A stretch of 64,000 nt of DNA from Acidobacteriota bacterium (GTDB lineage Bacteria; Acidobacteriota; Holophagae; Holophagales; Holophagaceae): contig JAJYRN010000001.1 of the NCBI GenBank assembly GCA_021794095.1, positions 186,001 to 250,000 on the forward strand, in the 5' to 3' direction. Made by a program: the position numbers and the translations under genes. This document shows, one piece after another, positions 1-64,000 of this stretch (within the stretch, counting starts at the first letter, position 1; every line of letters begins with the position of its first letter). The notes beneath the pieces were generated by a model. That model did no database searches, had not been told where the DNA came from, and saw only the letters and a program-made list of their open reading frames with translations.

Positions 1-351
1 GTTGACGAGCGGGACGACCGCGCAGCAGTTCGCGATGCAGGCGATCAACCCGATGGTGTAGCCCGCGTCGTCCACCTGCGCGCCATGCTCCTCCGCCCAC
101 CCTTTGATGGAGTCGGAGACGTTCTTCACGACGAAGAAGTGCCAGACCAGGTTGAAGAGCGGAATGAGCATCAACCAGACCATCGCCGGCTGCATCTTCT
201 GATGGCTAGGGCCCGCGAGGGTCAGGGCCTTCTGCATCGTCAGGATGTAGAAGATTCCGATGACGAAGGTAATGGCGAAGATGACCAGGAAAAAAATCAG
301 GCAGCCCCCGCCAAGCATGGCTGCAAAAGGACCGAGATCGGATTGAGGCAT
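1..351 (-). CDS. Small multi-pass membrane protein, 3' end cut by the window
   Basis: The frame opens with ATG at 351 behind an AGGAGGT ribosome site five bases away and runs off the left edge after 117 codons. The product begins MPQSDLGPFAAM. It has a hydrophobic segment at about residues 18-38, a second at about 60-75, and a third beginning near residue 100 that contains two adjacent cysteines. Between the second and third lies a charged stretch with KNVSDSIKGWAEEHG. No enzymatic motif is visible. It resembles unnamed small inner-membrane proteins of acidobacteria and planctomycetes, but I do not recognise a named family. The true length is unknown because the gene is truncated here. Confidence 0.75.
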   Translation of the reverse strand, partial: MPQSDLGPFAAMLGGGCLIFFLVIFAITFVIGIFYILTMQKALTLAGPSHQKMQPAMVWLMLIPLFNLVWHFFVVKNVSDSIKGWAEEHGAQVDDAGYTIGLIACIANCCAVVPLVN

Positions 352-504
352 GGTACCTCCTGGAAATGGGCAAGCCCGGGGTCAGGGGCAAACCGGACAA
401 AGAAATGGAAGGTGTATCGTCCTCCGAGGGTAGAGTCACTCCCTTCGGGGCACAAGGCGTTGGCGGCTCTTCACACCGGCCGCGGCAGCATGGGCTCCCC
501 CGTG

Positions 505-2127
505 CTACCCGTGTACGGCCGTCGGCATATCCGGTGTCCACACCACTTCGAAGGGGCTCACCGGGTGTTCGATGTTCTTGAGGGACACGGCTTCCAGGGG
601 ACGGAGACGTGCGGGATCCATCCACTCGGCCGTGCGGGGCCCGATGACGACCTGGCCGGGCTTGGCCACACCGCTTTCCAGCCGTGAGGCCAGGTTCACG
701 GTGCTGCCCATGACCGTGTAGTCCATGCGCTTCTCGCAGCCGATGTCGCCGGCGAAGGCCTCACCGCTGTTGATGCCGATGCGCATCCGGAGTTCGGGGT
801 AGCCCTCGGGGCGGGCGGCGTTCAGCGTGGCCAAGGTTTCCTGCATGGCCATGGCCGCCTCTACCGCGTGGAGGGCGTGGTCAGGATCAGGGTTCGGCGC
901 GCCGAAGAAGGCCATGATGGCGTCGCCGATGTACTTGTCGAGCGTTCCGCCCCGGGCGAAGATCTGATCCGTCAGCGCCTCGAAGGTGCGGTTGAGGATG
1001 CCCGCCAGCCGGAGCGGTTCCAGGCCCTCGCTCATGCGGGTGAAGCCGGAGATATCGGCGAAAAGCACGCTGATCTCGCAGCGCTGGGCCTGGAGGGCCG
1101 GGGCTTCCTTGTTCTGGCTGGACTTGAGGATCTGGTTCACCACCTGGGGGCTGTGGTACCGTTCCAGCCGCTGGCGGAATTTGGCTTCCCGCTCGCGCTG
1201 GATGCCCACGGCGGCAAAATTCGCCATGGCGGAAAGCAGATGTTCATCCTCCCGCTTGAAGCCGCCCTTGTTGAGGCTGGTCTCCAGGTAGATCACGCCC
1301 AGGGCCTGGTCCTCCACGATGAGCGGGGCGCACAGGGCGGAGGTGATGCCGTGGATCTTGATGCTCTCGCCCGCGCTGAACCTTGGATCCATGCGGGCAT
1401 CTGTGGTGAGGATGGCCACGCGGTCGGTCATGGCCGTGCGGGCGATGGTGCGGCTGATGGGGTTGCTGTGGATCCCGGGCTGCTCCTCCCAGACCAGTTC
1501 GGGCACCAGTTCCCCAGCGGCGTCTTTCAGCAGGATGAAGCCGCGCTGGCAGGGAATCTGGGCTGTCACCAGGCCCATCACCGAATCCAGCAGCTCGCTC
1601 AGGCCCGCGGCGCGCAGCAGGGTGCCCGCCATGCTGGCCAGGCGCTGGAACAGGCTGAGCGCATCCGAAGCCACGTGCTGGCCGCTGGCCTGGGCCAGCA
1701 TCTCATTGAGGCTGGCATGGGGCATCAGGATCGAGCCGGAGGCATCGAAGGCGCGCTCCTCCAGGGAAATACGAGAGGAGGATCCGCGGGGCGCCAGGGC
1801 CTGGTTCAGGCCCGTCACCGTGGGCGCCGCGGAGGCGTCACCGCTTTCAGGCACCCAGGTCACCAGGGCCTCGCCCAACAGCACCGCATCGCCCATCCGA
1901 AGCCGGACGGGCGCCGTGATCGGGCTGCCGTTCAGGCTGGTCCCGTTCAGCGACTTGAGATCCTCGATGAACGGGACCCCCTCCTTCAGGAAGATCCGCG
2001 CATGGAGGCGGCTCACGGCGTTGGTCTGGAGACGAAGGGTGGCCTGGTCCCCCCGGCCGAGGGTGATCCCCTCCTCCGTGAGCTCGACGGGATGCAGGGC
2101 GCCATCAACCTGAAGGGTGAGTTTCAT
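505..2127 (-). CDS. FHA-GAF-class III nucleotide cyclase
   Basis: A cytoplasmic signalling protein of 540 residues. Residues 1-92 form a forkhead-associated domain with a GRG turn, an SRLHARI core and an SLNGTSLNG loop, which would bind phosphothreonine. A GAF domain follows at about 165-320. The C-terminus from about 350 is a class III cyclase with the metal aspartates in FADISGFT and IGDAIMAFFG, the purine-selecting lysine in LDKYIGDA, the DYTVMG stretch, and the transition-state pair in VNLASRLES. All catalytic positions are filled, so it should make cAMP rather than be a dead copy. The frame stays open upstream to 2310, but the FHA fold begins at the ATG at 2127, so I chose that start although the ribosome site is weak. 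FHA plus GAF suggests activation by a Ser/Thr kinase and a small ligand. Confidence 0.88.
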   Translation of the reverse strand: MKLTLQVDGALHPVELTEEGITLGRGDQATLRLQTNAVSRLHARIFLKEGVPFIEDLKSLNGTSLNGSPITAPVRLRMGDAVLLGEALVTWVPESGDASAAPTVTGLNQALAPRGSSSRISLEERAFDASGSILMPHASLNEMLAQASGQHVASDALSLFQRLASMAGTLLRAAGLSELLDSVMGLVTAQIPCQRGFILLKDAAGELVPELVWEEQPGIHSNPISRTIARTAMTDRVAILTTDARMDPRFSAGESIKIHGITSALCAPLIVEDQALGVIYLETSLNKGGFKREDEHLLSAMANFAAVGIQREREAKFRQRLERYHSPQVVNQILKSSQNKEAPALQAQRCEISVLFADISGFTRMSEGLEPLRLAGILNRTFEALTDQIFARGGTLDKYIGDAIMAFFGAPNPDPDHALHAVEAAMAMQETLATLNAARPEGYPELRMRIGINSGEAFAGDIGCEKRMDYTVMGSTVNLASRLESGVAKPGQVVIGPRTAEWMDPARLRPLEAVSLKNIEHPVSPFEVVWTPDMPTAVHG

Positions 2128-2168
2128 GGCCGGTCCAGAGGGGGAGATCGAGTCTATCACCGCTGACG

Positions 2169-2622
2169 TTAGGAGCTGGAACGGGATAATCGTTGCCATC
2201 GTTGACGCCCAGCCGCGATGCATCCGCAGATATCCGTTCGTCTCGCGTATCGCCGCAGGCGATACCGAGAAGGAAGGGCCCGCAGGGCCATGTGGTTCAT
2301 GGTTCACCATCTGCGAAGCGGATAGGGCCGCATCGGCACAGCCGATGGCGGGGGCGGAGCCCCGAGGGCCGAAGGCCCGAGCCAGGGGCCCTGACGCCGC
2401 GGGGCGCGCGGATGGGCGTCAACCCTCCGGGCGCGGGGTGGCGGGGAGGCTCCGACTCCGCGAGCTTGCGAGCGGGAGCCCCGCACAGCGGGGCGTCAGG
2501 CGGAGGGCGATCCTACGTCGGCTTCGGTTCACGGAGTCCCGCTCCGCTGGAACCTCAGCCTCCTTGACTCGCTTGCCCGGCACCCCGCGCGATGGCATTG
2601 CTTATTTCGTTCCAGCTCCTTA
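2169..2622. repeat. Hairpin-rich, MITE-like element with 33-bp inverted ends
   Basis: This fills most of the 547-base gap between the cyclase and rimO. Its ends, 2169-2201 and 2590-2622, are inverted copies matching at 27 of 33 positions and sharing AGGAGCTGGAACG. The interior is a chain of short perfect palindromes, mostly with three-base loops: 2241-2270 (loop gca), 2277-2289 (gca), 2331-2347 (aca), 2351-2363 (gga), 2366-2378 (gaa) and 2478-2494 (aca). Frames crossing it have no ribosome site and no family resemblance. There is no transposase and I found no clear target duplication. One end recurs alone at 55353-55380. It is best read as a non-autonomous mobile or REP-like element, or as a structured RNA. 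Confidence 0.65.
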
Positions 2623-2674
2623 GCGGCCGCCGGCGGTAATCTATGAGGTTCACCCGGCCGGGTGCGGAGGTCCG

Positions 2675-4054
2675 TTGACGAAGGTTGGATTCATGTCCCT
2701 GGGCTGCCCCAAGAACCTCGTGGATTCCGAGGTCATGCTGGGGCACCTGCGCCTGAAGGGCTACCAGATCACGCCGGTCCTCGAGGACGCCCAGGTGCTG
2801 GTGGTGAATACCTGCGGCTTCATTGACGCCGCGAAGCGGGAGAGCGTGGAGGCCATCCTCCAGGCCGCCGCGATGAAGCAGCAGGGCGCCTGCGAGAAGC
2901 TCATCGTGGCCGGTTGCCTGGTGGAGCGCTACCGGGACGAGCTGATGGCCGAGATGCCCGAGATTGACGCCTGCCTGGGCACCCGCGATATCGAGCAGAT
3001 CGCCGAGGTCATCGGCGCCGGCGCCGCCTTCGAGCTGAATCCCAACCCGGACTACCTCTATACCGAGGCCAGCCCCCGGATGCTCACCACCCCCAAGGCC
3101 AGCGCCTACCTGAAGATCAGCGAAGGCTGCGACCACGCCTGCGCCTTCTGCGTGATCCCGCGCTTGCGGGGCGGCCAGCGCAGCCGGAGCGTCGAAAGTG
3201 TCGTCGCCGAAGCCCGCAACCTCGTGGCCCAGGGGGTGCTGGAGATCAGCCTCGTGGCGCAGGACACCACGGATTATGGGCGCGATTTCGGCGATCCAGA
3301 TGCCCTTGAAAAGCTGGTGCGGGCCCTGGGGAAGGTGGCGGGCCTGCGCTGGTTCCGCATCCACTACGCCTATCCGAATCGCCTGACGGACGGCCTGCTC
3401 CACGCCCTGGCCGAGACGCCGAACTGCACGCGGTACCTCGACATGCCCCTCCAGCACGCCGACGCCAGCCTGCTCAAGGCCATGGCTCGGGGCGGCAGCC
3501 GCGCCCAGTTCCTGAAACTGCTGGAGAAGGTGCGCCGCATCGTGCCGGGCATCGCACTCCGGTCCAACTTCATCGTGGGCTTCCCCGGCGAGGATGAGGC
3601 CGCCTTCGCAGAACTGAAAGCCTTCGTGCAGGAGGCCCGCTTCGACCACGTGGGGATCTTCACCTACAGCCCCGAGGAGGGCACCTCCGCCTACGCCCTG
3701 GGCGATCCCGTGCCGCAGCGCACGAAAGAGGCCCGCAAGCGGCGCCTCCTGGAACTCCAGCAGAAAATCGCCCGCGCGAAGAACCAGGCCTTTGTGGGCC
3801 GCACGATTGACGTGCTGGTGGAAGGCGCCCACGAGGAGACGGATCTCATCGTGAAGGGCCGCCACCAGGGCCAGGCCCCGGACATTGATGGCAACGTCCT
3901 CCTCGTGGATGGAACGCCGCAGGTGAACACGATCCAGCAGGTGCGCATCGTGAAAGCCCACGCCTACGACCTCATCGGCGAAGTCGAAGCGGGCGGCCTG
4001 GAATCCAGTACCGCAGCCTACGAAGCGGCCGTGCGAGCCCGCTCCGGCATCTAG
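2675..4054 (+). CDS. rimO: Ribosomal protein S12 methylthiotransferase RimO
   Basis: A radical-SAM enzyme that adds a methylthio group to the conserved aspartate of ribosomal protein S12. The 459-residue length is normal for RimO. The N-terminal domain carries the three auxiliary-cluster cysteines (SLGCPKN, NTCGF, AGCLVERY). The radical-SAM CxxxCxxC sits near residue 150 in CDHACAFCVIP, and a TRAM domain occupies the last 70 or so residues. SLGCPKN followed by LVDSE fits RimO rather than MiaB. The start is TTG at 2675, five bases after GCGGAGG; no upstream ATG fits. Its TAG overlaps the stop of the convergent membrane protein gene within a single ctag. Confidence 0.96.
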   Translation: MTKVGFMSLGCPKNLVDSEVMLGHLRLKGYQITPVLEDAQVLVVNTCGFIDAAKRESVEAILQAAAMKQQGACEKLIVAGCLVERYRDELMAEMPEIDACLGTRDIEQIAEVIGAGAAFELNPNPDYLYTEASPRMLTTPKASAYLKISEGCDHACAFCVIPRLRGGQRSRSVESVVAEARNLVAQGVLEISLVAQDTTDYGRDFGDPDALEKLVRALGKVAGLRWFRIHYAYPNRLTDGLLHALAETPNCTRYLDMPLQHADASLLKAMARGGSRAQFLKLLEKVRRIVPGIALRSNFIVGFPGEDEAAFAELKAFVQEARFDHVGIFTYSPEEGTSAYALGDPVPQRTKEARKRRLLELQQKIARAKNQAFVGRTIDVLVEGAHEETDLIVKGRHQGQAPDIDGNVLLVDGTPQVNTIQQVRIVKAHAYDLIGEVEAGGLESSTAAYEAAVRARSGI

Positions 4055-4623
4055 GCACCAGACTCCCGCATCCTCCGGGCGCAGTCCGGGCAGATGCCGT
4101 GGGTCGTGGTGGCATGGGTGTGGCTGGCCAGGAAGACCTCCATGGGCTGCCAGTGCCCGTCCTCATCCCGGATGGCGTGGCACCAGGCGCAGACCGCGAG
4201 GTAGCCCTTGAGTTCCTTGACTTCCGCCAGGGCGGATTCCAGGCGGCCCGCCAGGGCCCGCTGCGTCCGCAGGCCTTGGCTCAGGCCGCCCACGGCCCAG
4301 GCGGCCACGAGATAGGTTCCCTCATGGTTGAGGACCGTCCAGACCCGGTAGAACTCACGGCTGAAGGGCTGGCCGGAGGTGCGGTCCACGATGTAGAAAG
4401 CCAGGCCGGACAGGAGGGCCATGGCCACGCCTTCGTGGATGCCGCGGTTCCAGGCAATCCAGAGGACCGGCAGCATGTAGAAGGCGGTGAAGCCCAGTTC
4501 CCAGGGCGTGCACACATCCACCCAGATCAGCACCCCGAGGAACAGCAGGGCCGCCAGCCACACGGCCAGGGGACGGGTCCAGAGGAGGGCCCGCGCCTCC
4601 ATGCCACGGTCTGCTGCATCCAT
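4051..4623 (-). CDS. Membrane protein with C-terminal Cys4His2 module
   Basis: A 190-residue protein. Residues 15-115 are largely hydrophobic, giving perhaps four membrane segments. A helix of about 25 residues follows, then a compact metal-binding-like tail: C145, C148, H168, H175, C178 and C181, with the signature CxxCxxIRD before the histidines. The same tail, with identical spacing, ends the much larger sensor at 34001-35872. No catalytic domain is present. The ATG at 4623 follows GTGAGGGG. I infer a membrane-anchored sensor or adaptor that acts through the cysteine-rich tail; metal binding is predicted only from residue spacing. Confidence 0.82.
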   Translation of the reverse strand: MDAADRGMEARALLWTRPLAVWLAALLFLGVLIWVDVCTPWELGFTAFYMLPVLWIAWNRGIHEGVAMALLSGLAFYIVDRTSGQPFSREFYRVWTVLNHEGTYLVAAWAVGGLSQGLRTQRALAGRLESALAEVKELKGYLAVCAWCHAIRDEDGHWQPMEVFLASHTHATTTHGICPDCARRMRESGA

Positions 4624-4686
4624 GGGAACCCCTCACCCAGGGATGTCCCGTTCGATCGAGAGGTGCCCGCGGGGTACACTGCCCGG

Positions 4687-5355
4687 ATGCTGGAACTCCG
4701 CGCCATCACCCGCGCCTATGAACTCGGCGGCGAGCGCGCCGGCGTGTTCGGCGTCTCGCTGGAGGTGCCCCAGGGCTGTCTGGCCGTGATCGCGGGGCCC
4801 TCGGGCTCGGGCAAGACCACCCTGCTCCAGGTGGCGGGCCTGCTGGATCCACCGGATGAAGGGGAAGTCTGGCTCGAAGGCGAGCCCGTCTCGCGGCTGC
4901 CGGAACGCGCCCGCTGTGACCTCCGGCTCCGGCGGCTGGGGTTCGTGTTCCAGGCCTTCAACCTCGTACCGGTGCTGTCGGCGTTGGAGAACGTGATGCT
5001 CCCCCTGCACCTCCAGGGTTTCCCACCGGCGGCGGCCCGGATCCGGGCCACCGCCATCCTGGAGCGCGTCGGCCTCGCGGACCGCAGGAACCACCGCCCG
5101 GGCCAGCTCAGCGGCGGCCAGCAGCAGCGGGTGGCCATCGCCCGGGCCTTGGCCCCCGATCCCGCCCTGGTGCTGGCGGACGAACCCACCGCCAACCTGG
5201 ACCACGCCCACGGCGGCCCGTTGATGGAGCTGATGTCCGAGCTGGCCCGGGAGCGCGGCACCGCCTTCCTCGTGGCCAGCCACGATCCCGCCGTCATCGC
5301 CCAGGCCCACCGCGTCTTCCGCCTCGTGGATGGACAGAGGGTGGACACGGCATGA
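4687..5355 (+). CDS. ABC transporter ATP-binding protein, LolD/MacB type
   Basis: A 222-residue ATPase of the family that powers FtsX-like permeases. It has a Walker A (GPSGSGKTTLLQ), a Q-loop (VFQAFNLVPVLSALENV), a signature (LSGGQQQRVAIARAL) and a Walker B (LVLADEPTANLD). The start at 4687 gives the usual MLELRAITRAYE opening; the open frame further upstream is antisense to the neighbouring gene. The permease gene follows after a 124-base gap that contains a palindromic repeat, so the two probably form one transporter. Substrate could be a lipoprotein, a peptide or a drug; nothing in the ATPase decides. Confidence 0.93.
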   Translation: MLELRAITRAYELGGERAGVFGVSLEVPQGCLAVIAGPSGSGKTTLLQVAGLLDPPDEGEVWLEGEPVSRLPERARCDLRLRRLGFVFQAFNLVPVLSALENVMLPLHLQGFPPAAARIRATAILERVGLADRRNHRPGQLSGGQQQRVAIARALAPDPALVLADEPTANLDHAHGGPLMELMSELARERGTAFLVASHDPAVIAQAHRVFRLVDGQRVDTA

Positions 5356-5366
5356 GGGGAAAAATG

Positions 5367-5450
5367 GAACACAGAGGACACAGAGAACCGCAGAGCACAC
5401 AGAGGACGTTCCTCTGTGCCCCCTGTGGGGGATCTGCGTCCCCTGCGTTC
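5367..5450. repeat. Long imperfect palindrome, CACAGAG type
   Basis: The gap between the ATPase and its permease holds two arms of about 40 bases, 5367-5406 and 5410-5450. They are largely reverse complements, both built from CACAGAGGA-like units with an almost zero loop. It would form one long imperfect hairpin in the ABC-permease transcript. Similar GA-rich palindromes scatter between genes in many bacteria. Its position inside an operon suggests an mRNA stability or attenuation effect, but that is inference. Confidence 0.7.
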
Positions 5451-5479
5451 CCGCTTTTCACTCGGCCGGTGGTGTTCGG

Positions 5480-6724
5480 ATGATCCTCGCCCGCCTGGCC
5501 CTCCGCAACCTGCTGCGCCAGCGGCGGCGCACGGCCCTCACGCTGATGGTGGTGGTGGCGGGCTTCGTGGCCCTCAGCCTCGCGGGCGGCTTCATGGCCC
5601 AGACATTCAAAGGGCTGGCCGATGGCGCCATCCGGGGGGGACTGGGCGACCTGCAGGTGCTGCCCCCCGGCCACCGGGACGGAGATGAGCGCCAGAGCCT
5701 GGAACGGTCCCTTCCCGACGGCGAAGCGCTGGCCGCGCAGCTGCGCCGCGATCCGGCCGTGGCGGAGGTGCTGCCTCGCACCCAGTTCATGGGGCTCATT
5801 TCCAGCGGCCCGCAGAGCGTGGCCTTCCTGGGCACCGCGGTGGATCCCCTCCGCGAACCCCGCTTCATGGCCTGCCTGGACGCCCTGAAGGATGGCGCCA
5901 AGGCGCCGGGCGGCGCGGGTTCCCGCTGGCTCTCGGCGGATCCCGACGCCCGCGAAGTGATCCTCGGCACGGGGCTCGCCCGGGCCCTGGGGGCCTCCGT
6001 CGGCAGTTCCCTCACCCTGATGTCCACCACGAAGGCCGGCGCCCTCAATGGCGTGGATGTGGAGGTGGTGGGCCTCCAGGATCTCGGGCTGAAGGAACTC
6101 AACGACCGGAGCCTCACCGTCAGCCTCGCCACCGCCGGCCAACTGCTGGAGGCGGGCCCTGCCCGGTCGGCCCTGTCCATCGTGCTGCGCCATCCCGGCG
6201 CCGCGGCGCAGGAGGCCGTCCGCCTCCAGGCCCTGCTCCCCGGTACCCGGGTCCGGCCCTGGTACGAGCTGGCCACGTTCTACCGGCAGGTGAAGCTGCT
6301 CTACACCGCCATCTTCGGTTTCATGGGCCTGGTGCTTTTCCTGGTGGTGCTGCTGGCCACCGTGAATACCCTCCTCATGTCCGTCCTGGAGCGCATCCGC
6401 GAATTCGGCGTCCTGAGGGCCCTCGGCCTGCAGTCGAGACAATTGCTGTCGCTTCTGCAATGGGAAGGGGCCTTCCTGGGCCTGCTCGGGAGTGGCCTCG
6501 GGCTGGCCGCCACCCTCCTGCTCCGGGCCGGCCTCAACGCCCTGCACCTGCGAATGCCCGCGCCGCCCGGCACCAGCCACGGTTACGAACTGGACATCCA
6601 CTTCGTGCCTCTGGTCTATGTCGCCGTCGCCCTGGGGTTGCAGGCGACGATCCAGCTCAGCGCCCTTTTCCCGGGCCTGAAGGCGGCGCGCCTGCGGATC
6701 GTGGAGGCCCTGCGGCATGTCTGA
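5480..6724 (+). CDS. FtsX-like ABC transporter permease
   Basis: A 414-residue inner-membrane permease. It opens MILARLALRNLLRQRRRTAL, the usual short cytoplasmic start of FtsX/MacB permeases, with the first membrane helix at about residues 22-42. A large periplasmic domain of about 230 residues follows. Three more helices lie in the C-terminal third, with FGVLRALGLQSRQLLSLL at the coupling region. It pairs with the ATPase just upstream. An ATG at 5480 is preferred over the open frame from 5330, whose extra residues are encoded by the palindromic repeat. The ribosome site is weak. Confidence 0.92.
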   Translation: MILARLALRNLLRQRRRTALTLMVVVAGFVALSLAGGFMAQTFKGLADGAIRGGLGDLQVLPPGHRDGDERQSLERSLPDGEALAAQLRRDPAVAEVLPRTQFMGLISSGPQSVAFLGTAVDPLREPRFMACLDALKDGAKAPGGAGSRWLSADPDAREVILGTGLARALGASVGSSLTLMSTTKAGALNGVDVEVVGLQDLGLKELNDRSLTVSLATAGQLLEAGPARSALSIVLRHPGAAAQEAVRLQALLPGTRVRPWYELATFYRQVKLLYTAIFGFMGLVLFLVVLLATVNTLLMSVLERIREFGVLRALGLQSRQLLSLLQWEGAFLGLLGSGLGLAATLLLRAGLNALHLRMPAPPGTSHGYELDIHFVPLVYVAVALGLQATIQLSALFPGLKAARLRIVEALRHV

Positions 6725-6738
6725 GGTAGGCTGGGGAG

Positions 6739-7407
6739 ATGCTTCGCTCCACCATCGCCGCTCTGGCCCTGCTCTTCCTGGCCCTTCCGCTGCGCGCGGA
6801 TGGGCTGGAGTTCGCTCTGGGATTGGGAATCCTGCCCACCACGCAGGGCGGTCCCGCCTACCCGGACGGTGATCCTGCCACCGCCCTGCAGCTGCGCATC
6901 GGCTGGGACCACTCCCCCTCCTACCTGTGCATGACCCAGTGGCAGGTCCAGGCCCAGTCAGGCTCCAACGCCGACCTCCGGTTCGTGACCACCGGGCTCG
7001 GCCTCCAGCAGAGCTGGTGGTCCCGGAATCACGGCTTCGAAGGCGCCCTCGGCACAGAGTTACGGGTGGAGCGCTATGAGGGACGCTCCAGCCTAGCGGA
7101 AGGGCCTTCCCCCCTCGATGGGCAGGTGGCCTGGATGGTCCGGCCCTGGATTCGGGGGCAGATCGGCTTCCGGGGCATCCTCATCCCCTTCGGCTGGTCA
7201 TCCACGGACCTGCTGGCCGCCCTCACCCAGGGCGGACGGTACAGCCACCCCTTCACCCGCCTGGAGGTGGCCCTCCCGCTGTGGAACCAGGGTGGCACCG
7301 GCCTGGCGGGGGATCTGCTGCACAGGGCGCCACGCTACGAAATCTCCCTCCAGTTCGGCATGCGGTTCGGGTCCCGTCCCCCCTGGGCCGCTGCCGACGA
7401 GCCTTGA
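6739..7407 (+). CDS. Secreted or outer-membrane protein of unknown family
   Basis: A 222-residue protein with a signal peptide (MLRSTIAALALLFLALPLRADG). The mature part alternates polar and hydrophobic residues with many aromatic and glycine positions, as in small beta-barrels. It ends with a strand-like stretch (YEISLQFGMRFG) before a short tail. It starts 14 bases after the permease stop, in the same direction, so it may be the outer-membrane partner of the exporter. I do not recognise a named family. The preceding sequence GGGGAG abuts the ATG closely. Confidence 0.75.
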   Translation: MLRSTIAALALLFLALPLRADGLEFALGLGILPTTQGGPAYPDGDPATALQLRIGWDHSPSYLCMTQWQVQAQSGSNADLRFVTTGLGLQQSWWSRNHGFEGALGTELRVERYEGRSSLAEGPSPLDGQVAWMVRPWIRGQIGFRGILIPFGWSSTDLLAALTQGGRYSHPFTRLEVALPLWNQGGTGLAGDLLHRAPRYEISLQFGMRFGSRPPWAAADEP

Positions 7408-7412
7408 CCGCC

Positions 7413-7949
7413 ATGGCCGCCGCCCCGTCCCCTCCCGGCCCACCCGCCCCTCGCCTCGCCTGGTGGATCGCCACGGGCTTCGGCAGCGGCCGTCTGCGGC
7501 CCGCGCCAGGCACCTGGGGCAGCCTGGCGGCGCTGCTGGTCTGGGCCCTGGGAATGCACCTGCTCCGGGGGCATCCCGCAACCGCGCTGCTGGGCTGCGC
7601 GGCGCCGCTCCTGATGACCGGCCTCGGCATCTGGGCCTCGGACCGGGTGGTGATGGAGACAGGCCTGGGGGATCCGGCCTTCGTGGTGGCGGATGAATGG
7701 GCGGGCCAGTGGATTGCCCTCGTTCCCCTGCTCTTCACCGGCGCGCTCCAGACCCCGCGCTGGGCGTGGCACCTCGTCGTTCCGTTTCTCCTCTTCCGCC
7801 TTTTCGACATCTGGAAGCCGGGGCCGGTGGATGCGGCCCAGCGGCTGCCCGGCGGCTGGGGCGTGGTTCTGGACGATGTGGTGGCGGGCCTCTTCGCGGC
7901 CCTGCTCACCTGGCCTTTGGAGGTCGTCCTTCTCCATCGGCTCCATTGA
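7413..7949 (+). CDS. pgpA: Phosphatidylglycerophosphatase A
   Basis: A membrane enzyme that removes the phosphate from phosphatidylglycerophosphate to give phosphatidylglycerol. The 178-residue product has the PgpA landmarks: ATGFGSGRLRPAPGTWGS near the N-terminus, ADEWAGQWIAL in the middle, and FRLFDIWKPGPV followed by GVVLDDVVAGL, supplying the acidic catalytic residues. Four hydrophobic segments are evident. The ATG at 7413 is five bases after the upstream stop; a TTG overlapping that stop is an alternative. The close spacing suggests shared transcription with the exporter genes. Confidence 0.93.
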   Translation: MAAAPSPPGPPAPRLAWWIATGFGSGRLRPAPGTWGSLAALLVWALGMHLLRGHPATALLGCAAPLLMTGLGIWASDRVVMETGLGDPAFVVADEWAGQWIALVPLLFTGALQTPRWAWHLVVPFLLFRLFDIWKPGPVDAAQRLPGGWGVVLDDVVAGLFAALLTWPLEVVLLHRLH

Positions 7950-8005
7950 GGAGATGGCCGACGCGGGGAATGCGGTTCATGCTGCCCACACGCCCTGGAG
8001 TCCCC

Positions 8006-8437
8006 ATGCGCCCTCTGCTTCTCCTTCTGCTCGCCACGGGCCTGAGCGCCACGCAGCCCCAGGTTCACATCCTGTCCGCATCCGTCCTCCTCGGCCCGGG
8101 CCGCGCGCCGCGACCGGGTGATGCCCCCTTCCACCCGCAGCTGACGGTGGCGGTGGCGGTGGACGGGCTGCGGAAGGGCGACGTCCCGGCATTCGGCCTC
8201 TGGAACGAAGCGGAGACGAGGGCCGGGCACACCCGGCACCTGGTCCGGATCCGGGTTGCGGCCATGGCCCCCGATGGGCCTGGCCACTACCGCCTGCTCG
8301 CCGCGCCCGAGGGCGGAGCTGACGGCACGATCATCGTGCGGCTGTGGCTCCGGGGCCACTGGGGCCCCCGCGCCGAAGCGCCCCTCCAGCGCCACGCCCT
8401 GCCCGCCGCCCGTCCCGCTGGCGGCCAGGAGGCGTGA
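8006..8437 (+). CDS. Small exported protein, unknown function
   Basis: A 143-residue product that begins MRPLLLLLLATGLSA, a short signal peptide. It continues as a single small domain with beta-like stretches (QLTVAVAVDGL, HLVRIRVAAMAP, GTIIVRLWLRG). A GGAG ribosome site five bases upstream supports ATG 8006 over the earlier ATG at 7970. It follows pgpA by 56 bases and may be the last gene of that run. No motif assigns a function. Confidence 0.7.
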   Translation: MRPLLLLLLATGLSATQPQVHILSASVLLGPGRAPRPGDAPFHPQLTVAVAVDGLRKGDVPAFGLWNEAETRAGHTRHLVRIRVAAMAPDGPGHYRLLAAPEGGADGTIIVRLWLRGHWGPRAEAPLQRHALPAARPAGGQEA

Positions 8438-8458
8438 GCGCTGCCGGGCAGATGTGAT

Positions 8459-8542
8459 GTCCCGGCTTGGCCGGGACCTCACGTGGGGGTGCACGAGGGG
8501 GGACATCGCGGACCGAAGGGGCGCAGGCGGTCCCCCCTCGTG
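8459..8542. terminator. Paired hairpins between convergent genes
   Basis: Two strong palindromes fill the gap between the small exported protein and the helicase, which face each other. The first, 8459-8477, is a perfect 8-bp stem with loop ttg. The second joins 8492-8504 with 8530-8542, a 13-bp perfect stem around 25 bases. Neither has a long T run, so their role as a two-way transcription barrier is inferred from position. Confidence 0.55.
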
Positions 8543-8546
8543 GATT

Positions 8547-10292
8547 TCAGCCCGCCGTTTCCGCCCGGAGCTGGCGCCACACCAGCGGTTCGCTGAGGCC
8601 GCCCGCCTCGTCGAAGTGGCGGCTCTCGATGAGGTAGCGGTAACCCTGCTCCGTGAGGAAGAGCTGCCGGTTCCGGGCGAACTCCTGCTCGGTGGTGTCG
8701 CGGCTGATGAGCGAGTAGAAGTAGCTCACATTCCGGTCATCCTTTGGGCGCAGGATCCGTCCCAGGCGCTGGGCCTCCTCCTGCCGCGATCCGAACGTGC
8801 CGCTCATCTGGATGGCCACGCTGGCGTCCGGCAGATCAATGGCGAAGTTGGCCACCTTGCTCACGATGAGCACCCGGAGCTGGCCCTCCCGGAACTGCCG
8901 GTAGAGGACTTCCCGCTCCTTCTCAGGCGTCTGACCCGTGAGCACGGGCGCGCCCAGCCGCTCGCCGAGGATGCGGAGCTGCTCCAGGTACTGGCCGATG
9001 ATCAGGATGTTGTCCGTGGGATGGCCGGCGAGCAGTTCGTCCACCAGCACCAGCTTCATGCTGTTCTCGCTCGCGATGCGGAAGCGCTGGCGCTGGTCCG
9101 CCACCGCGTATTCCATGCGCTCCACCGTGGGCAGGGGGACGCGGATCTCCAGGCAGTGGGCCGTGGCGATGAAGCCATCCTTCTCCAGCATCTTCCAGGG
9201 CACATCCACCCGCTTGGGGCCGATGAGGCTGAAGACGTCCTCCTCCTTGCCGTCCTCGCGCACCAGCGTGGCCGTGAGGCCCAGGCGGCGCTTGGCCTGC
9301 AGCTCCGCCACGGCGCGGAACACCGGGGCGGGCAGCATGTGCACCTCGTCATACACCACCAGGCCCCAGTTGGCAGCCTCGAAGAGTTTGAAGTGCTCGA
9401 AGGGGCCCGCCTTGCTCCGGCGGTAGGTGAGGATCTGGTAGGTGGCGATGGTGACGGGCTTGATCTCCTTGGTGTCGCCGGTGTAGAGGCCCACCTGATC
9501 GTCCGTGAGCGTGGTCTTGTCCAGCAGCTCCTGCTTCCACTGCTTCACGGCGGTGCCGTTGGTGGTGAGCACCAGGGTGTGGGTCTGGAGCCGCTCCATG
9601 CAGCCGATGCCAATGACGGTCTTGCCGGCGCCACAGGGGAGCACCAGCACCCCCGCCCCGCCATCGGGGCCCCCACCCGCATGGAAGACATCCACCGCCG
9701 CCTTCTGGTAGGCCCGCAGGCCGAAGGGCTTGCCGCTGGCCGCCAGTGTGGGGGACAGCTGGAAGGGCAGCGGGTCGCCGGGCTTGTAGCCCGCCATATC
9801 CTGCACGGGATGGCCCAGCCGGATGAGCTGGAGCTTCACCTCGCCCCGCATGCCGCTATTCAGATAGATGCCCGTCTCGTCCGGATACGGCTCCGCCAGG
9901 AGCCCCTGGAGGGATTTCTGGTTCTCCAGCTCCCAATAGAGGCCCCGGTCATCCATTTCCAGGGCCAGGCGGTCCCCCTTGGCCACGAGGCGAAGCTTGC
10001 CGTAGCGGGTGCCGTGATCCTCGATCTCCTGGAGCAGGTTCTGGGGCACCGGGTACTTGGACCAGGTGTTGAGCGTCTCGATCATGTCCTGGCAGGCCAC
10101 GCCCGAGGCTGAGGCGTTCCAGAGGCTCAGGGGCGTGATGCGGTAGGTGTGGATGTGCTCCGGGCTCTTCACCAGCTCCGCAAACCGGGCCAGCTCGTCC
10201 CGCACCTGCTCGAAGAGCGGATGGGCCACCTCCAGCAGCAGCGTCCGGTCGCTCTGCACGATGAGGGGATTGTCGGGGCGGAGGGCGATCAC
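8547..10292 (-). CDS. XPB/Rad25-type DNA helicase
   Basis: A superfamily 2 helicase of 581 residues related to eukaryotic and archaeal XPB. The N-terminal 180 residues correspond to the damage-recognition region. Walker A is at 219-226 (CGAGKTVI) and the DEVH box at 315-318. The XPB-specific RED triplet lies in ATLVREDGKEED near 345-347. Motif VI is QRLGRILRPK in the second RecA-like fold. The start is GTG at 10292, chosen because the family's N-terminus begins here; the ribosome site is poor. The helicase-associated protein at 14382-16292 is its likely partner. Role: DNA unwinding in repair or transcription-coupled processes. Confidence 0.92.
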   Translation of the reverse strand: MIALRPDNPLIVQSDRTLLLEVAHPLFEQVRDELARFAELVKSPEHIHTYRITPLSLWNASASGVACQDMIETLNTWSKYPVPQNLLQEIEDHGTRYGKLRLVAKGDRLALEMDDRGLYWELENQKSLQGLLAEPYPDETGIYLNSGMRGEVKLQLIRLGHPVQDMAGYKPGDPLPFQLSPTLAASGKPFGLRAYQKAAVDVFHAGGGPDGGAGVLVLPCGAGKTVIGIGCMERLQTHTLVLTTNGTAVKQWKQELLDKTTLTDDQVGLYTGDTKEIKPVTIATYQILTYRRSKAGPFEHFKLFEAANWGLVVYDEVHMLPAPVFRAVAELQAKRRLGLTATLVREDGKEEDVFSLIGPKRVDVPWKMLEKDGFIATAHCLEIRVPLPTVERMEYAVADQRQRFRIASENSMKLVLVDELLAGHPTDNILIIGQYLEQLRILGERLGAPVLTGQTPEKEREVLYRQFREGQLRVLIVSKVANFAIDLPDASVAIQMSGTFGSRQEEAQRLGRILRPKDDRNVSYFYSLISRDTTEQEFARNRQLFLTEQGYRYLIESRHFDEAGGLSEPLVWRQLRAETAG

Positions 10293-10490
10293 GGGGCGGT
10301 CAGGTCCAAACCTTTGAGCCTAGAAGGCAATCCGGGAGGGGTCAACGACCGGCACGCCGCCGGCCCCTGGGCGCCGTTAAGGAATTGTCAGGAAAAAGCA
10401 ACAACGCCCGGGGGTATCGTTTCAGTTCGCCAGGATTCACCCGATGAATGGGGAGTCGTGGATACCCTTCCCCCCACTTCAGGAGGCACC

Positions 10491-13400
10491 ATGGCCTTCC
10501 CCCGCCTGCGAACCCTCACGCCCCTCGCCCTGTTTCTGGCTCTGCCGCTGGGCGCGCGCAGCCTCCCGAATGCCGGGACCCTGCCGGGGCGTGCCAACCC
10601 CGCCCTCAAAGGGGACGAACCCGATCGCCCCGATCTCCGCCGGGACTGGAACCTCTACTGGTTCGGCGGCAAGCCGAGCCCCGCCTACCTCGACTACAAG
10701 AACCACTTGGCGGCCCGGGAGATGCGGCGCTGGGGGAACCTGATGCCGAAGGCGGGAAGCGCCAAGCTGCTGCCCGCCATCGTGGGCACGGCGGCGGCCC
10801 CCTCGGGCACGGGCGGCACCTGGGTCAGCCTGGGCCCCACGGCCAATTCCACCTCCCTCAAGTACCCCGACATTGACAGCGGACGCCCCAGTGCCATCGC
10901 CGTGGATCCCGCCAGCAACACCCTCTACCTGGCCGCCAGCGGAGGCGGGGTGTGGAAATGCACCAACGCCGACCCGAGCGCCGCAGCCAGCAGCTGGACC
11001 TGGACCCCCATCACCGACGGCCTGCCCAACAGCGGTGCCGATGGCAATGTGAGCGTGGGCGCCCTGGCCATGAGTCCCACCAATGACCAGGTCCTCTACC
11101 TGGGCCTGGGGGACGCCTTCGATGCTGAGGGCCGTGGCTTCTACGTGTCCCCCGACGGAGGCAATACCTGGACCGCCTCCACCGGGATCGGCGCCCAGAC
11201 CATCTCCTACTGCATCCTGCCCCTGGATGCCAACCACGTGTTCTGGGGGACCAACGATGGGCTGAAAGTCAGTACCGACGGGGGCGCCACGTTCAACCCG
11301 GTCTCCGGCAACCCCGCCATGGGCCAGGCCTGGAGCCTCCAGGCCTTCACTCCCATGGATCTCGTCTGCTCGGTCCAGGACAGCAGCGGGACCGGGAGCA
11401 TCTACTACTCGAGCGACGGAGGCAACACCTGGAACCCTGCCACCCTAAGCGGGCTCGGAGCCATCACGCCCGGCCGCATGACCCTTACGGCCGTGCCGGG
11501 CGGCACCGCCGGCTACGCGGAAGTGGAGGACACCACGGCCCAGGATGTCGGCCGGGGCGTGCTCGTCACCAGCGACAAGGGCCGCACCTGGTCCTGGCAG
11601 GCCGCAGCGACGGAAACCGACGGCCTATTCCAGAGCACGGACCCCGGCATGAGTAGCGATGGCGGGCAGCAGTGGTACAACCAAGCCATCGCCGTGGATC
11701 CCACCAATCCACAGCGGCTCATCATGGGCGCCAATCTGGCGATGTACCGTTCTACGAATGGCGGTGCCAACTGGCAGCAGCTCACCCAGTGGTATGGAGG
11801 CGGCCACGTCTATTCCCACGCCGACTTCCACACCGTCGCCTACAAGGGCGGGATCTTCTACCTGGGTAATGACGGCGGCCTGTCCATCTTCAAGGATCCC
11901 TGGCGGCCCACCATCCCGACTGGCTCCGCCATCGCGTCGGACACCACCTTCGTGGACAACACCCAGAACAAGGGCCTGGTGACCCATCTGGTCTACAACG
12001 TCGGTTCCACCCTCGCCACGAATGTCCCCGATGGGAAGTACCGCATCAGCCTCGGCATGCAGGACAACGGCACCCGCATCCGCCAGCCCAACTCGGGGAG
12101 CACCACCCTCACGGGAACCGAATCGGTCTTCGACGACCAGATCGGGGGGGACGGCTTCGCCACCCTCATTAACCCCGCCGACGGCCAACAGATGCTGGGA
12201 TCCATCTACTACACGGACATCTACAAGAGCACCGATGGCGGCACCACCTTCAAAGAGTCCATCACCGGCCTCACCGGAGCGAAACAGAGCTCGGATGCCC
12301 CCTTCCAGCCCCGGCTGGCCCTCGGCGACACGGCCGATCCCAACACCGTCTACACAGCTACCAACGGATCCGTCTTCAAGAGCACCGATTTCGGTTCCAC
12401 CTGGACGGCCCTCGGCCGGACCGGCCTGCCGACCGCAGGCACCTCCTCCAGCAGCAGCGCGACTGATCTCTTCATCCGGAACATCGGCGCGGCCACCGGG
12501 GATCCCACCGCCCTCGGCATCGCCGCCAACGGGGGCCGCTTCTACCTGAGCTACGCCAGCGGGACCAACTGGACTCAAACCACCACGCCGCCGAACACTG
12601 CCGCCTACACCAGCTGCATCTGGTTCGACCGGAGCAACTCATCCATCGTGTACGCGGCCTCCGTGGCCTACTCGGCCACGGCGGACCACATTTGGAAGAG
12701 CACCGACCGGGGCCAGACCTGGCAGGCGCTGGACGGCACCCCCAGCGCCTCCAACGGCTTCCCCTTCGGCATCCCGGTGCATGTGGTCCAGACGGATCCC
12801 AAGGATCCCAACACGGTCTATGCCGGCACCGATTTCGGCGTCTACTACTCCGTGGATGGCGGTTCGAACTGGTCCCGCTTCGGGTCTGGCCTGCCCATGG
12901 TGGCCGTGCGCGACCTCTACGTCGCCCCGGATGACAGCTTCATCCGCGCCGCCACCTTCGGCCGGGGCGTGTGGCAGCTCCAATCCGCCGCGGGCGTCAC
13001 CGTGACGCTCGACAAGCCCACGGCCAAAGTGCTGCCCTCCGGCACCACCACCTTCACGGCCGCCGTCAGCAATTTCAAGACGGACAATACTGTGAACTGG
13101 ACGGTCTCCACCGGCGGCGGCAGCGTCGCCCCGACCAACACCCCCTCGGGCACCGCCACCACCTACACTGCCCCCGCCACCCCGGGCCTCTACACGGTGA
13201 CCGCCGCCAGCAACGAATCCCCCACGGCCACCGCCAGCGCGACCGTGGCGGTCTTCGATCCCGCCGCCCTCACCGTGACGGTGGCTCCGACCACGACCAC
13301 CCTGATGGCAGGCGCCTCCTACACCTTCGCCGCCACGGTCGCGAACGCGCCGGACAATACGGTGACCTGGTCGGTCAGCACCGGCGGTGGTTCGATCACC

Positions 13401-13652
13401 TCCGCAGGCGTTTACACGGCACCGGCCACGCCCGGAACCTACACAATCACAGCCACCAGCACCTGGGCCAATGTTTCGGGTACCGCCACCGTGACGGTCA
13501 AGTCCCTGGACCTGAATGGCGATGGCACCGTGGATCTGCGGGACCTGCTCACCTTCGCCCAGTACGACGGCACCAAGAACGCCACCTGCGATCTGAACGG
13601 CGACGGCGTGGTGGATGACAAGGATCTCACCCTCCTCCTCGGCGGCCTGTGA
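10491..13652 (+). CDS. Secreted BNR/sortilin-like repeat protein with Ig-like and dockerin-like domains
   Basis: A 1053-residue exported protein behind a perfect AGGAGG at 10481. A signal peptide covers about residues 1-24. The bulk, to about residue 840, consists of BNR-type repeats (for example SPDGGNTW, STDGGTTF, SVDGGSNW) that build one or two beta-propellers like those of VPS10/sortilin proteins. Two Ig-like domains of about 85 residues follow, each with a STGGG turn. The last 48 residues contain two calcium-loop repeats, DLNGDGTVDLRDLL and DLNGDGVVDDKDLT, the layout of a type I dockerin. A lipoprotein gene starts 12 bases later. The domain plan suggests a surface-attached binding protein; ligand unknown. 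Confidence 0.88.
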   Translation: MAFPRLRTLTPLALFLALPLGARSLPNAGTLPGRANPALKGDEPDRPDLRRDWNLYWFGGKPSPAYLDYKNHLAAREMRRWGNLMPKAGSAKLLPAIVGTAAAPSGTGGTWVSLGPTANSTSLKYPDIDSGRPSAIAVDPASNTLYLAASGGGVWKCTNADPSAAASSWTWTPITDGLPNSGADGNVSVGALAMSPTNDQVLYLGLGDAFDAEGRGFYVSPDGGNTWTASTGIGAQTISYCILPLDANHVFWGTNDGLKVSTDGGATFNPVSGNPAMGQAWSLQAFTPMDLVCSVQDSSGTGSIYYSSDGGNTWNPATLSGLGAITPGRMTLTAVPGGTAGYAEVEDTTAQDVGRGVLVTSDKGRTWSWQAAATETDGLFQSTDPGMSSDGGQQWYNQAIAVDPTNPQRLIMGANLAMYRSTNGGANWQQLTQWYGGGHVYSHADFHTVAYKGGIFYLGNDGGLSIFKDPWRPTIPTGSAIASDTTFVDNTQNKGLVTHLVYNVGSTLATNVPDGKYRISLGMQDNGTRIRQPNSGSTTLTGTESVFDDQIGGDGFATLINPADGQQMLGSIYYTDIYKSTDGGTTFKESITGLTGAKQSSDAPFQPRLALGDTADPNTVYTATNGSVFKSTDFGSTWTALGRTGLPTAGTSSSSSATDLFIRNIGAATGDPTALGIAANGGRFYLSYASGTNWTQTTTPPNTAAYTSCIWFDRSNSSIVYAASVAYSATADHIWKSTDRGQTWQALDGTPSASNGFPFGIPVHVVQTDPKDPNTVYAGTDFGVYYSVDGGSNWSRFGSGLPMVAVRDLYVAPDDSFIRAATFGRGVWQLQSAAGVTVTLDKPTAKVLPSGTTTFTAAVSNFKTDNTVNWTVSTGGGSVAPTNTPSGTATTYTAPATPGLYTVTAASNESPTATASATVAVFDPAALTVTVAPTTTTLMAGASYTFAATVANAPDNTVTWSVSTGGGSITSAGVYTAPATPGTYTITATSTWANVSGTATVTVKSLDLNGDGTVDLRDLLTFAQYDGTKNATCDLNGDGVVDDKDLTLLLGGL

Positions 13653-13663
13653 TGGAGATGACC

Positions 13664-14272
13664 ATGACCTCGATGAAGAAGCTCCTCACAGCATCCTCGC
13701 TCCTGGCGGTCGCGGGCTTGGTGGCCTGCGGCGGCGGAGGCGGCGGCAGTTCGCCCGCCCCCACGCCCACGGCCACAGCGCTGACCTATACCGATCCCAC
13801 CTCAGGCACCTACCTCCTGAAGAAGGATGCGGCCTCCAGCGGCAGCCACTTGGTGCTCGACCTGGTGGGCCCCACCGCGGGCACGGCCTCGGGCGTCACC
13901 CTCACGCTGAACGCCGACACCTCCAAGGTCGCCTGGACCAATGTAGCGTCCACCGATCCCGCCAACACGCTGGTGCAGAACGGGGCCCAGTTCAGCCTCG
14001 GCACGGGCACGCCCATCCTGCTGGCGCGGACCTACGGCTCCACTACCCTCATGGCCACCGTGGCGCAGAAGGGGCTTACGGTCACGCCCGCCTCCCTGAA
14101 CGGCGTGCTGCTCAAGGTGGCCCTGGACCTCAAGCCCAACCTCGGCCTGGCCCAGGGCACGACCATCAGCCTGTCCGCCGATGGCACCAAGAGCCTGGTC
14201 CTGGATGGCACCAAGGGCAGCGCCCCCATCGGCCCCATCACCGTCTCTGTGGGCACCCTGACCGCCCAGTAG
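13664..14272 (+). CDS. Lipoprotein, possible cohesin-like partner of the dockerin protein
   Basis: The gene encodes 202 residues with a lipobox ending LVAC (Cys22) followed by a glycine-rich linker. Several in-frame start codons exist. GGAG at 13654 lies six bases before ATG 13664, which decides the start. The mature domain of about 150 residues is beta-rich, with an LTLNADTSKVAW stretch and a closing ITVSVGTLTAQ. These resemble the carrier fold seen in cohesins, but I cannot confirm homology by eye. The gene directly follows the dockerin-like protein and ends at a terminator, so the two form one unit. The anchor would be the outer or inner membrane. Confidence 0.78.
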   Translation: MTSMKKLLTASSLLAVAGLVACGGGGGGSSPAPTPTATALTYTDPTSGTYLLKKDAASSGSHLVLDLVGPTAGTASGVTLTLNADTSKVAWTNVASTDPANTLVQNGAQFSLGTGTPILLARTYGSTTLMATVAQKGLTVTPASLNGVLLKVALDLKPNLGLAQGTTISLSADGTKSLVLDGTKGSAPIGPITVSVGTLTAQ

Positions 14273-14293
14273 CTTCCCCTCCCGTTGCACCCG

Positions 14294-14324
14294 AACGCCC
14301 GGACCCGCTCCGGGCGTTTTTTTT
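14294..14324 (+). terminator. Rho-independent terminator
   Basis: A 9-bp GC-rich perfect stem (14295-14303 with 14309-14317), a 5-base loop and eight T residues follow the lipoprotein gene. It ends the dockerin-lipoprotein unit. Confidence 0.93.
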
Positions 14325-14381
14325 GAATGAGGCGGGCCGCATTCCGTGGGATACTGATAGATCCTCTGTGTACGGGTGCCC

Positions 14382-16292
14382 ATGTCGCTTCCGCACTACC
14401 AGCTTCTCTCCCACTGTTCGGACGAGCAGCTCCAGGTCATCTGCGAACGCCGGCGCCTGCCGATCCCCATCCGCTGGGACGAAGGCCCGGAGGGCCGGAA
14501 GCGTCTGCTCAAGACCATGGTGTTCCACCTGGAGGACCATGCGCGCCTCTCGGATGCGCTGGCGGACCTCGAAAGCGAATCCCTGGTGGCCCTGAAGCAG
14601 TTTGTCTCCGAGGGCACGCCACCGGCCCCTGGACGGTTGGCGGACCTCATGGGCCTGGGCCTCATCCTGCCGGATGGCGAGGGCTGGACGGTGCCCGAGC
14701 GCGTGGCCGACGCCCTCGAAGATTTTGACGAAGGGGCGCTCAGCTTCCTGGCTCCCGTGGACGCGATCCTCCGGCCGGCCGAGCCCTACCGCTTCTCCCT
14801 GGCCCTCACCAGCGTGCTCCTGCGTTGCGCGCCGGGCATCCGGGTGCTCAAGGGCGGCCTGCCCGCCAAGAAGGAACTGGCCCAGCTGCTGTCGCGGAAT
14901 GCCATGCTCCAGGAGGAGCAGGATGCCACCCTGCTCTTCACCCTGCTGCATCGGCTGGGCCTGCTCTGGAGCCGCGAAGGCCGGGTGGAGACCCTGCTCC
15001 CCGCCGTGCTCAGCCATCCGCCCCGCTGGGTGGCGGAACGGGCCTTCGCGAGCCTACTGGAGCACGACCTCAAGGCCTGGGGGATGCCCCCGGCAGAAGA
15101 CCGCCATTTCCTGATGCAGCACCTGCTGGAACGCCGTGGCCAGACCCTGGCCGTCGCCCCCTTCCTGGATTTCCTCAAGCGGCTCCACCCCCTGGACGAG
15201 GCCCGCACCCAGAGCATCTTCATCCCCTTTCTCGAACGGATGGGGCTCATCCACTGTGATGTAGACCGCGCCCACCTGGCCCTGACCGAGCATGGGGAGG
15301 CCCTGGCCCAGGAGTACCTCCTGCGCGACCTGAAGGGGACCGCCGCCCACTGGCAGCCCCTGGAGCCGGAGCTGCCCCTCATTCCCCAACCCACCCTGGA
15401 ACTGCTGACCCCGCTGCTCCAGAATCCCCACCGCCTGCTCCTGCTCGCCCAGATCGCCGATGCGGAGTCCCTGGATGCCATGGGCACGTTCCGCGTGAGC
15501 CACGCCACCCTGGTCCGGGCGCTGGAATCCGGCGTGCCCCTGGAGGATCTCCCGCGCCGGCTGGGCGCCCCCACCACGCCGATGCCCCAGCCGCTGGTCC
15601 AGCTCATCGAGGACCTGTCGCGGCGGGTCGGCGAAGTAGAGGTGCACCAGGGCGTGCGCCTCCTCCGCGCCCGGAACGCCCACTTGGCCGAGGAATTGCG
15701 GCTGCGGCCGGAGCTGTCCCCCCTGAAGCTGGCCACCCTATCCGACACGGTCCTGGAAGTGCGCGGCGATGGCAACGCCCATGCCCTGCTCAAGCAGGCC
15801 GGCTTCCTGCCCAAGCCAGGCCGCTACCTCGCCCTGAGCCTGGATGGGGACGAGAAGCTGTACCTCTGGGCCATGGCGGCCCTGGCCTTCGTGGATGAGA
15901 AGGGCATGAACCACCACCTGGAGCCCGTGCAGCAGATGGTGCGCTCCGCCCTGCAACGCCTCCACGACGAGGATCCCGCCCTCTACCAGGAGGTGCAGCG
16001 CCGCATCCCCATGCTCCACCTGGGCGGCGAGGATCAGTTGGCGGAAGAGGTGCAACGCATCCTTGAGTACGCCGCGGGACACACCCTCATGGTGGAACTC
16101 ACCTACCTGCCGCCCGCGGCCCATCGCACCCAGTTGCGCCGCGTGTCGCCCCGCGCCATCCAGGAGGACCACCTGCTGGCCTTCTGCCACCTCCACCAGG
16201 AGGAGATGGCCTTCCGCCTCACCCGCATCCAGGGCGTGAAGCTCCTGAACGAACGCGGCTGGACGCCCTCCAACCACAGCCAGGCGGGGTGA
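14382..16292 (+). CDS. Helicase-associated protein, probable XPB partner with WYL-like C-terminus
   Basis: A 636-residue, helix-rich cytoplasmic protein. It resembles the 'helicase-associated' (Helicase_C_3/XPB-Ssl2 N-terminal type) proteins that accompany bacterial XPB genes in actinobacteria. There is no Walker motif, so it is not itself a helicase. The last 70 or so residues, with VELTYLPPAAHRTQLRRVSPRAI split by a turn and then FRLTRIQGVKLL, look like a WYL domain, a nucleotide- or DNA-sensing fold. The helicase lies 4.1 kb away on the other strand, with the dockerin unit between them. ATG 14382 is used; a GTG two codons earlier is possible. Confidence 0.78.
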   Translation: MSLPHYQLLSHCSDEQLQVICERRRLPIPIRWDEGPEGRKRLLKTMVFHLEDHARLSDALADLESESLVALKQFVSEGTPPAPGRLADLMGLGLILPDGEGWTVPERVADALEDFDEGALSFLAPVDAILRPAEPYRFSLALTSVLLRCAPGIRVLKGGLPAKKELAQLLSRNAMLQEEQDATLLFTLLHRLGLLWSREGRVETLLPAVLSHPPRWVAERAFASLLEHDLKAWGMPPAEDRHFLMQHLLERRGQTLAVAPFLDFLKRLHPLDEARTQSIFIPFLERMGLIHCDVDRAHLALTEHGEALAQEYLLRDLKGTAAHWQPLEPELPLIPQPTLELLTPLLQNPHRLLLLAQIADAESLDAMGTFRVSHATLVRALESGVPLEDLPRRLGAPTTPMPQPLVQLIEDLSRRVGEVEVHQGVRLLRARNAHLAEELRLRPELSPLKLATLSDTVLEVRGDGNAHALLKQAGFLPKPGRYLALSLDGDEKLYLWAMAALAFVDEKGMNHHLEPVQQMVRSALQRLHDEDPALYQEVQRRIPMLHLGGEDQLAEEVQRILEYAAGHTLMVELTYLPPAAHRTQLRRVSPRAIQEDHLLAFCHLHQEEMAFRLTRIQGVKLLNERGWTPSNHSQAG

Positions 16293-16312
16293 GGGCCGGG
16301 GGCAACTTCCGG

Positions 16313-16597
16313 CTACACCAGTTCCTTCAGCCGCTTGTCGAGCTGTTCGGCCACACGCTCCAGGACCTCCCGCGTTTCGGTCCGACTGGTCAGGATCTCC
16401 TTTTCCAGCTTGCGCTCCGTCTGCAGGACAGCCTTCTGGAGCTGGCCGAGCAGATTCTTGATGTCGTCCAAATCCCCGACCAACTGGTTCAAACGCGGGT
16501 CCGGCGGCCGGCTGTTGCTGAACACCGACACGCCCGCCAGGATGGTGGACAGGGCCGCGAGAATCAGGATGAGGAGGAGCAGGGACTGGCTTTCCAT
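16313..16597 (-). CDS. Small membrane-anchored coiled-coil protein
   Basis: A 94-residue product with one N-terminal membrane helix (about residues 5-25, SLLLLILILAALSTILAG). A long charged helix from about residue 40 has heptad spacing typical of a coiled coil (LVGDLDDIKNLLGQLQ). AAGGAG five bases before ATG 16597 excludes the GTG two codons upstream. It lies downstream of the anti-sigma gene on the same strand, 46 bases away, and could belong to that operon. Function unknown. Confidence 0.78.
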   Translation of the reverse strand: MESQSLLLLILILAALSTILAGVSVFSNSRPPDPRLNQLVGDLDDIKNLLGQLQKAVLQTERKLEKEILTSRTETREVLERVAEQLDKRLKELV

Positions 16598-16643
16598 GGG
16601 CACTCCTTGCCCCTGACTATGCCAGGATCATGCCGCCATCGCG

Positions 16644-17165
16644 CTACTGCCGAGGCGTTTCCTTGACCCGCTGGTAGTCCTCGCCCTGGAGGCGGACGGG
16701 CTTGTCCACGGGAATGACCAGGTAGGGCAGGGATTTGTGGGGCAGGGCCCGGGCCACCAGTTCCAGCTGCTGCTGGGCATCCTCCCGGGCTTTGCGCTCC
16801 CGGGCGAGTTCAGTGGCATGGGTGGCAGCCATGCTGGCCAGCTCGGACTCGCGCTGCTGCACCTGGCCCGCCATGGCGTCAGCCCGATGCTTCTGCTGAA
16901 TGCCCCAACCGCCCAGGCCGGCCAGGGCCGCCAGGAGGGGCAAAGCCGCGGCGGCCACCAGGCCCCAGGAGGGCCGGTGGCGTTCGGTCCGGCGCCGCCG
17001 GAGGGCTTCGCGGCGGAGATCCTCCGCCAGCTGGGTCAGTTCGGCGGGAACAGGGGCCAGGGCCCGGGGCTGGGGTTCGCCCAAGCCCAGAAGATCCCGA
17101 AGCTCAGCGCGCAATTGGACATCCTCGGCGGGTTCGAAGCGCCGGGCGGGGTCAGACCAGGACAT
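16644..17165 (-). CDS. Putative anti-sigma factor, single-pass membrane protein
   Basis: A 173-residue protein. An N-terminal cytoplasmic part of about 65 residues is followed by an Arg-rich stop, one membrane helix (about 72-92), a periplasmic coiled-coil stretch and a short tail. It overlaps the ECF sigma gene by 14 bases and has its own GGAGG site. This is the arrangement of sigma/anti-sigma pairs. It lacks the HxxxCxxC zinc motif of ZAS anti-sigma factors, so the assignment rests on context and topology. Confidence 0.72.
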   Translation of the reverse strand: MSWSDPARRFEPAEDVQLRAELRDLLGLGEPQPRALAPVPAELTQLAEDLRREALRRRRTERHRPSWGLVAAAALPLLAALAGLGGWGIQQKHRADAMAGQVQQRESELASMAATHATELARERKAREDAQQQLELVARALPHKSLPYLVIPVDKPVRLQGEDYQRVKETPRQ

Positions 17166-17667
17166 GCACGCCTCCCGAAGGATTGAGCTGATCTCTCAGT
17201 TGGGCCTTGGCCCGGTGGATGCGGGTCTTCACAGTGGCTTCGGGAATGCCCAGGATGTCGGCAATCTCGCGGATGGCCAGCCCTTCCACCACGAACAGCC
17301 ACAGGGCTTCCCGGAAGGTGGGCGAGAGCATCCGCATGCGCTCCCGGACCTCCTGGTTGAGAACCTGGTCGTCCGCCCCGCCGCCGAGACCGGGTTCGCT
17401 GACGACTTCCAGGCTCAGATTCTGGTTCTTCATGGGTCGGCGCTCCGTGAGGGCCAGGGTACGGACCGTGCCATACAGGAAGGCGGTGGGATGCTCCACC
17501 CGCGCTTCGCGCTGCATGAGAATGACAAAGGCCTCCTGGGCGATATCCTCGGCGAAGGTGGCTCCGTAGCGCCGGGCATAGCTCACCAGGCGCGGGTAGA
17601 GCTCCGCGAAGGCGCTGTGAAAGGCCTCCATATCGCCAAAGGGGGTTTCCTGAGGGTGTTCCTCCAT
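17152..17667 (-). CDS. ECF-type RNA polymerase sigma factor
   Basis: A 171-residue sigma-70 family regulator. Region 2 spans about residues 15-80, with YARRYGATFAEDIAQEAFVI matching the -10-binding helix. Region 4 spans about 105-160, with LSPTFREALWLFVVEGLAI and the helix-turn-helix in ADILGIPEATVKTRIHRAK. There is no region 1 or 3. The ATG at 17667 follows GGAG by seven bases. The overlapping downstream gene is a likely membrane anti-sigma factor, so this sigma factor probably responds to an envelope signal. It would direct its own operon plus unknown targets. Confidence 0.9.
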   Translation of the reverse strand: MEEHPQETPFGDMEAFHSAFAELYPRLVSYARRYGATFAEDIAQEAFVILMQREARVEHPTAFLYGTVRTLALTERRPMKNQNLSLEVVSEPGLGGGADDQVLNQEVRERMRMLSPTFREALWLFVVEGLAIREIADILGIPEATVKTRIHRAKAQLRDQLNPSGGVHVLV

Positions 17668-17729
17668 GCACGGCTCCAGACCTTAGGATGCCCGAAGGAT
17701 GCAGGAGGTTCCGCGCTAGTCTTGAAGCC

Positions 17730-18524
17730 ATGGACGCCACCCCCCTCCAAGCCTGGCGGGACACCCTGCAGGAGCTGGGGGTGCTGGGTCTGGTGCGGGA
17801 AGCCCAGCCCCAGGCGCCGCCTGCGGTCCAGCCACCGGCCCGGAAAGTCGAGGCGCGTCCTGCCCTTCCGCCCCCCAAGCCCGCAGGGGTCGCCTATGCG
17901 CCGCCGACGGATCCCCTGGGCTGCCCCCCCGACGCCGCGGTGGCCGGCGCGGCCGATCTGGCCGCCCTGGCGCAGGCCATCCAGGGCTGCCTCCGCTGCC
18001 CCCTGGGCCCCGGGCGGATGCGCTTCGTCTTCGGCGAGGGCCACCCCCGGGCCCGTCTCATGTTCGTGGGCGAAGGCCCCGGCCGGGACGAGGATCTCCA
18101 GGGCCGCCCGTTCGTCGGCAAGGCAGGCGAGCTGCTGGATCGCATGATCGAGGCGCTCGGCCTCCGCCGCGAGGACACCTACATCGCCAACGTCGTCAAG
18201 TGCCGCCCCCCCGACAACCGCACGCCCACCCCCGACGAGGCCCGTGCCTGCCTCGGCTACCTGCGCCGCCAGATCGAGCTGATCCAGCCCGCCGTGATCG
18301 TCACCCTGGGCGCCACGCCCCTGCGGGAACTGGTGGGCCTCACCGATGGCATCACCCGGATTCGCGGCCAATGGCGCCAGGTCAAGGTGGGCGACCGGGA
18401 CATCCCGGTGATGCCCACGTTCCATCCGGCCTATGTCCTGCGGCAGTACACCCAGGAGGTTCGCCGCGCCGTCTGGGAGGATCTGAAGGCCGCGAAAGCC
18501 TGGGTGGACAAGGCCAGCTCCTGA
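17730..18524 (+). CDS. Family 4 uracil-DNA glycosylase with [4Fe-4S] cluster
   Basis: A repair enzyme that removes uracil from DNA. The 264-residue protein has a proline-rich N-terminal extension of about 75 residues not seen in thermophile members. The cluster cysteines are C87, C90, C158 and C174. The active-site stretch is GEGPGRDEDLQGRPFVG at 114-130, and the second motif is HPAYVLR near the C-terminus. ATG 17730 starts MDATPLQAWRD; earlier in-frame codons would run into the sigma promoter region. It is transcribed divergently from the sigma gene and is followed 51 bases later by the LapB-like gene. Confidence 0.93.
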   Translation: MDATPLQAWRDTLQELGVLGLVREAQPQAPPAVQPPARKVEARPALPPPKPAGVAYAPPTDPLGCPPDAAVAGAADLAALAQAIQGCLRCPLGPGRMRFVFGEGHPRARLMFVGEGPGRDEDLQGRPFVGKAGELLDRMIEALGLRREDTYIANVVKCRPPDNRTPTPDEARACLGYLRRQIELIQPAVIVTLGATPLRELVGLTDGITRIRGQWRQVKVGDRDIPVMPTFHPAYVLRQYTQEVRRAVWEDLKAAKAWVDKASS

Positions 18525-18575
18525 GCGTCAACCCTCACCTGTGTCATGCTAGCCCCAGCTTCTGAGGGACCGCCC

Positions 18576-19943
18576 ATGCGTCTCGTCCATGTGTTCTTCT
18601 TCGTGCTCATGGCCTTCGTGCTGGCCGTGCTGGGGAACCTCTACCTCGCCAATCACGAACTGCTGGTCCGTGAAGTGATGGTGTTCGGGGAGAGCATCAA
18701 GCTCCAGAGCCTGATCCTCCTGACCTTCCTGCTGGGCTTCTTCTTGAACGTGCTCTACACCGGCATCATGGAGGGCGTGCGCCTCATCAAGGGCCTGAAC
18801 GCATCCGCTGATTCACGGCTGGTGAAGCGCATCTCGGAGCGGATGCAGGATGCCCGCGATCTCACGGCGCATGGTCTGTACCGCGAGGCCCGCGAGGTTC
18901 TGGAACGCGTCCTCGAACAGCGTCCAGAGCATGTGCCCGCCCAGCTGCTGCTCGGGGAGATCCTGCTGAAGACCGGGGACGCAGAGGGGGCCGTCAAACG
19001 CTACGAGGCCCTCTGCCTCCAGGAGCCCGAGCAGATCGAAGCCCGCTACCAGCTGGCCGAGGCCCTCATGGCCACCCGGCACGCGGAATCCGCCATCAGC
19101 ATCCTCACCAAGCTCGCTTCGGAACATCCCAAGCAGGCGCTCCGGGCCTGGCGCCGGCTGCGCGCCCTGCATACGGAGGCGCAGAACTGGGAGGAGGCAC
19201 TGGAAGCCCACAAGAAGCTCCAGGCCCAGTTCGCCATTGAGCTGACCCAGGGCGAGCGCAGCCAGGGGGCCGCCCTCGGCTACCAAGTGGGCATGGCACG
19301 TGTGGAAGCGGACCAGTTCAAGGAGGCCGCCCAGGCCTTCCAGCAGGTGCTCAAGGAGGATCCCGAATTCGTCCCCGCCTACCTCAGCCTGGGCCGCTGC
19401 ATGATTCTCCAGGATCAGGAGGCCCAGGGTCTGGAGATCTGGCTGGAAGGTTTCCGGAAAACCGGCGAGGGCACCTTCCTCCAGGAGATCGAGGACTACT
19501 TCATCCAACTGGGGCGCCCCGAAGATGGCCTCGCCCTTCTGCGCAAGGTGGCCGCCACCTCCAAGCACGCCACCACGGCCAAATTCTTCCTGGGCAAGAT
19601 GCTTTACCGTCTGGAAATCCTGGACGAGGCCCTGGATCTCTTCCAGGAAGTGCGGAGCCAAGTGGTCTACAGCCCCATCCTGTTCTTCTTCATGGCCAAG
19701 ATCCACAGCCGCCGCGGGCGTCTGGATGCGGCCCTGAACGAATACCGCCAGCTGCTCCGCAACCTTGGGGTGCTGAAGCTCCGCTTCGAGTGCTCCGTCT
19801 GTGGCCATCGCACCCAGGACTATGCCGACCGCTGCGACACCTGCGGCAGCTGGAACAGCAGCCACTTCCTGTTCAAGGAAAGCGACCTGCCCGAAGGCCC
19901 CGTCCGCGGCGCCGAGACTGGCAGTTGGCTGGCCATGATGTAG
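18576..19943 (+). CDS. LapA-LapB-like fusion: membrane TPR protein with rubredoxin-type tail
   Basis: LapB (YciM) controls LPS synthesis through FtsH-mediated turnover of LpxC in enterobacteria; LapA is its small two-helix partner. This 455-residue protein has two N-terminal membrane helices (about 3-25 and 47-70) shaped like LapA. At least six TPR repeats follow from about residue 90, then a rubredoxin-like metal site (C406, C409, C420, C423). E. coli LapB has only one helix, so this reads as LapA fused to LapB. TGAGGGA precedes the ATG. A strong terminator follows. Confidence 0.85.
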   Translation: MRLVHVFFFVLMAFVLAVLGNLYLANHELLVREVMVFGESIKLQSLILLTFLLGFFLNVLYTGIMEGVRLIKGLNASADSRLVKRISERMQDARDLTAHGLYREAREVLERVLEQRPEHVPAQLLLGEILLKTGDAEGAVKRYEALCLQEPEQIEARYQLAEALMATRHAESAISILTKLASEHPKQALRAWRRLRALHTEAQNWEEALEAHKKLQAQFAIELTQGERSQGAALGYQVGMARVEADQFKEAAQAFQQVLKEDPEFVPAYLSLGRCMILQDQEAQGLEIWLEGFRKTGEGTFLQEIEDYFIQLGRPEDGLALLRKVAATSKHATTAKFFLGKMLYRLEILDEALDLFQEVRSQVVYSPILFFFMAKIHSRRGRLDAALNEYRQLLRNLGVLKLRFECSVCGHRTQDYADRCDTCGSWNSSHFLFKESDLPEGPVRGAETGSWLAMM

Positions 19944-19965
19944 CCCTCCTTCGGCACAGCGACAT

Positions 19966-19994
19966 CAAAAAGGGCGCCGATGGCGCCCTTTTTG
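19966..19994. terminator. Bidirectional Rho-independent terminator
   Basis: A perfect 12-bp stem, 19967-19978 with 19982-19993, carries an A run on one side and a T run on the other around a three-base loop. It sits between the convergent LapB-like gene and the gene at 20019-20504 and would stop transcription from both sides. Confidence 0.94.
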
Positions 19995-20018
19995 AGGGTA
20001 CGAGTCGAGCGGATGGGG

Positions 20019-20504
20019 CTAGGCGATCGCCTGTCGAAGGTCGGACAGGAGGCGCTGCAGATCCCCCTCGGACAGCTGGAGGGGCACCTGCTGCTTGACC
20101 TCCTCCTTGCGGTAGAAGGCGATGCGCTTCACCACGATCTTGTTCTTGCCAAGGCTGATCTCGTTGAACTGGATCTGCGTGTCGTCCTTGTAGGGCGGCA
20201 GGCTGCGCAACTGGATGTACATCCCCCGCCGGTCGTGGTCCACGATCTCCAGGCGCTCCTTCAGGTAGTTGACCTGCTCGGACAGCTTCTCGGCCTTGGT
20301 CTTCAGCTTGGCGAAACTCAATTTTTTCATGCCATGAACTTCCAGCACCACCTGGCCCAATTGGACCCCCCCGCCGCTGCGCCGGAGAAAGCCCTCCAGG
20401 GTGCCATCCAGTTCCGTTTCCGACTGGGAGAAGGCCTCGAACCCCTGGAATTCGCCCGGCATGACGGAATCATCGTAGCGCTTGGCCTTGCGGGACGACT
20501 TCAT
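20019..20504 (-). CDS. Conserved-looking cytoplasmic protein, unknown function
   Basis: A 161-residue soluble protein without signal peptide or membrane helix. After a charged N-terminus, residues 60-95 form a helix with coiled-coil character (LKTKAEKLSEQVNYLKERLE). A beta-like stretch with YIQLRSLPPYKDDTQIQFN follows, and the C-terminus is helical. I recognise no family. GAGGTGG precedes the ATG at 20504, and codon use matches its neighbours, so it is a real gene. The gap upstream (20505-20662) shows no other feature. Confidence 0.72.
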   Translation of the reverse strand: MKSSRKAKRYDDSVMPGEFQGFEAFSQSETELDGTLEGFLRRSGGGVQLGQVVLEVHGMKKLSFAKLKTKAEKLSEQVNYLKERLEIVDHDRRGMYIQLRSLPPYKDDTQIQFNEISLGKNKIVVKRIAFYRKEEVKQQVPLQLSEGDLQRLLSDLRQAIA

Positions 20505-20662
20505 GGGCCACCTCGGAGTTCATCTTCCTCCAGCGAGAGGCGTGCCAGGAATTTTCTACCGACCATTGGGCGAGACATGCCGTGGAATCAGGCTACTTGC
20601 TCTCCAGAACTGCCTAGCCGATCCTGCCGGGACGTCCAGAAGTATGTCCAAATCGGGTCACT

Positions 20663-21661
20663 TTATACATTTTGTGTCCCGTTTTGGACAGGCGTTGCCA
20701 CGGGCCAGCGTTCCAGATAGATCATCCGCTCCAGGGCCCGGTTGAAGGGGCTCCAGGCGCCTCCCGCCCTCTGGCGGATGGAGCGGAACATCACTTCCAG
20801 CTTGCCATCCAGATCGTCGAGGTAATGGACCAGGAGGGCCTCTGGCGTCTTGGGAAGCACGGGCGACCCGTACTCCAGGCGCCCATGGTGGCTGAGGACG
20901 ATGTGCAGGATCTGCAGCCGCAACGTCTCCGGGAAACCGGGGATGCGGGCGATTTCGCGCTGGATCCACTCCGCCTCGAGGGAGATGTGGCCCAGCAGAT
21001 TGCCCGCATCGGTGTAGCCGAAACTGCGTTGGTAGCTGAGCTCCGCGGTCTTGCCCACATCGTGGAGCAGGACCCCGGCCACCACCAGATCCCGGTTCAG
21101 GCCGGGATAGTGGTCGCAGGCCCGGCTGGCCATGCCCAGCACCGACAGCGAATGCTCCAGCAGCCCCCCCAGGTAGACGTGGTGCATGGACTTGGCCGCC
21201 GGAGCCCGGGAGAAGGCGTCGCGCAACCCCTCATCCTGCTGGAACAGGGCCACCAGCAGCGGCCGGATCCACGGGTCCGCCACCGCGGCGATGGCCCGAT
21301 CGAGTTCGGCCAGCATGTCCGGAACCGGGCGGGCGCTCACGGGGAAGAAGCGGGCAAGATCCTCCACTTGGCCATCGGGCACGAAGCGGACCTTGTCCAG
21401 CTTGAGCTGGAGGCGGCCGTTGTAGGTGGTCAAGGTGCCCTTCACCCACAGGAAGGCATCCGACTGGATGGCCTCCAGATCCCCCTCCACGGCGCGGATA
21501 TCCCAGAGGAAGGCCTTCAGGTCGCCTGAGGCATCCGCCAGTTTCAGCTCCAGGTATTCACTGCCCCGGCTGCTGGTCTTGTAGGCCGCTTCCTGCGCCA
21601 GGAGAATGCCCGCGAAGGCATCGCCTTCCTTGAGCTGGCTGAGTTGGATGGGATCGGGCAT
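20663..21661 (-). CDS. YhaM-like 3'-5' exoribonuclease (OB-fold plus HD domain)
   Basis: A 332-residue nuclease-like protein. The first 100 residues form an OB-fold of the tRNA-anticodon type (LELKLADASGDLKAFLWD). An HD domain spans about 155-310, with HHVYLGGLLEHSLSV, HDVGKTAEL and LSHHGRLEYGSP supplying the metal ligands. This order is that of YhaM, which trims RNA and single-stranded DNA from the 3' end. GGAG lies five bases before the ATG. It is the last gene of a minus-strand run beginning with the BI-1 gene. Confidence 0.88.
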   Translation of the reverse strand: MPDPIQLSQLKEGDAFAGILLAQEAAYKTSSRGSEYLELKLADASGDLKAFLWDIRAVEGDLEAIQSDAFLWVKGTLTTYNGRLQLKLDKVRFVPDGQVEDLARFFPVSARPVPDMLAELDRAIAAVADPWIRPLLVALFQQDEGLRDAFSRAPAAKSMHHVYLGGLLEHSLSVLGMASRACDHYPGLNRDLVVAGVLLHDVGKTAELSYQRSFGYTDAGNLLGHISLEAEWIQREIARIPGFPETLRLQILHIVLSHHGRLEYGSPVLPKTPEALLVHYLDDLDGKLEVMFRSIRQRAGGAWSPFNRALERMIYLERWPVATPVQNGTQNV

Positions 21662-21729
21662 GGGAACTCCGCGTCGGCCTCCAGCCTGCTTCGCCGGATG
21701 CGACAGTGGGTGTCAAGGATCAGCGGCTG

Positions 21730-22053
21730 TCAATGGCTGCGGGGCGGCTTGGGCGGGGGACTGAAGGGATCTTCATCGCCATAGGCCAATTCCACAGGAA
21801 GCCGGCGGTCCTCCAGCACCTCGAACAGGGCCCACTGGTCTGCCTTCCGCACGTTGCCTTCCGGCAGTCCCAGCACCCGGACCTTCAATACCCGGTTGTA
21901 GAGGGGAAATTCGAGCTCGTCCTGGACTTTCACCTCGTGGCTCGCCCGCCGGGGCGTGCCATTCACGCGCACCATGCCTTCGTCACAGAGCTGGTTGGCC
22001 AGTTCCCGGCGCTTGATGAGCAGGCTCTTCTTGAGGTAGGCGTCCAGTCGCAT
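21730..22053 (-). CDS. S4-domain RNA-binding protein, RqcP/Hsp15 type
   Basis: A 107-residue protein with an N-terminal S4 fold: MRLDAYLKKSLLIKRRELA, then GMVRVNGTPRRASHEVKVQD. The tail is acidic and proline-rich. RqcP and Hsp15 bind stalled 50S subunits carrying peptidyl-tRNA. A GAAGGG site lies six to seven bases before ATG 22053, while the ATG two codons earlier touches that site, so the shorter form is preferred. It starts three bases after the stop of the chaperone gene and is probably translationally coupled to it. Confidence 0.85.
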   Translation of the reverse strand: MRLDAYLKKSLLIKRRELANQLCDEGMVRVNGTPRRASHEVKVQDELEFPLYNRVLKVRVLGLPEGNVRKADQWALFEVLEDRRLPVELAYGDEDPFSPPPKPPRSH

Positions 22054-22055
22054 GG

Positions 22056-23036
22056 TCATCCCTTCAGGATTTGATCCTTGGGCACCATGTAGCGGATGTT
22101 GGCGCGCGTCCGGAGATCCGCCAGATACTGCTCGATGGCGTTCTGCGCCTTGGGTTCCTGGACCTTCTTGAGGATCTGGTCCTTCACCTCGGCGAAATCC
22201 TTCACCGGGGCATCCTCCATCGCGATGAGCTGGATCAGGTAGATGTCCTTGTCGGTTTCGATCGGCGCGGACACCTCGCCCGGCTTCAGTTTCAGCGCGG
22301 CATCTTCGATGCTGGGGCGGAGCAGGCCCTTGTTGAGCCAGCCCAGATCGCCGCCGGTATCCCGGCTCGGGCTGGTGGAGTAGGCCTTCACCTCGTCCTC
22401 GAAGGACTTCCCGGCTTTGAGGGCAGCCTGAATTTCAGTCACCTTCGCCCGGGCCGCGGCCAGATCCGCATCCGTGGCGCCCTTGGCCAGCACCAGTTCC
22501 CGGATCCTGAAGCGGGTGGGAAGGCGGTACTCGTCCTTGTGATCCTCGTAATAGGCGCGAAGCTCGTTGTCCTCCACGGCCACCTTGGAATAGACCTCTC
22601 GCTGCAGCACGAACTGCTGGGTGGCCTGCTCCTTCTGCCGGCGGGCGAACTCATTCAGTCCGATGCCCAGGCTGGCGCGCAGGGCGCGCTCCAGGTCCGC
22701 ATCGGACGCGAATTTGTTCTCTTTCTTGATGGCCTCGATATTGGCCCGAACATAGGCATCGGTGATCGGCGAGCCCAGCTCCTGGGCCTTGTCATCCAGC
22801 AGGTAGGCGTCAATCATCCCCTGGAGGGTCTTCTCCCGGGCGTCCTTGAGCTTGGCATCCAGCTCCTTGCCGGAGAACTTCCGATAGAGGGCCGCGTTCT
22901 GCTGCTCCACCGCCTGGTCGAAGGTGTGCTTGGTGATGATGTGATTGTTGACGACCACGAGGATCTCGTCCATCACCTGGGGCGGAGCCGCCGCCAGGAG
23001 AACCGGCAGGCAGAACAGGAGGGCCATCCGCCTCAA
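22056..23036 (-). CDS. SurA-like periplasmic chaperone with parvulin domain
   Basis: A 326-residue exported folding factor. The signal peptide is MRRMALLFCLPVLLAAAPPQ. A SurA-type N-terminal helical region follows, with MDEILVVVNNHIITKHTFD. One parvulin prolyl-isomerase domain spans about residues 175-275, with FRIRELVLAKGATDADL and GGDLGWLNKGLLRPSIED. The start appears to be a TTG that shares bases with the TGA of the preceding gene (TTGA), downstream of a G-rich ribosome site. An ATG three codons later is the alternative. With its neighbour it forms a two-parvulin unit for outer-membrane protein folding. Confidence 0.9.
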   Translation of the reverse strand: MRRMALLFCLPVLLAAAPPQVMDEILVVVNNHIITKHTFDQAVEQQNAALYRKFSGKELDAKLKDAREKTLQGMIDAYLLDDKAQELGSPITDAYVRANIEAIKKENKFASDADLERALRASLGIGLNEFARRQKEQATQQFVLQREVYSKVAVEDNELRAYYEDHKDEYRLPTRFRIRELVLAKGATDADLAAARAKVTEIQAALKAGKSFEDEVKAYSTSPSRDTGGDLGWLNKGLLRPSIEDAALKLKPGEVSAPIETDKDIYLIQLIAMEDAPVKDFAEVKDQILKKVQEPKAQNAIEQYLADLRTRANIRYMVPKDQILKG

Positions 23037-24058
23037 TGGGCACCCCCCTTGGCCGGGGCCTTGGGAGCGGCCGGCTTAGCCGTCACGGCGGGGGCATGGT
23101 GGGCCTTGGGGGCATCGGAAGGCGCAGGGGTGGTGAGTTCGAAGGGAATCTCCTTCTTCAGGGTCGCCATGAGCCGGTCCCAGACCTGGGTCTGCTTCGC
23201 GCGCATGGCCAGCTGCTGCGCCTGGGCCTTGGCTTCCTTGAAGGGGATGATCCGGGCGGGCTTCCGGCCTTCGACCTTGATGAGGTGGTAGCCGTACTGG
23301 CTCTTCACCGGAGCCCCCACCTTGCCGATGGGCTGGGTCTCCGCGGCCTTGGCGAAGGCGGGATCCCAGTTGGAGGGATCCACATCCGCGTAGAGGCCGC
23401 CATTGTTCTTGCTGCCGGGATCATCGCTGTACTTCTTGGCGAGTTCGTCGAACTTGGCGCCCTTCCTGAGGTCGGCCTGGAGCATGGCGATGCGTTTCTT
23501 GGCCTGGGCGTCCGTCAGCCCGGTCTTTTCCTTGGGATCACGCTTCACGGCCACCAGGATGTGCCGCACGCTGACCAGGTTCGGCTGCTTGAATTCATCC
23601 TGGTGGGTGTCGTAGTAGGCCTTCACATCAGCGTCCGAGAGCTTGAGCTGGCTCTTGAGGGCATCGCCTTCCTTGGTCAGGTACTCCCGGGCCAGCAGGT
23701 CGTCCTTGGTGCGGGCCAGGGTCCGCTGGTACTCCGGGGTCTTGTCCAGGCCCATGGATTTCGCCTTCACGGCCAGGAGCTTGCTCTCGGCCATGCGCTT
23801 GATGAACTCCTCCTTGCCACCCTGGAGCATGAGGAGCTGCATCCGCTCCTGCTGGGGCAGCATGCTGAAGGCCGCCGCGAAATCCGCCTCGGTGATGGGC
23901 TCGCCCCCCACCCGGGCAAGCACCTTGTCCCCCGGGTTCGGCGCAGGCTTGGCCGGAGCCGTGGCCTGGGGCGCCGGCGGGGCCGGCTGCGTGGGTTTAG
24001 CGGGTGTCTGGGCCATCAGGCCCAGGGCTGTGAGGGAGAGCAGGGAGGCGCGGAACAT
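23033..24058 (-). CDS. Periplasmic parvulin-type peptidyl-prolyl isomerase
   Basis: A 341-residue exported protein. The signal peptide is MFRASLLSLTALGLMAQ. An Ala/Pro/Lys-rich linker extends to about residue 45, followed by a SurA-like helical region. A parvulin domain lies at about 165-265, with VSVRHILVAVKRDPKEKTGLT broken by a lysine-rich loop and YGYHLIKVEGRKP at its end. A second Ala/Pro-rich tail may contact peptidoglycan or remain disordered. AAGGA precedes ATG 24058; the frame extending to 24115 lacks a site. Its last codons overlap the start of the SurA-like gene. Confidence 0.9.
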   Translation of the reverse strand: MFRASLLSLTALGLMAQTPAKPTQPAPPAPQATAPAKPAPNPGDKVLARVGGEPITEADFAAAFSMLPQQERMQLLMLQGGKEEFIKRMAESKLLAVKAKSMGLDKTPEYQRTLARTKDDLLAREYLTKEGDALKSQLKLSDADVKAYYDTHQDEFKQPNLVSVRHILVAVKRDPKEKTGLTDAQAKKRIAMLQADLRKGAKFDELAKKYSDDPGSKNNGGLYADVDPSNWDPAFAKAAETQPIGKVGAPVKSQYGYHLIKVEGRKPARIIPFKEAKAQAQQLAMRAKQTQVWDRLMATLKKEIPFELTTPAPSDAPKAHHAPAVTAKPAAPKAPAKGGAH

Positions 24059-24095
24059 GGGGGTCCTTGTGCGGAGGGGCGTCGTCACGGGGCGC

Positions 24096-24779
24096 CTAGC
24101 GGCGGCGCCCGCCACTGAGCAGGGTCATGAGGGCGAGAAGGATGTTGTAGAGGCTCACGAAGAGCGCAAGGGCAAACCCGGCTGGATCGCTGAAATCCTG
24201 GGTGCGGAGCATGGCGGAGGTATCCCACAGCAGCTTCGCGGAGCAGGCGATCACCGCCACACCGGAGATCACGAGGCCGAACGTGTCGAGATGGAAGATG
24301 GCCGCGGCCAGGCCCCCGAAGAACATGACGGCGATACCGACGATGACGAAGTTCCGGAGGAAGCTGAAATCCTTCTTGCTCACCACTGCCGTGCCGGTGA
24401 GGGTGAGGAACACCACGCCCGTCAGGCCGAAGGCCGTGAGGACAGGCTGGAAACCAGCACCCTGGGCCACCATCAGCGCCACGATGCCGGCAAAGATCCC
24501 CGACACATAGGTGAAGAGCGCGAAGGCCACCCGGTTGAGGGGCTGGCGGCGGCGGACCCTCGAGGCGAAGAGCAGGGTGCCGAACTGGACGCCAAACAGG
24601 GCCCAGCCGAAGAAACTGCCAACCACGGGCACCAGGGCCCGGGCCACCGCCGGGGCACTGAGGGCCCCGAGGGCGGCGATGGCGAAGCCTCCCATCAGCC
24701 AGAGATAGACACTGCGAATGAAACCGGCCCGGTCCCGCGCGCCTGCGGAAACACCTTGCCACGGCTGCTGATACTCCAT
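24096..24779 (-). CDS. Bax inhibitor-1/YccA family membrane protein
   Basis: A 227-residue protein with seven hydrophobic segments and the family's C-terminal acidic pore region (LLWDTSAMLRTQDFSDPAGFALALFVSLYN, here in two parts either side of the loop). BI-1 proteins act as pH-sensitive calcium leaks; YccA modulates FtsH. AGGAG lies seven bases before the ATG. It is the first gene of the chaperone run and is divergent from bioF. Confidence 0.93.
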   Translation of the reverse strand: MEYQQPWQGVSAGARDRAGFIRSVYLWLMGGFAIAALGALSAPAVARALVPVVGSFFGWALFGVQFGTLLFASRVRRRQPLNRVAFALFTYVSGIFAGIVALMVAQGAGFQPVLTAFGLTGVVFLTLTGTAVVSKKDFSFLRNFVIVGIAVMFFGGLAAAIFHLDTFGLVISGVAVIACSAKLLWDTSAMLRTQDFSDPAGFALALFVSLYNILLALMTLLSGGRRR

Positions 24780-24884
24780 GCCACGCTCCTGGAAGGGCCC
24801 AACCAGGACCCGTGATAGATCCTAGCATTGCCCCTTCCCGTACCCTGTCTCCAGCGGCCCCGAAGTTCCGCCCCCCGAGATCCC

Positions 24885-26042
24885 ATGGCCTCCGATTCCC
24901 CCATTCCCGCCCCCTGGCTCGACCGCCTTCAGAAAGCCTCGGCCCTCCGGCACGACCTGGGCCGGGAAAGAGCCATCGCCCCCCCCGCGGGCCTGGACTT
25001 CTGCTCCAACGACTACCTGGGGCTCCGCCGGGATCCGCGCCTGGCCGAGGCCGCCGCCGAGGCGGCCCGGACCTTCGGTACCGGCACCGGCGCGGCCCGG
25101 CTGCTGCGGGGCACCACCCCCCTCCACGACGGCCTGGAAGCCGCCCTGGCGGCCTGGAAGGGGGCGGAGGCCTGCCTCCTTTTCAATACCGGCTTCCAGG
25201 CCAACAGCACGCTGATTCCCGCCCTCCTGGAGCCCGGCGATGCGGTCTTCTCGGATGCCCTGAACCACGCCTCCCTGGTGGACGGCTGCCGCCTGGCCAA
25301 GGCCGGCGGCGCCGAGGTCCACATCTACCGCCACCTGGACCTGGCGGATCTGGACCACCGCCTCGCGGCCTGGCGCCCCACGGCGGCGCCCGGGGCCCTG
25401 GCCCTGGCTGCCACCGATTCGGTCTTCAGCATGGATGGCGATGCCGCCGATCTGCCGGGGTTGCTGGAGCTCTGTGCGCGCCACCGGGCCCTGCTCCTCG
25501 TGGATGAGGCCCACGCTACCGGCCTCCTGGGGCCCACCGGCGCGGGCCTGGCGGAGCACCAGGGCGTCCACGGGCGGATTCCCCTGGTGATGGGCACCCT
25601 GGGCAAAGCCCTGGGCAGCTTCGGCGCCTTCGTCTGCGCGCCGGCCAGCCTCCGGGAGCATCTGGTAAACACCGTCCGGGGCTTCATCTTCTCCACGGCC
25701 CTGCCCCCGCCCGTGGTCGGCGCGGCCCTGACCGGCGTCCACCTCGCCCAGACGGAACCCTGGCGCCGGGAGCGGGCCCTGGGCCATGCCCACCGGCTGC
25801 GCGGCGCCCTCGGGCGCCCGGATGCGCCCTCGGCCATCATCCCCGTGCCCATCGGCTCCGACATCGAGGCCATGCGGACCGCCGGACGCCTCCAGGCCCT
25901 CGGCTTCGATGTGCGCGCCGTGCGGCCCCCCACGGTGCCAGAGGGTTCGGCCCGCCTGAGGATCACCACCGGGGCCCACCTGGACGAGATCCAGGTCGCA
26001 GCCTTGGCCACAGCCCTGCGGGACACCCTCGACCACCCTTGA
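24885..26042 (+). CDS. bioF: 8-amino-7-oxononanoate synthase
   Basis: A PLP enzyme that joins pimeloyl thioester and alanine in biotin synthesis. The 385-residue length is typical. Motifs are FCSNDYLGLRRDP near the N-terminus, FNTGFQANST, DSVFSMDGD, the PLP-ring aspartate in LVDEAHATGLLG, and the Schiff-base lysine in GTLGKALGSFG. The start MASDSPIPAPWLDRL is at 24885 with a weak ribosome site. Other bio genes lie at 31123 and 35887 on the same strand but are not contiguous. Confidence 0.95.
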   Translation: MASDSPIPAPWLDRLQKASALRHDLGRERAIAPPAGLDFCSNDYLGLRRDPRLAEAAAEAARTFGTGTGAARLLRGTTPLHDGLEAALAAWKGAEACLLFNTGFQANSTLIPALLEPGDAVFSDALNHASLVDGCRLAKAGGAEVHIYRHLDLADLDHRLAAWRPTAAPGALALAATDSVFSMDGDAADLPGLLELCARHRALLLVDEAHATGLLGPTGAGLAEHQGVHGRIPLVMGTLGKALGSFGAFVCAPASLREHLVNTVRGFIFSTALPPPVVGAALTGVHLAQTEPWRRERALGHAHRLRGALGRPDAPSAIIPVPIGSDIEAMRTAGRLQALGFDVRAVRPPTVPEGSARLRITTGAHLDEIQVAALATALRDTLDHP

Positions 26043-26112
26043 GCCCCACGAAGGCGTGACATCCGCCCCCTGGACCCGTGTGAGAATCATCAGCCCCCTG
26101 GAAGGAGTCCCC

Positions 26113-26709
26113 ATGGACCGGAACATCGCGCTCGCCCTGGCCGGAGGATTCGTGGTCGGCGCCGCCATCGGCTACTTCGTCGGCGTGAGCACCACCCCGG
26201 ACGCGGCCTCCATGGTCATCGCCGCGGGGGTGCCCCAAACCCAGCCGCCGATGGGCACGACCCTCGGCGCGCCGCCCAGCGTGGTCCAGCAGCAGGCCAT
26301 CGCGAACCTGGAACGCACCACCCTCCAGGATCCCAAGAACCGCGAAGCCTGGGTGAGCCTCGGCAACGCCTACTTCGATTCCCAACAGCCCCAGAAGTCC
26401 GTGGAGGCCTACGCCAAGGCCCTGGCGCTCAACGGCGATGATCCCGATGTCCTGACGGACCAGGGCGTGATGTTCCGGGAACTCCACCAGCCCGCCAAGG
26501 CCCTGGCCAACTTCGAGAAGGCCCAGAAGCTCAACCCCCAGCACCTTCCCAGCCTGTTCAACATCGGCATCGTCTACGCCAGCGACCTGAACAAGCCCGC
26601 GGAAGCCGAGGCCGCCTGGAACAAGGTCATCGCCATGGCCCCGAGCAGCCAGCAGGCGACCCAGGCACGCAAGCTGCTGGCCGAACTGAAGGCGCCGGCC
26701 GCCCAGTAG
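26113..26709 (+). CDS. Membrane-anchored TPR protein
   Basis: A 198-residue protein with one N-terminal membrane helix (about 4-26, glycine-rich). A linker of about 30 residues is followed by three to four TPR repeats, for example NREAWVSLGNAYFDSQQPQ and LPSLFNIGIVYASDLNKP. It resembles the TPR part of NrfG/CcmH-type assembly factors but lacks their other domains. GGAAGGAG lies six bases before the ATG, so translation should be strong. It follows bioF by 70 bases. Partner unknown. Confidence 0.85.
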   Translation: MDRNIALALAGGFVVGAAIGYFVGVSTTPDAASMVIAAGVPQTQPPMGTTLGAPPSVVQQQAIANLERTTLQDPKNREAWVSLGNAYFDSQQPQKSVEAYAKALALNGDDPDVLTDQGVMFRELHQPAKALANFEKAQKLNPQHLPSLFNIGIVYASDLNKPAEAEAAWNKVIAMAPSSQQATQARKLLAELKAPAAQ

Positions 26710-26710
26710 G

Positions 26711-27013
26711 TCAGGCCAGCACGTCGAGCCGTGCGCCGAGGGTCGTGCTGCGGGAAGCGGCGGTTCCCTGCGTGAACGGCTGGAGGTACGACGGCCGGGT
26801 GGAAGCCTGCGCCGTGCGCCCATCCGCCTCCTGGGACCGGAACCGGCCTACCGGAGCCGAGGTGCCCTGCGAGGCATTGGATGGGGAGGACGGGATCAGC
26901 CGGAGCGGATTACCGACGAACACCGGCCCAAGAGCCTTGGGATAGGTCGGCTGCCGGTCGGGTTGCACCGGATAGAGCGGCAGCATCGCTTTGGAATCCA
27001 GGCTGATGGCCAC
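26711..27013 (-). CDS. Small low-complexity protein, unknown
   Basis: A 100-residue frame starting at GTG 27013, five bases after GGAGG. The product is rich in Ser, Pro, Gln and Arg, has no membrane helix, and ends GARLDVLA. It is convergent with the TPR gene, with one base between the stops. A good ribosome site and the absence of any alternative gene make it likely real, but no family is recognised. Confidence 0.55.
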   Translation of the reverse strand: MAISLDSKAMLPLYPVQPDRQPTYPKALGPVFVGNPLRLIPSSPSNASQGTSAPVGRFRSQEADGRTAQASTRPSYLQPFTQGTAASRSTTLGARLDVLA

Positions 27014-27082
27014 ACCCGCCTCCGAATCCTAAGATGCAATCTCAATTAATCCGCGCAAGAGGCAAAGGCTACCTTGTACATG

Positions 27083-27112
27083 CCGGGAGCGGAGTAAAAA
27101 CCCCGCTCCCGG
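27083..27112 (-). terminator. Hairpin after the LVIVD-repeat gene
   Basis: A perfect 10-bp GC-rich stem (27083-27092 with 27103-27112) lies 15 bases past the stop at 27127. The loop holds the only T-rich stretch on the transcribed strand. It is probably the transcript end. Confidence 0.65.
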
Positions 27113-27126
27113 AGCAGATCCAGAGG

Positions 27127-30100
27127 CTATTTGAAACTGAGCAGACCCGCGCTGCCATCGGCCACGAACAATCGGCCGTTGGCGATGGTGACAGCGGTGC
27201 ATTCGCCCACCGTGGGCGCAACCCCCGCCAGGACCGGCGTGAGGGGGTCGGTCCAGTCAATCTTCAGGAGGCCGGCCTCCGCGAAGGCCACGTAGAACGT
27301 GAGCCGCCCGTTGAGGAGGGTGTAGTCCATCTTCACCGCGCCGCCGGCCCAGGCCTCGTAGCCGGGAACCAGTTGGAGCTTGAAGCGGCTGACGGCCACG
27401 GGCCGGTAATCGTAGACCAGGGTTCCGTCCGTGTTCTTGCTCCAGACGCTCGTGGGGTCCACACCCGCGGGGAGCGGGGCGATGAGGTCCACCAGGCTGT
27501 AGCAGACCACCCCGAAGCTGTCGTAGCTGAAGTAGGCGTGGTCGCCCACGACCTTGACGTCCACGGACTGCCCATCGGCGGCACCGACCTTGTCCTCCTC
27601 GATCTTGATGGGCTCGAAGACCTTCACGAGCTTCAGGCTCTGGAGGTTGGTGACATCCACCACCCCGACGCCCCGGGGCCCGGCGGCAACGAAGGCATAG
27701 GAGGATCCGGTGGCGGGATCGGTCCACAGGGCGAGGCCCGAGGCGGTCCCGAGGGAGGGCTTGTTCTTGCCGCCGCCGATGTTGGCGACCACGAATCCGC
27801 TGCCCATGACCGTCGGATCCTTGGTCATGTCGTAGATCGTGAGGCCATTGCTGCCATCCGCCGTGAAGGCGAGGTCGCCCTTGATCTCCACGTCGTAGGA
27901 ATGGTCCTGGTACTGGATCCCCTTCACGGTCCCGGAGAGGCCGTTGTGCTCGAAGAGGTCGGTGAGTTTCAGCGGGAGCAGGAGGGGCGCTCCCACCGCG
28001 CCGAGGCCGGCTTCGACCTTCGACACGTCCACCCGCCGGAGACCGAGGCTGGAGCTGTTCGACCAGGCGATCTGGTGGACAGGATCGAAGACGACGTTGG
28101 CCGCATGGGAGGCGGGATAGATGGTCACGCCGCCCACGGTCTCGGGGTACTCGTCCTGCAGGGTGTTGGCCACCAGATGGAACGCATCCGTCGGATAGCC
28201 CTCGTCATCCACAGTCTTCCAGGCGGAGATCCCGTGGGGTCCGTCGGCGTGGTAGACGTAGTTGCCCGAGGCCGCGAGGCCCACGGAATGGCCGATGGAG
28301 ATGGCCTGTCCCGCCGTGCCGTCCACCTGGGCGCCGATCTCGTCGGTGGTGGGGAAATAGACCGGCACCGCGTAGCGCTCCGCCATGGTGGGGGCCGCGA
28401 GGTTGACGATGTCCACGAAGTTGAAGCCGCCGGCCGCCGAACAGGCCAGGAGATCCACGTTCCCGGCGCTGGCCAGGTTCAGGGTGTCCATCAGCAGGAG
28501 GCGGTTGCCGTGGCCATTGATCTCCGTGGTCACCAGCAGGCAGGGTGACTGGTACATCCACTTGGGCATGGATTCGTTGTCCAGGGGATCCCAGGCCGCC
28601 ATGTCATAAGAGGTGACGAATTCGGTATCCGGGAAATGGTTCCCCAGGATGCCGTCCGTGTCGTTGTTGTAGGTTCCCGCGGGGCCTTTCCAGCCCGTCT
28701 CGGGATGGTCGGCATGCTCCACGATCACGAGACCCGCGAAGTGGTCGGTCAGGAAGGCGAAGTCGCCGCGGATCTTGACGTCAATGACGCCGGAATCCTT
28801 CAGCATCCCGGCCCCGTAGTAGGGGAGGATGCTCTGGGACTGGGTGCCCGTGATCTTGTCGGGACCGTTGGCGGGCACCGCGGGCACGTAGCCCAGGTAG
28901 CGGGCGCTGAGGAAGGAAGCCGCGGTCGCCCCTTCGTGGCCCGTGATGTCCACGGCCACGAGGCCACCCAGCGAGTAGGCGATGTAGGCGATGGTCCGCC
29001 CATTGAACTCGGCGATGTCCAGGCCCTGGGCCTTGTAGTAGTACTTGCCGTAGCGGTCGAAGTCGGCCCACGGCGTGGGGGCGGCCACTTCGTTCCGCAT
29101 CACCTGCGCCAGCTCGAAGTTCGTCTGGCGGTAGTCGGGCATGCCCGTGAAGGCGTCCACGAAGGGCTCGCCCGTCACCGGATCCTTCTGCACGACCTGG
29201 CGGACATCCATGTCAATGAACCAGTCCTCCTTCACCGTAGGGTCCGTGTAGAGGTTGTAGCGGCCCACCTGCTCCAGCGTGGCCGGGTCGAAGATCCCGA
29301 GGCCCAGCTCCTGCATGCAGACGAAGAGGCGCCCGCCGTAGAGCTTGAGGTCCACCGGCCCACCCCAGGGGTTCTCACCGGCGTACTGCAGGATGAACGC
29401 CTCCTGATCCACCTTGAGCGTTCCATCGGCTTCCAGGACGGGCCCGCCGGCGCCCAGCAGATTCGTCAGGGCTGTCTTGTGGATGCCGTACTCCAGATCG
29501 GCGATGTAGAGCGTGGTCCCGTCGGTCTCGAGGGCGGTCACCGGCGCCTGGACGCTGGAGATGATATTCCCCGCGAGGATGTCACCGCCGCCTTCCGTGA
29601 AGGTGATGCCCTCCTGGTCGTAGTTGAGCTTCACCTGGAAGAGCTGCCGGGGCGCGGTGGGATCCGTGACATCCACTCCCACGATCCCTTCGGTGCCGGT
29701 GGCGAGCAGGGCAATCCGCTGGCCGTTGGACACGACGAGATCAATGTCATGGATGAACCCGGGCACGTAGATGGAAGAGAGCGCGCCCTTCACCATCCCG
29801 ATGGGCGTGAGGCAGAGACGGCTGCCGATGTTGAACACCGTCCATTCCACCTCCCCATTCATGAATTTCTGGGCGGCCGTGGTGGAGCCCCCGATCTGGA
29901 CGTTGGCGCCCAGCACCGGCTTCATGTCCACCGGCTGCACGAAGACGCTCACCTCCCGCGAGGAGGCGATCTGATCCTCCCCGGTGACGGTCAGGCGGAA
30001 GACCAGTTCGGTATCCACCGCCACCTCGAGCGCCAGCACGTCCGCGGTCGCTGCGGCGGCGCCCGAGGCACTCAGAGGCACCTTGGGGCCTTTCATCTGG

Positions 30101-30804
30101 GTCCACTGCCAGGAGGCGATGCCGCTGGCCACGTCAGCAGCCAGGGCCACGGACGGCACCGAGCCCTCGGCGAACGTCGCGGGCGTGGCCGACAGCGTGT
30201 TGATCTTGGGCACATCCGGTACCAAGGCGACATCCAGCGTGGCTGACATTCCGGCGAGGACCGTCACGGGCCGCGTGGCCGTCACGTAGCCGGCCTTGGC
30301 CACGGTCACGGTGTAGGAACCCGCCGTGAGGCTGGAGAAGAAGTAGTGTCCCACGCCATCCGTAAAAGCCTGGCTGGTGCCGGGCGACAGGTTCACGGCG
30401 GCGCCCTCCAGCGGCGCGCCGCTGACGCTGTGAGTGATGGTCCCCGCCAGGGCGCCCTGGGTGACGATGGACTTGGAGAGCGCGAAATCGAGTTTCGTCA
30501 GTCTCCTTGTATTGACAGTGACTGTCTTGTTTGAGGGCAGGTAGCCCGTCGCCGTGCAGGACACCGTGTAGGTGGCACTGGAGAGCGACAGGGTGTAGGT
30601 GCCGGAAGAGCTGGACACGGCGGTGTAGGTGTCTCCCGCCGTTCCAATGGCGGTGACCTGGGCTCCGGGTATGGCCGTCCGGCCGCCCGCGAGGGTGACC
30701 TTTCCGGCGAGGGTTCCTGCCACGAGGAGGGAGGCTCCGGCCAGGAGCCACACTCCGAGGGTGAGGCGCAGGAAGAAGGTGAGGCGTTTGATCAGTGCTC
30801 GCAT
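27127..30804 (-). CDS. Large secreted LVIVD-repeat beta-propeller protein
   Basis: A 1225-residue exported protein with AAGGAGGT before ATG 30804. The signal peptide covers about residues 1-30. Two carboxypeptidase-regulatory-like domains follow (about 30-110 and 115-195, the second with YTVTVAKAGYVTAT). An Ig-like segment comes next. From about residue 330 a long series of LVIVD-type repeats includes GIVGVDVTDPTAPRQ, GLVIVEHADHPETG and GVGVVDVTNLQSLKLV. Such repeats build beta-propellers on cell surfaces. It shares its upstream element with the secreted protein at 31862-33541. Ligand and attachment are unknown; no sorting signal is visible at the C-terminus. Confidence 0.88.
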   Translation of the reverse strand: MRALIKRLTFFLRLTLGVWLLAGASLLVAGTLAGKVTLAGGRTAIPGAQVTAIGTAGDTYTAVSSSSGTYTLSLSSATYTVSCTATGYLPSNKTVTVNTRRLTKLDFALSKSIVTQGALAGTITHSVSGAPLEGAAVNLSPGTSQAFTDGVGHYFFSSLTAGSYTVTVAKAGYVTATRPVTVLAGMSATLDVALVPDVPKINTLSATPATFAEGSVPSVALAADVASGIASWQWTQMKGPKVPLSASGAAAATADVLALEVAVDTELVFRLTVTGEDQIASSREVSVFVQPVDMKPVLGANVQIGGSTTAAQKFMNGEVEWTVFNIGSRLCLTPIGMVKGALSSIYVPGFIHDIDLVVSNGQRIALLATGTEGIVGVDVTDPTAPRQLFQVKLNYDQEGITFTEGGGDILAGNIISSVQAPVTALETDGTTLYIADLEYGIHKTALTNLLGAGGPVLEADGTLKVDQEAFILQYAGENPWGGPVDLKLYGGRLFVCMQELGLGIFDPATLEQVGRYNLYTDPTVKEDWFIDMDVRQVVQKDPVTGEPFVDAFTGMPDYRQTNFELAQVMRNEVAAPTPWADFDRYGKYYYKAQGLDIAEFNGRTIAYIAYSLGGLVAVDITGHEGATAASFLSARYLGYVPAVPANGPDKITGTQSQSILPYYGAGMLKDSGVIDVKIRGDFAFLTDHFAGLVIVEHADHPETGWKGPAGTYNNDTDGILGNHFPDTEFVTSYDMAAWDPLDNESMPKWMYQSPCLLVTTEINGHGNRLLLMDTLNLASAGNVDLLACSAAGGFNFVDIVNLAAPTMAERYAVPVYFPTTDEIGAQVDGTAGQAISIGHSVGLAASGNYVYHADGPHGISAWKTVDDEGYPTDAFHLVANTLQDEYPETVGGVTIYPASHAANVVFDPVHQIAWSNSSSLGLRRVDVSKVEAGLGAVGAPLLLPLKLTDLFEHNGLSGTVKGIQYQDHSYDVEIKGDLAFTADGSNGLTIYDMTKDPTVMGSGFVVANIGGGKNKPSLGTASGLALWTDPATGSSYAFVAAGPRGVGVVDVTNLQSLKLVKVFEPIKIEEDKVGAADGQSVDVKVVGDHAYFSYDSFGVVCYSLVDLIAPLPAGVDPTSVWSKNTDGTLVYDYRPVAVSRFKLQLVPGYEAWAGGAVKMDYTLLNGRLTFYVAFAEAGLLKIDWTDPLTPVLAGVAPTVGECTAVTIANGRLFVADGSAGLLSFK

Positions 30805-30978
30805 GGGTACCTCCTTGGGGTGTGACCTGCGATCCGATGCCAATGCCCGGTGCTCTCCTCGCGGCCACGCCCCGGCACCCGGCGGACGCCGCCCGTCGGC
30901 GGTACGGGAGAATGTCCCCGTGTGCGTCGTCGCTGCGCTACCGCCTGAGTCTCGGCCATGGGTCACCGCTTCCCTGGA
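30805..30978 (-). promoter_or_regulatory. Structured leader of the LVIVD-repeat gene
   Basis: The 318-base gap to bioD holds this leader and the conserved element beyond it. On the minus strand it can fold: 30898-30908 pairs with 30917-30920 and 30939-30945 as a nested stem, and 30881-30893 is a GGCGG/CCGCC triloop hairpin. It shares short landmarks (ACCCATGG, CACACGG, CGCCGACGGG) in the same order with the leader at 33542-33791. No known riboswitch consensus is met. Confidence 0.5.
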
Positions 30979-31085
30979 GAGGTGAGCGAGTCAACCATCG
31001 GCCCATTGGATCTGTCCATTAAAATGATTAAATAATGCCTTTTTTTTCAATAGACTTTCACGTCTTACTTACACTGAGACAGCGT
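30979..31085 (-). promoter_or_regulatory. Conserved ~108-bp upstream element, copy 1
   Basis: About three quarters of positions match 33792-33899, far above the flanks. Fixed blocks include GAGGTGAGCGAGTCAACCA, an AATGCC followed by exactly eight T, and AACTTACA-like sequence. Read toward the secreted-protein gene it contains TTGAAA preceding an A tract, and TCATTT 17 bases later in both copies. It probably holds a promoter and its upstream activation site. Confidence 0.7.
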
Positions 31086-31122
31086 TCACGTACTGCCATC
31101 ATCATCCTGCGATGCTGAATCC

Positions 31123-31800
31123 ATGTTGAATCTCGCGACCCTTCCCAGTCCCCTGTGGGTGCTCGGCACCGGCACCGGCGTCGGCAAGACGCAGGTGGCG
31201 GGACGCATCGCGCGGGCCTGGTCCGCCTGGGCGCCGGTGGCCTACCGGAAGCCCTTCCAGACCGGCGTGGACCGGGCGGATCATCCGGAGGCCGATGCCA
31301 CTGCGGTGGCGGGTCCGGGCATCAGCGCCGAAAGCCATGTCCTCCTCCGGGCGCCGCTCTCGCCGCTGGCCGCGGCCCTCCGCGAAGGCCGCAGTCTCGA
31401 CCTGGATGCCACTGCCGCCTGGTGCCGCCGCCCCGCCGAAGGACGGATCCTGCTGGAGGGCGTGGGCGGGCTGATGGTGCCCCTGGCGCCACGGATCCAC
31501 TTCCTGGCCTGGGCCTCGAACTGGGACGCCGCCCCGGCGGCCGCTGTGCCAGGCAGCGCCTCCGGCGCCTGCCGGCGCCCCGCGGACCAGGATCGCATCC
31601 CCTGCGTGCTGGTGGCTCTGGCTGGCCTCGGCACCCTCAACCACACCCTGCTGTCCGCCGAGGCCCTCATGCTGCGGGGCTGGCGCATCGAGGCCGTGAT
31701 CCTGAATCCCGGCGCGGATCATACCGATGCCGCCACCGCCGAGGAGAACGCCACGCTCCTGCGGACCTTCCTGCCCGTGCCGGTGGAGGTGCTGGACTGA
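31123..31800 (+). CDS. bioD: ATP-dependent dethiobiotin synthetase
   Basis: This enzyme closes the ureido ring of dethiobiotin from 7,8-diaminopelargonate and CO2. The 225-residue protein has a Walker A (GTGTGVGKT), the substrate lysine in YRKPFQTG, EGVGGLMVPL, and GLGTLNHTLLSAEAL. Between the last two lies an unusual insert of about 20 residues rich in Ala, Gly, Ser and Cys, encoded around a GGCGCC-tgcc-GGCGCC palindrome at 31564-31579. The frame is intact through it. The ATG at 31123 has no good ribosome site. Confidence 0.9.
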   Translation: MLNLATLPSPLWVLGTGTGVGKTQVAGRIARAWSAWAPVAYRKPFQTGVDRADHPEADATAVAGPGISAESHVLLRAPLSPLAAALREGRSLDLDATAAWCRRPAEGRILLEGVGGLMVPLAPRIHFLAWASNWDAAPAAAVPGSASGACRRPADQDRIPCVLVALAGLGTLNHTLLSAEALMLRGWRIEAVILNPGADHTDAATAEENATLLRTFLPVPVEVLD

Positions 31801-31817
31801 CCTCCCCCGACACAGGC

Positions 31818-31840
31818 GGGCCGGCGCAAGAGGCCGGCCC
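31818..31840. terminator. Hairpin between convergent genes
   Basis: A perfect 8-bp GGGCCGGC/GCCGGCCC stem with a 7-base loop separates bioD from the convergent secreted-protein gene. It has no T run; a two-way termination role is inferred from position. Confidence 0.55.
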
Positions 31841-31861
31841 ACCCGGTCGTACCCAGCCCTC

Positions 31862-33541
31862 CTACAGATCATTCGGGACCGTGGTCAGATAGACACCCGC
31901 CCAACCCGCGGCTTCGGTCGCCATGGTCACGGTGACAACCAGCGCCTTGCCGCGGAAGCCATCCCGCTCCAGACCCATGGCCGTCACGGGGAGGTGATCG
32001 CCGGTGAGCGGATCCACTGCGGTGGGATCAATCAGGGTGCCGTCCATGCCGCTCGTGACGATGGGCGCGAAGACCGAGCTGGTCGGACCCACCTTGCGCA
32101 GGTAGAGGCCGTCCACGACATCCAGGTAGGCCCCGTCCACGGCCAGGCCCTTGCGAGCCTTGAAGGCTACATGCGCGTTCGAGTCGAAGAGGCTGCCATC
32201 CACCCGTCCGGATAAGGCGACGAAGGAGGCCGAGCGCCAGCGGGCTGGTTCGCCGGATTCATCGGAACTCCCGGTGCCGGGGACGAGACCGGAGAAGTTC
32301 CAGTAGACGAAATCGTCGAAGTCCGTCGGCGTCTTGGCCACCACCCGCGTGCTTCCCGTGAGGATGTCATGGACGAAGATGCCCTGGTGCACCGGCACGG
32401 TGGTCGCGTACCCATTCGGGTACTGCGCTTGACAGAACGCGAGCACATCCTTGTTCCCATCCGTGGGGCACTGGAGCGTGAGGGCCTTGGTCTCGGGTCC
32501 CCAGGCGCCCCAGAAGGCCACGAACCGACCGTCGAAGGAGAGCCCCTCGCCCAGTTTGTTGAACCCCACGCCCTTGGCCTCGCCCGGCACCTGGCCGCCG
32601 ATCTTCACGAGCGGGAGCAGGGGGGGTTTCGCCCAGAGCATGGGCGCCACGTAGATGCCGCCCTTCGTCGGGTTGTCCTCATTATCGAAGCCGGCGAACA
32701 CCGCCAGGTAGCCCGCGGCGCTCGGCGGGGCCGTCGAACCGAACTTGACCTTGGTGCCCGGGATGGTGCAGTCGGTATCCGCGATGAGGGTCACGGCCTT
32801 CGTGCCGCCGGAGGGGCCGACCGTGGAGCCGTCCGCCAGGGGGATGGCCGCGTTCTTCAGGTTCCGGAAGTACACGCCGGTCTTGCTGAGGGTGGCGCCC
32901 GGCGTGACGGGATCCGGCAGGGTGAAGTTGCCCTTGAACACGAGCGTCGCGCCATTGCTGACGGCCGGGGAGCCCGGGAACACATCGAACTTCACGCCGG
33001 CATGACCGGGCACTGCGTAGAACCCGAAGTCGGGCACGAGGCCCAGGTTGCTGGCTCCGGCAATGAGGTTCCCGAAGGGATTGGTGTAGATGCCGGCGGT
33101 GCCCGCCCGCGTTTCCGTGATCCCGTCCGGCAGCAGGTATTTCCAGGACGGCTGGTGGTTCGCCCGGGACGCCACGGTCTTCGTGAACATGTCAATCCGC
33201 GGGATGGAGGGCGGTTCCACGAAGGTGGATTCGAGGTTGTTCGGGTTGGGTACGAGTGTGGTGCGGTCGAAGAGGGTGACCAGGGGCGTGCCCAGGGCCA
33301 TGTCGCGCAGGAACACGCCATGGGCGGGCTCCCCGGTCGTCCCGCCCTTGCTGCGGGCGCGGATCACCACCAGCCGGTTCACGTTCACGGAAGGCTGGTT
33401 GTAGCTGTTGAAGGTCCGGGTGTCGCCGGGCACGGTGTCGCCGTTGTTCACCACGGTCTGCCAGGCGAAAGGAGGCGCGCCCAGGGCCAGTGTCGCGGTG
33501 CCCAGGGTCAGGAGGAGGGTTCTCAAACCAAGTGTGCACAT
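31862..33541 (-). CDS. Secreted protein, DUF7453-like
   Basis: A 559-residue exported protein. ATG 33541 follows TGGAG by eight bases and opens a signal peptide (MCTLGLRTLLLTLGTATLALG). The mature chain has repeats alternating a short strand pair with phrases such as NGDTVPG, GVFLRDMALG, GVYFRNL, GIYVAPML and GIFVHDILTG, as in DUF7453-type propeller-like secreted proteins. I assign that family from pattern memory only. It has the same upstream element as the LVIVD-repeat gene, so the two are probably co-regulated. No membrane anchor is visible. Confidence 0.8.
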   Translation of the reverse strand: MCTLGLRTLLLTLGTATLALGAPPFAWQTVVNNGDTVPGDTRTFNSYNQPSVNVNRLVVIRARSKGGTTGEPAHGVFLRDMALGTPLVTLFDRTTLVPNPNNLESTFVEPPSIPRIDMFTKTVASRANHQPSWKYLLPDGITETRAGTAGIYTNPFGNLIAGASNLGLVPDFGFYAVPGHAGVKFDVFPGSPAVSNGATLVFKGNFTLPDPVTPGATLSKTGVYFRNLKNAAIPLADGSTVGPSGGTKAVTLIADTDCTIPGTKVKFGSTAPPSAAGYLAVFAGFDNEDNPTKGGIYVAPMLWAKPPLLPLVKIGGQVPGEAKGVGFNKLGEGLSFDGRFVAFWGAWGPETKALTLQCPTDGNKDVLAFCQAQYPNGYATTVPVHQGIFVHDILTGSTRVVAKTPTDFDDFVYWNFSGLVPGTGSSDESGEPARWRSASFVALSGRVDGSLFDSNAHVAFKARKGLAVDGAYLDVVDGLYLRKVGPTSSVFAPIVTSGMDGTLIDPTAVDPLTGDHLPVTAMGLERDGFRGKALVVTVTMATEAAGWAGVYLTTVPNDL

Positions 33542-33791
33542 GCCGAAAACTCCAGGCCCGTACCGGAATGTCCCGATGGGGAGACCGGACCAACCCTCCC
33601 CTCCAGGCAACAGCGACAGACGCTTCCGTGCTCAGGGGCCCCTCAGGAATCCGCGGCCCACCCGTAAAGGAAGCGGCTGGACAGTCCGCTCCGGGGCGAG
33701 GCTCCACCCGTCGGCGAGATACGCGCCGTGTGACCACCGGTTCGTCTGCTTCCGGATGCGCACCATGGGTTCGGCCTGGATTCAAAAGATT
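33542..33791 (-). promoter_or_regulatory. Structured leader of the DUF7453-like gene
   Basis: This and the next element account for most of the 459-base gap to 34001. On the minus strand it carries ACCCATGG, CACACGG and CGCCGACGGG in the same order as the leader at 30805-30978, plus a GCGG/CCGC hairpin. The remaining stretch 33900-34000 shows nothing beyond the start region of the sensor gene. Confidence 0.45.
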
Positions 33792-33899
33792 GAGGTGAGC
33801 GAGTCAACCACCAGCCCCTTGGATCCGTCCATCAAAAATGAACCATCAATGCCTTTTTTTTCAAATGACATGATGGTCTAACTTACATTGCGACAACGT
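33792..33899 (-). promoter_or_regulatory. Conserved ~108-bp upstream element, copy 2
   Basis: This is the second copy of the element at 30979-31085, in the same orientation relative to its secreted-protein gene. The eight-T tract and the 5' block are unchanged. The segment TGAACCATC replaces TGATTAAAT in the middle. Confidence 0.7.
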
Positions 33900-34000
33900 C
33901 TTTGTGTACCCATCTTTGTCTCATCTGAATCCAGCCGGCTCCCGATGAGACGGTTGAACCATCCATCCAGCACGCCTCACCGCTGGCAGGGACGTGACCC

Positions 34001-35872
34001 ATGGCCACCCGCCCCTTGCGCCACCCCATCCTCCTCGCGCTCCTGCTCGGGGCCGCGGGATTCGCCGTCAACCTGTTCCGGTTTGAAATCTTCTTCAACG
34101 TGGATTTCATCTTCGGGTCGGTGTTCGCGATCCTCGGCATTCTCTTCGCCGGTCCCCTGGTTGGCGGGGGAGCGGCCCTGGTCGCCAGCAGCGCCACCCT
34201 CCTGCTCTGGAACCATCCGTGGGGCCTGCTGATCGCGACGGGCGAGGCCCTCTGCGTCGGCTGGCTGGTGCGGCGCCGCTCCTGGGACGTGCTGCTGGCG
34301 GATCTCCTCTACTGGCTGCTCCTGGGCGCCCCACTCCTCTGGGTGTGCTACCGGCAGGGCCTCCATACGGAATCCAGCACCGCCCTCCTGATCATCCTGA
34401 AGCAGACCCTCAACGGGCTGGTGAACACGCTCCTGGCCAGCCTCATCCACAAGCTCTGGCGCTCCCGGTGGCATCCGGAAGGCGTACCCCGTCCTGCGTT
34501 CCGCCCGATGGTCTTCGTCACGCTGGTCTCGCTCGTGACCTTCCCGGGCCTGCTCTTCCTGGCGGCCTTCCTGCGGCGGGAGATCCAGCACGAGGAACAG
34601 TTGCTGGTGCGCCAGAGCCTTGAGATGAATGAAGTGGCCCGCCTCGCCCTCAGCACCTGGATCGGGGATCAGCAGCAGGCCATCGCCTCCCTGGCCGCGC
34701 TCGTGGCGCGCACGGACTTGAGCGCCGCGGATCGCCAGCGGGCCACCGAGATCGTGGACGACGCATCCCCAGCCTTCAAGCGTGTCGGCGTCATGAACGC
34801 CAAGGCCATCGTGACTGCCTACAGTCCCCGGCTCGATGCCTATGGCCAACCGGTCATCGGGCGGGATTTCTCGGATCGCCCCTACCTGCCCATCCTCAAG
34901 ACCACGCTGCGGCCCTACGTATCCGACCCCGTCCTGGGGCGGGTGGGCCCACCGGAACCCATGGTCCCCCTGCTGGCGCCCGTGGTGCGGGATGGCCTCT
35001 ACGCCGGCTACTGTATCGGCATCACCGACACGAACCTCATCCGGGAGGTGCTCCGGACGATTGCAGGCAGGGACGGCGCCCAGGTGACCCTGGTGGACCG
35101 CCAGGGGCATGTGGTGGCCAGCACCCAGCCCGGCCTCCGGGCCATGACGCGCTTCCACCTCCCTCAGGGTGAGGTTCAATCCCTCGGCGATGGCGTCCAG
35201 CACCGCATCCCACCCCCCCAGCCCGGCCACAGCCGCATGCAGCGCTGGCGCCAGTCCGTGGTCGTCCGCGAAGCCATCCTCAGTCCCGATCTGCCATGGA
35301 CCGTGGTGGTGGAACGCCCCTTCGCGCCCCTGATCACCACCCTCACCCGCATCAGCATCCGCGGCCTGGGCGCCCTGCTGGTGCTCGTCTTGGCCACCAT
35401 GGCCCTGGCCCATGCGCTCAGCCGGGCCTTCACCCAGGCCATCGCCCACCTGGAGGCCGCCACCCGCGCCTTCCCCACCCTGCTGCGCGAGGCGCCGGAG
35501 CAACGCCTGTCCCTTCCCCCCAGCGGGATCGAGGAGATGCACCGGCTCACGCAGCACTTCGAACAAATGACGGAGGCCCTGCGCGCCTCATTCACGGAGC
35601 TGAGCGCCCTCAAGGACAGCCTGGAGGCGCGCGTGATCGCACGCACCGCCGAACTCCAGGCCGCTCTGGACGCCATCAAGACCCTCCAGGGCATCATCCC
35701 CATCTGCGCCTCGTGCAAGAAGATCCGCGACGACAAGGGCGCCTGGAACCAGCTGGAGGCCTACATCTCCGCGCACACGGAGGCCGCCTTCACCCACGGC
35801 CTCTGCCCGGATTGCGTCCGCCGCCTCTACCCTGAGCTCCACCTCGAGGAGGAGAAGCCCAACGGCAGCTGA
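34001..35872 (+). CDS. Orphan membrane sensor with Cache-like domain and Cys4His2 tail
   Basis: A 623-residue protein. Residues 1-150 are hydrophobic with about five membrane helices. Another helix lies at about 168-190, followed by an extracytoplasmic Cache-like sensor to about residue 440 (GRDFSDRPYLPILKTT, YAGYCIGITDTN), a membrane helix at about 450-470, a HAMP-like stretch and a coiled coil. There is no kinase, cyclase or GGDEF output. Instead it ends in a tail with C569, C572, H592, H599, C602 and C605, the same spacing as in the protein at 4051-4623. ATG 34001 is preceded by a weak AGGGA site. Confidence 0.85.
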   Translation: MATRPLRHPILLALLLGAAGFAVNLFRFEIFFNVDFIFGSVFAILGILFAGPLVGGGAALVASSATLLLWNHPWGLLIATGEALCVGWLVRRRSWDVLLADLLYWLLLGAPLLWVCYRQGLHTESSTALLIILKQTLNGLVNTLLASLIHKLWRSRWHPEGVPRPAFRPMVFVTLVSLVTFPGLLFLAAFLRREIQHEEQLLVRQSLEMNEVARLALSTWIGDQQQAIASLAALVARTDLSAADRQRATEIVDDASPAFKRVGVMNAKAIVTAYSPRLDAYGQPVIGRDFSDRPYLPILKTTLRPYVSDPVLGRVGPPEPMVPLLAPVVRDGLYAGYCIGITDTNLIREVLRTIAGRDGAQVTLVDRQGHVVASTQPGLRAMTRFHLPQGEVQSLGDGVQHRIPPPQPGHSRMQRWRQSVVVREAILSPDLPWTVVVERPFAPLITTLTRISIRGLGALLVLVLATMALAHALSRAFTQAIAHLEAATRAFPTLLREAPEQRLSLPPSGIEEMHRLTQHFEQMTEALRASFTELSALKDSLEARVIARTAELQAALDAIKTLQGIIPICASCKKIRDDKGAWNQLEAYISAHTEAAFTHGLCPDCVRRLYPELHLEEEKPNGS

Positions 35873-35886
35873 CCTACACTGGAGCC

Positions 35887-37248
35887 ATGCCGACGCCCCT
35901 GCCCCCCGACTGGACCGACCGCCTGGCGCTGGACCGCGCCCACGTCTGGCACCCGTTCACGCAGATGAAGGTGCACGAGGCGGATCCGCCCGTGCCCGTG
36001 GTGGGCGGCGAGGGCTGCGACCTTCTGCTGGCGGATGGAAGCCGGGTGCTGGATGGCATCTCCAGCTGGTGGACCTGCCTGCACGGACACTGCCACCCGC
36101 GCCTCATGGGCGCGCTGGAGCGCCAGTCGGGGCAACTGGACCACGTCATGTTCGCCGGCTTCACCCACGAACCCGCGATCGAGCTGGTGGTCCGGCTGCG
36201 CCGCCGCCTGCCCGCGAACCTCACCCGGGCCTTCTTCTCCGACAACGGCAGCACCGCCGTGGAGGTGGCGCTGAAGATGGCCTTCCAGGCCCAGCTCCAG
36301 CGCGGCGAGCCGGGCCGCACGCGGTTCGGGGCCCTGCGCCACGGCTACCACGGCGACACCCTGGGCGCCGTGGGCGTGGGCGAGCTGGAGAACTACCTGA
36401 CGGGCCTCTTTCGGCCCCTGCTGCTGGCCTGCGACCGTGTGGAGGTGCCGGAGGATCCCCGCCGCGAGCTGGAGGGCGATACCACGGGCTGGCCGGAGCG
36501 GCTGGAGGCCGCCCGCGCAGCGCTTCGCGCCTTCTTCGCGGAGCACGGCGAACGCCTGGCCGCCTTCATCGCCGAACCGCTCCTCCAGGCCGCGGGGGGC
36601 ATGCGCCTGTGGCCGCCCGAGCTGCTCCAGGAACTCCGGACCCAGTGCGATGCCCATGGCGTCTTCCTCATCGCCGACGAGGTCATGACGGGCTTCGGCC
36701 GCACGGGCACCTTCCTGGCCTGCGAACAGGCGGGGGTGGCGCCAGATCTGCTTTGCCTCTCCAAGGGTCTCACCGGTGGCACCCTGCCACTTTCGATGAC
36801 CTGGGCCACGGAGGAACTCTACGGCCACTTCTGGGGCGAGCCGGAGTCGGGCCGGGCCTTCCTCCACGGCCACAGCTACACCGCCAACCCCCTGGCCTGC
36901 GCCGTGGCCTGCGCCAGCCTGGCCCTCTTCGACGACGAGCCGGTGCTGGCCCGGGCCGCCGAGCTGTCCGCAGCCATGACGGAGGCGTTCCGCACCCTCG
37001 CCGCGCATCCCGCCGTACGCCAGTCCCGGGTGCTGGGCACCGTGGGGGCCTGCCGCCTCGTGGATCCCGCCACGGGCCAGGCGCATCCCGCCGAGGAGCG
37101 CTTCGGCTGGACGCTCCACCGCCGGGCGCTGGCGCAGGGCCTGCTGGTGCGCCCCATGGGCGACTGCCTCTACCTCCTGCCGCCCCTCAGCACGCCACCG
37201 GACCGGCTGCGGGAAGCGGGGGAGACGCTGCTCGCCCTGCTGGACTGA
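35887..37248 (+). CDS. bioA: Adenosylmethionine-8-amino-7-oxononanoate aminotransferase
   Basis: A PLP aminotransferase that converts 7-keto-8-aminopelargonate to diaminopelargonate. The 453-residue protein has HVWHPFTQMK near the N-terminus, GISSWWTCLHGH, FFSDNGSTAVEVALKMA, the PLP aspartate in IADEVMTGFGRTG and the catalytic lysine in LCLSKGLTGG. These distinguish BioA from general class III enzymes. It begins 14 bases after the sensor gene, and its TGA overlaps the ATG of the next gene by one base, so the two are coupled. Confidence 0.95.
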   Translation: MPTPLPPDWTDRLALDRAHVWHPFTQMKVHEADPPVPVVGGEGCDLLLADGSRVLDGISSWWTCLHGHCHPRLMGALERQSGQLDHVMFAGFTHEPAIELVVRLRRRLPANLTRAFFSDNGSTAVEVALKMAFQAQLQRGEPGRTRFGALRHGYHGDTLGAVGVGELENYLTGLFRPLLLACDRVEVPEDPRRELEGDTTGWPERLEAARAALRAFFAEHGERLAAFIAEPLLQAAGGMRLWPPELLQELRTQCDAHGVFLIADEVMTGFGRTGTFLACEQAGVAPDLLCLSKGLTGGTLPLSMTWATEELYGHFWGEPESGRAFLHGHSYTANPLACAVACASLALFDDEPVLARAAELSAAMTEAFRTLAAHPAVRQSRVLGTVGACRLVDPATGQAHPAEERFGWTLHRRALAQGLLVRPMGDCLYLLPPLSTPPDRLREAGETLLALLD

Positions 37249-39137
37249 TGCGCCGCGCCCTGGCCGCGCTGCTGCTGGCCCCCGCCCTGGTGGCCCAGGG
37301 GCTCACCTCCGGCGGCCTCCGGGGCGTGGCCCGCTCCGCGGATGGAACCCCCCTCGCCGGTGCGCGGCTGGATCTGGAGGAGGTCCGCACGGGCCGCCAT
37401 CACCTGGGCACTACCGGCCCCGATGGCACGTTCCGCTTCACGGGCCTGGAGCCGGGCCCCTGCCGCCTGACGGTGACGGCCGCCGGCTTCGCGGGCCAGC
37501 GCCTGGCGGGCCTGGAAATCCGGGCCGGAGCGGATCCGGAGCTGCCCGTGGACCTGATTCCCATGGAGTCGGACCTGGTGCTCGACACGGACGCCCCGAA
37601 GGAACTGGGCGCCGGAGACGGACTGCGGAGCACCCGGCTGCCGGCCGCCCTGCTCCGGGCCCTGCCCCTGCGGACGCGGAGCCTGGCCGAGCTGGGCGAT
37701 CTCGGCCCCTGGCCCGCACCGCCGCCCTCCGCCCTGTGGGTGGATGGGCTGGACCTCGGCGCCTCGGGCCTCGGTCTGTCGCCGCTCGGCCCGGAGGCCC
37801 TGTCGGAGGCGCGGATCCTCTCGGGCGGCGGGGAGGCGGAGCAGCCCGGAACGGAGGCCCTCCTGGCCACCACACGCAGCGGCGGCAATGCGTTCGAGGG
37901 CGAGGCCCAGGCGCTGTGGGGACCGGCGGCCGGCGGGGCCAGCGACCGCCAGTCCACCCTGCTCTCCGCCTCCGGCCCCTTGCGGCGCGACCGGCTGTTC
38001 GTGGCCCTCGCCGCGGATCGCGAGGCGTCCGGCGCGGGCACCACCGCCACCCGCGGGGCGCTGCGCGTGGACTGGCTGCCCACCGAGACCCAGCAGGCGA
38101 CCCTCCGTGTGCTGGATGCCGCTGCGGGGCCGGACCGGGATCAATCCTTGGCCCTGAGCCACCGCTGGACGCCCGGCAGCGGCTTCGTGCAGGAAACCCG
38201 CTTCCAGCTCCGCAGGGTCGAAGCCCCGGGCCTCCCCGCCGCACGGGTCTGGGAGGCCGGGGAAGTCCTGGGGCTGGCCCTGGGCGCCCATGACCTGCAG
38301 GCCGGCGGGGATCTCCAGCAACTCCGCTCGGAGGCGCAACCGGGCGCCGACTGGCGCCGGACGGGTCTGTTCCTCCAGGATGCCTGGCGCCTCGCCCCGC
38401 CCTTCACCCTGCGCCTGGGCGTGCGCAACGACCGGGCCGTGGATTCGGCAGGGGGCGCCCGGAGCGGGACGTCCCCACGCCTGGCCTTCCGCTGGCAGCT
38501 CACCGACCGCCTCAGCCTCACGGGCAGCCACGGCCGCTTCCTCGATCCGGCGCCCCTGGTGGCGTTCGGCCCGCCGCCTCCGGCCTGGGGTGATCGCCGG
38601 GAGAGCCGCCTGGGCCTGGCGTTCCGGCCCCTTCCCGATCTGGCCCTCACCGCCGAAGCCCGCACGGCCGAAGGCCGCCTGGCGCCCAGCGGCGGTGACC
38701 GGGACCGGCTTCAGGGGGGAACACTCGGCGCCCGCTGGCAGGTGGGCGAGGCGCTGGCCTTCGCCACGAGCTGGACCCTGGCCCGCACCCGATTCGCCCT
38801 GCCCGGCGGCACCCAGGAGGGCACCCTGCGCCGCCTGAGGCTCTGGGCCACCTGGGACACGGGCGACCGGGCCTCGCCCTGGACCCGGGACTGGAGCCTG
38901 GCTCTGGTGGGACGCCTCCAGTCCGGAGCGGAACCCTTCGGATGGGATCGGGCCACGCCCAGCGGCGCGCCGGTGCTGGACCTCCGCCTGGCCCGGACCC
39001 TGGGCGGATCGCGCCTGCGGATCGCGGCGGTGGTGGATGCCTTCGACCTCCTGGACCGCACCCGGCCGCCCGTGGGTGGCACCGCTGCCGTGGATGCCGG
39101 CCGCCGCCTCCAGATCGGTCTCCGAGGCACCTTCTGA
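37248..39137 (+). CDS. Oar-like TonB-dependent receptor
   Basis: A 629-residue outer-membrane protein. After a signal peptide (MRRALAALLLAPALVAQG) comes a carboxypeptidase-regulatory-like domain (about 20-95, with GTTGPDGTFRFTGLEPG). A plug-like region at about 150-220 contains ALWVDGLDLG and TTRSGGNAFEGEA. The rest is a beta-barrel rich in Arg and aromatic residues, ending LQIGLRGTF with the terminal phenylalanine expected of outer-membrane barrels. It is shorter than typical Oar receptors, which approach 1000 residues. Overlap with bioA suggests joint expression and raises, without proving, a link to biotin or a precursor. Confidence 0.82.
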   Translation: MRRALAALLLAPALVAQGLTSGGLRGVARSADGTPLAGARLDLEEVRTGRHHLGTTGPDGTFRFTGLEPGPCRLTVTAAGFAGQRLAGLEIRAGADPELPVDLIPMESDLVLDTDAPKELGAGDGLRSTRLPAALLRALPLRTRSLAELGDLGPWPAPPPSALWVDGLDLGASGLGLSPLGPEALSEARILSGGGEAEQPGTEALLATTRSGGNAFEGEAQALWGPAAGGASDRQSTLLSASGPLRRDRLFVALAADREASGAGTTATRGALRVDWLPTETQQATLRVLDAAAGPDRDQSLALSHRWTPGSGFVQETRFQLRRVEAPGLPAARVWEAGEVLGLALGAHDLQAGGDLQQLRSEAQPGADWRRTGLFLQDAWRLAPPFTLRLGVRNDRAVDSAGGARSGTSPRLAFRWQLTDRLSLTGSHGRFLDPAPLVAFGPPPPAWGDRRESRLGLAFRPLPDLALTAEARTAEGRLAPSGGDRDRLQGGTLGARWQVGEALAFATSWTLARTRFALPGGTQEGTLRRLRLWATWDTGDRASPWTRDWSLALVGRLQSGAEPFGWDRATPSGAPVLDLRLARTLGGSRLRIAAVVDAFDLLDRTRPPVGGTAAVDAGRRLQIGLRGTF

Positions 39138-39197
39138 GCCCATCCCTGTCACGTTCCGCCAGTCGCCGGCACCTCACCCTCCACGGGGGAGGCGGCG

Positions 39198-40244
39198 ATG
39201 CGAAGGGGACGGTGGATCCTGACGATGGGCGCCCTGGCGGCCTCCGTCCTGCTCGCCTACGGCACCACCCGCGCGCCCCACACCCGCCCCGAGGAGGCAC
39301 AGCCTGTGGCATCCCAGAAACCCGACACCTCGGATTTGAAGCAGCGCCTGACCCCGATGCAGTACCACGTCACCCAGGAAGCGGGGACCGAGCCCCCCTT
39401 CCAGAACGCCTACTGGAACAATCACCGGGAAGGACTCTACGTGGACGTGGTGGACGGGAAGCCCCTGTTCTCCTCGAAGGACAAGTTCGATTCCGGCTGC
39501 GGCTGGCCCAGCTTCACGAAGCCGCTGGATCCCTCGGATGTGAAGGAGGACCGGGATGCCAGCCACGGCATGCTCCGCACCGAGGTGCGCAGCGCCGGAG
39601 CTGACAGCCACCTGGGCCATGTCTTCGATGACGGACCGAAGGACCAGGGCGGCCTCCGCTACTGCATCAACAGCGCCAGCCTCCGCTTCATCCCGGTGGA
39701 GGAGCTGGCCGAGGAGGGCTATGCCCGGTTCCTGCCCCTCTTCGGCCGGACGGTGCCGAAGGAGGAGCTGGCCACCCTGGCGGGCGGCTGTTTCTGGGGC
39801 ATGCAGGAGCTGCTCCGCCAGCAGCCGGGGGTGCTTCGCACGGAGGTGGGCTATACCGGCGGCACGGTGCCGAACGCCACCTACGAGCACCACGAAGGCC
39901 ACGCGGAAGCGGTGGAGGTCTGGTTCGATCCGGCGAAGACCAGCTACGAGGCCCTGCTGAAATTCTTCTTCCGCATCCACGACCCCACCACCCTGGACCG
40001 CCAGGGCAACGATGTCGGTTCCTCCTACCGCAGCGCGATCTTCTACCACGATGAGGAACAGCGGCGCGTCGCCGAGCAGGTGAAAGCCGAGGTCCAGGCG
40101 AGCGGCGACTGGAAACGGCCCATCGTCACCGAGATCGTGCCCGCAGGCCCCTGGTGGAAAGCGGAGGCCTACCACCAGGACTACCTGATCAAGCACCCCG
40201 GCGGTTATACCTGCCACTACGTGCGGCCCTTCCATTTCGGCTGA
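39198..40244 (+). CDS. msrBA: Periplasmic MsrB-MsrA fusion, methionine sulfoxide reductase
   Basis: A bifunctional repair enzyme reducing both stereoisomers of methionine sulfoxide in oxidised proteins. The 348 residues begin with a membrane anchor or signal (about 6-24). The MsrB domain spans about 45-170, with [19 protein letters not shown] and the catalytic cysteine in [10 protein letters not shown]. The MsrA domain spans about 190-345, with GGCFWGMQE and [14 protein letters not shown]. The paired zinc CxxC motifs of many MsrB enzymes are absent. The N-terminal segment places both activities outside the cytoplasm. GGGGAGG precedes the ATG. Confidence 0.94.
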
Positions 40245-40325
40245 CACCCCGTCTGACCCGGCGGAACCCTCCGGATTCAGGTTCCAGGAATCCGTGCCGA
40301 TCGGTCGTACTCTACGGCCAACCCC

Positions 40326-43300
40326 ATGCCCCGTGCCCCCTTCTGGTCCATCCGGACGCACCTGCTCCTGCTGGTCGTACTGGCCGTGCTTCCCGCGCTG
40401 GCGGTCATCGCAGCCGTGGGCCTCAAGGATGACAACCTGGCCCAGAGCCTGATCCTGCTGGCCTTGGCCGCCCTCCTGGCCCTGGCGCTCGGGTGGTTGT
40501 TCGGCGACCGCGTCCTGGTGGCGCCCTTGCGGGCGCTGAGCTCCCACATCGCCCGGGTGGAGCGCGGGGATCTGGGCACCCCTCCCACGGGCCTGGCCAA
40601 CCGACACACGGAAATCGGACGGCTGGCCCAGGCCTTCGAGGCCATGGAGGAGGCCCTCCGGACCCGGGAACAGGCGCGGCAGGCCGCCGAGGAGGCCCTC
40701 CGCGCCAGCGAGGAACACTACCGGATCATCTTCAACGCAGCCCCCATCGGGATCTTCCACTTCGATACCCGCTCGGTGATCCAGGAGAGCAACCAGGCCT
40801 TCCTCGACCTTCTCGGAGCCGATCGCACGGCGCTCCACCACTTCTCCATGTTCGAGCGGATCAAGCATGCCGGCGTCCGCCAGGCCATCCAGGACGCCCT
40901 GGACGGGCACATCGGGGAGGCGGTCGGGGAGTACGTTTCGGTCACCGCGAACCGCCGGGTGGTGACACGCCTGCTGACCTATCCCATCTGGGGCCAGGAT
41001 GGCCGCCTGCTCGGGGGCATTGGCCTCACGGAGGACATGACCGCACGGGAGCACGCCGAATCCGCGCTCAGGGAGAGCGAACGACGGATGGACCTGTTCT
41101 TCGCCCGCTCCCGGGATGCCTACTACATCGCCATGCTGGAAGAGCCCCTGGAGTGGAGCGGCGGGACCGCGGGCGAGTCCGCGGTGGAAGCGGCTCTGGA
41201 CCGCCAGCGCCTCACCCGGACCAATCCCGCCCTGGCGGCCCAACTGGGCGCTCCCGAGGGCGAACTGGCCAACTGGACCCTGCGCGATTTCTACCGCCAG
41301 GAGCCGGAAGCTGCCGCTCGGGACATGATGGAGCTGCTGGACCAGGGGCACCTCCGGCGGGAACGCCGGGAGATCCAGCCCGACGGGAAGACCCTGTGGA
41401 TCGAGTGGGACCGGATCTGCTTCTTCGATGCGGAGGGGCGCATCCTGGGCCATTTCGGGATCCGCCGGGATGTCACCGACCGCAAACGCACCGAACAGAT
41501 TCTCCGCGAGAGCGAGCAGACCACCCGGAGCCTCTTCGATGCCGTGAACGATGCCATCTTCGTCCACGACCTGAAGACCGGCGCCATCCTCGATGTCAAT
41601 GGGCGGGCCATCGAGATGTACGGATACCCCCGCGATGCGTTCCCCGAGCTTTCGGTGGGGGACATCTCCGAGAACACGCCCCCCCATACCCAGACCGAGG
41701 CCCTGGCCTGGATGCGCAAGGCCGCCGCCGGGGAGCCCCAGGTCTTCGAATGGCGCTGCCGCGACCGCTCGGGTCGCGCGTTCTGGGTCGAGGTGAACAT
41801 GCGCCGCGCCACGATCGGGGGCCAGGACCGCATCCTGGTCGCCGTGCGGGATGCCGAGGCCCGGCGGAGCGCCGAGGCGGCCCTGCGCGATGCCGAAGCC
41901 CGCTATCAGGGCCTGTTCGTGAACTCGCCGGATTCCATTTTCTGGATCGGCGTCCCGGAACAGGGCCCCTTCGTGGTGGAGAGCCTGAATCCCGCCCAGG
42001 AGGCCATGCTGGGACGCCCCGCCCGCGAGATCGTGGGACGCCCCCTGCACAAATGGCTGCCCGCCCCCACCGCCGCCCGACTCACCGCCAACTACCGCCG
42101 CTGCCTGGAGGCGGGCCATCCGATCTCCTATGAGGAACACCTGGATCTGGGCTCGGGCCACCGCCACTTCCAGACCCTCCTTGTGCCCGTGCGGAATCCG
42201 GAAGGCCGCGTCCACCGGATCGTGGGCATCAGCGCCGATATCACCGAGCGGCGGCGCGCCGAGGAGGAGGGGCTGGAACAGGAGCGCCTCTTCCGCCTGC
42301 TCTTCGAGCGTTCCGGCGATGCGAACCTGCTCATTGACGGAAACCAGTTCGTGGACTGCAATCAGGCCACGGTGGACATCCTGGGCGCGCCGGACCGCGC
42401 GTCCGTGCTGGGTACGCACCCTTCGGAGCTCTCGCCGCCCTTCCAGCCCGACGGGCGGGCCTCGAAGGAGAAGGCCGACGAACTCATCGAGACGGCCCAC
42501 CGCCTGGGCAGCCACCATTTCGAGTGGGTGCACCGGAAGCTGGATGGCACCGACTTCCCCGTGGAAGTCCTGCTGACCGCCATCCCCTGGAAGGGCAAGC
42601 AGATCCTCCACACGACCTGGCGGGATCGCACCGAGGCCCGCCAGGCGGAAGCGCAGCGGCGCACCCTGGAGGCGCAGTTCCAGCAGGCCCAGAAGCTGGA
42701 GAGCCTGGGCGTGCTGGCGGGCGGCATCGCCCATGACTTCAACAACCTGCTCACCGCCGTGCTCGGCAACCTCAACCTCGCCCAGTTCAACCTGAACCCG
42801 GAATCCCCGGCGGCCCCCTTCCTGGAGAGCGCGGAGAAGACCGTCCTGAAGGCTTCGGATCTCACGAAGCAGATGCTCGCCTATTCCGGCAAGGGGCGCT
42901 TCGTGGTGAAGCTCCACGACCTGAACACCGTGGTCTCCGAGATGACCCACCTCCTCCGCGTGTCCATCTCCAAGAAGGCCTCCCTCCGCCTCAACCTGCC
43001 CGAGGGGCTGCCGCCGCTGGAGGCGGATGGCGCCCAGCTCCAGCAGGTGATCATGAACCTGGTCACCAACGCCTCGGATGCGCTGGGGGACCAGGAAGGC
43101 ACCATCGCGATCAGCACGGGGGCCGCCCAGCTCGATGCCGCCACCCTCGCCTCCATCTTCCCCACCCAGACCCTCCAGCCCGGTTCCTACGTGACCCTGG
43201 AAGTGGGCGATACCGGCCAGGGCATGAGCCAGGAGGTGATGGCCCGCATCTTCGATCCCTTCTTCACCACCAAGACCACGGGCCGGGGGCTGGGCCTGTC

Positions 43301-43817
43301 GGCCATGCTGGGCATCCTGCGGGGGCACCAGGCGGGGCTGAAGGTGTACAGCGAAGTGGGCCGGGGCTCCACCTTCAAGGCCTTCTTCCCGGCCGCGCCC
43401 GGCAGCCTGCCGACCGCGGAGACCCGGGAACCCGCCCGGGCCTCTGCGCTGGCTGGCACCGTGCTGCTGGTGGATGACGAACCCTCCGTCCTCGACACCA
43501 TCGGCCCCGCGCTGAAGACCCTGGGCCTGCGGGTGCTGCTCGCCCGGGACGGACAGGAAGCCGTGGAGCGCCTCCTGGACGATCCCCGCGCCATTGACCT
43601 CGTGCTGATGGACCTCACCATGCCCCGCATGGATGGCAAGGAAGCCTTCCAGGCCATGCGCCGGATCCGGCCGGATCTCCGCGTGATCCTCAGCAGCGGC
43701 TACAACGAGCAGGAATCCCTCCAGTCGTTTTTGGGCCGCGGGCTCGCCGGTTTCCTCCAGAAGCCCTACACCCTGGAGGCCCTGCGGACCACCCTGCGGA
43801 AGGCCCTGGAACCCTGA
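40326..43817 (+). CDS. Hybrid histidine kinase with five PAS domains and receiver
   Basis: A 1163-residue membrane sensor. Two hydrophobic segments (about 10-30 and 38-60) leave a periplasmic loop of only a few residues, and a HAMP stretch follows. Five PAS domains cover about 120-780. The phosphoacceptor histidine lies in GGIAHDFNNLLTAVLG. The ATP-binding parts are NLVTNASDAL, GDTGQGM and DPFFTTKTTGRGLGLS. A receiver domain from about 1045 has the phospho-aspartate in VLMDLTMPRMDG. The short loop and many PAS domains point to intracellular sensing. Its stop abuts the stop of the convergent channel gene. No cognate regulator is adjacent. Confidence 0.95.
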   Translation: MPRAPFWSIRTHLLLLVVLAVLPALAVIAAVGLKDDNLAQSLILLALAALLALALGWLFGDRVLVAPLRALSSHIARVERGDLGTPPTGLANRHTEIGRLAQAFEAMEEALRTREQARQAAEEALRASEEHYRIIFNAAPIGIFHFDTRSVIQESNQAFLDLLGADRTALHHFSMFERIKHAGVRQAIQDALDGHIGEAVGEYVSVTANRRVVTRLLTYPIWGQDGRLLGGIGLTEDMTAREHAESALRESERRMDLFFARSRDAYYIAMLEEPLEWSGGTAGESAVEAALDRQRLTRTNPALAAQLGAPEGELANWTLRDFYRQEPEAAARDMMELLDQGHLRRERREIQPDGKTLWIEWDRICFFDAEGRILGHFGIRRDVTDRKRTEQILRESEQTTRSLFDAVNDAIFVHDLKTGAILDVNGRAIEMYGYPRDAFPELSVGDISENTPPHTQTEALAWMRKAAAGEPQVFEWRCRDRSGRAFWVEVNMRRATIGGQDRILVAVRDAEARRSAEAALRDAEARYQGLFVNSPDSIFWIGVPEQGPFVVESLNPAQEAMLGRPAREIVGRPLHKWLPAPTAARLTANYRRCLEAGHPISYEEHLDLGSGHRHFQTLLVPVRNPEGRVHRIVGISADITERRRAEEEGLEQERLFRLLFERSGDANLLIDGNQFVDCNQATVDILGAPDRASVLGTHPSELSPPFQPDGRASKEKADELIETAHRLGSHHFEWVHRKLDGTDFPVEVLLTAIPWKGKQILHTTWRDRTEARQAEAQRRTLEAQFQQAQKLESLGVLAGGIAHDFNNLLTAVLGNLNLAQFNLNPESPAAPFLESAEKTVLKASDLTKQMLAYSGKGRFVVKLHDLNTVVSEMTHLLRVSISKKASLRLNLPEGLPPLEADGAQLQQVIMNLVTNASDALGDQEGTIAISTGAAQLDAATLASIFPTQTLQPGSYVTLEVGDTGQGMSQEVMARIFDPFFTTKTTGRGLGLSAMLGILRGHQAGLKVYSEVGRGSTFKAFFPAAPGSLPTAETREPARASALAGTVLLVDDEPSVLDTIGPALKTLGLRVLLARDGQEAVERLLDDPRAIDLVLMDLTMPRMDGKEAFQAMRRIRPDLRVILSSGYNEQESLQSFLGRGLAGFLQKPYTLEALRTTLRKALEP

Positions 43818-44741
43818 TCAGCCCTCCGGTTCCCGCCGGAGGCGCACCACCTGCTGCGGATAGGGGATCTCAATGCCCGCCTCCCGGAAGGCCACCAGGA
43901 TGCGCTTCCGCAGTTCCCGGGCCACCTCCCACTGCTTCGCCGGCGCCGTCTTGGTGAGGGTGCGCAGGGTCACGGCGCTGTCGCCCAGGGCCTCCACGCC
44001 CAGCACCTGGGTGGGCTCCAGCACGCGATCCGGCCAGGCTTCGGACAGCTCTTGTCCAATCCGTTGCAGCAGCTCGATGGCCGCGTCGAAATCCGCGTCG
44101 TAGCTCACGCCCACATCCACCTGGGCCCGGGCGAACTCCTTGGAGAGCACCACCACCCGCACCACGGAGCCGTTGGGGATGAAGTGCGCCTTGCCTTCCG
44201 CATCGCGGATCTGGGTCACGCGCAGGGTCATGCGCTCCACCGTGCCCGTGTGCTTCTCATCCACGCTGATGATATCCCCCACCCCGAACTGGTTCTCGAG
44301 CAGCAGGAAGAATCCACTCAACACATCCTTCACGAGGCTCTGGGCGCCGAAGCCCAGGGCCACGCCCGCGATGCCGGCCCCGGCCACCAGGGGGCCGATG
44401 TTCACGCCGAACTCCTGGAGGGTCATGAGCAGGAAGAACACCACTGCCAGGATCCGCGCTGTGTTGTTGAGCACCGAGCCCAGCGTCTCCGCCCGGCGTT
44501 CGGCATCAGAGGTGGTGCTGTCGTCGCCATCGTCCACCGCCTTGCGGACCGCGTGGGACAGGAGCCTCACGCTCCACAGGATGGCCAGGCAGGCACCCGC
44601 CACCATGGCCAGATGCTCCAGGCGCGCCCAGCCCGTGCGGTCCATCCAGGCGAGGACGTGGTCGAAGCGATGGGTCCCGGTCTTCAGGAGGGGCTGGAGG
44701 GCATCGGTCGCATCACACATCAGGCTCATGGACACGATCAT
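43818..44741 (-). CDS. MscS-family mechanosensitive channel
   Basis: A 307-residue inner-membrane channel. Three membrane helices lie at about 40-60, 85-110 and 115-145. The third is the pore-lining one, with GPLVAGAGIAGVALGFGAQSLVKDVLS cut by the usual glycine-alanine pattern. Then come the beta domain (VGDIISVDEKHTGTVERM) and an alpha/beta C-terminus. Several in-frame start codons lie between 44747 and 44718 and none has a clear ribosome site; 44741 is a compromise. Channels of this kind release solutes on osmotic downshock. Confidence 0.92.
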   Translation of the reverse strand: MIVSMSLMCDATDALQPLLKTGTHRFDHVLAWMDRTGWARLEHLAMVAGACLAILWSVRLLSHAVRKAVDDGDDSTTSDAERRAETLGSVLNNTARILAVVFFLLMTLQEFGVNIGPLVAGAGIAGVALGFGAQSLVKDVLSGFFLLLENQFGVGDIISVDEKHTGTVERMTLRVTQIRDAEGKAHFIPNGSVVRVVVLSKEFARAQVDVGVSYDADFDAAIELLQRIGQELSEAWPDRVLEPTQVLGVEALGDSAVTLRTLTKTAPAKQWEVARELRKRILVAFREAGIEIPYPQQVVRLRREPEG

Positions 44742-44962
44742 GCCCACCCGTCGCCCTGGCCATCAACCGGAAGCGGGGCACCCGCACCGGAAGCACCACC
44801 CCCACCTCCTGAGTGCGACCGGCCCCTCGCCGAGGTCCGCCGGAGCGCCCCCGAAGTCAAGTCATCCCCCCACGCAGCCGATGGGTTTTTTACGGCACCC
44901 CCATCGCCGCCCGGGGGACTGGTTGGCTTGAGCCCGGGCCTCCCGCACCCCCGCGAGGTTCC

Positions 44963-45652
44963 ATGAACCGCGACCACCACCAGGAGCTTCTCAACGCCAT
45001 TCAGCAGGCGGACCGCGCTGGCGCCAACGCCATCATCGAGGACTGGGCCGCGGGCCACTCGTACCCGCAAGTGGTGCCGGACCTGCTGTCGCCGACGCTG
45101 GAGGCCTTCGGCCGGCTGTGGGCGCATCGGGAGATCGGCTTCTCCCTGGCCACGGGCTACGTGGCAGCCAAGGTGGCCGAGGATGTGCTGGCCCGGCTGC
45201 TCGAAGAGGCCGGCGCCCACGGGAAGGCCCAGGCGCCCCTCAAGGGGCCGGTGGTGCTGGGGAACGTGGAGGATGATTTCCATCCCCTGGGGCGCAAGAT
45301 GGTGGGCGCCTTCCTGCGGGCGGATGGCTGGGAGGTGCATGACCTGGGGGTGGATGTCACGCCGGTCCAGTTCCTGGACGCCGCGGAGGCACACGGCGCC
45401 CGGGTGATCGGCGCCTCGGCCATGATGCACACCACGGCGAAGAATGCCGCGAAGCTCCGCGAAGAGCTGGAGCGGCGTGGCCAGGCGGGCCGGATCCAGC
45501 TGGCCCTGGGCGGCGCAGTGTTCAAGCTCCGACCGGAACTGGTGGCGACCTTCGGCGGTGATGGCACGGCGCCCAGCGCCGTGGAGGCCCCGGCGCTGTT
45601 CGAGCGGCTCTGGCAATGCGCCACCGCCTACCGGGGGGAGGCCGCGCCATGA
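44963..45652 (+). CDS. Corrinoid (B12-binding) methyl-carrier protein
   Basis: A 229-residue protein of the MtaC/MtbC/MttC type, which shuttles methyl groups on cobalamin between methyltransferases. The N-terminal helical cap is residues 1-85. The Rossmann-like B12 domain has the cobalt-ligand motif D105-x-H107-x-x-G110, followed by GWEVHDLGVDV and ALGGAVFKL. GAGG lies four to five bases before ATG 44963. It heads a run of four overlapping genes. The 221 bases upstream show no cobalamin riboswitch consensus that I could find. Confidence 0.92.
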   Translation: MNRDHHQELLNAIQQADRAGANAIIEDWAAGHSYPQVVPDLLSPTLEAFGRLWAHREIGFSLATGYVAAKVAEDVLARLLEEAGAHGKAQAPLKGPVVLGNVEDDFHPLGRKMVGAFLRADGWEVHDLGVDVTPVQFLDAAEAHGARVIGASAMMHTTAKNAAKLREELERRGQAGRIQLALGGAVFKLRPELVATFGGDGTAPSAVEAPALFERLWQCATAYRGEAAP

Positions 45653-46674
45653 ACAGCCTCGAGCGGGTGCTCGCCGCCCTCCAGGGCCAGCCCAGTGACC
45701 GGCCGGCCTTCCTGCTCAACGCGGGCCTCTACGGAGCCCGCCTCACGGGCGCCCCTCTGGCCGAGCACTACCGCGATTCGGCCCGCTTCGCGGAGGGCCA
45801 GATGGCCATCCGCGAAACCTTCAGCCCGGACCTGCTGATCAGCCCGTTCATGCTGGCGGGCGTCGGCGCGGCGTTCGGCAGCCGGATGAGCGAGCCCCGG
45901 CGCAATCCGCCCAACGTGGCCGCCTTCGCCGCCCCTTCCGCCGAGGCGGCCCTGACCCTGCCCATGCCGGATGTGGACAGCCATCCCCGGCTGCTCTACC
46001 TGCGGGAGAGCGTGCGGATCCTGGCGCGGACCTACGCGGGAGAGGTGCCCATCATCGGCCTGCTGGCCAGCCCCCTGGACCTGCCGCCCGTCATCATCGG
46101 CCTGGAAGCCTGGCTGGATGCGCTGCTCTTCCAGCCGGACGCGGCCCGGGCCCTCCTGGACCGCCTCACGCCGTTCTTCGTGGCGCTGGGCACCGCCCTG
46201 CTGGCGGATGGCGCCACCGCCCTGGCCATCACCGCCAACCTCGGCAACCCGTTCATGGTGCCGGAAGCCGTGGCCCGAGAGCTCGCCCGGCCCTGCCTGG
46301 AGCAGGCCCTGGCGGGCCTCCCGGGCCCCGTGATCCTCCACGGCGGCGGCTGCCCGTTGCTGCCGCACCTGGCGGGTTTCCTCGGCCTGCCGAACACCGT
46401 CGGCTATGTGCTCGCCCCCGACGAGGATCCCGCCCGGGCCCGGGGGATCGTGGGTGCGGGCCCCCTGCTGCTGGGCAACCTGGATGGCCCCCGCCTGGCC
46501 GATCTCACGCCCGAGGCGGTGGGCGAACGCTGCGACCGGGTGCTGGCCCAGCGCGGCCCGGACCGGCAGTTCATCCTGGCCACCTCAGACGCGGACATCC
46601 CGCTGGACACCCCGCCGGAGTGCCTCCAGGCCATCACGGAGGCGGTCTGCCGCGCCGGGAGCGTGCTGACATGA
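45649..46674 (+). CDS. UroD/MtaA-superfamily protein with altered zinc ligands
   Basis: A 341-residue TIM-barrel protein of the uroporphyrinogen decarboxylase/methylcobamide methyltransferase superfamily. Its ATG overlaps the preceding TGA (ATGA). In MtaA enzymes zinc is held by an HxC pair and a later cysteine in a PGCD-like turn. Here H231 and C235 are spaced as HxxxC, and the later turn reads ATSDADIPLDTP, with serine (313) where cysteine is expected. It may bind metal differently or not act as a methyl-CoM-type transferase. It probably works with the corrinoid protein next to it. Confidence 0.85.
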   Translation: MNSLERVLAALQGQPSDRPAFLLNAGLYGARLTGAPLAEHYRDSARFAEGQMAIRETFSPDLLISPFMLAGVGAAFGSRMSEPRRNPPNVAAFAAPSAEAALTLPMPDVDSHPRLLYLRESVRILARTYAGEVPIIGLLASPLDLPPVIIGLEAWLDALLFQPDAARALLDRLTPFFVALGTALLADGATALAITANLGNPFMVPEAVARELARPCLEQALAGLPGPVILHGGGCPLLPHLAGFLGLPNTVGYVLAPDEDPARARGIVGAGPLLLGNLDGPRLADLTPEAVGERCDRVLAQRGPDRQFILATSDADIPLDTPPECLQAITEAVCRAGSVLT

Positions 46675-47282
46675 CTTCCGGCACCCGTCCCATCCGCTGC
46701 CTCGCCTGCTCGATTTTCAAGCAGGAGATCGAGGCGTTGCGGGCCGCTGGACGGCTCGACCTGCCGGTGAGCTACCTCAACTCCATGCTGCACATGGTGC
46801 CGGAGCGCCTGGAAACCCGCCTCCAGGCGGCCCTGGCCACAGCCCGGGAGGAAGCCCCCGAAGCCACGGTCGTGCTCGCTTATGGGGACTGTTGCGGGCA
46901 CATGGAGGAACTGGAACAGGAACCCGGCACCCGCCGCACGGAAGGTATCAACTGCTGCGAGATCCTCCTGGGCTCGGAAACCTACCGGGCCCTTCGGCGG
47001 GAAGGCGCCTTCTTCCTCATGCCCGAGTGGGCCCTCGGGTGGAAGAAGATTTTCGTCAACCAGCTCGGCCTGCTGGGCCCCTGCGCGCGCGAGTTCATGC
47101 GCGAGATGCATTCGCGGCTGATCTACCTCGATACCGGCATCCTGCCGGTGCCCGAGGCGGAACTGGCGGAAGCCAGCGCGTTCCTCGGCCTGCCGGTGGA
47201 GGTGCGGCCCGTATCCCTGGATCCTCTCCTGGCCAGCCTCGAGCAGGCTGGCCGCGCCGCGAGGGCCCATGACACCGAATGA
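46671..47282 (+). CDS. DUF1638 family protein
   Basis: A 203-residue cytoplasmic protein coupled by ATGA overlap to the UroD-like gene. It is cysteine-rich in three places: CLACSIFKQEI near the N-terminus, YGDCCGHMEEL at about 63-73 and INCCEILLG at about 85-93. These could hold a metal or cluster. DUF1638 genes are known from methanogens and from bacteria with corrinoid methyltransferase clusters, but the biochemical role is undefined. The context here agrees with such a link. The 3' end overlaps the kinase gene by 14 bases. Confidence 0.85.
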   Translation: MTSGTRPIRCLACSIFKQEIEALRAAGRLDLPVSYLNSMLHMVPERLETRLQAALATAREEAPEATVVLAYGDCCGHMEELEQEPGTRRTEGINCCEILLGSETYRALRREGAFFLMPEWALGWKKIFVNQLGLLGPCAREFMREMHSRLIYLDTGILPVPEAELAEASAFLGLPVEVRPVSLDPLLASLEQAGRAARAHDTE

Positions 47283-49635
47283 ACCCCAGCCGCTGGACGC
47301 CGCCGCCATCCAGTTCATGGTCCTCGACTTCCTCGACCAGATCCTCACCTTCTCGGAAAACCCCGGGGAAATGGGGCGCTTCATTGTCCAGCAGCTGCGG
47401 GAGCTCATGGGCGCCCGGACCGTGCTGCTCCTCCAGCACGGCCCCGATCCCCTGGATGGCAGCGCCCGGATCGTGGCCCTGGAACCCGAGCGGGCGCGGA
47501 ACACCCTGCGGCTCGAGCCCCTCCTGCGCCTGGCGGCCCGCCATCCGGAACAGGCTGGAGCCCAGTTCTTCACCCGGACCGGAACCGATCCCGGAGACGC
47601 GGAGCTGCTGGTGTCGTTGGGACTGGACAGCCTGAGCCTCACGCCCCTCCGGGCCGGGGGGCGCCGGGTCGGCAGTCTGGCGGCCCTGGAGCACCTGGAT
47701 CTCCACCGCAGCGATGAGGTGCTGCGCCTCCTGGGCCTGCTGTCTCCGGTCTTCGCCCTCATCCAGCGCAGCACGTTCCAGTTCCAGGTCCAGGAAGCCA
47801 TGGTGCAGGCCCAGGCGGAGGAATACGAGGCCCTGTGGCAGACCAACCTGGATGGCATCCTCATCGTGGACCCGGATGACCGGATCCGCTCCGCCAACCC
47901 GGCCTACCTGCGGATGTCCGGCTACACCCTGGAGGAGATCCAGGGCAGGCACATGTCCGAACTGGACGCCGACGAGACCCCACCCGACACCGCCGACCGC
48001 ACCCGGCAGATCATCCACGAGGGTTCCTCCCGCTTCACCGCCCGCCACCGCCGGAAGGACGGCAGCGTCTATCCGGTGGAAGTCTCCACCACCTACGTGC
48101 CCGGCCGCGGGCTGATCATCGGCTTCATCCGGGATCTCACCGACCGGATCGCCGCCGAGGACGCCCTGCGGGCGAGCGAAGCCAACCACCGGGAGCTGGT
48201 GGAGATCCTGGGCGAAGGCATCTCCCTGGCAGATGCGGAAGACACCTTCACCATGGCCAACCCGGAAGCCGAGCGGATCTTCAGGGTCGGGCGTGGTGAC
48301 CTGGTTGGCCGGAACCTGCGCGCCTTCCTCGATGATCAGGAATGGTCCCGGGTCCGGGCCTTCACCCGTCAGCGGATGGCCGGCCAGTCTGATACGTACC
48401 AGCTTCAAATTCTGCGTGCGGATGGTGAACGCCGCACCCTGCAGATCACGGCCACGCCCAGGCGCGACGGGAACGGCCGGTTTACCGGCAGCCTAGGCGT
48501 CTTCCGGGACATCACCGAGGAATTGAAGCTCCAGGAGGCCCTGCGGCTGGCCCACAAGATGGAAAGCCTGGGCCATCTGGCCAGCGGCGTCGCCCATGAC
48601 ATGAACAACGTGCTGGGCGCCATCCTCGGCCTGTCCAGCCTGCAGCTCACCCTCCACCCCGAGGGCTCGCCCCTCCAACGCACCTTCAAGACCATCACCC
48701 AGGCCTGCCTGCGGGGCCGGAACATGGTGAAGGGACTGCTCGATTTCGCCCGCAAGGACATGGCCGGACCACGCCCCGTGGCCCTGGGCGGTCTCATCGA
48801 GGAGGAGGTGCGCCTGCTGGAACGCACGCTCCCCGCGAACATCCAGGTCCACCTGGATCTGGATCCCGAGGCCGGGTGGATTCAGGGCGATCCGGACGCC
48901 CTGGGCCTCATGCTCATGAACCTCTGCGTGAACGCCAAGGACGCCATGCCCGACGGGGGCCGGCTGACCCTGGCCGCCCGCGCCCTGCCGCCCCAGGAGA
49001 CGCTCCTGACCGTAGCGGACACCGGGACCGGCATGTCGCCCGAGGTGCTGGAGCACGCGCTGGATCCCTTCTTCACCACCAAGCCCCAGGGCCAGGGGAC
49101 GGGGCTCGGCCTCTCCCAGGCCTACAGCACGGTGAAAGCCCACCGGGGCAGCCTGGAGATCCTCAGCCGGCCCGGGGAGGGCACCACCCTGAAGATCCGC
49201 TTCCCCACCGTGGCCGCTTCCCCCGGCGCGCCCGCCCCGGAGGCGCCCGCCAGCCCCCGGACCGCCACCATCCACCAGGTGCTCCTGGTGGACGACGATG
49301 AACTGGTCCAGGCGGCGGTGGCCTCCCAGATCGAGGCGCTCGGGCACACGGCTCTGATCGCGACTTCCGGCGAGGAGGCCATGGATCTGGTCGCCCAGGG
49401 GCACCATCCCGCGATCGTGCTGCTGGACCTCAACATGCCCGGCTGGGGCGGGACACAGACCCTGCCGAAGCTGCGGGCCGCCCTGCCCGGTGTGCCGATC
49501 CTGCTGTCCACCGGCAGGGCCGATCAGGGCGCCATCAACCTCGCCCGGGCCCACCCCGGTGTCACCATCCTGCCCAAGCCCTTCCGCCTCGAAGAGCTGC
49601 GGGCCGCCTTCGCGCAGGCCCTGCCGCCAGCCTGA
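47269..49635 (+). CDS. Soluble GAF-PAS-PAS hybrid histidine kinase
   Basis: A 788-residue cytoplasmic kinase without membrane helices. A GAF-like domain covers about 15-165, and PAS domains cover about 185-300 and 305-425. The acceptor histidine is in ASGVAHDMNNVLGAILG. The ATPase domain has NLCVNAKDAM, ADTGTGM and DPFFTTKPQGQGTGLGLS. A receiver from about 665 has the phospho-aspartate in VLLDLNMPGWGG. Being the fourth gene of the corrinoid operon, it may sense the state or substrate of that pathway. Confidence 0.94.
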   Translation: MTPNEPQPLDAAAIQFMVLDFLDQILTFSENPGEMGRFIVQQLRELMGARTVLLLQHGPDPLDGSARIVALEPERARNTLRLEPLLRLAARHPEQAGAQFFTRTGTDPGDAELLVSLGLDSLSLTPLRAGGRRVGSLAALEHLDLHRSDEVLRLLGLLSPVFALIQRSTFQFQVQEAMVQAQAEEYEALWQTNLDGILIVDPDDRIRSANPAYLRMSGYTLEEIQGRHMSELDADETPPDTADRTRQIIHEGSSRFTARHRRKDGSVYPVEVSTTYVPGRGLIIGFIRDLTDRIAAEDALRASEANHRELVEILGEGISLADAEDTFTMANPEAERIFRVGRGDLVGRNLRAFLDDQEWSRVRAFTRQRMAGQSDTYQLQILRADGERRTLQITATPRRDGNGRFTGSLGVFRDITEELKLQEALRLAHKMESLGHLASGVAHDMNNVLGAILGLSSLQLTLHPEGSPLQRTFKTITQACLRGRNMVKGLLDFARKDMAGPRPVALGGLIEEEVRLLERTLPANIQVHLDLDPEAGWIQGDPDALGLMLMNLCVNAKDAMPDGGRLTLAARALPPQETLLTVADTGTGMSPEVLEHALDPFFTTKPQGQGTGLGLSQAYSTVKAHRGSLEILSRPGEGTTLKIRFPTVAASPGAPAPEAPASPRTATIHQVLLVDDDELVQAAVASQIEALGHTALIATSGEEAMDLVAQGHHPAIVLLDLNMPGWGGTQTLPKLRAALPGVPILLSTGRADQGAINLARAHPGVTILPKPFRLEELRAAFAQALPPA

Positions 49636-49670
49636 AGCTCCTTCCCGTGGGCCCTCAACACAAAAGATCC

Positions 49671-49752
49671 ACCACGAAGACCGGAAGACCACGAATCCAG
49701 AAATAGAGACAGGTTTCATGGCTTTTCTTCGTGGTCGTTTCGTCTTCGTGGT
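49671..49752. repeat. Dispersed palindrome, ACCACGAAGAC family, copy 1
   Basis: Two 25-base arms, 49671-49695 and 49728-49752, are reverse complements at 21 of 25 positions around 32 bases. The left arm differs from that of the copy at 60856 by one base. It follows the hybrid kinase gene and is convergent with the DUF488 gene. Confidence 0.85.
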
Positions 49753-49800
49753 TCAAAGGCATGGCTTGTTCAGTGAAGGCAACTGGTGGGCCGACGGCCA

Positions 49801-50187
49801 TCAAGCCAGGTCTGCCCCGCGTTCCGCCAGGAGCTGCCGCAGGACCGAGCGGTGGCACCGGACCTCGTCCGCGCAGTAGCAACCCACGGCGAAGTCCGTC
49901 TGTTTCGAAAGGGCCGTCAGCAAATCCAGCAGCCGCGCCCGCTCGGGCTGGGCCATCTCCGCCCGGTACTTGCGCAGAAAGGCCCGCCACTGGACCTCGG
50001 TCTCCGCGCCCTGCGCCTCCTTCACCAGCGCCTCGCTGGGCGCCAGTTCCGGCATCCACACATCGTAGAAATCCCGCGCGGCGAACTCGGCCTTCGGCAC
50101 GCCCCGCGGCGGACGCCGCACCGTCCCCAGCCGCAGGCCCTCGCCCGCCACCCGCGGGCTTCCCAGCCGCACCACCCGGATCGCCAT
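49801..50187 (-). CDS. DUF488 family protein
   Basis: A 128-residue cytoplasmic protein. GGAGG lies five bases before ATG 50187. The central part has FYDVWMPELAPS and the C-terminal part FAVGCYCADEVRCHRSVLRQLL, where the CYC...CHR pattern is characteristic of DUF488 (YeaO-like) proteins. Biochemical function is unknown. The Cys-Tyr-Cys pair may hold a metal. It follows, on the same strand, a terminator that ends the dehydrogenase gene. Confidence 0.88.
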   Translation of the reverse strand: MAIRVVRLGSPRVAGEGLRLGTVRRPPRGVPKAEFAARDFYDVWMPELAPSEALVKEAQGAETEVQWRAFLRKYRAEMAQPERARLLDLLTALSKQTDFAVGCYCADEVRCHRSVLRQLLAERGADLA

Positions 50188-50214
50188 GGGAGCCTCCCGG
50201 CCCCAGCCTGCCAC

Positions 50215-50241
50215 AAAAAGGCGGCCCCGATCGGGGCCGCC
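50215..50241 (-). terminator. Rho-independent terminator
   Basis: A perfect 11-bp palindrome (50220-50241) lies 22 bases past the dehydrogenase stop. Five A on the plus strand (50215-50219) give a U tail on the minus transcript. Confidence 0.88.
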
Positions 50242-50262
50242 CTTTGGTGGAGAGGCTTCCGC

Positions 50263-51888
<1,626 letters not shown>

Positions 51889-51930
51889 GGGTACGCCTCC
51901 AAGACGACGTCAAAGAAATCAATTCTACCC

Positions 51931-51947
51931 GCGGGCCGCAGGCCCGC
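51931..51947 (-). terminator. Hairpin between the two dehydrogenase genes
   Basis: A perfect GCGGGCC-gca-GGCCCGC triloop hairpin lies 37 bases past the stop of the upstream dehydrogenase. On the minus transcript it is followed by AGAATTGATTT, only weakly U-rich. It may be a terminator or partial attenuator. Confidence 0.6.
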
Positions 51948-51983
51948 GGCCGGATGCCACGGACCTGCGCATCCAGCGAGGCC

Positions 51984-53498
51984 TCAAATATCCAGCGTGA
52001 TGCCCTGGGCCAGCTCCACCTTGCCGCTGAAGTTGATGACGGAAGTCTGGCGGCGCATGTAGGCCTTCCAGGCATCGGAGCCGCTCTCGCGGCCGCCGCC
52101 GGTCTCCTTCTCGCCACCGAAGGCGCCGCCGATCTCGGCGCCGCTGGTGCCGGCGTTCACATTGGCCATGCCGCAATCGCTGCCGGTGACGGACAGGAAC
52201 TGCTCGCTCTCCAGCAGGTCGTTGGTGATGATGGCGCTGGAGAGGCCCTGGGGCACGCCGTTCTGGAGGGCGATGGCCTCATCCAGGGTGCGGTACTTCA
52301 TGAGGTAGAGCAGGGGCGCGAAGGTCTCCTCCTGCACGATGGGCAGGTTGCCGGAGACTTCCGCGATGGCGGGCGTCACGTAGCAGCCGCCGGGAAGCGA
52401 CAGCTTCTCGCCGCCGATGAGGATCTTCCCGCCCTGGGCCTTCACGGTCTCGATGGCGGCCAGCAGCGTATCCACGGCGGTGGCGTCCACCAGGGGGCCC
52501 ATGAGGTTCTTGGCCTCGCGGGGATCGCCGATGGCGGTCTTGCGGTAGGTATCGAGCAGCCGGGCTTTGAAGGCCTCATAGATCGTCTCGTGGACCAGCA
52601 CACGCCGGGTGGAGGTGCAGCGCTGGCCGGAGGTGCCGATGGCGCCGAAATAGACGGTGCGCAACGCGATGTCCAGATCGCCCTTCTCGCTCACGATGAC
52701 GGCGTTGTTGCCGCCCAGTTCCAGGATCTGGCGGCCGAAGCGCTCCTGCACCAGCTTGCCAACGTGGCGGCCGCCGGGGACGGAGCCGGTGTAGGACACC
52801 AGGGCCACGCGGGGATCCGTGTTGATGAGGTCGCCGATCTCGCTGCCCTTGCCGATGGTCAGGCTGCAGATGGCCGGATCGAAGCCAAAGCGGCGCAGCA
52901 CGGTCTCGGCGATCTTCGTGCAGGCGATGGCCGTCAGCGGCGTCTTGCTGGAGGGCTTCCACAGCACCGTGTCGCCGCAGACCAGCGCGATGGCGGTGTT
53001 CCAGCTCCACACGGCCACGGGGAAGTTGAAGGCGGTGATGACGCCCACGACGCCCAGCGGGTGCCACTGCTCCTGGATGCGGTGCTGACCGCGCTCGCTG
53101 GTCATGGTCAGGCCGTAGAGCTGCCGGGAGAGGCCCACGGCGAAGTCGCAGATGTCAATCATCTCCTGGACCTCGCCCAGGCCCTCGCGCAGGGCCTTGC
53201 CCATCTCCAGGCTCACGAGCATGCCCAGGGCCTCCTTGTGCTTGCGCAGCTCGTCACCCAGGGCGCGCACCACTTCGCCGCGCTTGGGGGCCGGCACCTG
53301 CTTCCAGGCCGCAGCCGCCGCGTGGCACTTGGCCAGGACGGTGTCGAACTCCGCGGGCGTGACATTCGCTACGGCCGCCAGCTTCTCGCCATTCACGGGG
53401 CTCGTCACCACCTGCAGCTTGCCACCGCCCAGCCACTCGCCCGCGAAACCGCCGGGATTCACATCCGAAATCGAAAGGGCCTTCAACGTCTCCTGCAT
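51984..53498 (-). CDS. ALDH7-type aldehyde dehydrogenase
   Basis: A 504-residue NAD-dependent enzyme of the antiquitin group, which oxidises alpha-aminoadipate semialdehyde in lysine breakdown. NAD-binding and catalytic motifs are VITAFNFPVAVWSWN, SYTGSVPGGRHV, the base in ELGGNNAVIV and the nucleophile in GTSGQRCTSTRRV. AGGAGG lies seven bases before ATG 53498; the ATG two codons upstream is only one base from it, so the shorter form is used. With the following pruA-like gene it suggests amino-acid catabolism, although a hairpin separates the two. Confidence 0.9.
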   Translation of the reverse strand: MQETLKALSISDVNPGGFAGEWLGGGKLQVVTSPVNGEKLAAVANVTPAEFDTVLAKCHAAAAAWKQVPAPKRGEVVRALGDELRKHKEALGMLVSLEMGKALREGLGEVQEMIDICDFAVGLSRQLYGLTMTSERGQHRIQEQWHPLGVVGVITAFNFPVAVWSWNTAIALVCGDTVLWKPSSKTPLTAIACTKIAETVLRRFGFDPAICSLTIGKGSEIGDLINTDPRVALVSYTGSVPGGRHVGKLVQERFGRQILELGGNNAVIVSEKGDLDIALRTVYFGAIGTSGQRCTSTRRVLVHETIYEAFKARLLDTYRKTAIGDPREAKNLMGPLVDATAVDTLLAAIETVKAQGGKILIGGEKLSLPGGCYVTPAIAEVSGNLPIVQEETFAPLLYLMKYRTLDEAIALQNGVPQGLSSAIITNDLLESEQFLSVTGSDCGMANVNAGTSGAEIGGAFGGEKETGGGRESGSDAWKAYMRRQTSVINFSGKVELAQGITLDI

Positions 53499-53558
53499 GA
53501 TCATGCCTCCTGGAGACCGTTGTACCCCCCTTCGGGATGGCAACCTAATTCATTCGAT

Positions 53559-55322
53559 TCACGATTGACTTGAATGAAATTCACGATACTCCGGCAACAG
53601 GATGCGGAACCGGCTGCCCCGGCCCACCTGGCTCTCCACCTCCATCCGGCCGCCCGCCTCCTCCACGAGGGCTTTCAGCGAAGGCAAACCCAGGCCGGTG
53701 CCCTTTCCGGGGGGCTTGGTGGTGAAGAAGGGATCGAAGATCCGCTCCAGCACCTCCGGCGCCATGCCGCAGCCCGTGTCGGCCACCTCGATCGCCACCC
53801 GCGCGGACTCCGAATGGCTGGGCGCAACCTGGATGTCGAGGCGCCCGCCCGCGGGCATGGCGTCCACGGCATTGACCACGAGGTTCACGAGCATCTGTTC
53901 CAGGCGGGCCCGGGAACTCCGGACGATCAGGGCCAGCTCCGAGGGCAGGGAGATCTGCAGCGACACCCCGCGCGGCACCAGCATGCGGAGGGTCTTCTCC
54001 ACCTCGTCGAGGGCGCTCCGGAGATCCAGGGGCGCCGGGGCTTCCTCCTCCCGGCGCACGAATCCCATGAGGTGGCGGGTGAGCGCAGCCGCCCGCTCGG
54101 CGGTATCGGCGATCCGGACCATAGACTCCAGATCAGGAGGGCGGCCTTCCTGGGCCTCCAGCACCGCCAATTCCGAAGCCGCTTTCATGACCGCCAGCAG
54201 GTTGTTGAGGTCGTGGGCCAACCCCGCGCCCATCAAGGCCAGCGTGTTCATGCGCTCGGTGCGCAGCAGCGTGTCTTGCGCCTGTTCCAGGGCCCGCGTC
54301 CGCGCGTGGACCCGGTCCTCCAGGGTGCGGCGGGCCACCTGGAGATCCTGGATGGCCTGGAACTGGCGGAGCATGAGCAGCACCACCAGCAGAAGGAAGA
54401 TGCCGATGGCGCCCCGCATGAGTTCAAGGGGCGCGCGGGGGAGCAGGTAGGCCAGGGCTCCCACGGCCGCCAGGGCCGGCGCGTAGGGCAGCAGGCGAGC
54501 CAGGCGTGGATGGACGGGGGCCTGGGTCTCGGCCGCCAGGGGCTCCCAGGGCGACCAGGCGGCGAGCCCCTGGAACAGGGGTATGGCGCCCACCACCGCC
54601 AGCCAGCCGCCCTGTCCCTGGGTGGGCGCGAATCCGGCCAGGGTGAACCAGGCCAGCCCCAGCAGCCAGGCGAGGGCCGACGCGCCCAGCCAGCCGATCG
54701 GTCCCCGCCAGAAGCCCATCTGGTCGGACAGCAGGAAGACCAGGCTGCCGCCCAGCAAGGCGACATTCAAGTAGTCCACGAGCACCCGCACGGCAATGCC
54801 GTGGACCGGGGGCTGGAGGGCCGTCCGGAGCCCCAGCAGCCAGAGCAGGAACAGAATGGAGGCGGCGAAGATGAGCCCATCCAGCACCCGCCGCAGCCGC
54901 CCTTCCGGATCAGCCCTGCGGGGGAAGCTCACCACACCCGCCAGGATCAGCACACCCGAAGCCAAGGTGAGCAGGTTGCCTGCTGCCTGGGACCAGGCGC
55001 CCACTAGGCCATGGATACCCGGGAGGTCGAGCGTCAGGTTGGGCACCTCCAGCCCCGCCGAAAGGGCGAGCAGGCCCCAGGCACGGCGTGCCGCGCCCTG
55101 GGAGCGCGAGGCCCGGAAAGCCAGACTGGCCGAAGCCAGCAACTCCAGCAGCAGGTAGCCCACGGGCAGGAAGCGCACCCGCTGGCCGGACGCCAGAAGA
55201 AGGTGGACCAGGGCCGCGGCGGCCCAGACCGCCACCAGCAGGCTCCGGGCGGCTCGCCCCAGGGGCGAGGCGCCGGGCGGCGCCGGGGCCTGGGTCGGAC
55301 GGGGCGGGCTGAGGGGTGGCAC
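53559..55322 (-). CDS. Multi-pass membrane sensor histidine kinase
   Basis: A protein of about 587 residues. The N-terminal 340 residues are mostly hydrophobic, with about eight or nine membrane segments and no clear periplasmic domain. A coiled coil and a HisKA region follow, with the acceptor histidine in GAGLAHDLNNLLAVMK. The ATPase domain has NLVVNAVDAM, ADTGCGM and DPFFTTKPPGKGTGLGL. There is no receiver. The frame is open to 55406, but its first codons lie in a repeat end (55353-55380), so GTG 55322 is taken as a provisional start. It lies 60 bases upstream of the ALDH7-type gene. A cognate regulator is not adjacent. Confidence 0.88.
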   Translation of the reverse strand: MPPLSPPRPTQAPAPPGASPLGRAARSLLVAVWAAAALVHLLLASGQRVRFLPVGYLLLELLASASLAFRASRSQGAARRAWGLLALSAGLEVPNLTLDLPGIHGLVGAWSQAAGNLLTLASGVLILAGVVSFPRRADPEGRLRRVLDGLIFAASILFLLWLLGLRTALQPPVHGIAVRVLVDYLNVALLGGSLVFLLSDQMGFWRGPIGWLGASALAWLLGLAWFTLAGFAPTQGQGGWLAVVGAIPLFQGLAAWSPWEPLAAETQAPVHPRLARLLPYAPALAAVGALAYLLPRAPLELMRGAIGIFLLLVVLLMLRQFQAIQDLQVARRTLEDRVHARTRALEQAQDTLLRTERMNTLALMGAGLAHDLNNLLAVMKAASELAVLEAQEGRPPDLESMVRIADTAERAAALTRHLMGFVRREEEAPAPLDLRSALDEVEKTLRMLVPRGVSLQISLPSELALIVRSSRARLEQMLVNLVVNAVDAMPAGGRLDIQVAPSHSESARVAIEVADTGCGMAPEVLERIFDPFFTTKPPGKGTGLGLPSLKALVEEAGGRMEVESQVGRGSRFRILLPEYREFHSSQS

Positions 55323-55352
55323 GAAGGGGTCTCGGTGGTGAGGTTCACAGTG

Positions 55353-55380
55353 TAGGAGCTGGAACGGGATTCGCAATGCC
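55353..55380. repeat. Solo copy of the 2169-2622 element end
   Basis: These 28 bases match the inverted end of the hairpin-rich element, sharing AGGAGCTGGAACG and, after a variable four to five bases, GCAATGCC. No second end or hairpin chain is nearby. It lies between the divergent kinase and LysR genes. Confidence 0.7.
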
Positions 55381-55451
55381 CCCGCAGAAACCCCCACGGC
55401 CCTCATCCCGATTCATCCCATCCGAACCTGGGATGAATATCATTCAAGATC

Positions 55452-56357
55452 ATGGATCCCACCCTGGACCTTCCCCAGCTCCGTACCTTTTTCACCCTGG
55501 CCCAGGCCGGCAGCTTCACCGCCTGCGCCCAGCGCTTGAACCGCACGCCCTCCGCCATCAGCCACGCCATGACCAAGCTGGAGGATCTGGCGGGCGTGGC
55601 CCTCCTCGACCGCCGCGGCCGCGGCCTGGCCCTCACCGAAGAAGGCCGCCGCCTCTACCAGGCCTGCGAGCAGGTCTTCGCCACCCTGGAAGCCGCCGAG
55701 GATGACCTGCGGCGCGGCCAATCCCAGGCCCGGGGCCGCATCCGGTGCGGCGCCACCGTCGAATTCGGCAGCAGCATCCTGATGAAGCACATGCCGCCCT
55801 TCCTGGCCGAGCACCCGGGTCTGGAAGTGGATTTCACCCTCCGGCCGGATCTGCTGGAACCCCTGCTGCGGGACGAGGTGGACCTGATCATTGACTGCGT
55901 TGAGCACCCCCTGCCCGCCCTGAAGAAGGTGCCCCTCTTTCGCGAGACCTACGTGGTGGCCTGCGCCCCAGCCCTGCGCAAGGCCCGCCGGCTGCGGGTG
56001 CCGAAGGATCTGGGGGAAGTGCCCATCCTTTCTCCGGACAAGGCCGGAGCCTGGTGGAACCGCTTCCTCGTCGCCGTACCCGAGCGCGAACAACCCCAGT
56101 TGGACCCCATCATCGCGGTGGACCACATCCGCGCCATGATCCACGCTGCCGTGGCCGGCATGGGCGTCCTGCTGGCCCCCCGCTATGCCGTCCTGGAGGA
56201 GCTGCGCCGTCGCGAGCTGGTGGTACTCTTCCCGGCCATCCGCCCGGCGGAAGACCGCTTCGCCATCTACCTCAAGAAGGTGCGGGCCGGACAGGAGAAG
56301 CTGCAGCGCCTCTGCCGCTACCTCCAGTCCCTGAACCCCGAGGAGTTCGGGTCATGA
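55452..56357 (+). CDS. LysR-type transcriptional regulator
   Basis: A 301-residue regulator. The N-terminal winged helix-turn-helix reads LRTFFTLAQAGSFTACAQ and continues with AISHAMTKLEDLAG. The effector-binding domain from about residue 90 has GRIRCGATVEFGSS and AVAGMGVLLAPRYAV. LysR proteins often act on a neighbouring, usually divergent, operon. Here the divergent gene is the membrane kinase and the convergent ones are the sulfide:quinone reductase genes, whose end overlaps this gene by six bases. Target unknown. Confidence 0.93.
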   Translation: MDPTLDLPQLRTFFTLAQAGSFTACAQRLNRTPSAISHAMTKLEDLAGVALLDRRGRGLALTEEGRRLYQACEQVFATLEAAEDDLRRGQSQARGRIRCGATVEFGSSILMKHMPPFLAEHPGLEVDFTLRPDLLEPLLRDEVDLIIDCVEHPLPALKKVPLFRETYVVACAPALRKARRLRVPKDLGEVPILSPDKAGAWWNRFLVAVPEREQPQLDPIIAVDHIRAMIHAAVAGMGVLLAPRYAVLEELRRRELVVLFPAIRPAEDRFAIYLKKVRAGQEKLQRLCRYLQSLNPEEFGS

Positions 56358-56552
56358 CCGGATCTTCCGGCCCGTGTGGTGGCTGAGGGAGATGACCCGG
56401 ATCATCTTCAGGTTGATGATGGCAAACCGGAGCATCTGCCAGACCAGGCTGGTCCGCAGGTGGCGCGTCGGTCCCGTCGGCAGCGTGGCAAAGAAGGCCG
56501 GCCGGACCTGGGGAACGGCTGGCGGGGTGTAGTGCAGGCGCTCTTCGGCCAT
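56352..56552 (-). CDS. 66-residue partner of the SQR-like enzyme
   Basis: The gene starts three bases after the stop of the oxidoreductase, with GGAG six bases before ATG 56552, so it is co-transcribed and translated. The product is basic at its C-terminus (HHTGRKIRS) and has an amphipathic or membrane-touching helix at about 35-55 (LVWQMLRFAIINLKMIRVI). No family is recognised. It might help hold the enzyme at the membrane. Its stop overlaps the convergent LysR stop in a tcatga palindrome. Confidence 0.75.
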   Translation of the reverse strand: MAEERLHYTPPAVPQVRPAFFATLPTGPTRHLRTSLVWQMLRFAIINLKMIRVISLSHHTGRKIRS

Positions 56553-56555
56553 GGC

Positions 56556-58016
56556 TTACTCCGGAATCAGGGACCAGAAGGGACGCAGCCGCGCCTTGTG
56601 GAGGAACATGTGGTGGAGGAGGATCTTGATCCAGTGCCCCGCCAGGCCGATCTCGCCGAAGGTGTGGCGCAGATCGCGGCCGTAGTCGGGATAGCGCTCG
56701 TAGTCCGGGACGATGGGATAGACCGTCATGGAGGCGGCGGTGCCCGTGAAGGGGTTGTTGCCGGCCGAGGCCACGCAGGCGGCGCCCATCTCCGCCATGG
56801 AGGCGGTGCGGGTGGGGCCCGGACTGCCCTGGATCATGTCCGTGATGCTGTGGGCCACGGCCTTGGCGATCATGGCCGAGGGCATGCCGGTGCGGGGCGG
56901 CGCCGGCGTGATGGGGGTGCCCTTCGGGCTCTGGCGGGGCCGGGAGATGGGATGGGGCGGCGCGAAGGCGATGCCCGCGGCGAACAGGTTCGGATAATCC
57001 GGGTTCTGATAGGTGCGGGGCCAATCCGCGGAACGGAAGGCCTCGTAGGCCTTGGGGGTGTAGTCCCCATCCACCTTCATGAACCCGCTGGGTGCGAACA
57101 GACGAGCCGTGATATCGGCCCCGAGGCGGTCCATCGCCTGGAGTCCCACGCCCTTGAAGGGCGGCAGCAGCATGGCCATGTCGAAGGTGATGTCGTGCTC
57201 AGCGCCATCCAGGGTTTCGAAGGTGGCCCGGCCCGGCTCCACCCCCTGCACATGCGCCCGGGTCACCCAGTCCACCCCCCGTTCGGCGAAGAGGGATTCC
57301 GTGAAGACCTTGCTCGGCGTGACGTACCCGCCGCGCCGGATGTGCACCGCGTCCATCCCGAAATCGCCCACCTCGTACTCGTTGGTGAGGTAGACGATCT
57401 CCGCCTTGTCCCGCACGCCCCGCGCCCGGAGTTCGAACTCCAGGTTCACCACGTACTCGAAGGCCGCGCCCTGGCAGGTGCAGGTGCCGTGGCCCGTGCC
57501 CACCACGAAGCGCTTCCGTTCCCCGCGCTTCATGCGCTCCACCAGTTCCAAAAAGGTGTCGGCGGCGGCCTTGGCGTGGGGCGCCGTGCACACCGAAAGG
57601 CTGTGGCCCCCGGGCCCCAGGCCCGGCGTGGCGTCGAAGTTGAGCTTCGGCCCCGTGGCATTGAGCAGGAAGTCATAGGGCAGGCGGCTGCGCTGGCCCT
57701 CTTCGCCCGGCAGGGTGGATTCGATCTCCACGAAGGGCTGCGGATCCTCGCCCGCCCCCTCGGGATGAAGCACCAGGGCCCGGGCCTGCCGGAAGGTGAT
57801 GCCGTGGCGCGCGTACACCGGCGCCAGCGGAAACAGCACCTGCCGCGGCTGGAGCAGCCCCACCCCGACCCAGATGTTGGAGGGGATCCAGTTGTAGTCC
57901 GGCCGCGGGGACACCACGGTGACTTCAACTTTGGACCCGAGCCACTTCTTCAGGAAGCTGGCTGCGGTGTGACCCGCCACACCCGCCCCCAGGACCACCA
58001 CCCGCGCCTGCGCCAC
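56556..58016 (-). CDS. Sulfide:quinone oxidoreductase-like flavoprotein
   Basis: A 486-residue FAD enzyme of the SQR/flavocytochrome c sulfide dehydrogenase family, which passes electrons from sulfide to quinone. The FAD site is VVVLGAGVAGHTAA at residues 5-18. Candidate redox cysteines lie in GTGHGTCTCQGAAFE and AACVASAG. The C-terminus (IKILLHHMFLHKARLRPFW) looks like a membrane-contact helix. The start is GTG 58016 behind AAGGGGG. Substrate is predicted, since some members oxidise other compounds. A small gene follows in the same transcript. Confidence 0.85.
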   Translation of the reverse strand: MAQARVVVLGAGVAGHTAASFLKKWLGSKVEVTVVSPRPDYNWIPSNIWVGVGLLQPRQVLFPLAPVYARHGITFRQARALVLHPEGAGEDPQPFVEIESTLPGEEGQRSRLPYDFLLNATGPKLNFDATPGLGPGGHSLSVCTAPHAKAAADTFLELVERMKRGERKRFVVGTGHGTCTCQGAAFEYVVNLEFELRARGVRDKAEIVYLTNEYEVGDFGMDAVHIRRGGYVTPSKVFTESLFAERGVDWVTRAHVQGVEPGRATFETLDGAEHDITFDMAMLLPPFKGVGLQAMDRLGADITARLFAPSGFMKVDGDYTPKAYEAFRSADWPRTYQNPDYPNLFAAGIAFAPPHPISRPRQSPKGTPITPAPPRTGMPSAMIAKAVAHSITDMIQGSPGPTRTASMAEMGAACVASAGNNPFTGTAASMTVYPIVPDYERYPDYGRDLRHTFGEIGLAGHWIKILLHHMFLHKARLRPFWSLIPE

Positions 58017-58142
58017 AGGGCCCCCTTATGTTTGGAAAGCGCCCCAAGGTAGGTCCCCGGAAGAAAGCTGTCCAGACCGGCAAGCGTATGAATTTCGACA
58101 ACCTAGCACTCAACTGTCAGATTTCCGAAACCCGGGAACGCA

Positions 58143-58166
58143 GAAGGCCGCCTCGCGGCGGCCTTC
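58143..58166 (-). terminator. Hairpin after the HU gene
   Basis: A perfect 10-bp stem (58143-58152 with 58157-58166) with loop tcgc starts 22 bases past the HU stop. There is no U tail in the minus direction. It separates HU from the SQR-like gene. Confidence 0.7.
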
Positions 58167-58187
58167 GGTAGCGGAGTCTTCTGATCG

Positions 58188-58487
58188 TTACAGCTGATCC
58201 TTGAGGCCCTTCGCGCCCTTGAAGACGACCTTGCGGCCGGCGGGGATCTGGATCTTCTCACCGGTCTTGGGGTTGCGGCCCATCTTCTCCTTGGTGGCAC
58301 GGACCTCGAAGGTGCCGAGGCCGAAGAGGTTCACGCGGTTGCCGGCCAGGAGGGATTCCACGATGTGATCGCGGACGCCATCCAGGATGGCCTTGGCGCG
58401 GGCCTTGGAGAGGTCGTGGGCCTCCGCGAGGGTGGCAGCGAGCTCGGCGATGCCGAGGGTTTCAGGCTTGGCAGGGGTCTTCGCCAT
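58188..58487 (-). CDS. HU-family DNA-binding protein
   Basis: A 99-residue nucleoid protein that bends DNA. After a short lysine/proline leader it has the HU core: AHDLSKARAKAILDGVRDHI, VNLFGLGTFEVRATKEKMGRNP (in two strands around the GLGTF turn), then GRKVVFKGAKGLKDQL. The arm carries RNPKTGEKIQIPAG. AAGGAG lies six bases before the ATG. It is a single-gene unit closed by a hairpin. Confidence 0.96.
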   Translation of the reverse strand: MAKTPAKPETLGIAELAATLAEAHDLSKARAKAILDGVRDHIVESLLAGNRVNLFGLGTFEVRATKEKMGRNPKTGEKIQIPAGRKVVFKGAKGLKDQL

Positions 58488-58592
58488 GGGTGGCTCCTTG
58501 GGGATGGGGTGGGCGGGGTGGCGGCATCGCGGCGCGCCCCGGACGAGGCCGGTCCGCTCAGGATTCCGGCCGAGGAAATGAACGGAGGGACG

Positions 58593-59039
58593 CTATTCCG
58601 CCGCAGCGGTGACATCCAGGCTGACCTTGGCATGCACGCCGCTGTAGAGGCGGACATCCACGGTGAAGGCGCCGGTGTCCTTGATGTGGGGAACGGTGAT
58701 GTCCCGGCGGTCCAGGGTGAACCCCTTGGCCTTGAAGAGATCGGCCACATCGCCATTGGTGACGGAGCCGAACAGGTGGCCCTGCTCGCCGGCCTTGCGG
58801 GCCACGGTGAGACGCACGGCCTCGAGCTTCTCGGCCAGGCTCTTGGCATCGGCCAGTTCCTTGGCGCGGAGCTTCTCGGCGCGGAGCTTCTCCAGCTCGA
58901 TCTGGCGCTTGTTGCCGGCGGTGACAGGCAGGGCCATCTTCCGGGGCATGAGGTAGTTGCGGGCGTAGCCGTCCTTGACGTTCACCACGTCGCCGCGGGC
59001 GCCGAGGTGGGTCACGTTCTCGATCAGCAGGATCTCCAT
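58593..59039 (-). CDS. rplI: 50S ribosomal protein L9
   Basis: A 148-residue protein that spans the L1 side of the large subunit. It starts MEILLIENVTHLGARGDVVN, has the KDGYARNYLMPRKMA signature, a long central helix, and a C-terminal domain with GSVTNGDVADLFKAKGF. GGAG precedes ATG 59039; the longer open frame to 59222 has no L9 counterpart. In many bacteria L9 follows rpsF and rpsR, but neither is present here; the upstream neighbour is a divergent PilZ gene. Confidence 0.97.
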   Translation of the reverse strand: MEILLIENVTHLGARGDVVNVKDGYARNYLMPRKMALPVTAGNKRQIELEKLRAEKLRAKELADAKSLAEKLEAVRLTVARKAGEQGHLFGSVTNGDVADLFKAKGFTLDRRDITVPHIKDTGAFTVDVRLYSGVHAKVSLDVTAAAE

Positions 59040-59106
59040 GGGGACTCCATGACAGGGTTGGATCGGATTTCCAGCCAGCGCCCGGAAACCCGGTGCGTTG
59101 TCCCCG

Positions 59107-59136
59107 CTTGGTGAGGTGGCGTCTGGCGCCACCAAG
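59107..59136 (-). promoter_or_regulatory. Hairpin in the rplI leader
   Basis: A 7-bp stem (59115-59121 with 59127-59133) overlaps an alternative outer pairing (59107-59113 with 59130-59136). The two cannot form together. It lies about 70 bases upstream of rplI and could regulate L9 expression. Confidence 0.4.
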
Positions 59137-59248
59137 GCCTGCCCGGCCGGGCCGCCCTGTCCCGCGTTGGGTTCAGGCTGGTTCAGAAACTCCAGTGTAG
59201 CCTGGAGCCAACCGATACCCAACTGTGAATTCCCGTTCGAGGCCCCCC

Positions 59249-59632
59249 ATGTCCAGCCCTGCCGATCGCCGCCTCCTGCGCCGCGTCATCACCGGCCCCG
59301 GCTACGGCATCCGGTTCGTGCTGCGCGGGCATCCCTATGACGATGTGAGGATCAGCAACCTGAGCACCGGTGGCTGCTTCGCCCTGGTCCCCCATCGGGA
59401 TGCCCGGCTGTTCGAGCGGGGCGCCATCCTGGAACAGCTGGTGCTCCTCCACCCGGAACTGCCCAAGGCTCCCCTGATCGCCACGGTGGCCTATGTGCTG
59501 GGCAACCGGCCGGGCGCCCCCCCGATGGAGTTCGTGGGCGTGGGCATCCAGTTCCTGAACTTGGAACCCGACGCCCTGGCCCACCTGGAGACCTGGCTGG
59601 ACGCAGCCGCGATCACCCAGCAGGAGGGCTGA
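59249..59632 (+). CDS. PilZ-domain protein
   Basis: A 127-residue single-domain protein. RRLLRR near the N-terminus and RISNLSTGG match the two c-di-GMP-binding motifs of PilZ (RxxxR and D/NxSxxG). The rest is the expected beta-barrel ending in a helix. GAGG lies about six bases before ATG 59249. No motility or exopolysaccharide gene is next to it, so its target is unknown. It is divergent from rplI and convergent with the aminotransferase gene. Confidence 0.87.
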   Translation: MSSPADRRLLRRVITGPGYGIRFVLRGHPYDDVRISNLSTGGCFALVPHRDARLFERGAILEQLVLLHPELPKAPLIATVAYVLGNRPGAPPMEFVGVGIQFLNLEPDALAHLETWLDAAAITQQEG

Positions 59633-59640
59633 AGCCAGCG

Positions 59641-60768
59641 CTACTTCCGCCCGAAGAACCCGAGGATGGCCGCCGCCACTTCCTCGCGCATGGCCTCGGT
59701 CATCTCGGGGTACACCGGCAGGCTGAGCACTTCCTTCGCCGCCAGCTCCGACTCGGGCAGCTGGCCAGCCCTGTAGCCCAGGGGCGCAAAGCAGGGCTGC
59801 TCGTGGAGGCAGATCGGATAGTAGATGGCGCTGCCGATGCCCTGCGCCTTGAGGTGGGCCTGCAGCGCATCCCGCTTCCCGCCCTTCACCCGGATGGTGA
59901 ACTGGTTGTAGATGTGGCGGCCGTCGGGCACCACTTCGCGGGGCAGCAGGGCCTCATCGGCGGCCAGGCCCTTCATCCGCTCGTGGTACCAGGCGGCGTG
60001 GCGCCGCCGCCCCTCGTGCCAGCCGTCCAGCATGGGCAGCTTGGCCCGCAGCACCAAAGCCTGGAACTCATCCATGCGCCCGTTCATGCCCACCTCATGG
60101 TGGACGTAGACCGGCTCCATGCCGTGTACTCGCATCCGGCGCACCCGGGCGCCCAGGGCCGCGTCATCGCGGATGGCCGTCATGCCCGCATCCCCAAAGG
60201 CACCGAGGTTCTTGGTGGGGTAGAAGCTGTAGGCGGTCATCTGGCCGAACTGGCCGGCGGACTTGCCCCAGCCCTTGGCGCCCAGGCTCTGGCAGGCGTC
60301 CTCAATGACGGGGATGCCATGCTTGTCCGCCACCGCCATGATGCCGGGCATGTCGGCCATCTGGCCGAACAGGTGCACCGGAATGATGGCCTTGGTGCGG
60401 GGCGTGATGGCCGCCTCCACCAGGGCGCCGGTGGCGTTGAAGGTGGCGGGGTCCAGATCCATGAAGACGGGCTTGGCACCCAACCGCGAGACCACACCCG
60501 CCGTAGCGAAGAAGGTGAAACTCGGCACGATGACCTCGTCTCCGTGTCCCACGCCCAGCGCCATGAGCGCCACCAGCAGCGCGTCCGTCCCGCTGGACAT
60601 GGCCACGGCATGAGCCGCGCCCGTGTAGGCCGCGATCTCCGCCTCCAGGCCCTTCACGTTCTCGCCGAGGATGAAGGCGGAGCGGTCCACCAGGCCCGAG
60701 AGCCCCTCCAGGATCTGCGCCTTCACGGCAGCGTTCTGCGGCGCGAGCTCAAGCATCGGGACGGGCAT
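59641..60768 (-). CDS. DegT/DnrJ/EryC1/StrS family sugar aminotransferase
   Basis: A 375-residue PLP enzyme. Motifs are AVAMSSGTDALLVALMALG, DEVIVPSFTFFATAGV, VIEDACQSLGAKGWGKSAG (in two parts) and the Schiff-base lysine in FYPTKNLGAFGDAG. Members make amino sugars for surface polysaccharides. GGAGG lies five bases before ATG 60768, which excludes the ATG four codons earlier. No other sugar-nucleotide gene is nearby. Confidence 0.93.
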   Translation of the reverse strand: MPVPMLELAPQNAAVKAQILEGLSGLVDRSAFILGENVKGLEAEIAAYTGAAHAVAMSSGTDALLVALMALGVGHGDEVIVPSFTFFATAGVVSRLGAKPVFMDLDPATFNATGALVEAAITPRTKAIIPVHLFGQMADMPGIMAVADKHGIPVIEDACQSLGAKGWGKSAGQFGQMTAYSFYPTKNLGAFGDAGMTAIRDDAALGARVRRMRVHGMEPVYVHHEVGMNGRMDEFQALVLRAKLPMLDGWHEGRRRHAAWYHERMKGLAADEALLPREVVPDGRHIYNQFTIRVKGGKRDALQAHLKAQGIGSAIYYPICLHEQPCFAPLGYRAGQLPESELAAKEVLSLPVYPEMTEAMREEVAAAILGFFGRK

Positions 60769-60855
60769 GGAAGCCTCCATTCGCGGTTGTCAAGTATGGC
60801 AGCGGGTCAAGCGAGATTCAGTCACATCGCGCGGGCATCAAGGACACAAGGATTC

Positions 60856-60916
60856 ACCACGAAGACGGGAAGACCACGAAAACGGCTCTGCTTCGTGGTC
60901 TTCCTGTCTTCGTAGT
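60856..60916. repeat. Dispersed palindrome, ACCACGAAGAC family, copy 2
   Basis: Arms 60856-60880 and 60892-60916 are reverse complements at 23 of 25 positions around 11 bases. It lies between lysS and the aminotransferase gene, both on the minus strand. Confidence 0.88.
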
Positions 60917-60922
60917 TAGAAT

Positions 60923-62434
60923 TCATTCCTTTTCTTCCGCGTCAGCCGGATTCATTGGCCGCATGAGGGGGAAGAGGATGACGTCGCGGATGCTGGCGCT
61001 GTTGGTGAGGAGCATGACGAGGCGGTCAATGCCGATGCCTTCGCCGCCGGTGGGGGGGAAACCGTGTTCCAGGGCGTTCACGAAATCGAGGTCCAGCAGC
61101 ATGGCCTCGTCGTTGCCGGCCTCCCGTTCGGCCATCTGGGCCTGGAAGCGGCTCATCTGATCCACCGGGTCGTTCAGCTCGGAGTAGGCGTTGGCCAGCT
61201 CCATGCCGCCCACGAACAGCTCGAAGCGGTCCACGAAGCGGTCATCCCCCTCCAGGGTCTTGGTGAGGGGCGACAGCTCGATGGGATAGTCGGTGATGAA
61301 GGTGGGCTGGAGGAGCCGCTTCTCGGCGTGGTGCTCGAAGAGGTCGCCCAGGAGCACACCGGGCGTCTTCGTGTCCGCATCCTCGATGTGGACGGCCTCC
61401 GCCAGGGTGCGGATGGCGGCATCATCTTCCAGCAGGCCGCGCGCGATGCCGCCGTACTCGGCGATGGCGTCCTTGAGGGTGAGGCGGCGGAAGGGCGCGG
61501 CGTACGAGATGGCCTGCTCACCCCAGGGCAGCGTCTCCGAGCCCATCACGTCCCGCGCCAGGCCCGAGATGAGGGTTTCCGTGAGCGCCATCATGTCGCG
61601 GAGATCCTGGCCGGCGGCGTAGAACTCCATCATGGTGAACTCGGGGTTGTGGCGGACGCTCAGCCCCTCGTTGCGGAAGTTGCGGTTGATCTCGAAGACC
61701 TTCTCGAAGCCGCCGACGATGAGCCGCTTGAGGTACAGCTCCGGCGCGATGCGGAGGTAGAGCGCCATATCCAGGGCGTTGTGGTGGGTAACGAAGGGCC
61801 GAGCCGTGGCGCCCCCGGGGATGGGCTGCATCATGGGCGTCTCCACCTCGAGGTAGCCCTCGCCCTCCATGAACCGCCGGATGCCGCTCACGATGCGGGA
61901 GCGGATCTGGAAGGTCTTCAGCACCTCGGGATTGGACACGAGGTCCAGGTACCGATGGCGGTAGCGCTGCTCCTTGTCCTGCAGGCCATGCCACTTCTCC
62001 GGCAGCGGCAGTAGGGCCTTGGAGAGGAACTGCACCTCCTTCACCCGCACGCTCAACTCGCCAGTCTTCGTGCGCATGAGGGGCCCGGTGATGCTGATGA
62101 AGTCGCCGAGGTCCAGGAGCTTCAGGATGTCCCAGCCGGGCTCGGCCACGTCGTCCTTGCGGAAGAAGGCCTGCAGCTTCTCGCCGTTCTCGGTGAGGTG
62201 CGCGAACACGCTCTTCCCCATCTCCCGGAGGGTGAGTAGGCGGCCCATGACGGACACGGTGCGACCCAGGCCCTCCAGCTTCTCGTTGGGCCAGGCCTCC
62301 GCATCCGTATACTGCGCCACGAGGCTCGCGAGACCCTGGGTCCGCTTCGCTTTCCGGGGCCACACCTCCAGGCCCAGGGCCTTCAGCTTCCCGAGCTTCT
62401 CGAGGCGCGCATCGCGGTACTGATTGGGCTGCAT
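60923..62434 (-). CDS. lysS: Lysyl-tRNA synthetase, class II
   Basis: This enzyme charges tRNA-Lys. The 503-residue protein has an OB-fold anticodon domain (about 55-160) and a class II core. Motif 1 is around RFMEGEGYLEVETPMMQPIP, motif 2 is FRNEGLSVRHNPEFTMME, and motif 3 is GEGIGIDRLVMLLT near the C-terminus. It lies alone, with no tRNA gene nearby. A palindromic repeat follows its 3' end. Confidence 0.97.
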   Translation of the reverse strand: MQPNQYRDARLEKLGKLKALGLEVWPRKAKRTQGLASLVAQYTDAEAWPNEKLEGLGRTVSVMGRLLTLREMGKSVFAHLTENGEKLQAFFRKDDVAEPGWDILKLLDLGDFISITGPLMRTKTGELSVRVKEVQFLSKALLPLPEKWHGLQDKEQRYRHRYLDLVSNPEVLKTFQIRSRIVSGIRRFMEGEGYLEVETPMMQPIPGGATARPFVTHHNALDMALYLRIAPELYLKRLIVGGFEKVFEINRNFRNEGLSVRHNPEFTMMEFYAAGQDLRDMMALTETLISGLARDVMGSETLPWGEQAISYAAPFRRLTLKDAIAEYGGIARGLLEDDAAIRTLAEAVHIEDADTKTPGVLLGDLFEHHAEKRLLQPTFITDYPIELSPLTKTLEGDDRFVDRFELFVGGMELANAYSELNDPVDQMSRFQAQMAEREAGNDEAMLLDLDFVNALEHGFPPTGGEGIGIDRLVMLLTNSASIRDVILFPLMRPMNPADAEEKE

Positions 62435-62479
62435 GGGGACTCCGGCGGCGGCTGGGCCGCGAGCTTCCAGTCTAGCGGG

Positions 62480-63508
62480 TCACTCCCGCCCGAACCGATA
62501 GGCCGTGAAGGCCGTGATGTCCGGCGCGGTATAGGTTCCCGCTTCCTCGCTGAACCCGAAGCGCCACCGCGGCAGCCGCGTGTGCCGGAAGGTCCAGTGC
62601 TGCTGCCAGCCGGCCCGGTCAATGCGCTCGATGCCGGTGTGGTAGGGACTGCCGGCATAGGCCAGCGCGACCTCGATGCCGAGGCCGGACAGGAGGCCCT
62701 GCCCATCGCCCCGCCACCCCAGGCTGGCCCAGGTCCGGCTGAAAGAAGTCTTGTCCATCACCAGGCGCAGGGGGCTGTGCGAAGGCAGCCCGAGGAAGAC
62801 CCGCTCCGCCTGGCCGAACACGCGCCAATGCCCGTAGCGATGCCACAGCGCCCCACCCACCAGACCATCCGTGCCCCCATCCCCCGAAAAATCGTACTGC
62901 TTGCCAGTCGGCAGCTGCACCGACGCCCCCACGCGTCCCCCGGCATCCAGCGTTCCGAAGGGCCGGACCCAGGCCAGGTCCACATCCATGAGCCGCAGAT
63001 TGGGATGGGACAGATCGCCGATCACGACCCCATCCCGCTCGAGGTGGTAGGCCAGACGGTTCTTCGGGACGTACTGGCGCCCGCCCTGATCCAGCCCCAG
63101 CAGGTTGTGCCAGTTCCAGATGGCCTGATCCGTGATGCCGCCGGAACGCTCCTCCAGGCGGATCCGCAGGTTCACCCGCGAGGCGCCCACGGCGTGGGCC
63201 AGGTCCGCCGTGATCTGCCAGGCGTCGCCATCCAGCTCCGCGAAGGTGCGGCCGTCGGCGCTGTGCTCCATATCGGGGCGCAGGAACTGGCTGGTCGCTT
63301 CCAGGGCCACCTCCGTCACCCCTTCCGGCAGGGGTTCCGGAAAGCCCTCGAACCAGGCCACCCGGTTCGGCCGGGGCGTCTCCTGGGCCTGGACGGACAG
63401 GGCTGCCAGCGTCAGAAGCGACGCGCGCAGAACCTGACCCGCGGTAGCCCGCGCACGTGGGTGGAAACAGCCGGATAGATTGACGCAGGTCACGGTGCGG
63501 GCCTCCAT
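62480..63508 (-). CDS. DUF3187-like outer-membrane protein
   Basis: A 342-residue exported protein. The start at ATG 63508 gives a long basic n-region before the hydrophobic core of the signal (about 24-40, LRASLLTLAALSVQA). The mature part is beta-rich, with LERDGVVIGDLSHPNLRLMDVDLAWVRP (in two strands), QLPTGKQYDFSGDGG and SYSW-like aromatic positions. It ends FTAYRFGRE. The pattern agrees with DUF3187 barrel proteins. The ribosome site is poor, so the exact start is uncertain. Function unknown. Confidence 0.78.
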   Translation of the reverse strand: MEARTVTCVNLSGCFHPRARATAGQVLRASLLTLAALSVQAQETPRPNRVAWFEGFPEPLPEGVTEVALEATSQFLRPDMEHSADGRTFAELDGDAWQITADLAHAVGASRVNLRIRLEERSGGITDQAIWNWHNLLGLDQGGRQYVPKNRLAYHLERDGVVIGDLSHPNLRLMDVDLAWVRPFGTLDAGGRVGASVQLPTGKQYDFSGDGGTDGLVGGALWHRYGHWRVFGQAERVFLGLPSHSPLRLVMDKTSFSRTWASLGWRGDGQGLLSGLGIEVALAYAGSPYHTGIERIDRAGWQQHWTFRHTRLPRWRFGFSEEAGTYTAPDITAFTAYRFGRE

Positions 63509-63676
63509 GGAAGGACTACGCTGCCCTTGCGGAAGAACTGTACTTTGATTGATTCCGCATTGGTCATTAAAGAATGTGGCGACCTCGATAGACGATGCTC
63601 TCATAATGATCAAGCAGCACCGCGCCTGTCTCGCGTCACGCTTCCTTCCACTCCCAACCTTCCGAGGAGACCTGCC

Positions 63677-64000
63677 ATGACCCGCCTGAAGACCCGGCTT
63701 CTGGAAAAGATCCAGGAACATCGCCCCCGCACCGCGGCCCTTGTGAAGGATCACGGAAAGGTGGTCATTGACGAAGTGACCATTGACCAGTGCATCGGCG
63801 GAGCGCGGGATGTCCGCTGTCTGGTCACCGATATCTCCTACCTGGATCCCCAGGAGGGCATCCGGTTCCGCGGGAAGAACATTCCCGAAACCTTCGCAGC
63901 CCTGCCCAAGGCCGCCGGAGGCGAATATCCCACCGTGGAATCCTTCTGGTACTTCCTGCTGACCGGCGAGATCCCCACCCAGGCCGAGGCCGATGAAGTC
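63677..64000 (+). CDS. gltA: Citrate synthase, eukaryotic-like type, 5' part only
   Basis: The first 108 codons are present; the rest lies beyond the window. GAGGAGA precedes ATG 63677. The segment with DQCIGGARDVRCLVTDISYLD, in two parts, and then GIRFRGKNIPET and ESFWYFLLTGEIPT matches the mitochondrial-like citrate synthase group rather than the usual bacterial hexameric type. The enzyme condenses oxaloacetate and acetyl-CoA. The gap to the divergent DUF3187 gene (63509-63676) may hold its promoter. Confidence 0.88.
   Translation, partial: MTRLKTRLLEKIQEHRPRTAALVKDHGKVVIDEVTIDQCIGGARDVRCLVTDISYLDPQEGIRFRGKNIPETFAALPKAAGGEYPTVESFWYFLLTGEIPTQAEADEV

Follow-up and report, generated by a model that had tools for sequence, protein, structure and literature searches.

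A conserved corrinoid/UroD/DUF1638/GAF-kinase gene module of the Holophagaceae and other bacteria, a putative cytoplasmic sensory system

The four-gene locus and its products

The DNA analysed here (the window) is a 64,000-nt stretch of the genome of an Acidobacteriota bacterium of the family Holophagaceae (assembly GCA_021794095.1, contig JAJYRN010000001.1, positions 186,001-250,000 of the forward strand), to which all coordinates refer. It contains four genes, all on the plus strand, which encode a corrinoid protein, a UroD-like protein, a DUF1638 protein and a histidine kinase (Table 1). The gene coordinates confirmed the observation made in a preliminary description of this DNA that the successive genes overlap by 4, 4 and 14 bases. 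Hydropathy analysis showed none of the four proteins to contain a transmembrane-like stretch, and Pfam searches gave no match to a helix-turn-helix or other DNA-binding domain in any of them.

Table 1. Genes, domains and conserved residues of the operon (coordinates within the window)
Feature	Position	Strand	Evidence
Corrinoid (cobalamin-binding) protein, 229 aa	44963-45652	+	Pfam; conserved in 80 relatives
UroD/MtaA-superfamily protein, 341 aa	45649-46674	+	Pfam URO-D 2.5e-43; 4ay7 4.7e-11
DUF1638 protein, 203 aa	46671-47282	+	Pfam 3.1e-29; conservation; AlphaFold2
Soluble hybrid histidine kinase, 788 aa, GAF-PAS-PAS-HisKA-HATPase-REC	47269-49635	+	Pfam, motifs, hydropathy
DxHxxG cobalamin lower-ligand motif (D105-H107-G110) of the corrinoid protein	45275-45292	+	conservation
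UroD His231, aligned with the zinc-ligand His of MtaA	46339-46341	+	alignment
UroD Asp316, adjoining Ala315 at the second Cys-ligand position of MtaA	46594-46596	+	motif comparison
N-terminal GAF domain of the kinase, fourth constant part of the module	47269-47823	+	AlphaFold2, Foldseek, co-evolution
Kinase phospho-acceptor His443 (HDMNN)	48595-48597	+	motif scan
Receiver phospho-acceptor Asp720	49426-49428	+	motif scan

The corrinoid protein has the composition of a methyl-carrier corrinoid protein, i.e. a B12-binding domain (residues 97-209, Pfam 8.6e-24) with the DxHxxG motif and a helical cap (B12-binding_2, residues 7-59), the match to the latter being weak (Pfam 1.8e-4, just under the cut-off). 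The DxHxxG motif was 100% conserved across 81 corrinoid sequences and is invariant also in a divergent clade.

The UroD-like protein shows the UroD-superfamily similarity of the soluble CoM methyltransferases (MtaA/MtbA), and its best match in the PDB is the methylcobalamin:CoM methyltransferase 4ay7. The His-Cys-Cys zinc site of these thiol methyltransferases was not found in it, as the two Cys-ligand positions of MtaA are occupied by Gly233 and Ala315, and the protein scores far below the cut-offs of the NCBIfam models mtaA_cmuA and MtaA. Among the 80 relatives described below, both His231 and Asp316 are retained in 96% of the sequences, while the residue next to His231 is His in 81% of them and Gly in the window protein. 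His231, Asp316, D61 and R265 are the strongly conserved polar residues of the pocket. In the divergent L068-L074 clade, the UroD-like protein is devoid of both Cys ligands and of the His.

The third protein was assigned to DUF1638 (PF07796) with 102.3 bits against a cut-off of 27, and carries a near-invariant set of residues (Cys13, Glu19, His41, Cys74, Cys95 and Trp120). Its AlphaFold2 model is confident (mean pLDDT 95.6). Foldseek returned no match to this model at an E value of 0.001 or better (best 1.3e-3, TM about 0.3), and the matches in VIA-align were middling (best Z 7.8; the cobalt chelatase CbiK, with 7.3, was among them). As the VIA-align scores are in the range given by unrelated folds, no function was deduced from the fold. 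DUF1638 is required for the function of the cobalamin-dependent (split) methionine synthase in P. inhibens (PMC5764234), and in one Holophagaceae relative (L041) its gene adjoins that of a homocysteine S-methyltransferase. Open-access papers tie DUF1638 to B12 reactivation, and no link between this family and any kinase was found in that literature.

The kinase is a hybrid two-component kinase with PAS, PAS, HisKA, HATPase and REC domains (Pfam), in which all kinase and receiver motifs, i.e. H443, the N and G boxes and the receiver D720, are intact. In addition, residues 1-185 constitute a GAF domain, overlooked in the preliminary description, whose Pfam match is weak in the window kinase and clear in its relatives and in the predicted fold (AlphaFold2 pLDDT 89.3, with Foldseek matches to GAF domains). 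The same particular GAF domain always opens the kinase of the relatives.

Conservation, co-evolution and exchange of outputs

A set of 80 loci was drawn from public genomes of 16 phyla by taking the nearest relatives of the corrinoid protein, with its sequence as the only criterion, and in 74 of them all four genes stand in the same order on one strand. Since the selection was made on the corrinoid protein, an arrangement kept to this extent is not due to chance. The order, whose conservation the preliminary description had named as a point to check, is also kept in about 22 related Holophagaceae genomes, partly overlapping the 80. Spacing in the relatives' loci is tight, the median distances between a stop and the start of the following domain being -4, 5 and 25.5 bases. 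Two doubts raised earlier can thus be set aside: that the kinase is missing from the operon in all relatives is clearly contradicted by its presence in 74 of the 80, and that a normal methyltransferase gene lies just outside a misassembled region is rejected, because many independent assemblies contain the same four genes intact.

For the three non-kinase proteins and the GAF domain, the distance correlations with one another reached 0.89-0.96, but with the HATPase domain of the very same kinase only 0.25-0.36. Against the three non-kinase proteins alone, GAF gave 0.89-0.95 and HATPase 0.25-0.32. Mantel tests gave 0/999 for the DUF1638-GAF and for the CORR-GAF pair. High correlation with GAF and low correlation with HATPase is the pattern predicted if a constant input is combined with outputs that are exchanged.

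Natural fusions were also found. DUF1638 is joined to a kinase in L046 (DUF1638-GAF-PAS-HK-REC) and in L068 and L069 (DUF1638-GAF-HK-REC), to a diguanylate cyclase in L074 (DUF1638-PAS-GGDEF) and to an HD-GYP domain in L119 (DUF1638-GAF-PAS-PAS-HD-GYP), while UroD-DUF1638 fusions occur in L142 and L154; in L124 the GAF domain is carried by a HisKA_2 kinase. One input is therefore found with different outputs (HisKA, HisKA_2, GGDEF and HD-GYP), the HATPase domain being decoupled from GAF, and this interchangeability of outputs points to a sensory input module.

Beside the operon in the relatives' loci no recurrent metabolic gene family was found, the recurrent neighbours being signalling genes. 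The largest non-signalling cluster, an ABC-transporter ATP-binding family, was present in 8 loci at scattered positions. As only signalling genes recur, the neighbourhood was rejected as a source of clues to the ligand.

Catabolic and sensory interpretations

The preliminary description proposed methyl-group metabolism, as in O-demethylating Holophaga, or a B12-based sensor. Family searches of the bacterium's own genome detected no RACo reductive activase, no MttB and no MtaB, and its only UroD-type protein besides that of the operon is HemE; the parts expected of corrinoid methylotrophy or of an O-demethylase (MttB/MtaB or a further UroD methyltransferase, and RACo) are thus missing. Of 50 further genomes with the operon that were tested, 24, among them that of Geothrix fermentans, likewise lack RACo, and the DNA flanking the 80 loci contained no RACo gene. 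Since the genome lacks this machinery and about half of the operon genomes lack RACo, energy-yielding methyl transfer by the operon seems unlikely, and the comparison with Holophaga, in the additional absence of a recurrent metabolic neighbour, is unsupported for this genome. The accompanying statement that no substrate methyltransferase is present holds as far as MttB and MtaB are concerned. However, the UroD-superfamily proteins OdmB and VdmB have been named as substrate methyltransferases (PMC10418091), so the UroD-like protein of the operon may itself be one, and the absence of such an enzyme is not strictly shown.

A related possibility is that the operon serves corrinoid-dependent methyl transfer in catabolism or biosynthesis and merely brings along a two-component regulator of its own, as the mec cassette does. 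Corrinoid and UroD-type proteins, the standard parts of methyl transfer, are present, mec operons encode a response regulator besides a histidine kinase (PMC9768040), and a His and a carboxylate are left in the UroD site; it could be that the retained His231 and Asp316 still allow real turnover, which would count against a sensory role. Moreover, three divergent Holophagaceae operons begin with RACo (RACo-corrinoid-UroD-DUF1638-kinase), which makes an enzymatic ancestor or role plausible. The need for DUF1638 in the methionine synthesis of P. inhibens (PMC5764234) likewise belongs to an enzymatic setting and counts against a sensory role. Nevertheless, we consider this explanation improbable, as the genome is devoid of a reactivase, of a second methyltransferase and of substrate-specific methyltransferase families, and no metabolic neighbour recurs. 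DUF1638 is, besides, fused to signalling outputs, and co-evolution confined to the GAF domain is not what one would expect of a mere regulator; both observations weaken mec-like control of a methyltransferase by the kinase as the whole story.

It seems still less credible, indeed highly improbable, that the module serves another enzyme, e.g. methionine synthase, by chaperoning its cobalamin or reactivating it, with the kinase reporting the load. Such a role would be in line with the dependence of the split methionine synthase of Phaeobacter on DUF1638 (PMC5764234) and with the gene neighbourhood in L041, but no part of a methionine synthase was found in or near the operons, and the RACo partner is missing in Holophagaceae genomes that have only the type-1 operon.

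The sensor option, on the other hand, is well supported by the conserved synteny, the co-evolving GAF domain and the interchangeable outputs, and judging from these sequence comparisons we favour it over a catabolic system. Probably, a complex of the corrinoid protein, the UroD-like protein, DUF1638 and GAF senses a small molecule or the state of cobalamin and relays this to a replaceable kinase. The products of the four genes would constitute a cytoplasmic sensory system, in which the first three would form the input unit, docking on the dedicated GAF domain; the latter would be joined to a replaceable output, here the hybrid histidine kinase with its two PAS domains. The UroD-like protein would most likely bind a small, possibly O-methylated compound and exchange a methyl group between this compound and the bound cobalamin, or, alternatively, it might merely hold the compound against the cobalamin. 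The state of the corrinoid (methylated or free, capped or uncapped, the oxidation state of its cobalt) would be altered, and DUF1638 and GAF would read it and set the kinase activity. The existence of one complex of these proteins, the role of the cobalamin state as the signal and the nature of the ligand are what we infer.

The more specific proposal that methyl transfer itself serves as a chemical sensor has, in our opinion, a little less than an even chance. Here, UroD would move a methyl group between a specific metabolite and the corrinoid, and DUF1638 and GAF would read the methylation or oxidation of cobalamin, driving kinases, diguanylate cyclases or phosphodiesterases. In a sub-case of the sensory reading, whose probability overlaps that of the best explanation, cobalamin itself would be what is sensed (its supply, its redox state, oxygen or light); the logic would be like that of CarH/AerR, and the UroD-like protein would be a non-catalytic partner. 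The corrinoid motif is indeed the most conserved feature, UroD lacks both Cys ligands and, in the L068-L074 clade, also the His, and many host lineages belong to anaerobe-rich groups. We regard this version as rather unlikely, because a passive UroD partner would not need the conserved D61, R265, H231 and D316, and because no DNA-binding domain is present.

As far as could be searched, the module, conserved in at least sixteen bacterial phyla, is apparently undescribed: no description of a corrinoid/UroD/DUF1638/GAF-kinase module was found in the open-access literature, although absence there is not proof. Its cultured hosts include Geothrix fermentans, Desulfopila aestuarii, Desulfocicer vacuolatum and Geomonas species. 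The putative system would tie the large uncharacterised family DUF1638 to signalling, and would add to bacterial signal transduction a conserved multi-protein cytoplasmic input unit found in at least sixteen phyla. Sensing by methyl transfer, if true, would represent a previously unknown kind of signal input, and the methylation state of cobalamin as a signal a new principle for sensing one-carbon compounds in anoxic habitats. Corrinoid, UroD and DUF1638 genes in metagenomes should not automatically be assumed to indicate methylotrophy.

Comparison with known systems

The B12 regulators of the CarH/AerR type, which share with the module the use of a cobalamin-binding fold for regulation, are transcriptional regulators or their partners, and work without UroD, DUF1638 or a kinase. 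In the four proteins studied here, no DNA-binding part joined to the B12 domain was found (Pfam). In LuxPQ and TorT-TorS, a separate protein does the ligand binding and the kinase does the output, whereas here the input would be three cytoplasmic proteins related to a methyl-transfer enzyme.

The mec cassette of anaerobic dichloromethane metabolism is likewise an operon in which a histidine kinase is encoded together with a corrinoid protein and a protein of the MtaA/CmuA type (PMC9768040). It differs in having several methyltransferases, a separate receiver and a kinase thought to sense via a PocR domain; DUF1638 is not in the published table of the cassette.

The widespread type 1 mlp clusters of Kountz and Balskus (PMC10418091) also contain UroD/MtaA-superfamily and corrinoid proteins in one cluster. 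Each of them encodes a RACE/Ram protein and two or more Mlps, most of which bear His-Cys-Cys zinc ligands, and DUF1638 and kinases are not mentioned for them. In contrast, the operon described here has a single UroD without Cys ligands together with DUF1638 and a kinase, and its genome provides no RACo and only the one UroD-type protein besides HemE.

For DUF1638, a close parallel exists in Phaeobacter and Ruegeria, where it also stands beside a small corrinoid protein and is linked to B12 (PMC5764234, PMC12478193). There, it occurs with RamA/RACo and with homocysteine/folate methyltransferase parts of a split methionine synthase, and no kinase has been described, whereas the present operon does without RACo and methionine synthase parts and has the GAF-kinase as a fixed component.

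The operon and its conservation

The location given for the four genes in the preliminary description is exact; they overlap by 4, 4 and 14 bases and encode proteins assigned by Pfam to B12-binding, URO-D, DUF1638 and PAS-PAS-HisKA-HATPase-REC, respectively. The last was rightly called a soluble hybrid kinase, as it has intact phosphorylation motifs and no detectable membrane-spanning stretch, but an N-terminal GAF domain (predicted for residues 1-185) had been missed. This part gives a weak Pfam match in the window kinase (0.0027); the domain is matched in 22/40 relatives, and an AlphaFold2 model of the 185 residues (pLDDT 89) resembles GAF domains. A 1163-aa PAS-rich hybrid kinase is encoded ~1.1 kb upstream of the operon, with a mechanosensitive-channel-like gene in between.

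DUF1638 is present in 30 of 120 related genomes, and in approximately 22 of these 30 (loci inspected; complete genomes included) the order corrinoid-UroD-DUF1638-GAF kinase is full, in one case with an in-frame DUF1638-kinase fusion. Scanning 84,980 species genomes with a corrinoid alignment yielded 107 relatives, of which the best 80 were kept; ~15 of them are the same Holophagaceae records as in the related-genome set. Among these best 80, spread over 16 named phyla, all four parts occur in order on one strand in 74, the exceptions being mostly at contig ends. Conservation of gene order extends to the kinase, an independent result because the relatives were chosen on corrinoid sequence alone. 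The module is real and widely conserved. Among the exceptions, DUF1638 was not recognised at L107 and L116, nor UroD at L115. The Desulfoluna operon L107, possibly a degenerate or reduced version, ends with a 275-residue GAF protein without a kinase. At three loci of Nitrospirota and Desulfuromonadales (L104, L128, L153) corrinoid-UroD or UroD-DUF1638 is present as an additional set, separated from the first by a few kilobases.

Features of the operon, its surroundings and related loci in other genomes (L handles); fusions as assigned by Pfam
Locus	Feature	Coordinates	Strand
Window	PAS-rich hybrid kinase	40326-43817	+
Window	Mechanosensitive-channel-like gene	43818-44747	-
Window	Corrinoid protein	44963-45652	+
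Window	UroD	45649-46674	+
Window	DUF1638	46671-47282	+
Window	Hybrid kinase	47269-49635	+
L046	DUF1638-GAF-PAS-HK-REC		
L068, L069	DUF1638-GAF-HK-REC		
L074	DUF1638-PAS-GGDEF (diguanylate cyclase output)	8332-10299	+
L119	DUF1638-GAF-PAS-PAS-HD-GYP (HD-GYP-type domain)	10676-13243	+
L142, L154	UroD-DUF1638		
L124	GAF-HisKA_2 kinase		
L070	Extended DUF1638 protein	7375-8601	-
L041	DUF1638 and homocysteine S-methyltransferase	7542-9160	+
L065	Divergent RACo operon	4633-12092	-
L107	Desulfoluna operon	9007-11534	+

Input unit and outputs

Outside Holophagaceae, the pairwise distances of the corrinoid protein, UroD, DUF1638 and the GAF domain show mutual correlations of 0.89-0.93, whereas the HATPase of the same kinase reaches only 0.31-0.36 with them; when only the 27 loci whose kinase has an ordinary HisKA core are used, the values are 0.89-0.96 versus 0.25-0.32. 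Saturation was ruled out as the cause, since HATPase distances have a mean and spread similar to those of the other parts. As GAF tracks the other three parts and HATPase does not, corrinoid-UroD-DUF1638-GAF is the conserved unit, with the kinase core exchanged.

The same input is connected to c-di-GMP outputs in L074 and L119. Sensory modules are classically recognised by such sharing of one input, here among two types of histidine kinase, a diguanylate cyclase and a domain of the c-di-GMP phosphodiesterase type. Only parts that are adjacent in the series UroD-DUF1638-GAF-output are ever fused, so that they may contact one another in a linear chain. In L070, L071, L072 and L073, DUF1638 is followed in the same protein by ~220 further residues without a Pfam match; to the eye they resemble a coiled coil and a GAF-like part, with CxWC...HGxCPxC as the tail.

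Predicted chemistry

The corrinoid protein should bind cobalamin, as its DxHxxG motif is 100% conserved. UroD retains the zinc-site His of MtaA as its His231 (96%), both zinc Cys positions are Gly and Ala, and a conserved Asp316 adjoins the second. S-methyltransferases are marked by His-Cys-Cys, and O-methyltransferases by carboxylates or non-ligands in place of Cys (PMC10418091); if UroD is still catalytic, its methyl donor is thus more probably oxygen-bound. The divergent L068-L074 clade has lost the UroD His too and still has signalling fusions, the loss fitting binding without turnover in that clade. The near-invariant DUF1638 residues (Cys13, Glu19, His41, Cys74, Cys95, Trp120) are modelled at strand ends or helix starts, consistent with one putative cofactor or metal pocket.

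Origin and interpretation

Catalytic corrinoid methyl transfer normally requires reductive reactivation. A catabolic system carrying its own regulator was weighed against the window's genome (2.99 Mb, 99% complete), in which neither MTTB, MtaB nor the RACo_C_ter reactivase was found; the noted lack of an MtaB/MttB-type methyltransferase holds genome-wide. The genome has one DUF1638 copy and, besides the operon's URO-D protein, a HemE-like one. With known substrate methyltransferase families and reactivase absent, the operon stands alone.

RACo is present in 26/50 operon-bearing genomes and absent from 24/50 (including Geothrix fermentans; many are incomplete MAGs), and none was found in the fetched flanks of 80 operon loci. 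Only 11/120 related genomes have it. In three of these 11 (Holophagaceae loci L055, L065, L066) RACo heads a divergent reverse-strand RACo-corrinoid-UroD-DUF1638-kinase operon, which may represent the sensory module's enzymatic ancestor or a sister to it; the kinase of L065 and L066 is a PAS-rich hybrid. A methyl-transfer enzyme likely lost its reactivase and acquired a dedicated GAF partner while turning sensor.

A reactivation device for methionine synthase was also weighed. In the literature consulted DUF1638 is tied to B12 reactivation only, and in Holophagaceae locus L041, whose genome has RACo, it directly follows a homocysteine S-methyltransferase gene, as in Phaeobacter (PMC5764234). 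An enzymatic setting of DUF1638 thus exists within the same family too. Weighed together with these readings and with a pure cobalamin/redox/light sensor, the sensory interpretation of the operon is well supported; its signal could be either a methylated compound or cobalamin's own state.

A search of open-access literature found no description of a corrinoid-UroD-DUF1638-GAF kinase module, which is apparently undescribed so far. It is a new variant of input to two-component and c-di-GMP signalling, with putative, potentially novel chemistry. The nearest described operons are the mlp clusters and the mec cassette, both of which differ from the module in defining features.
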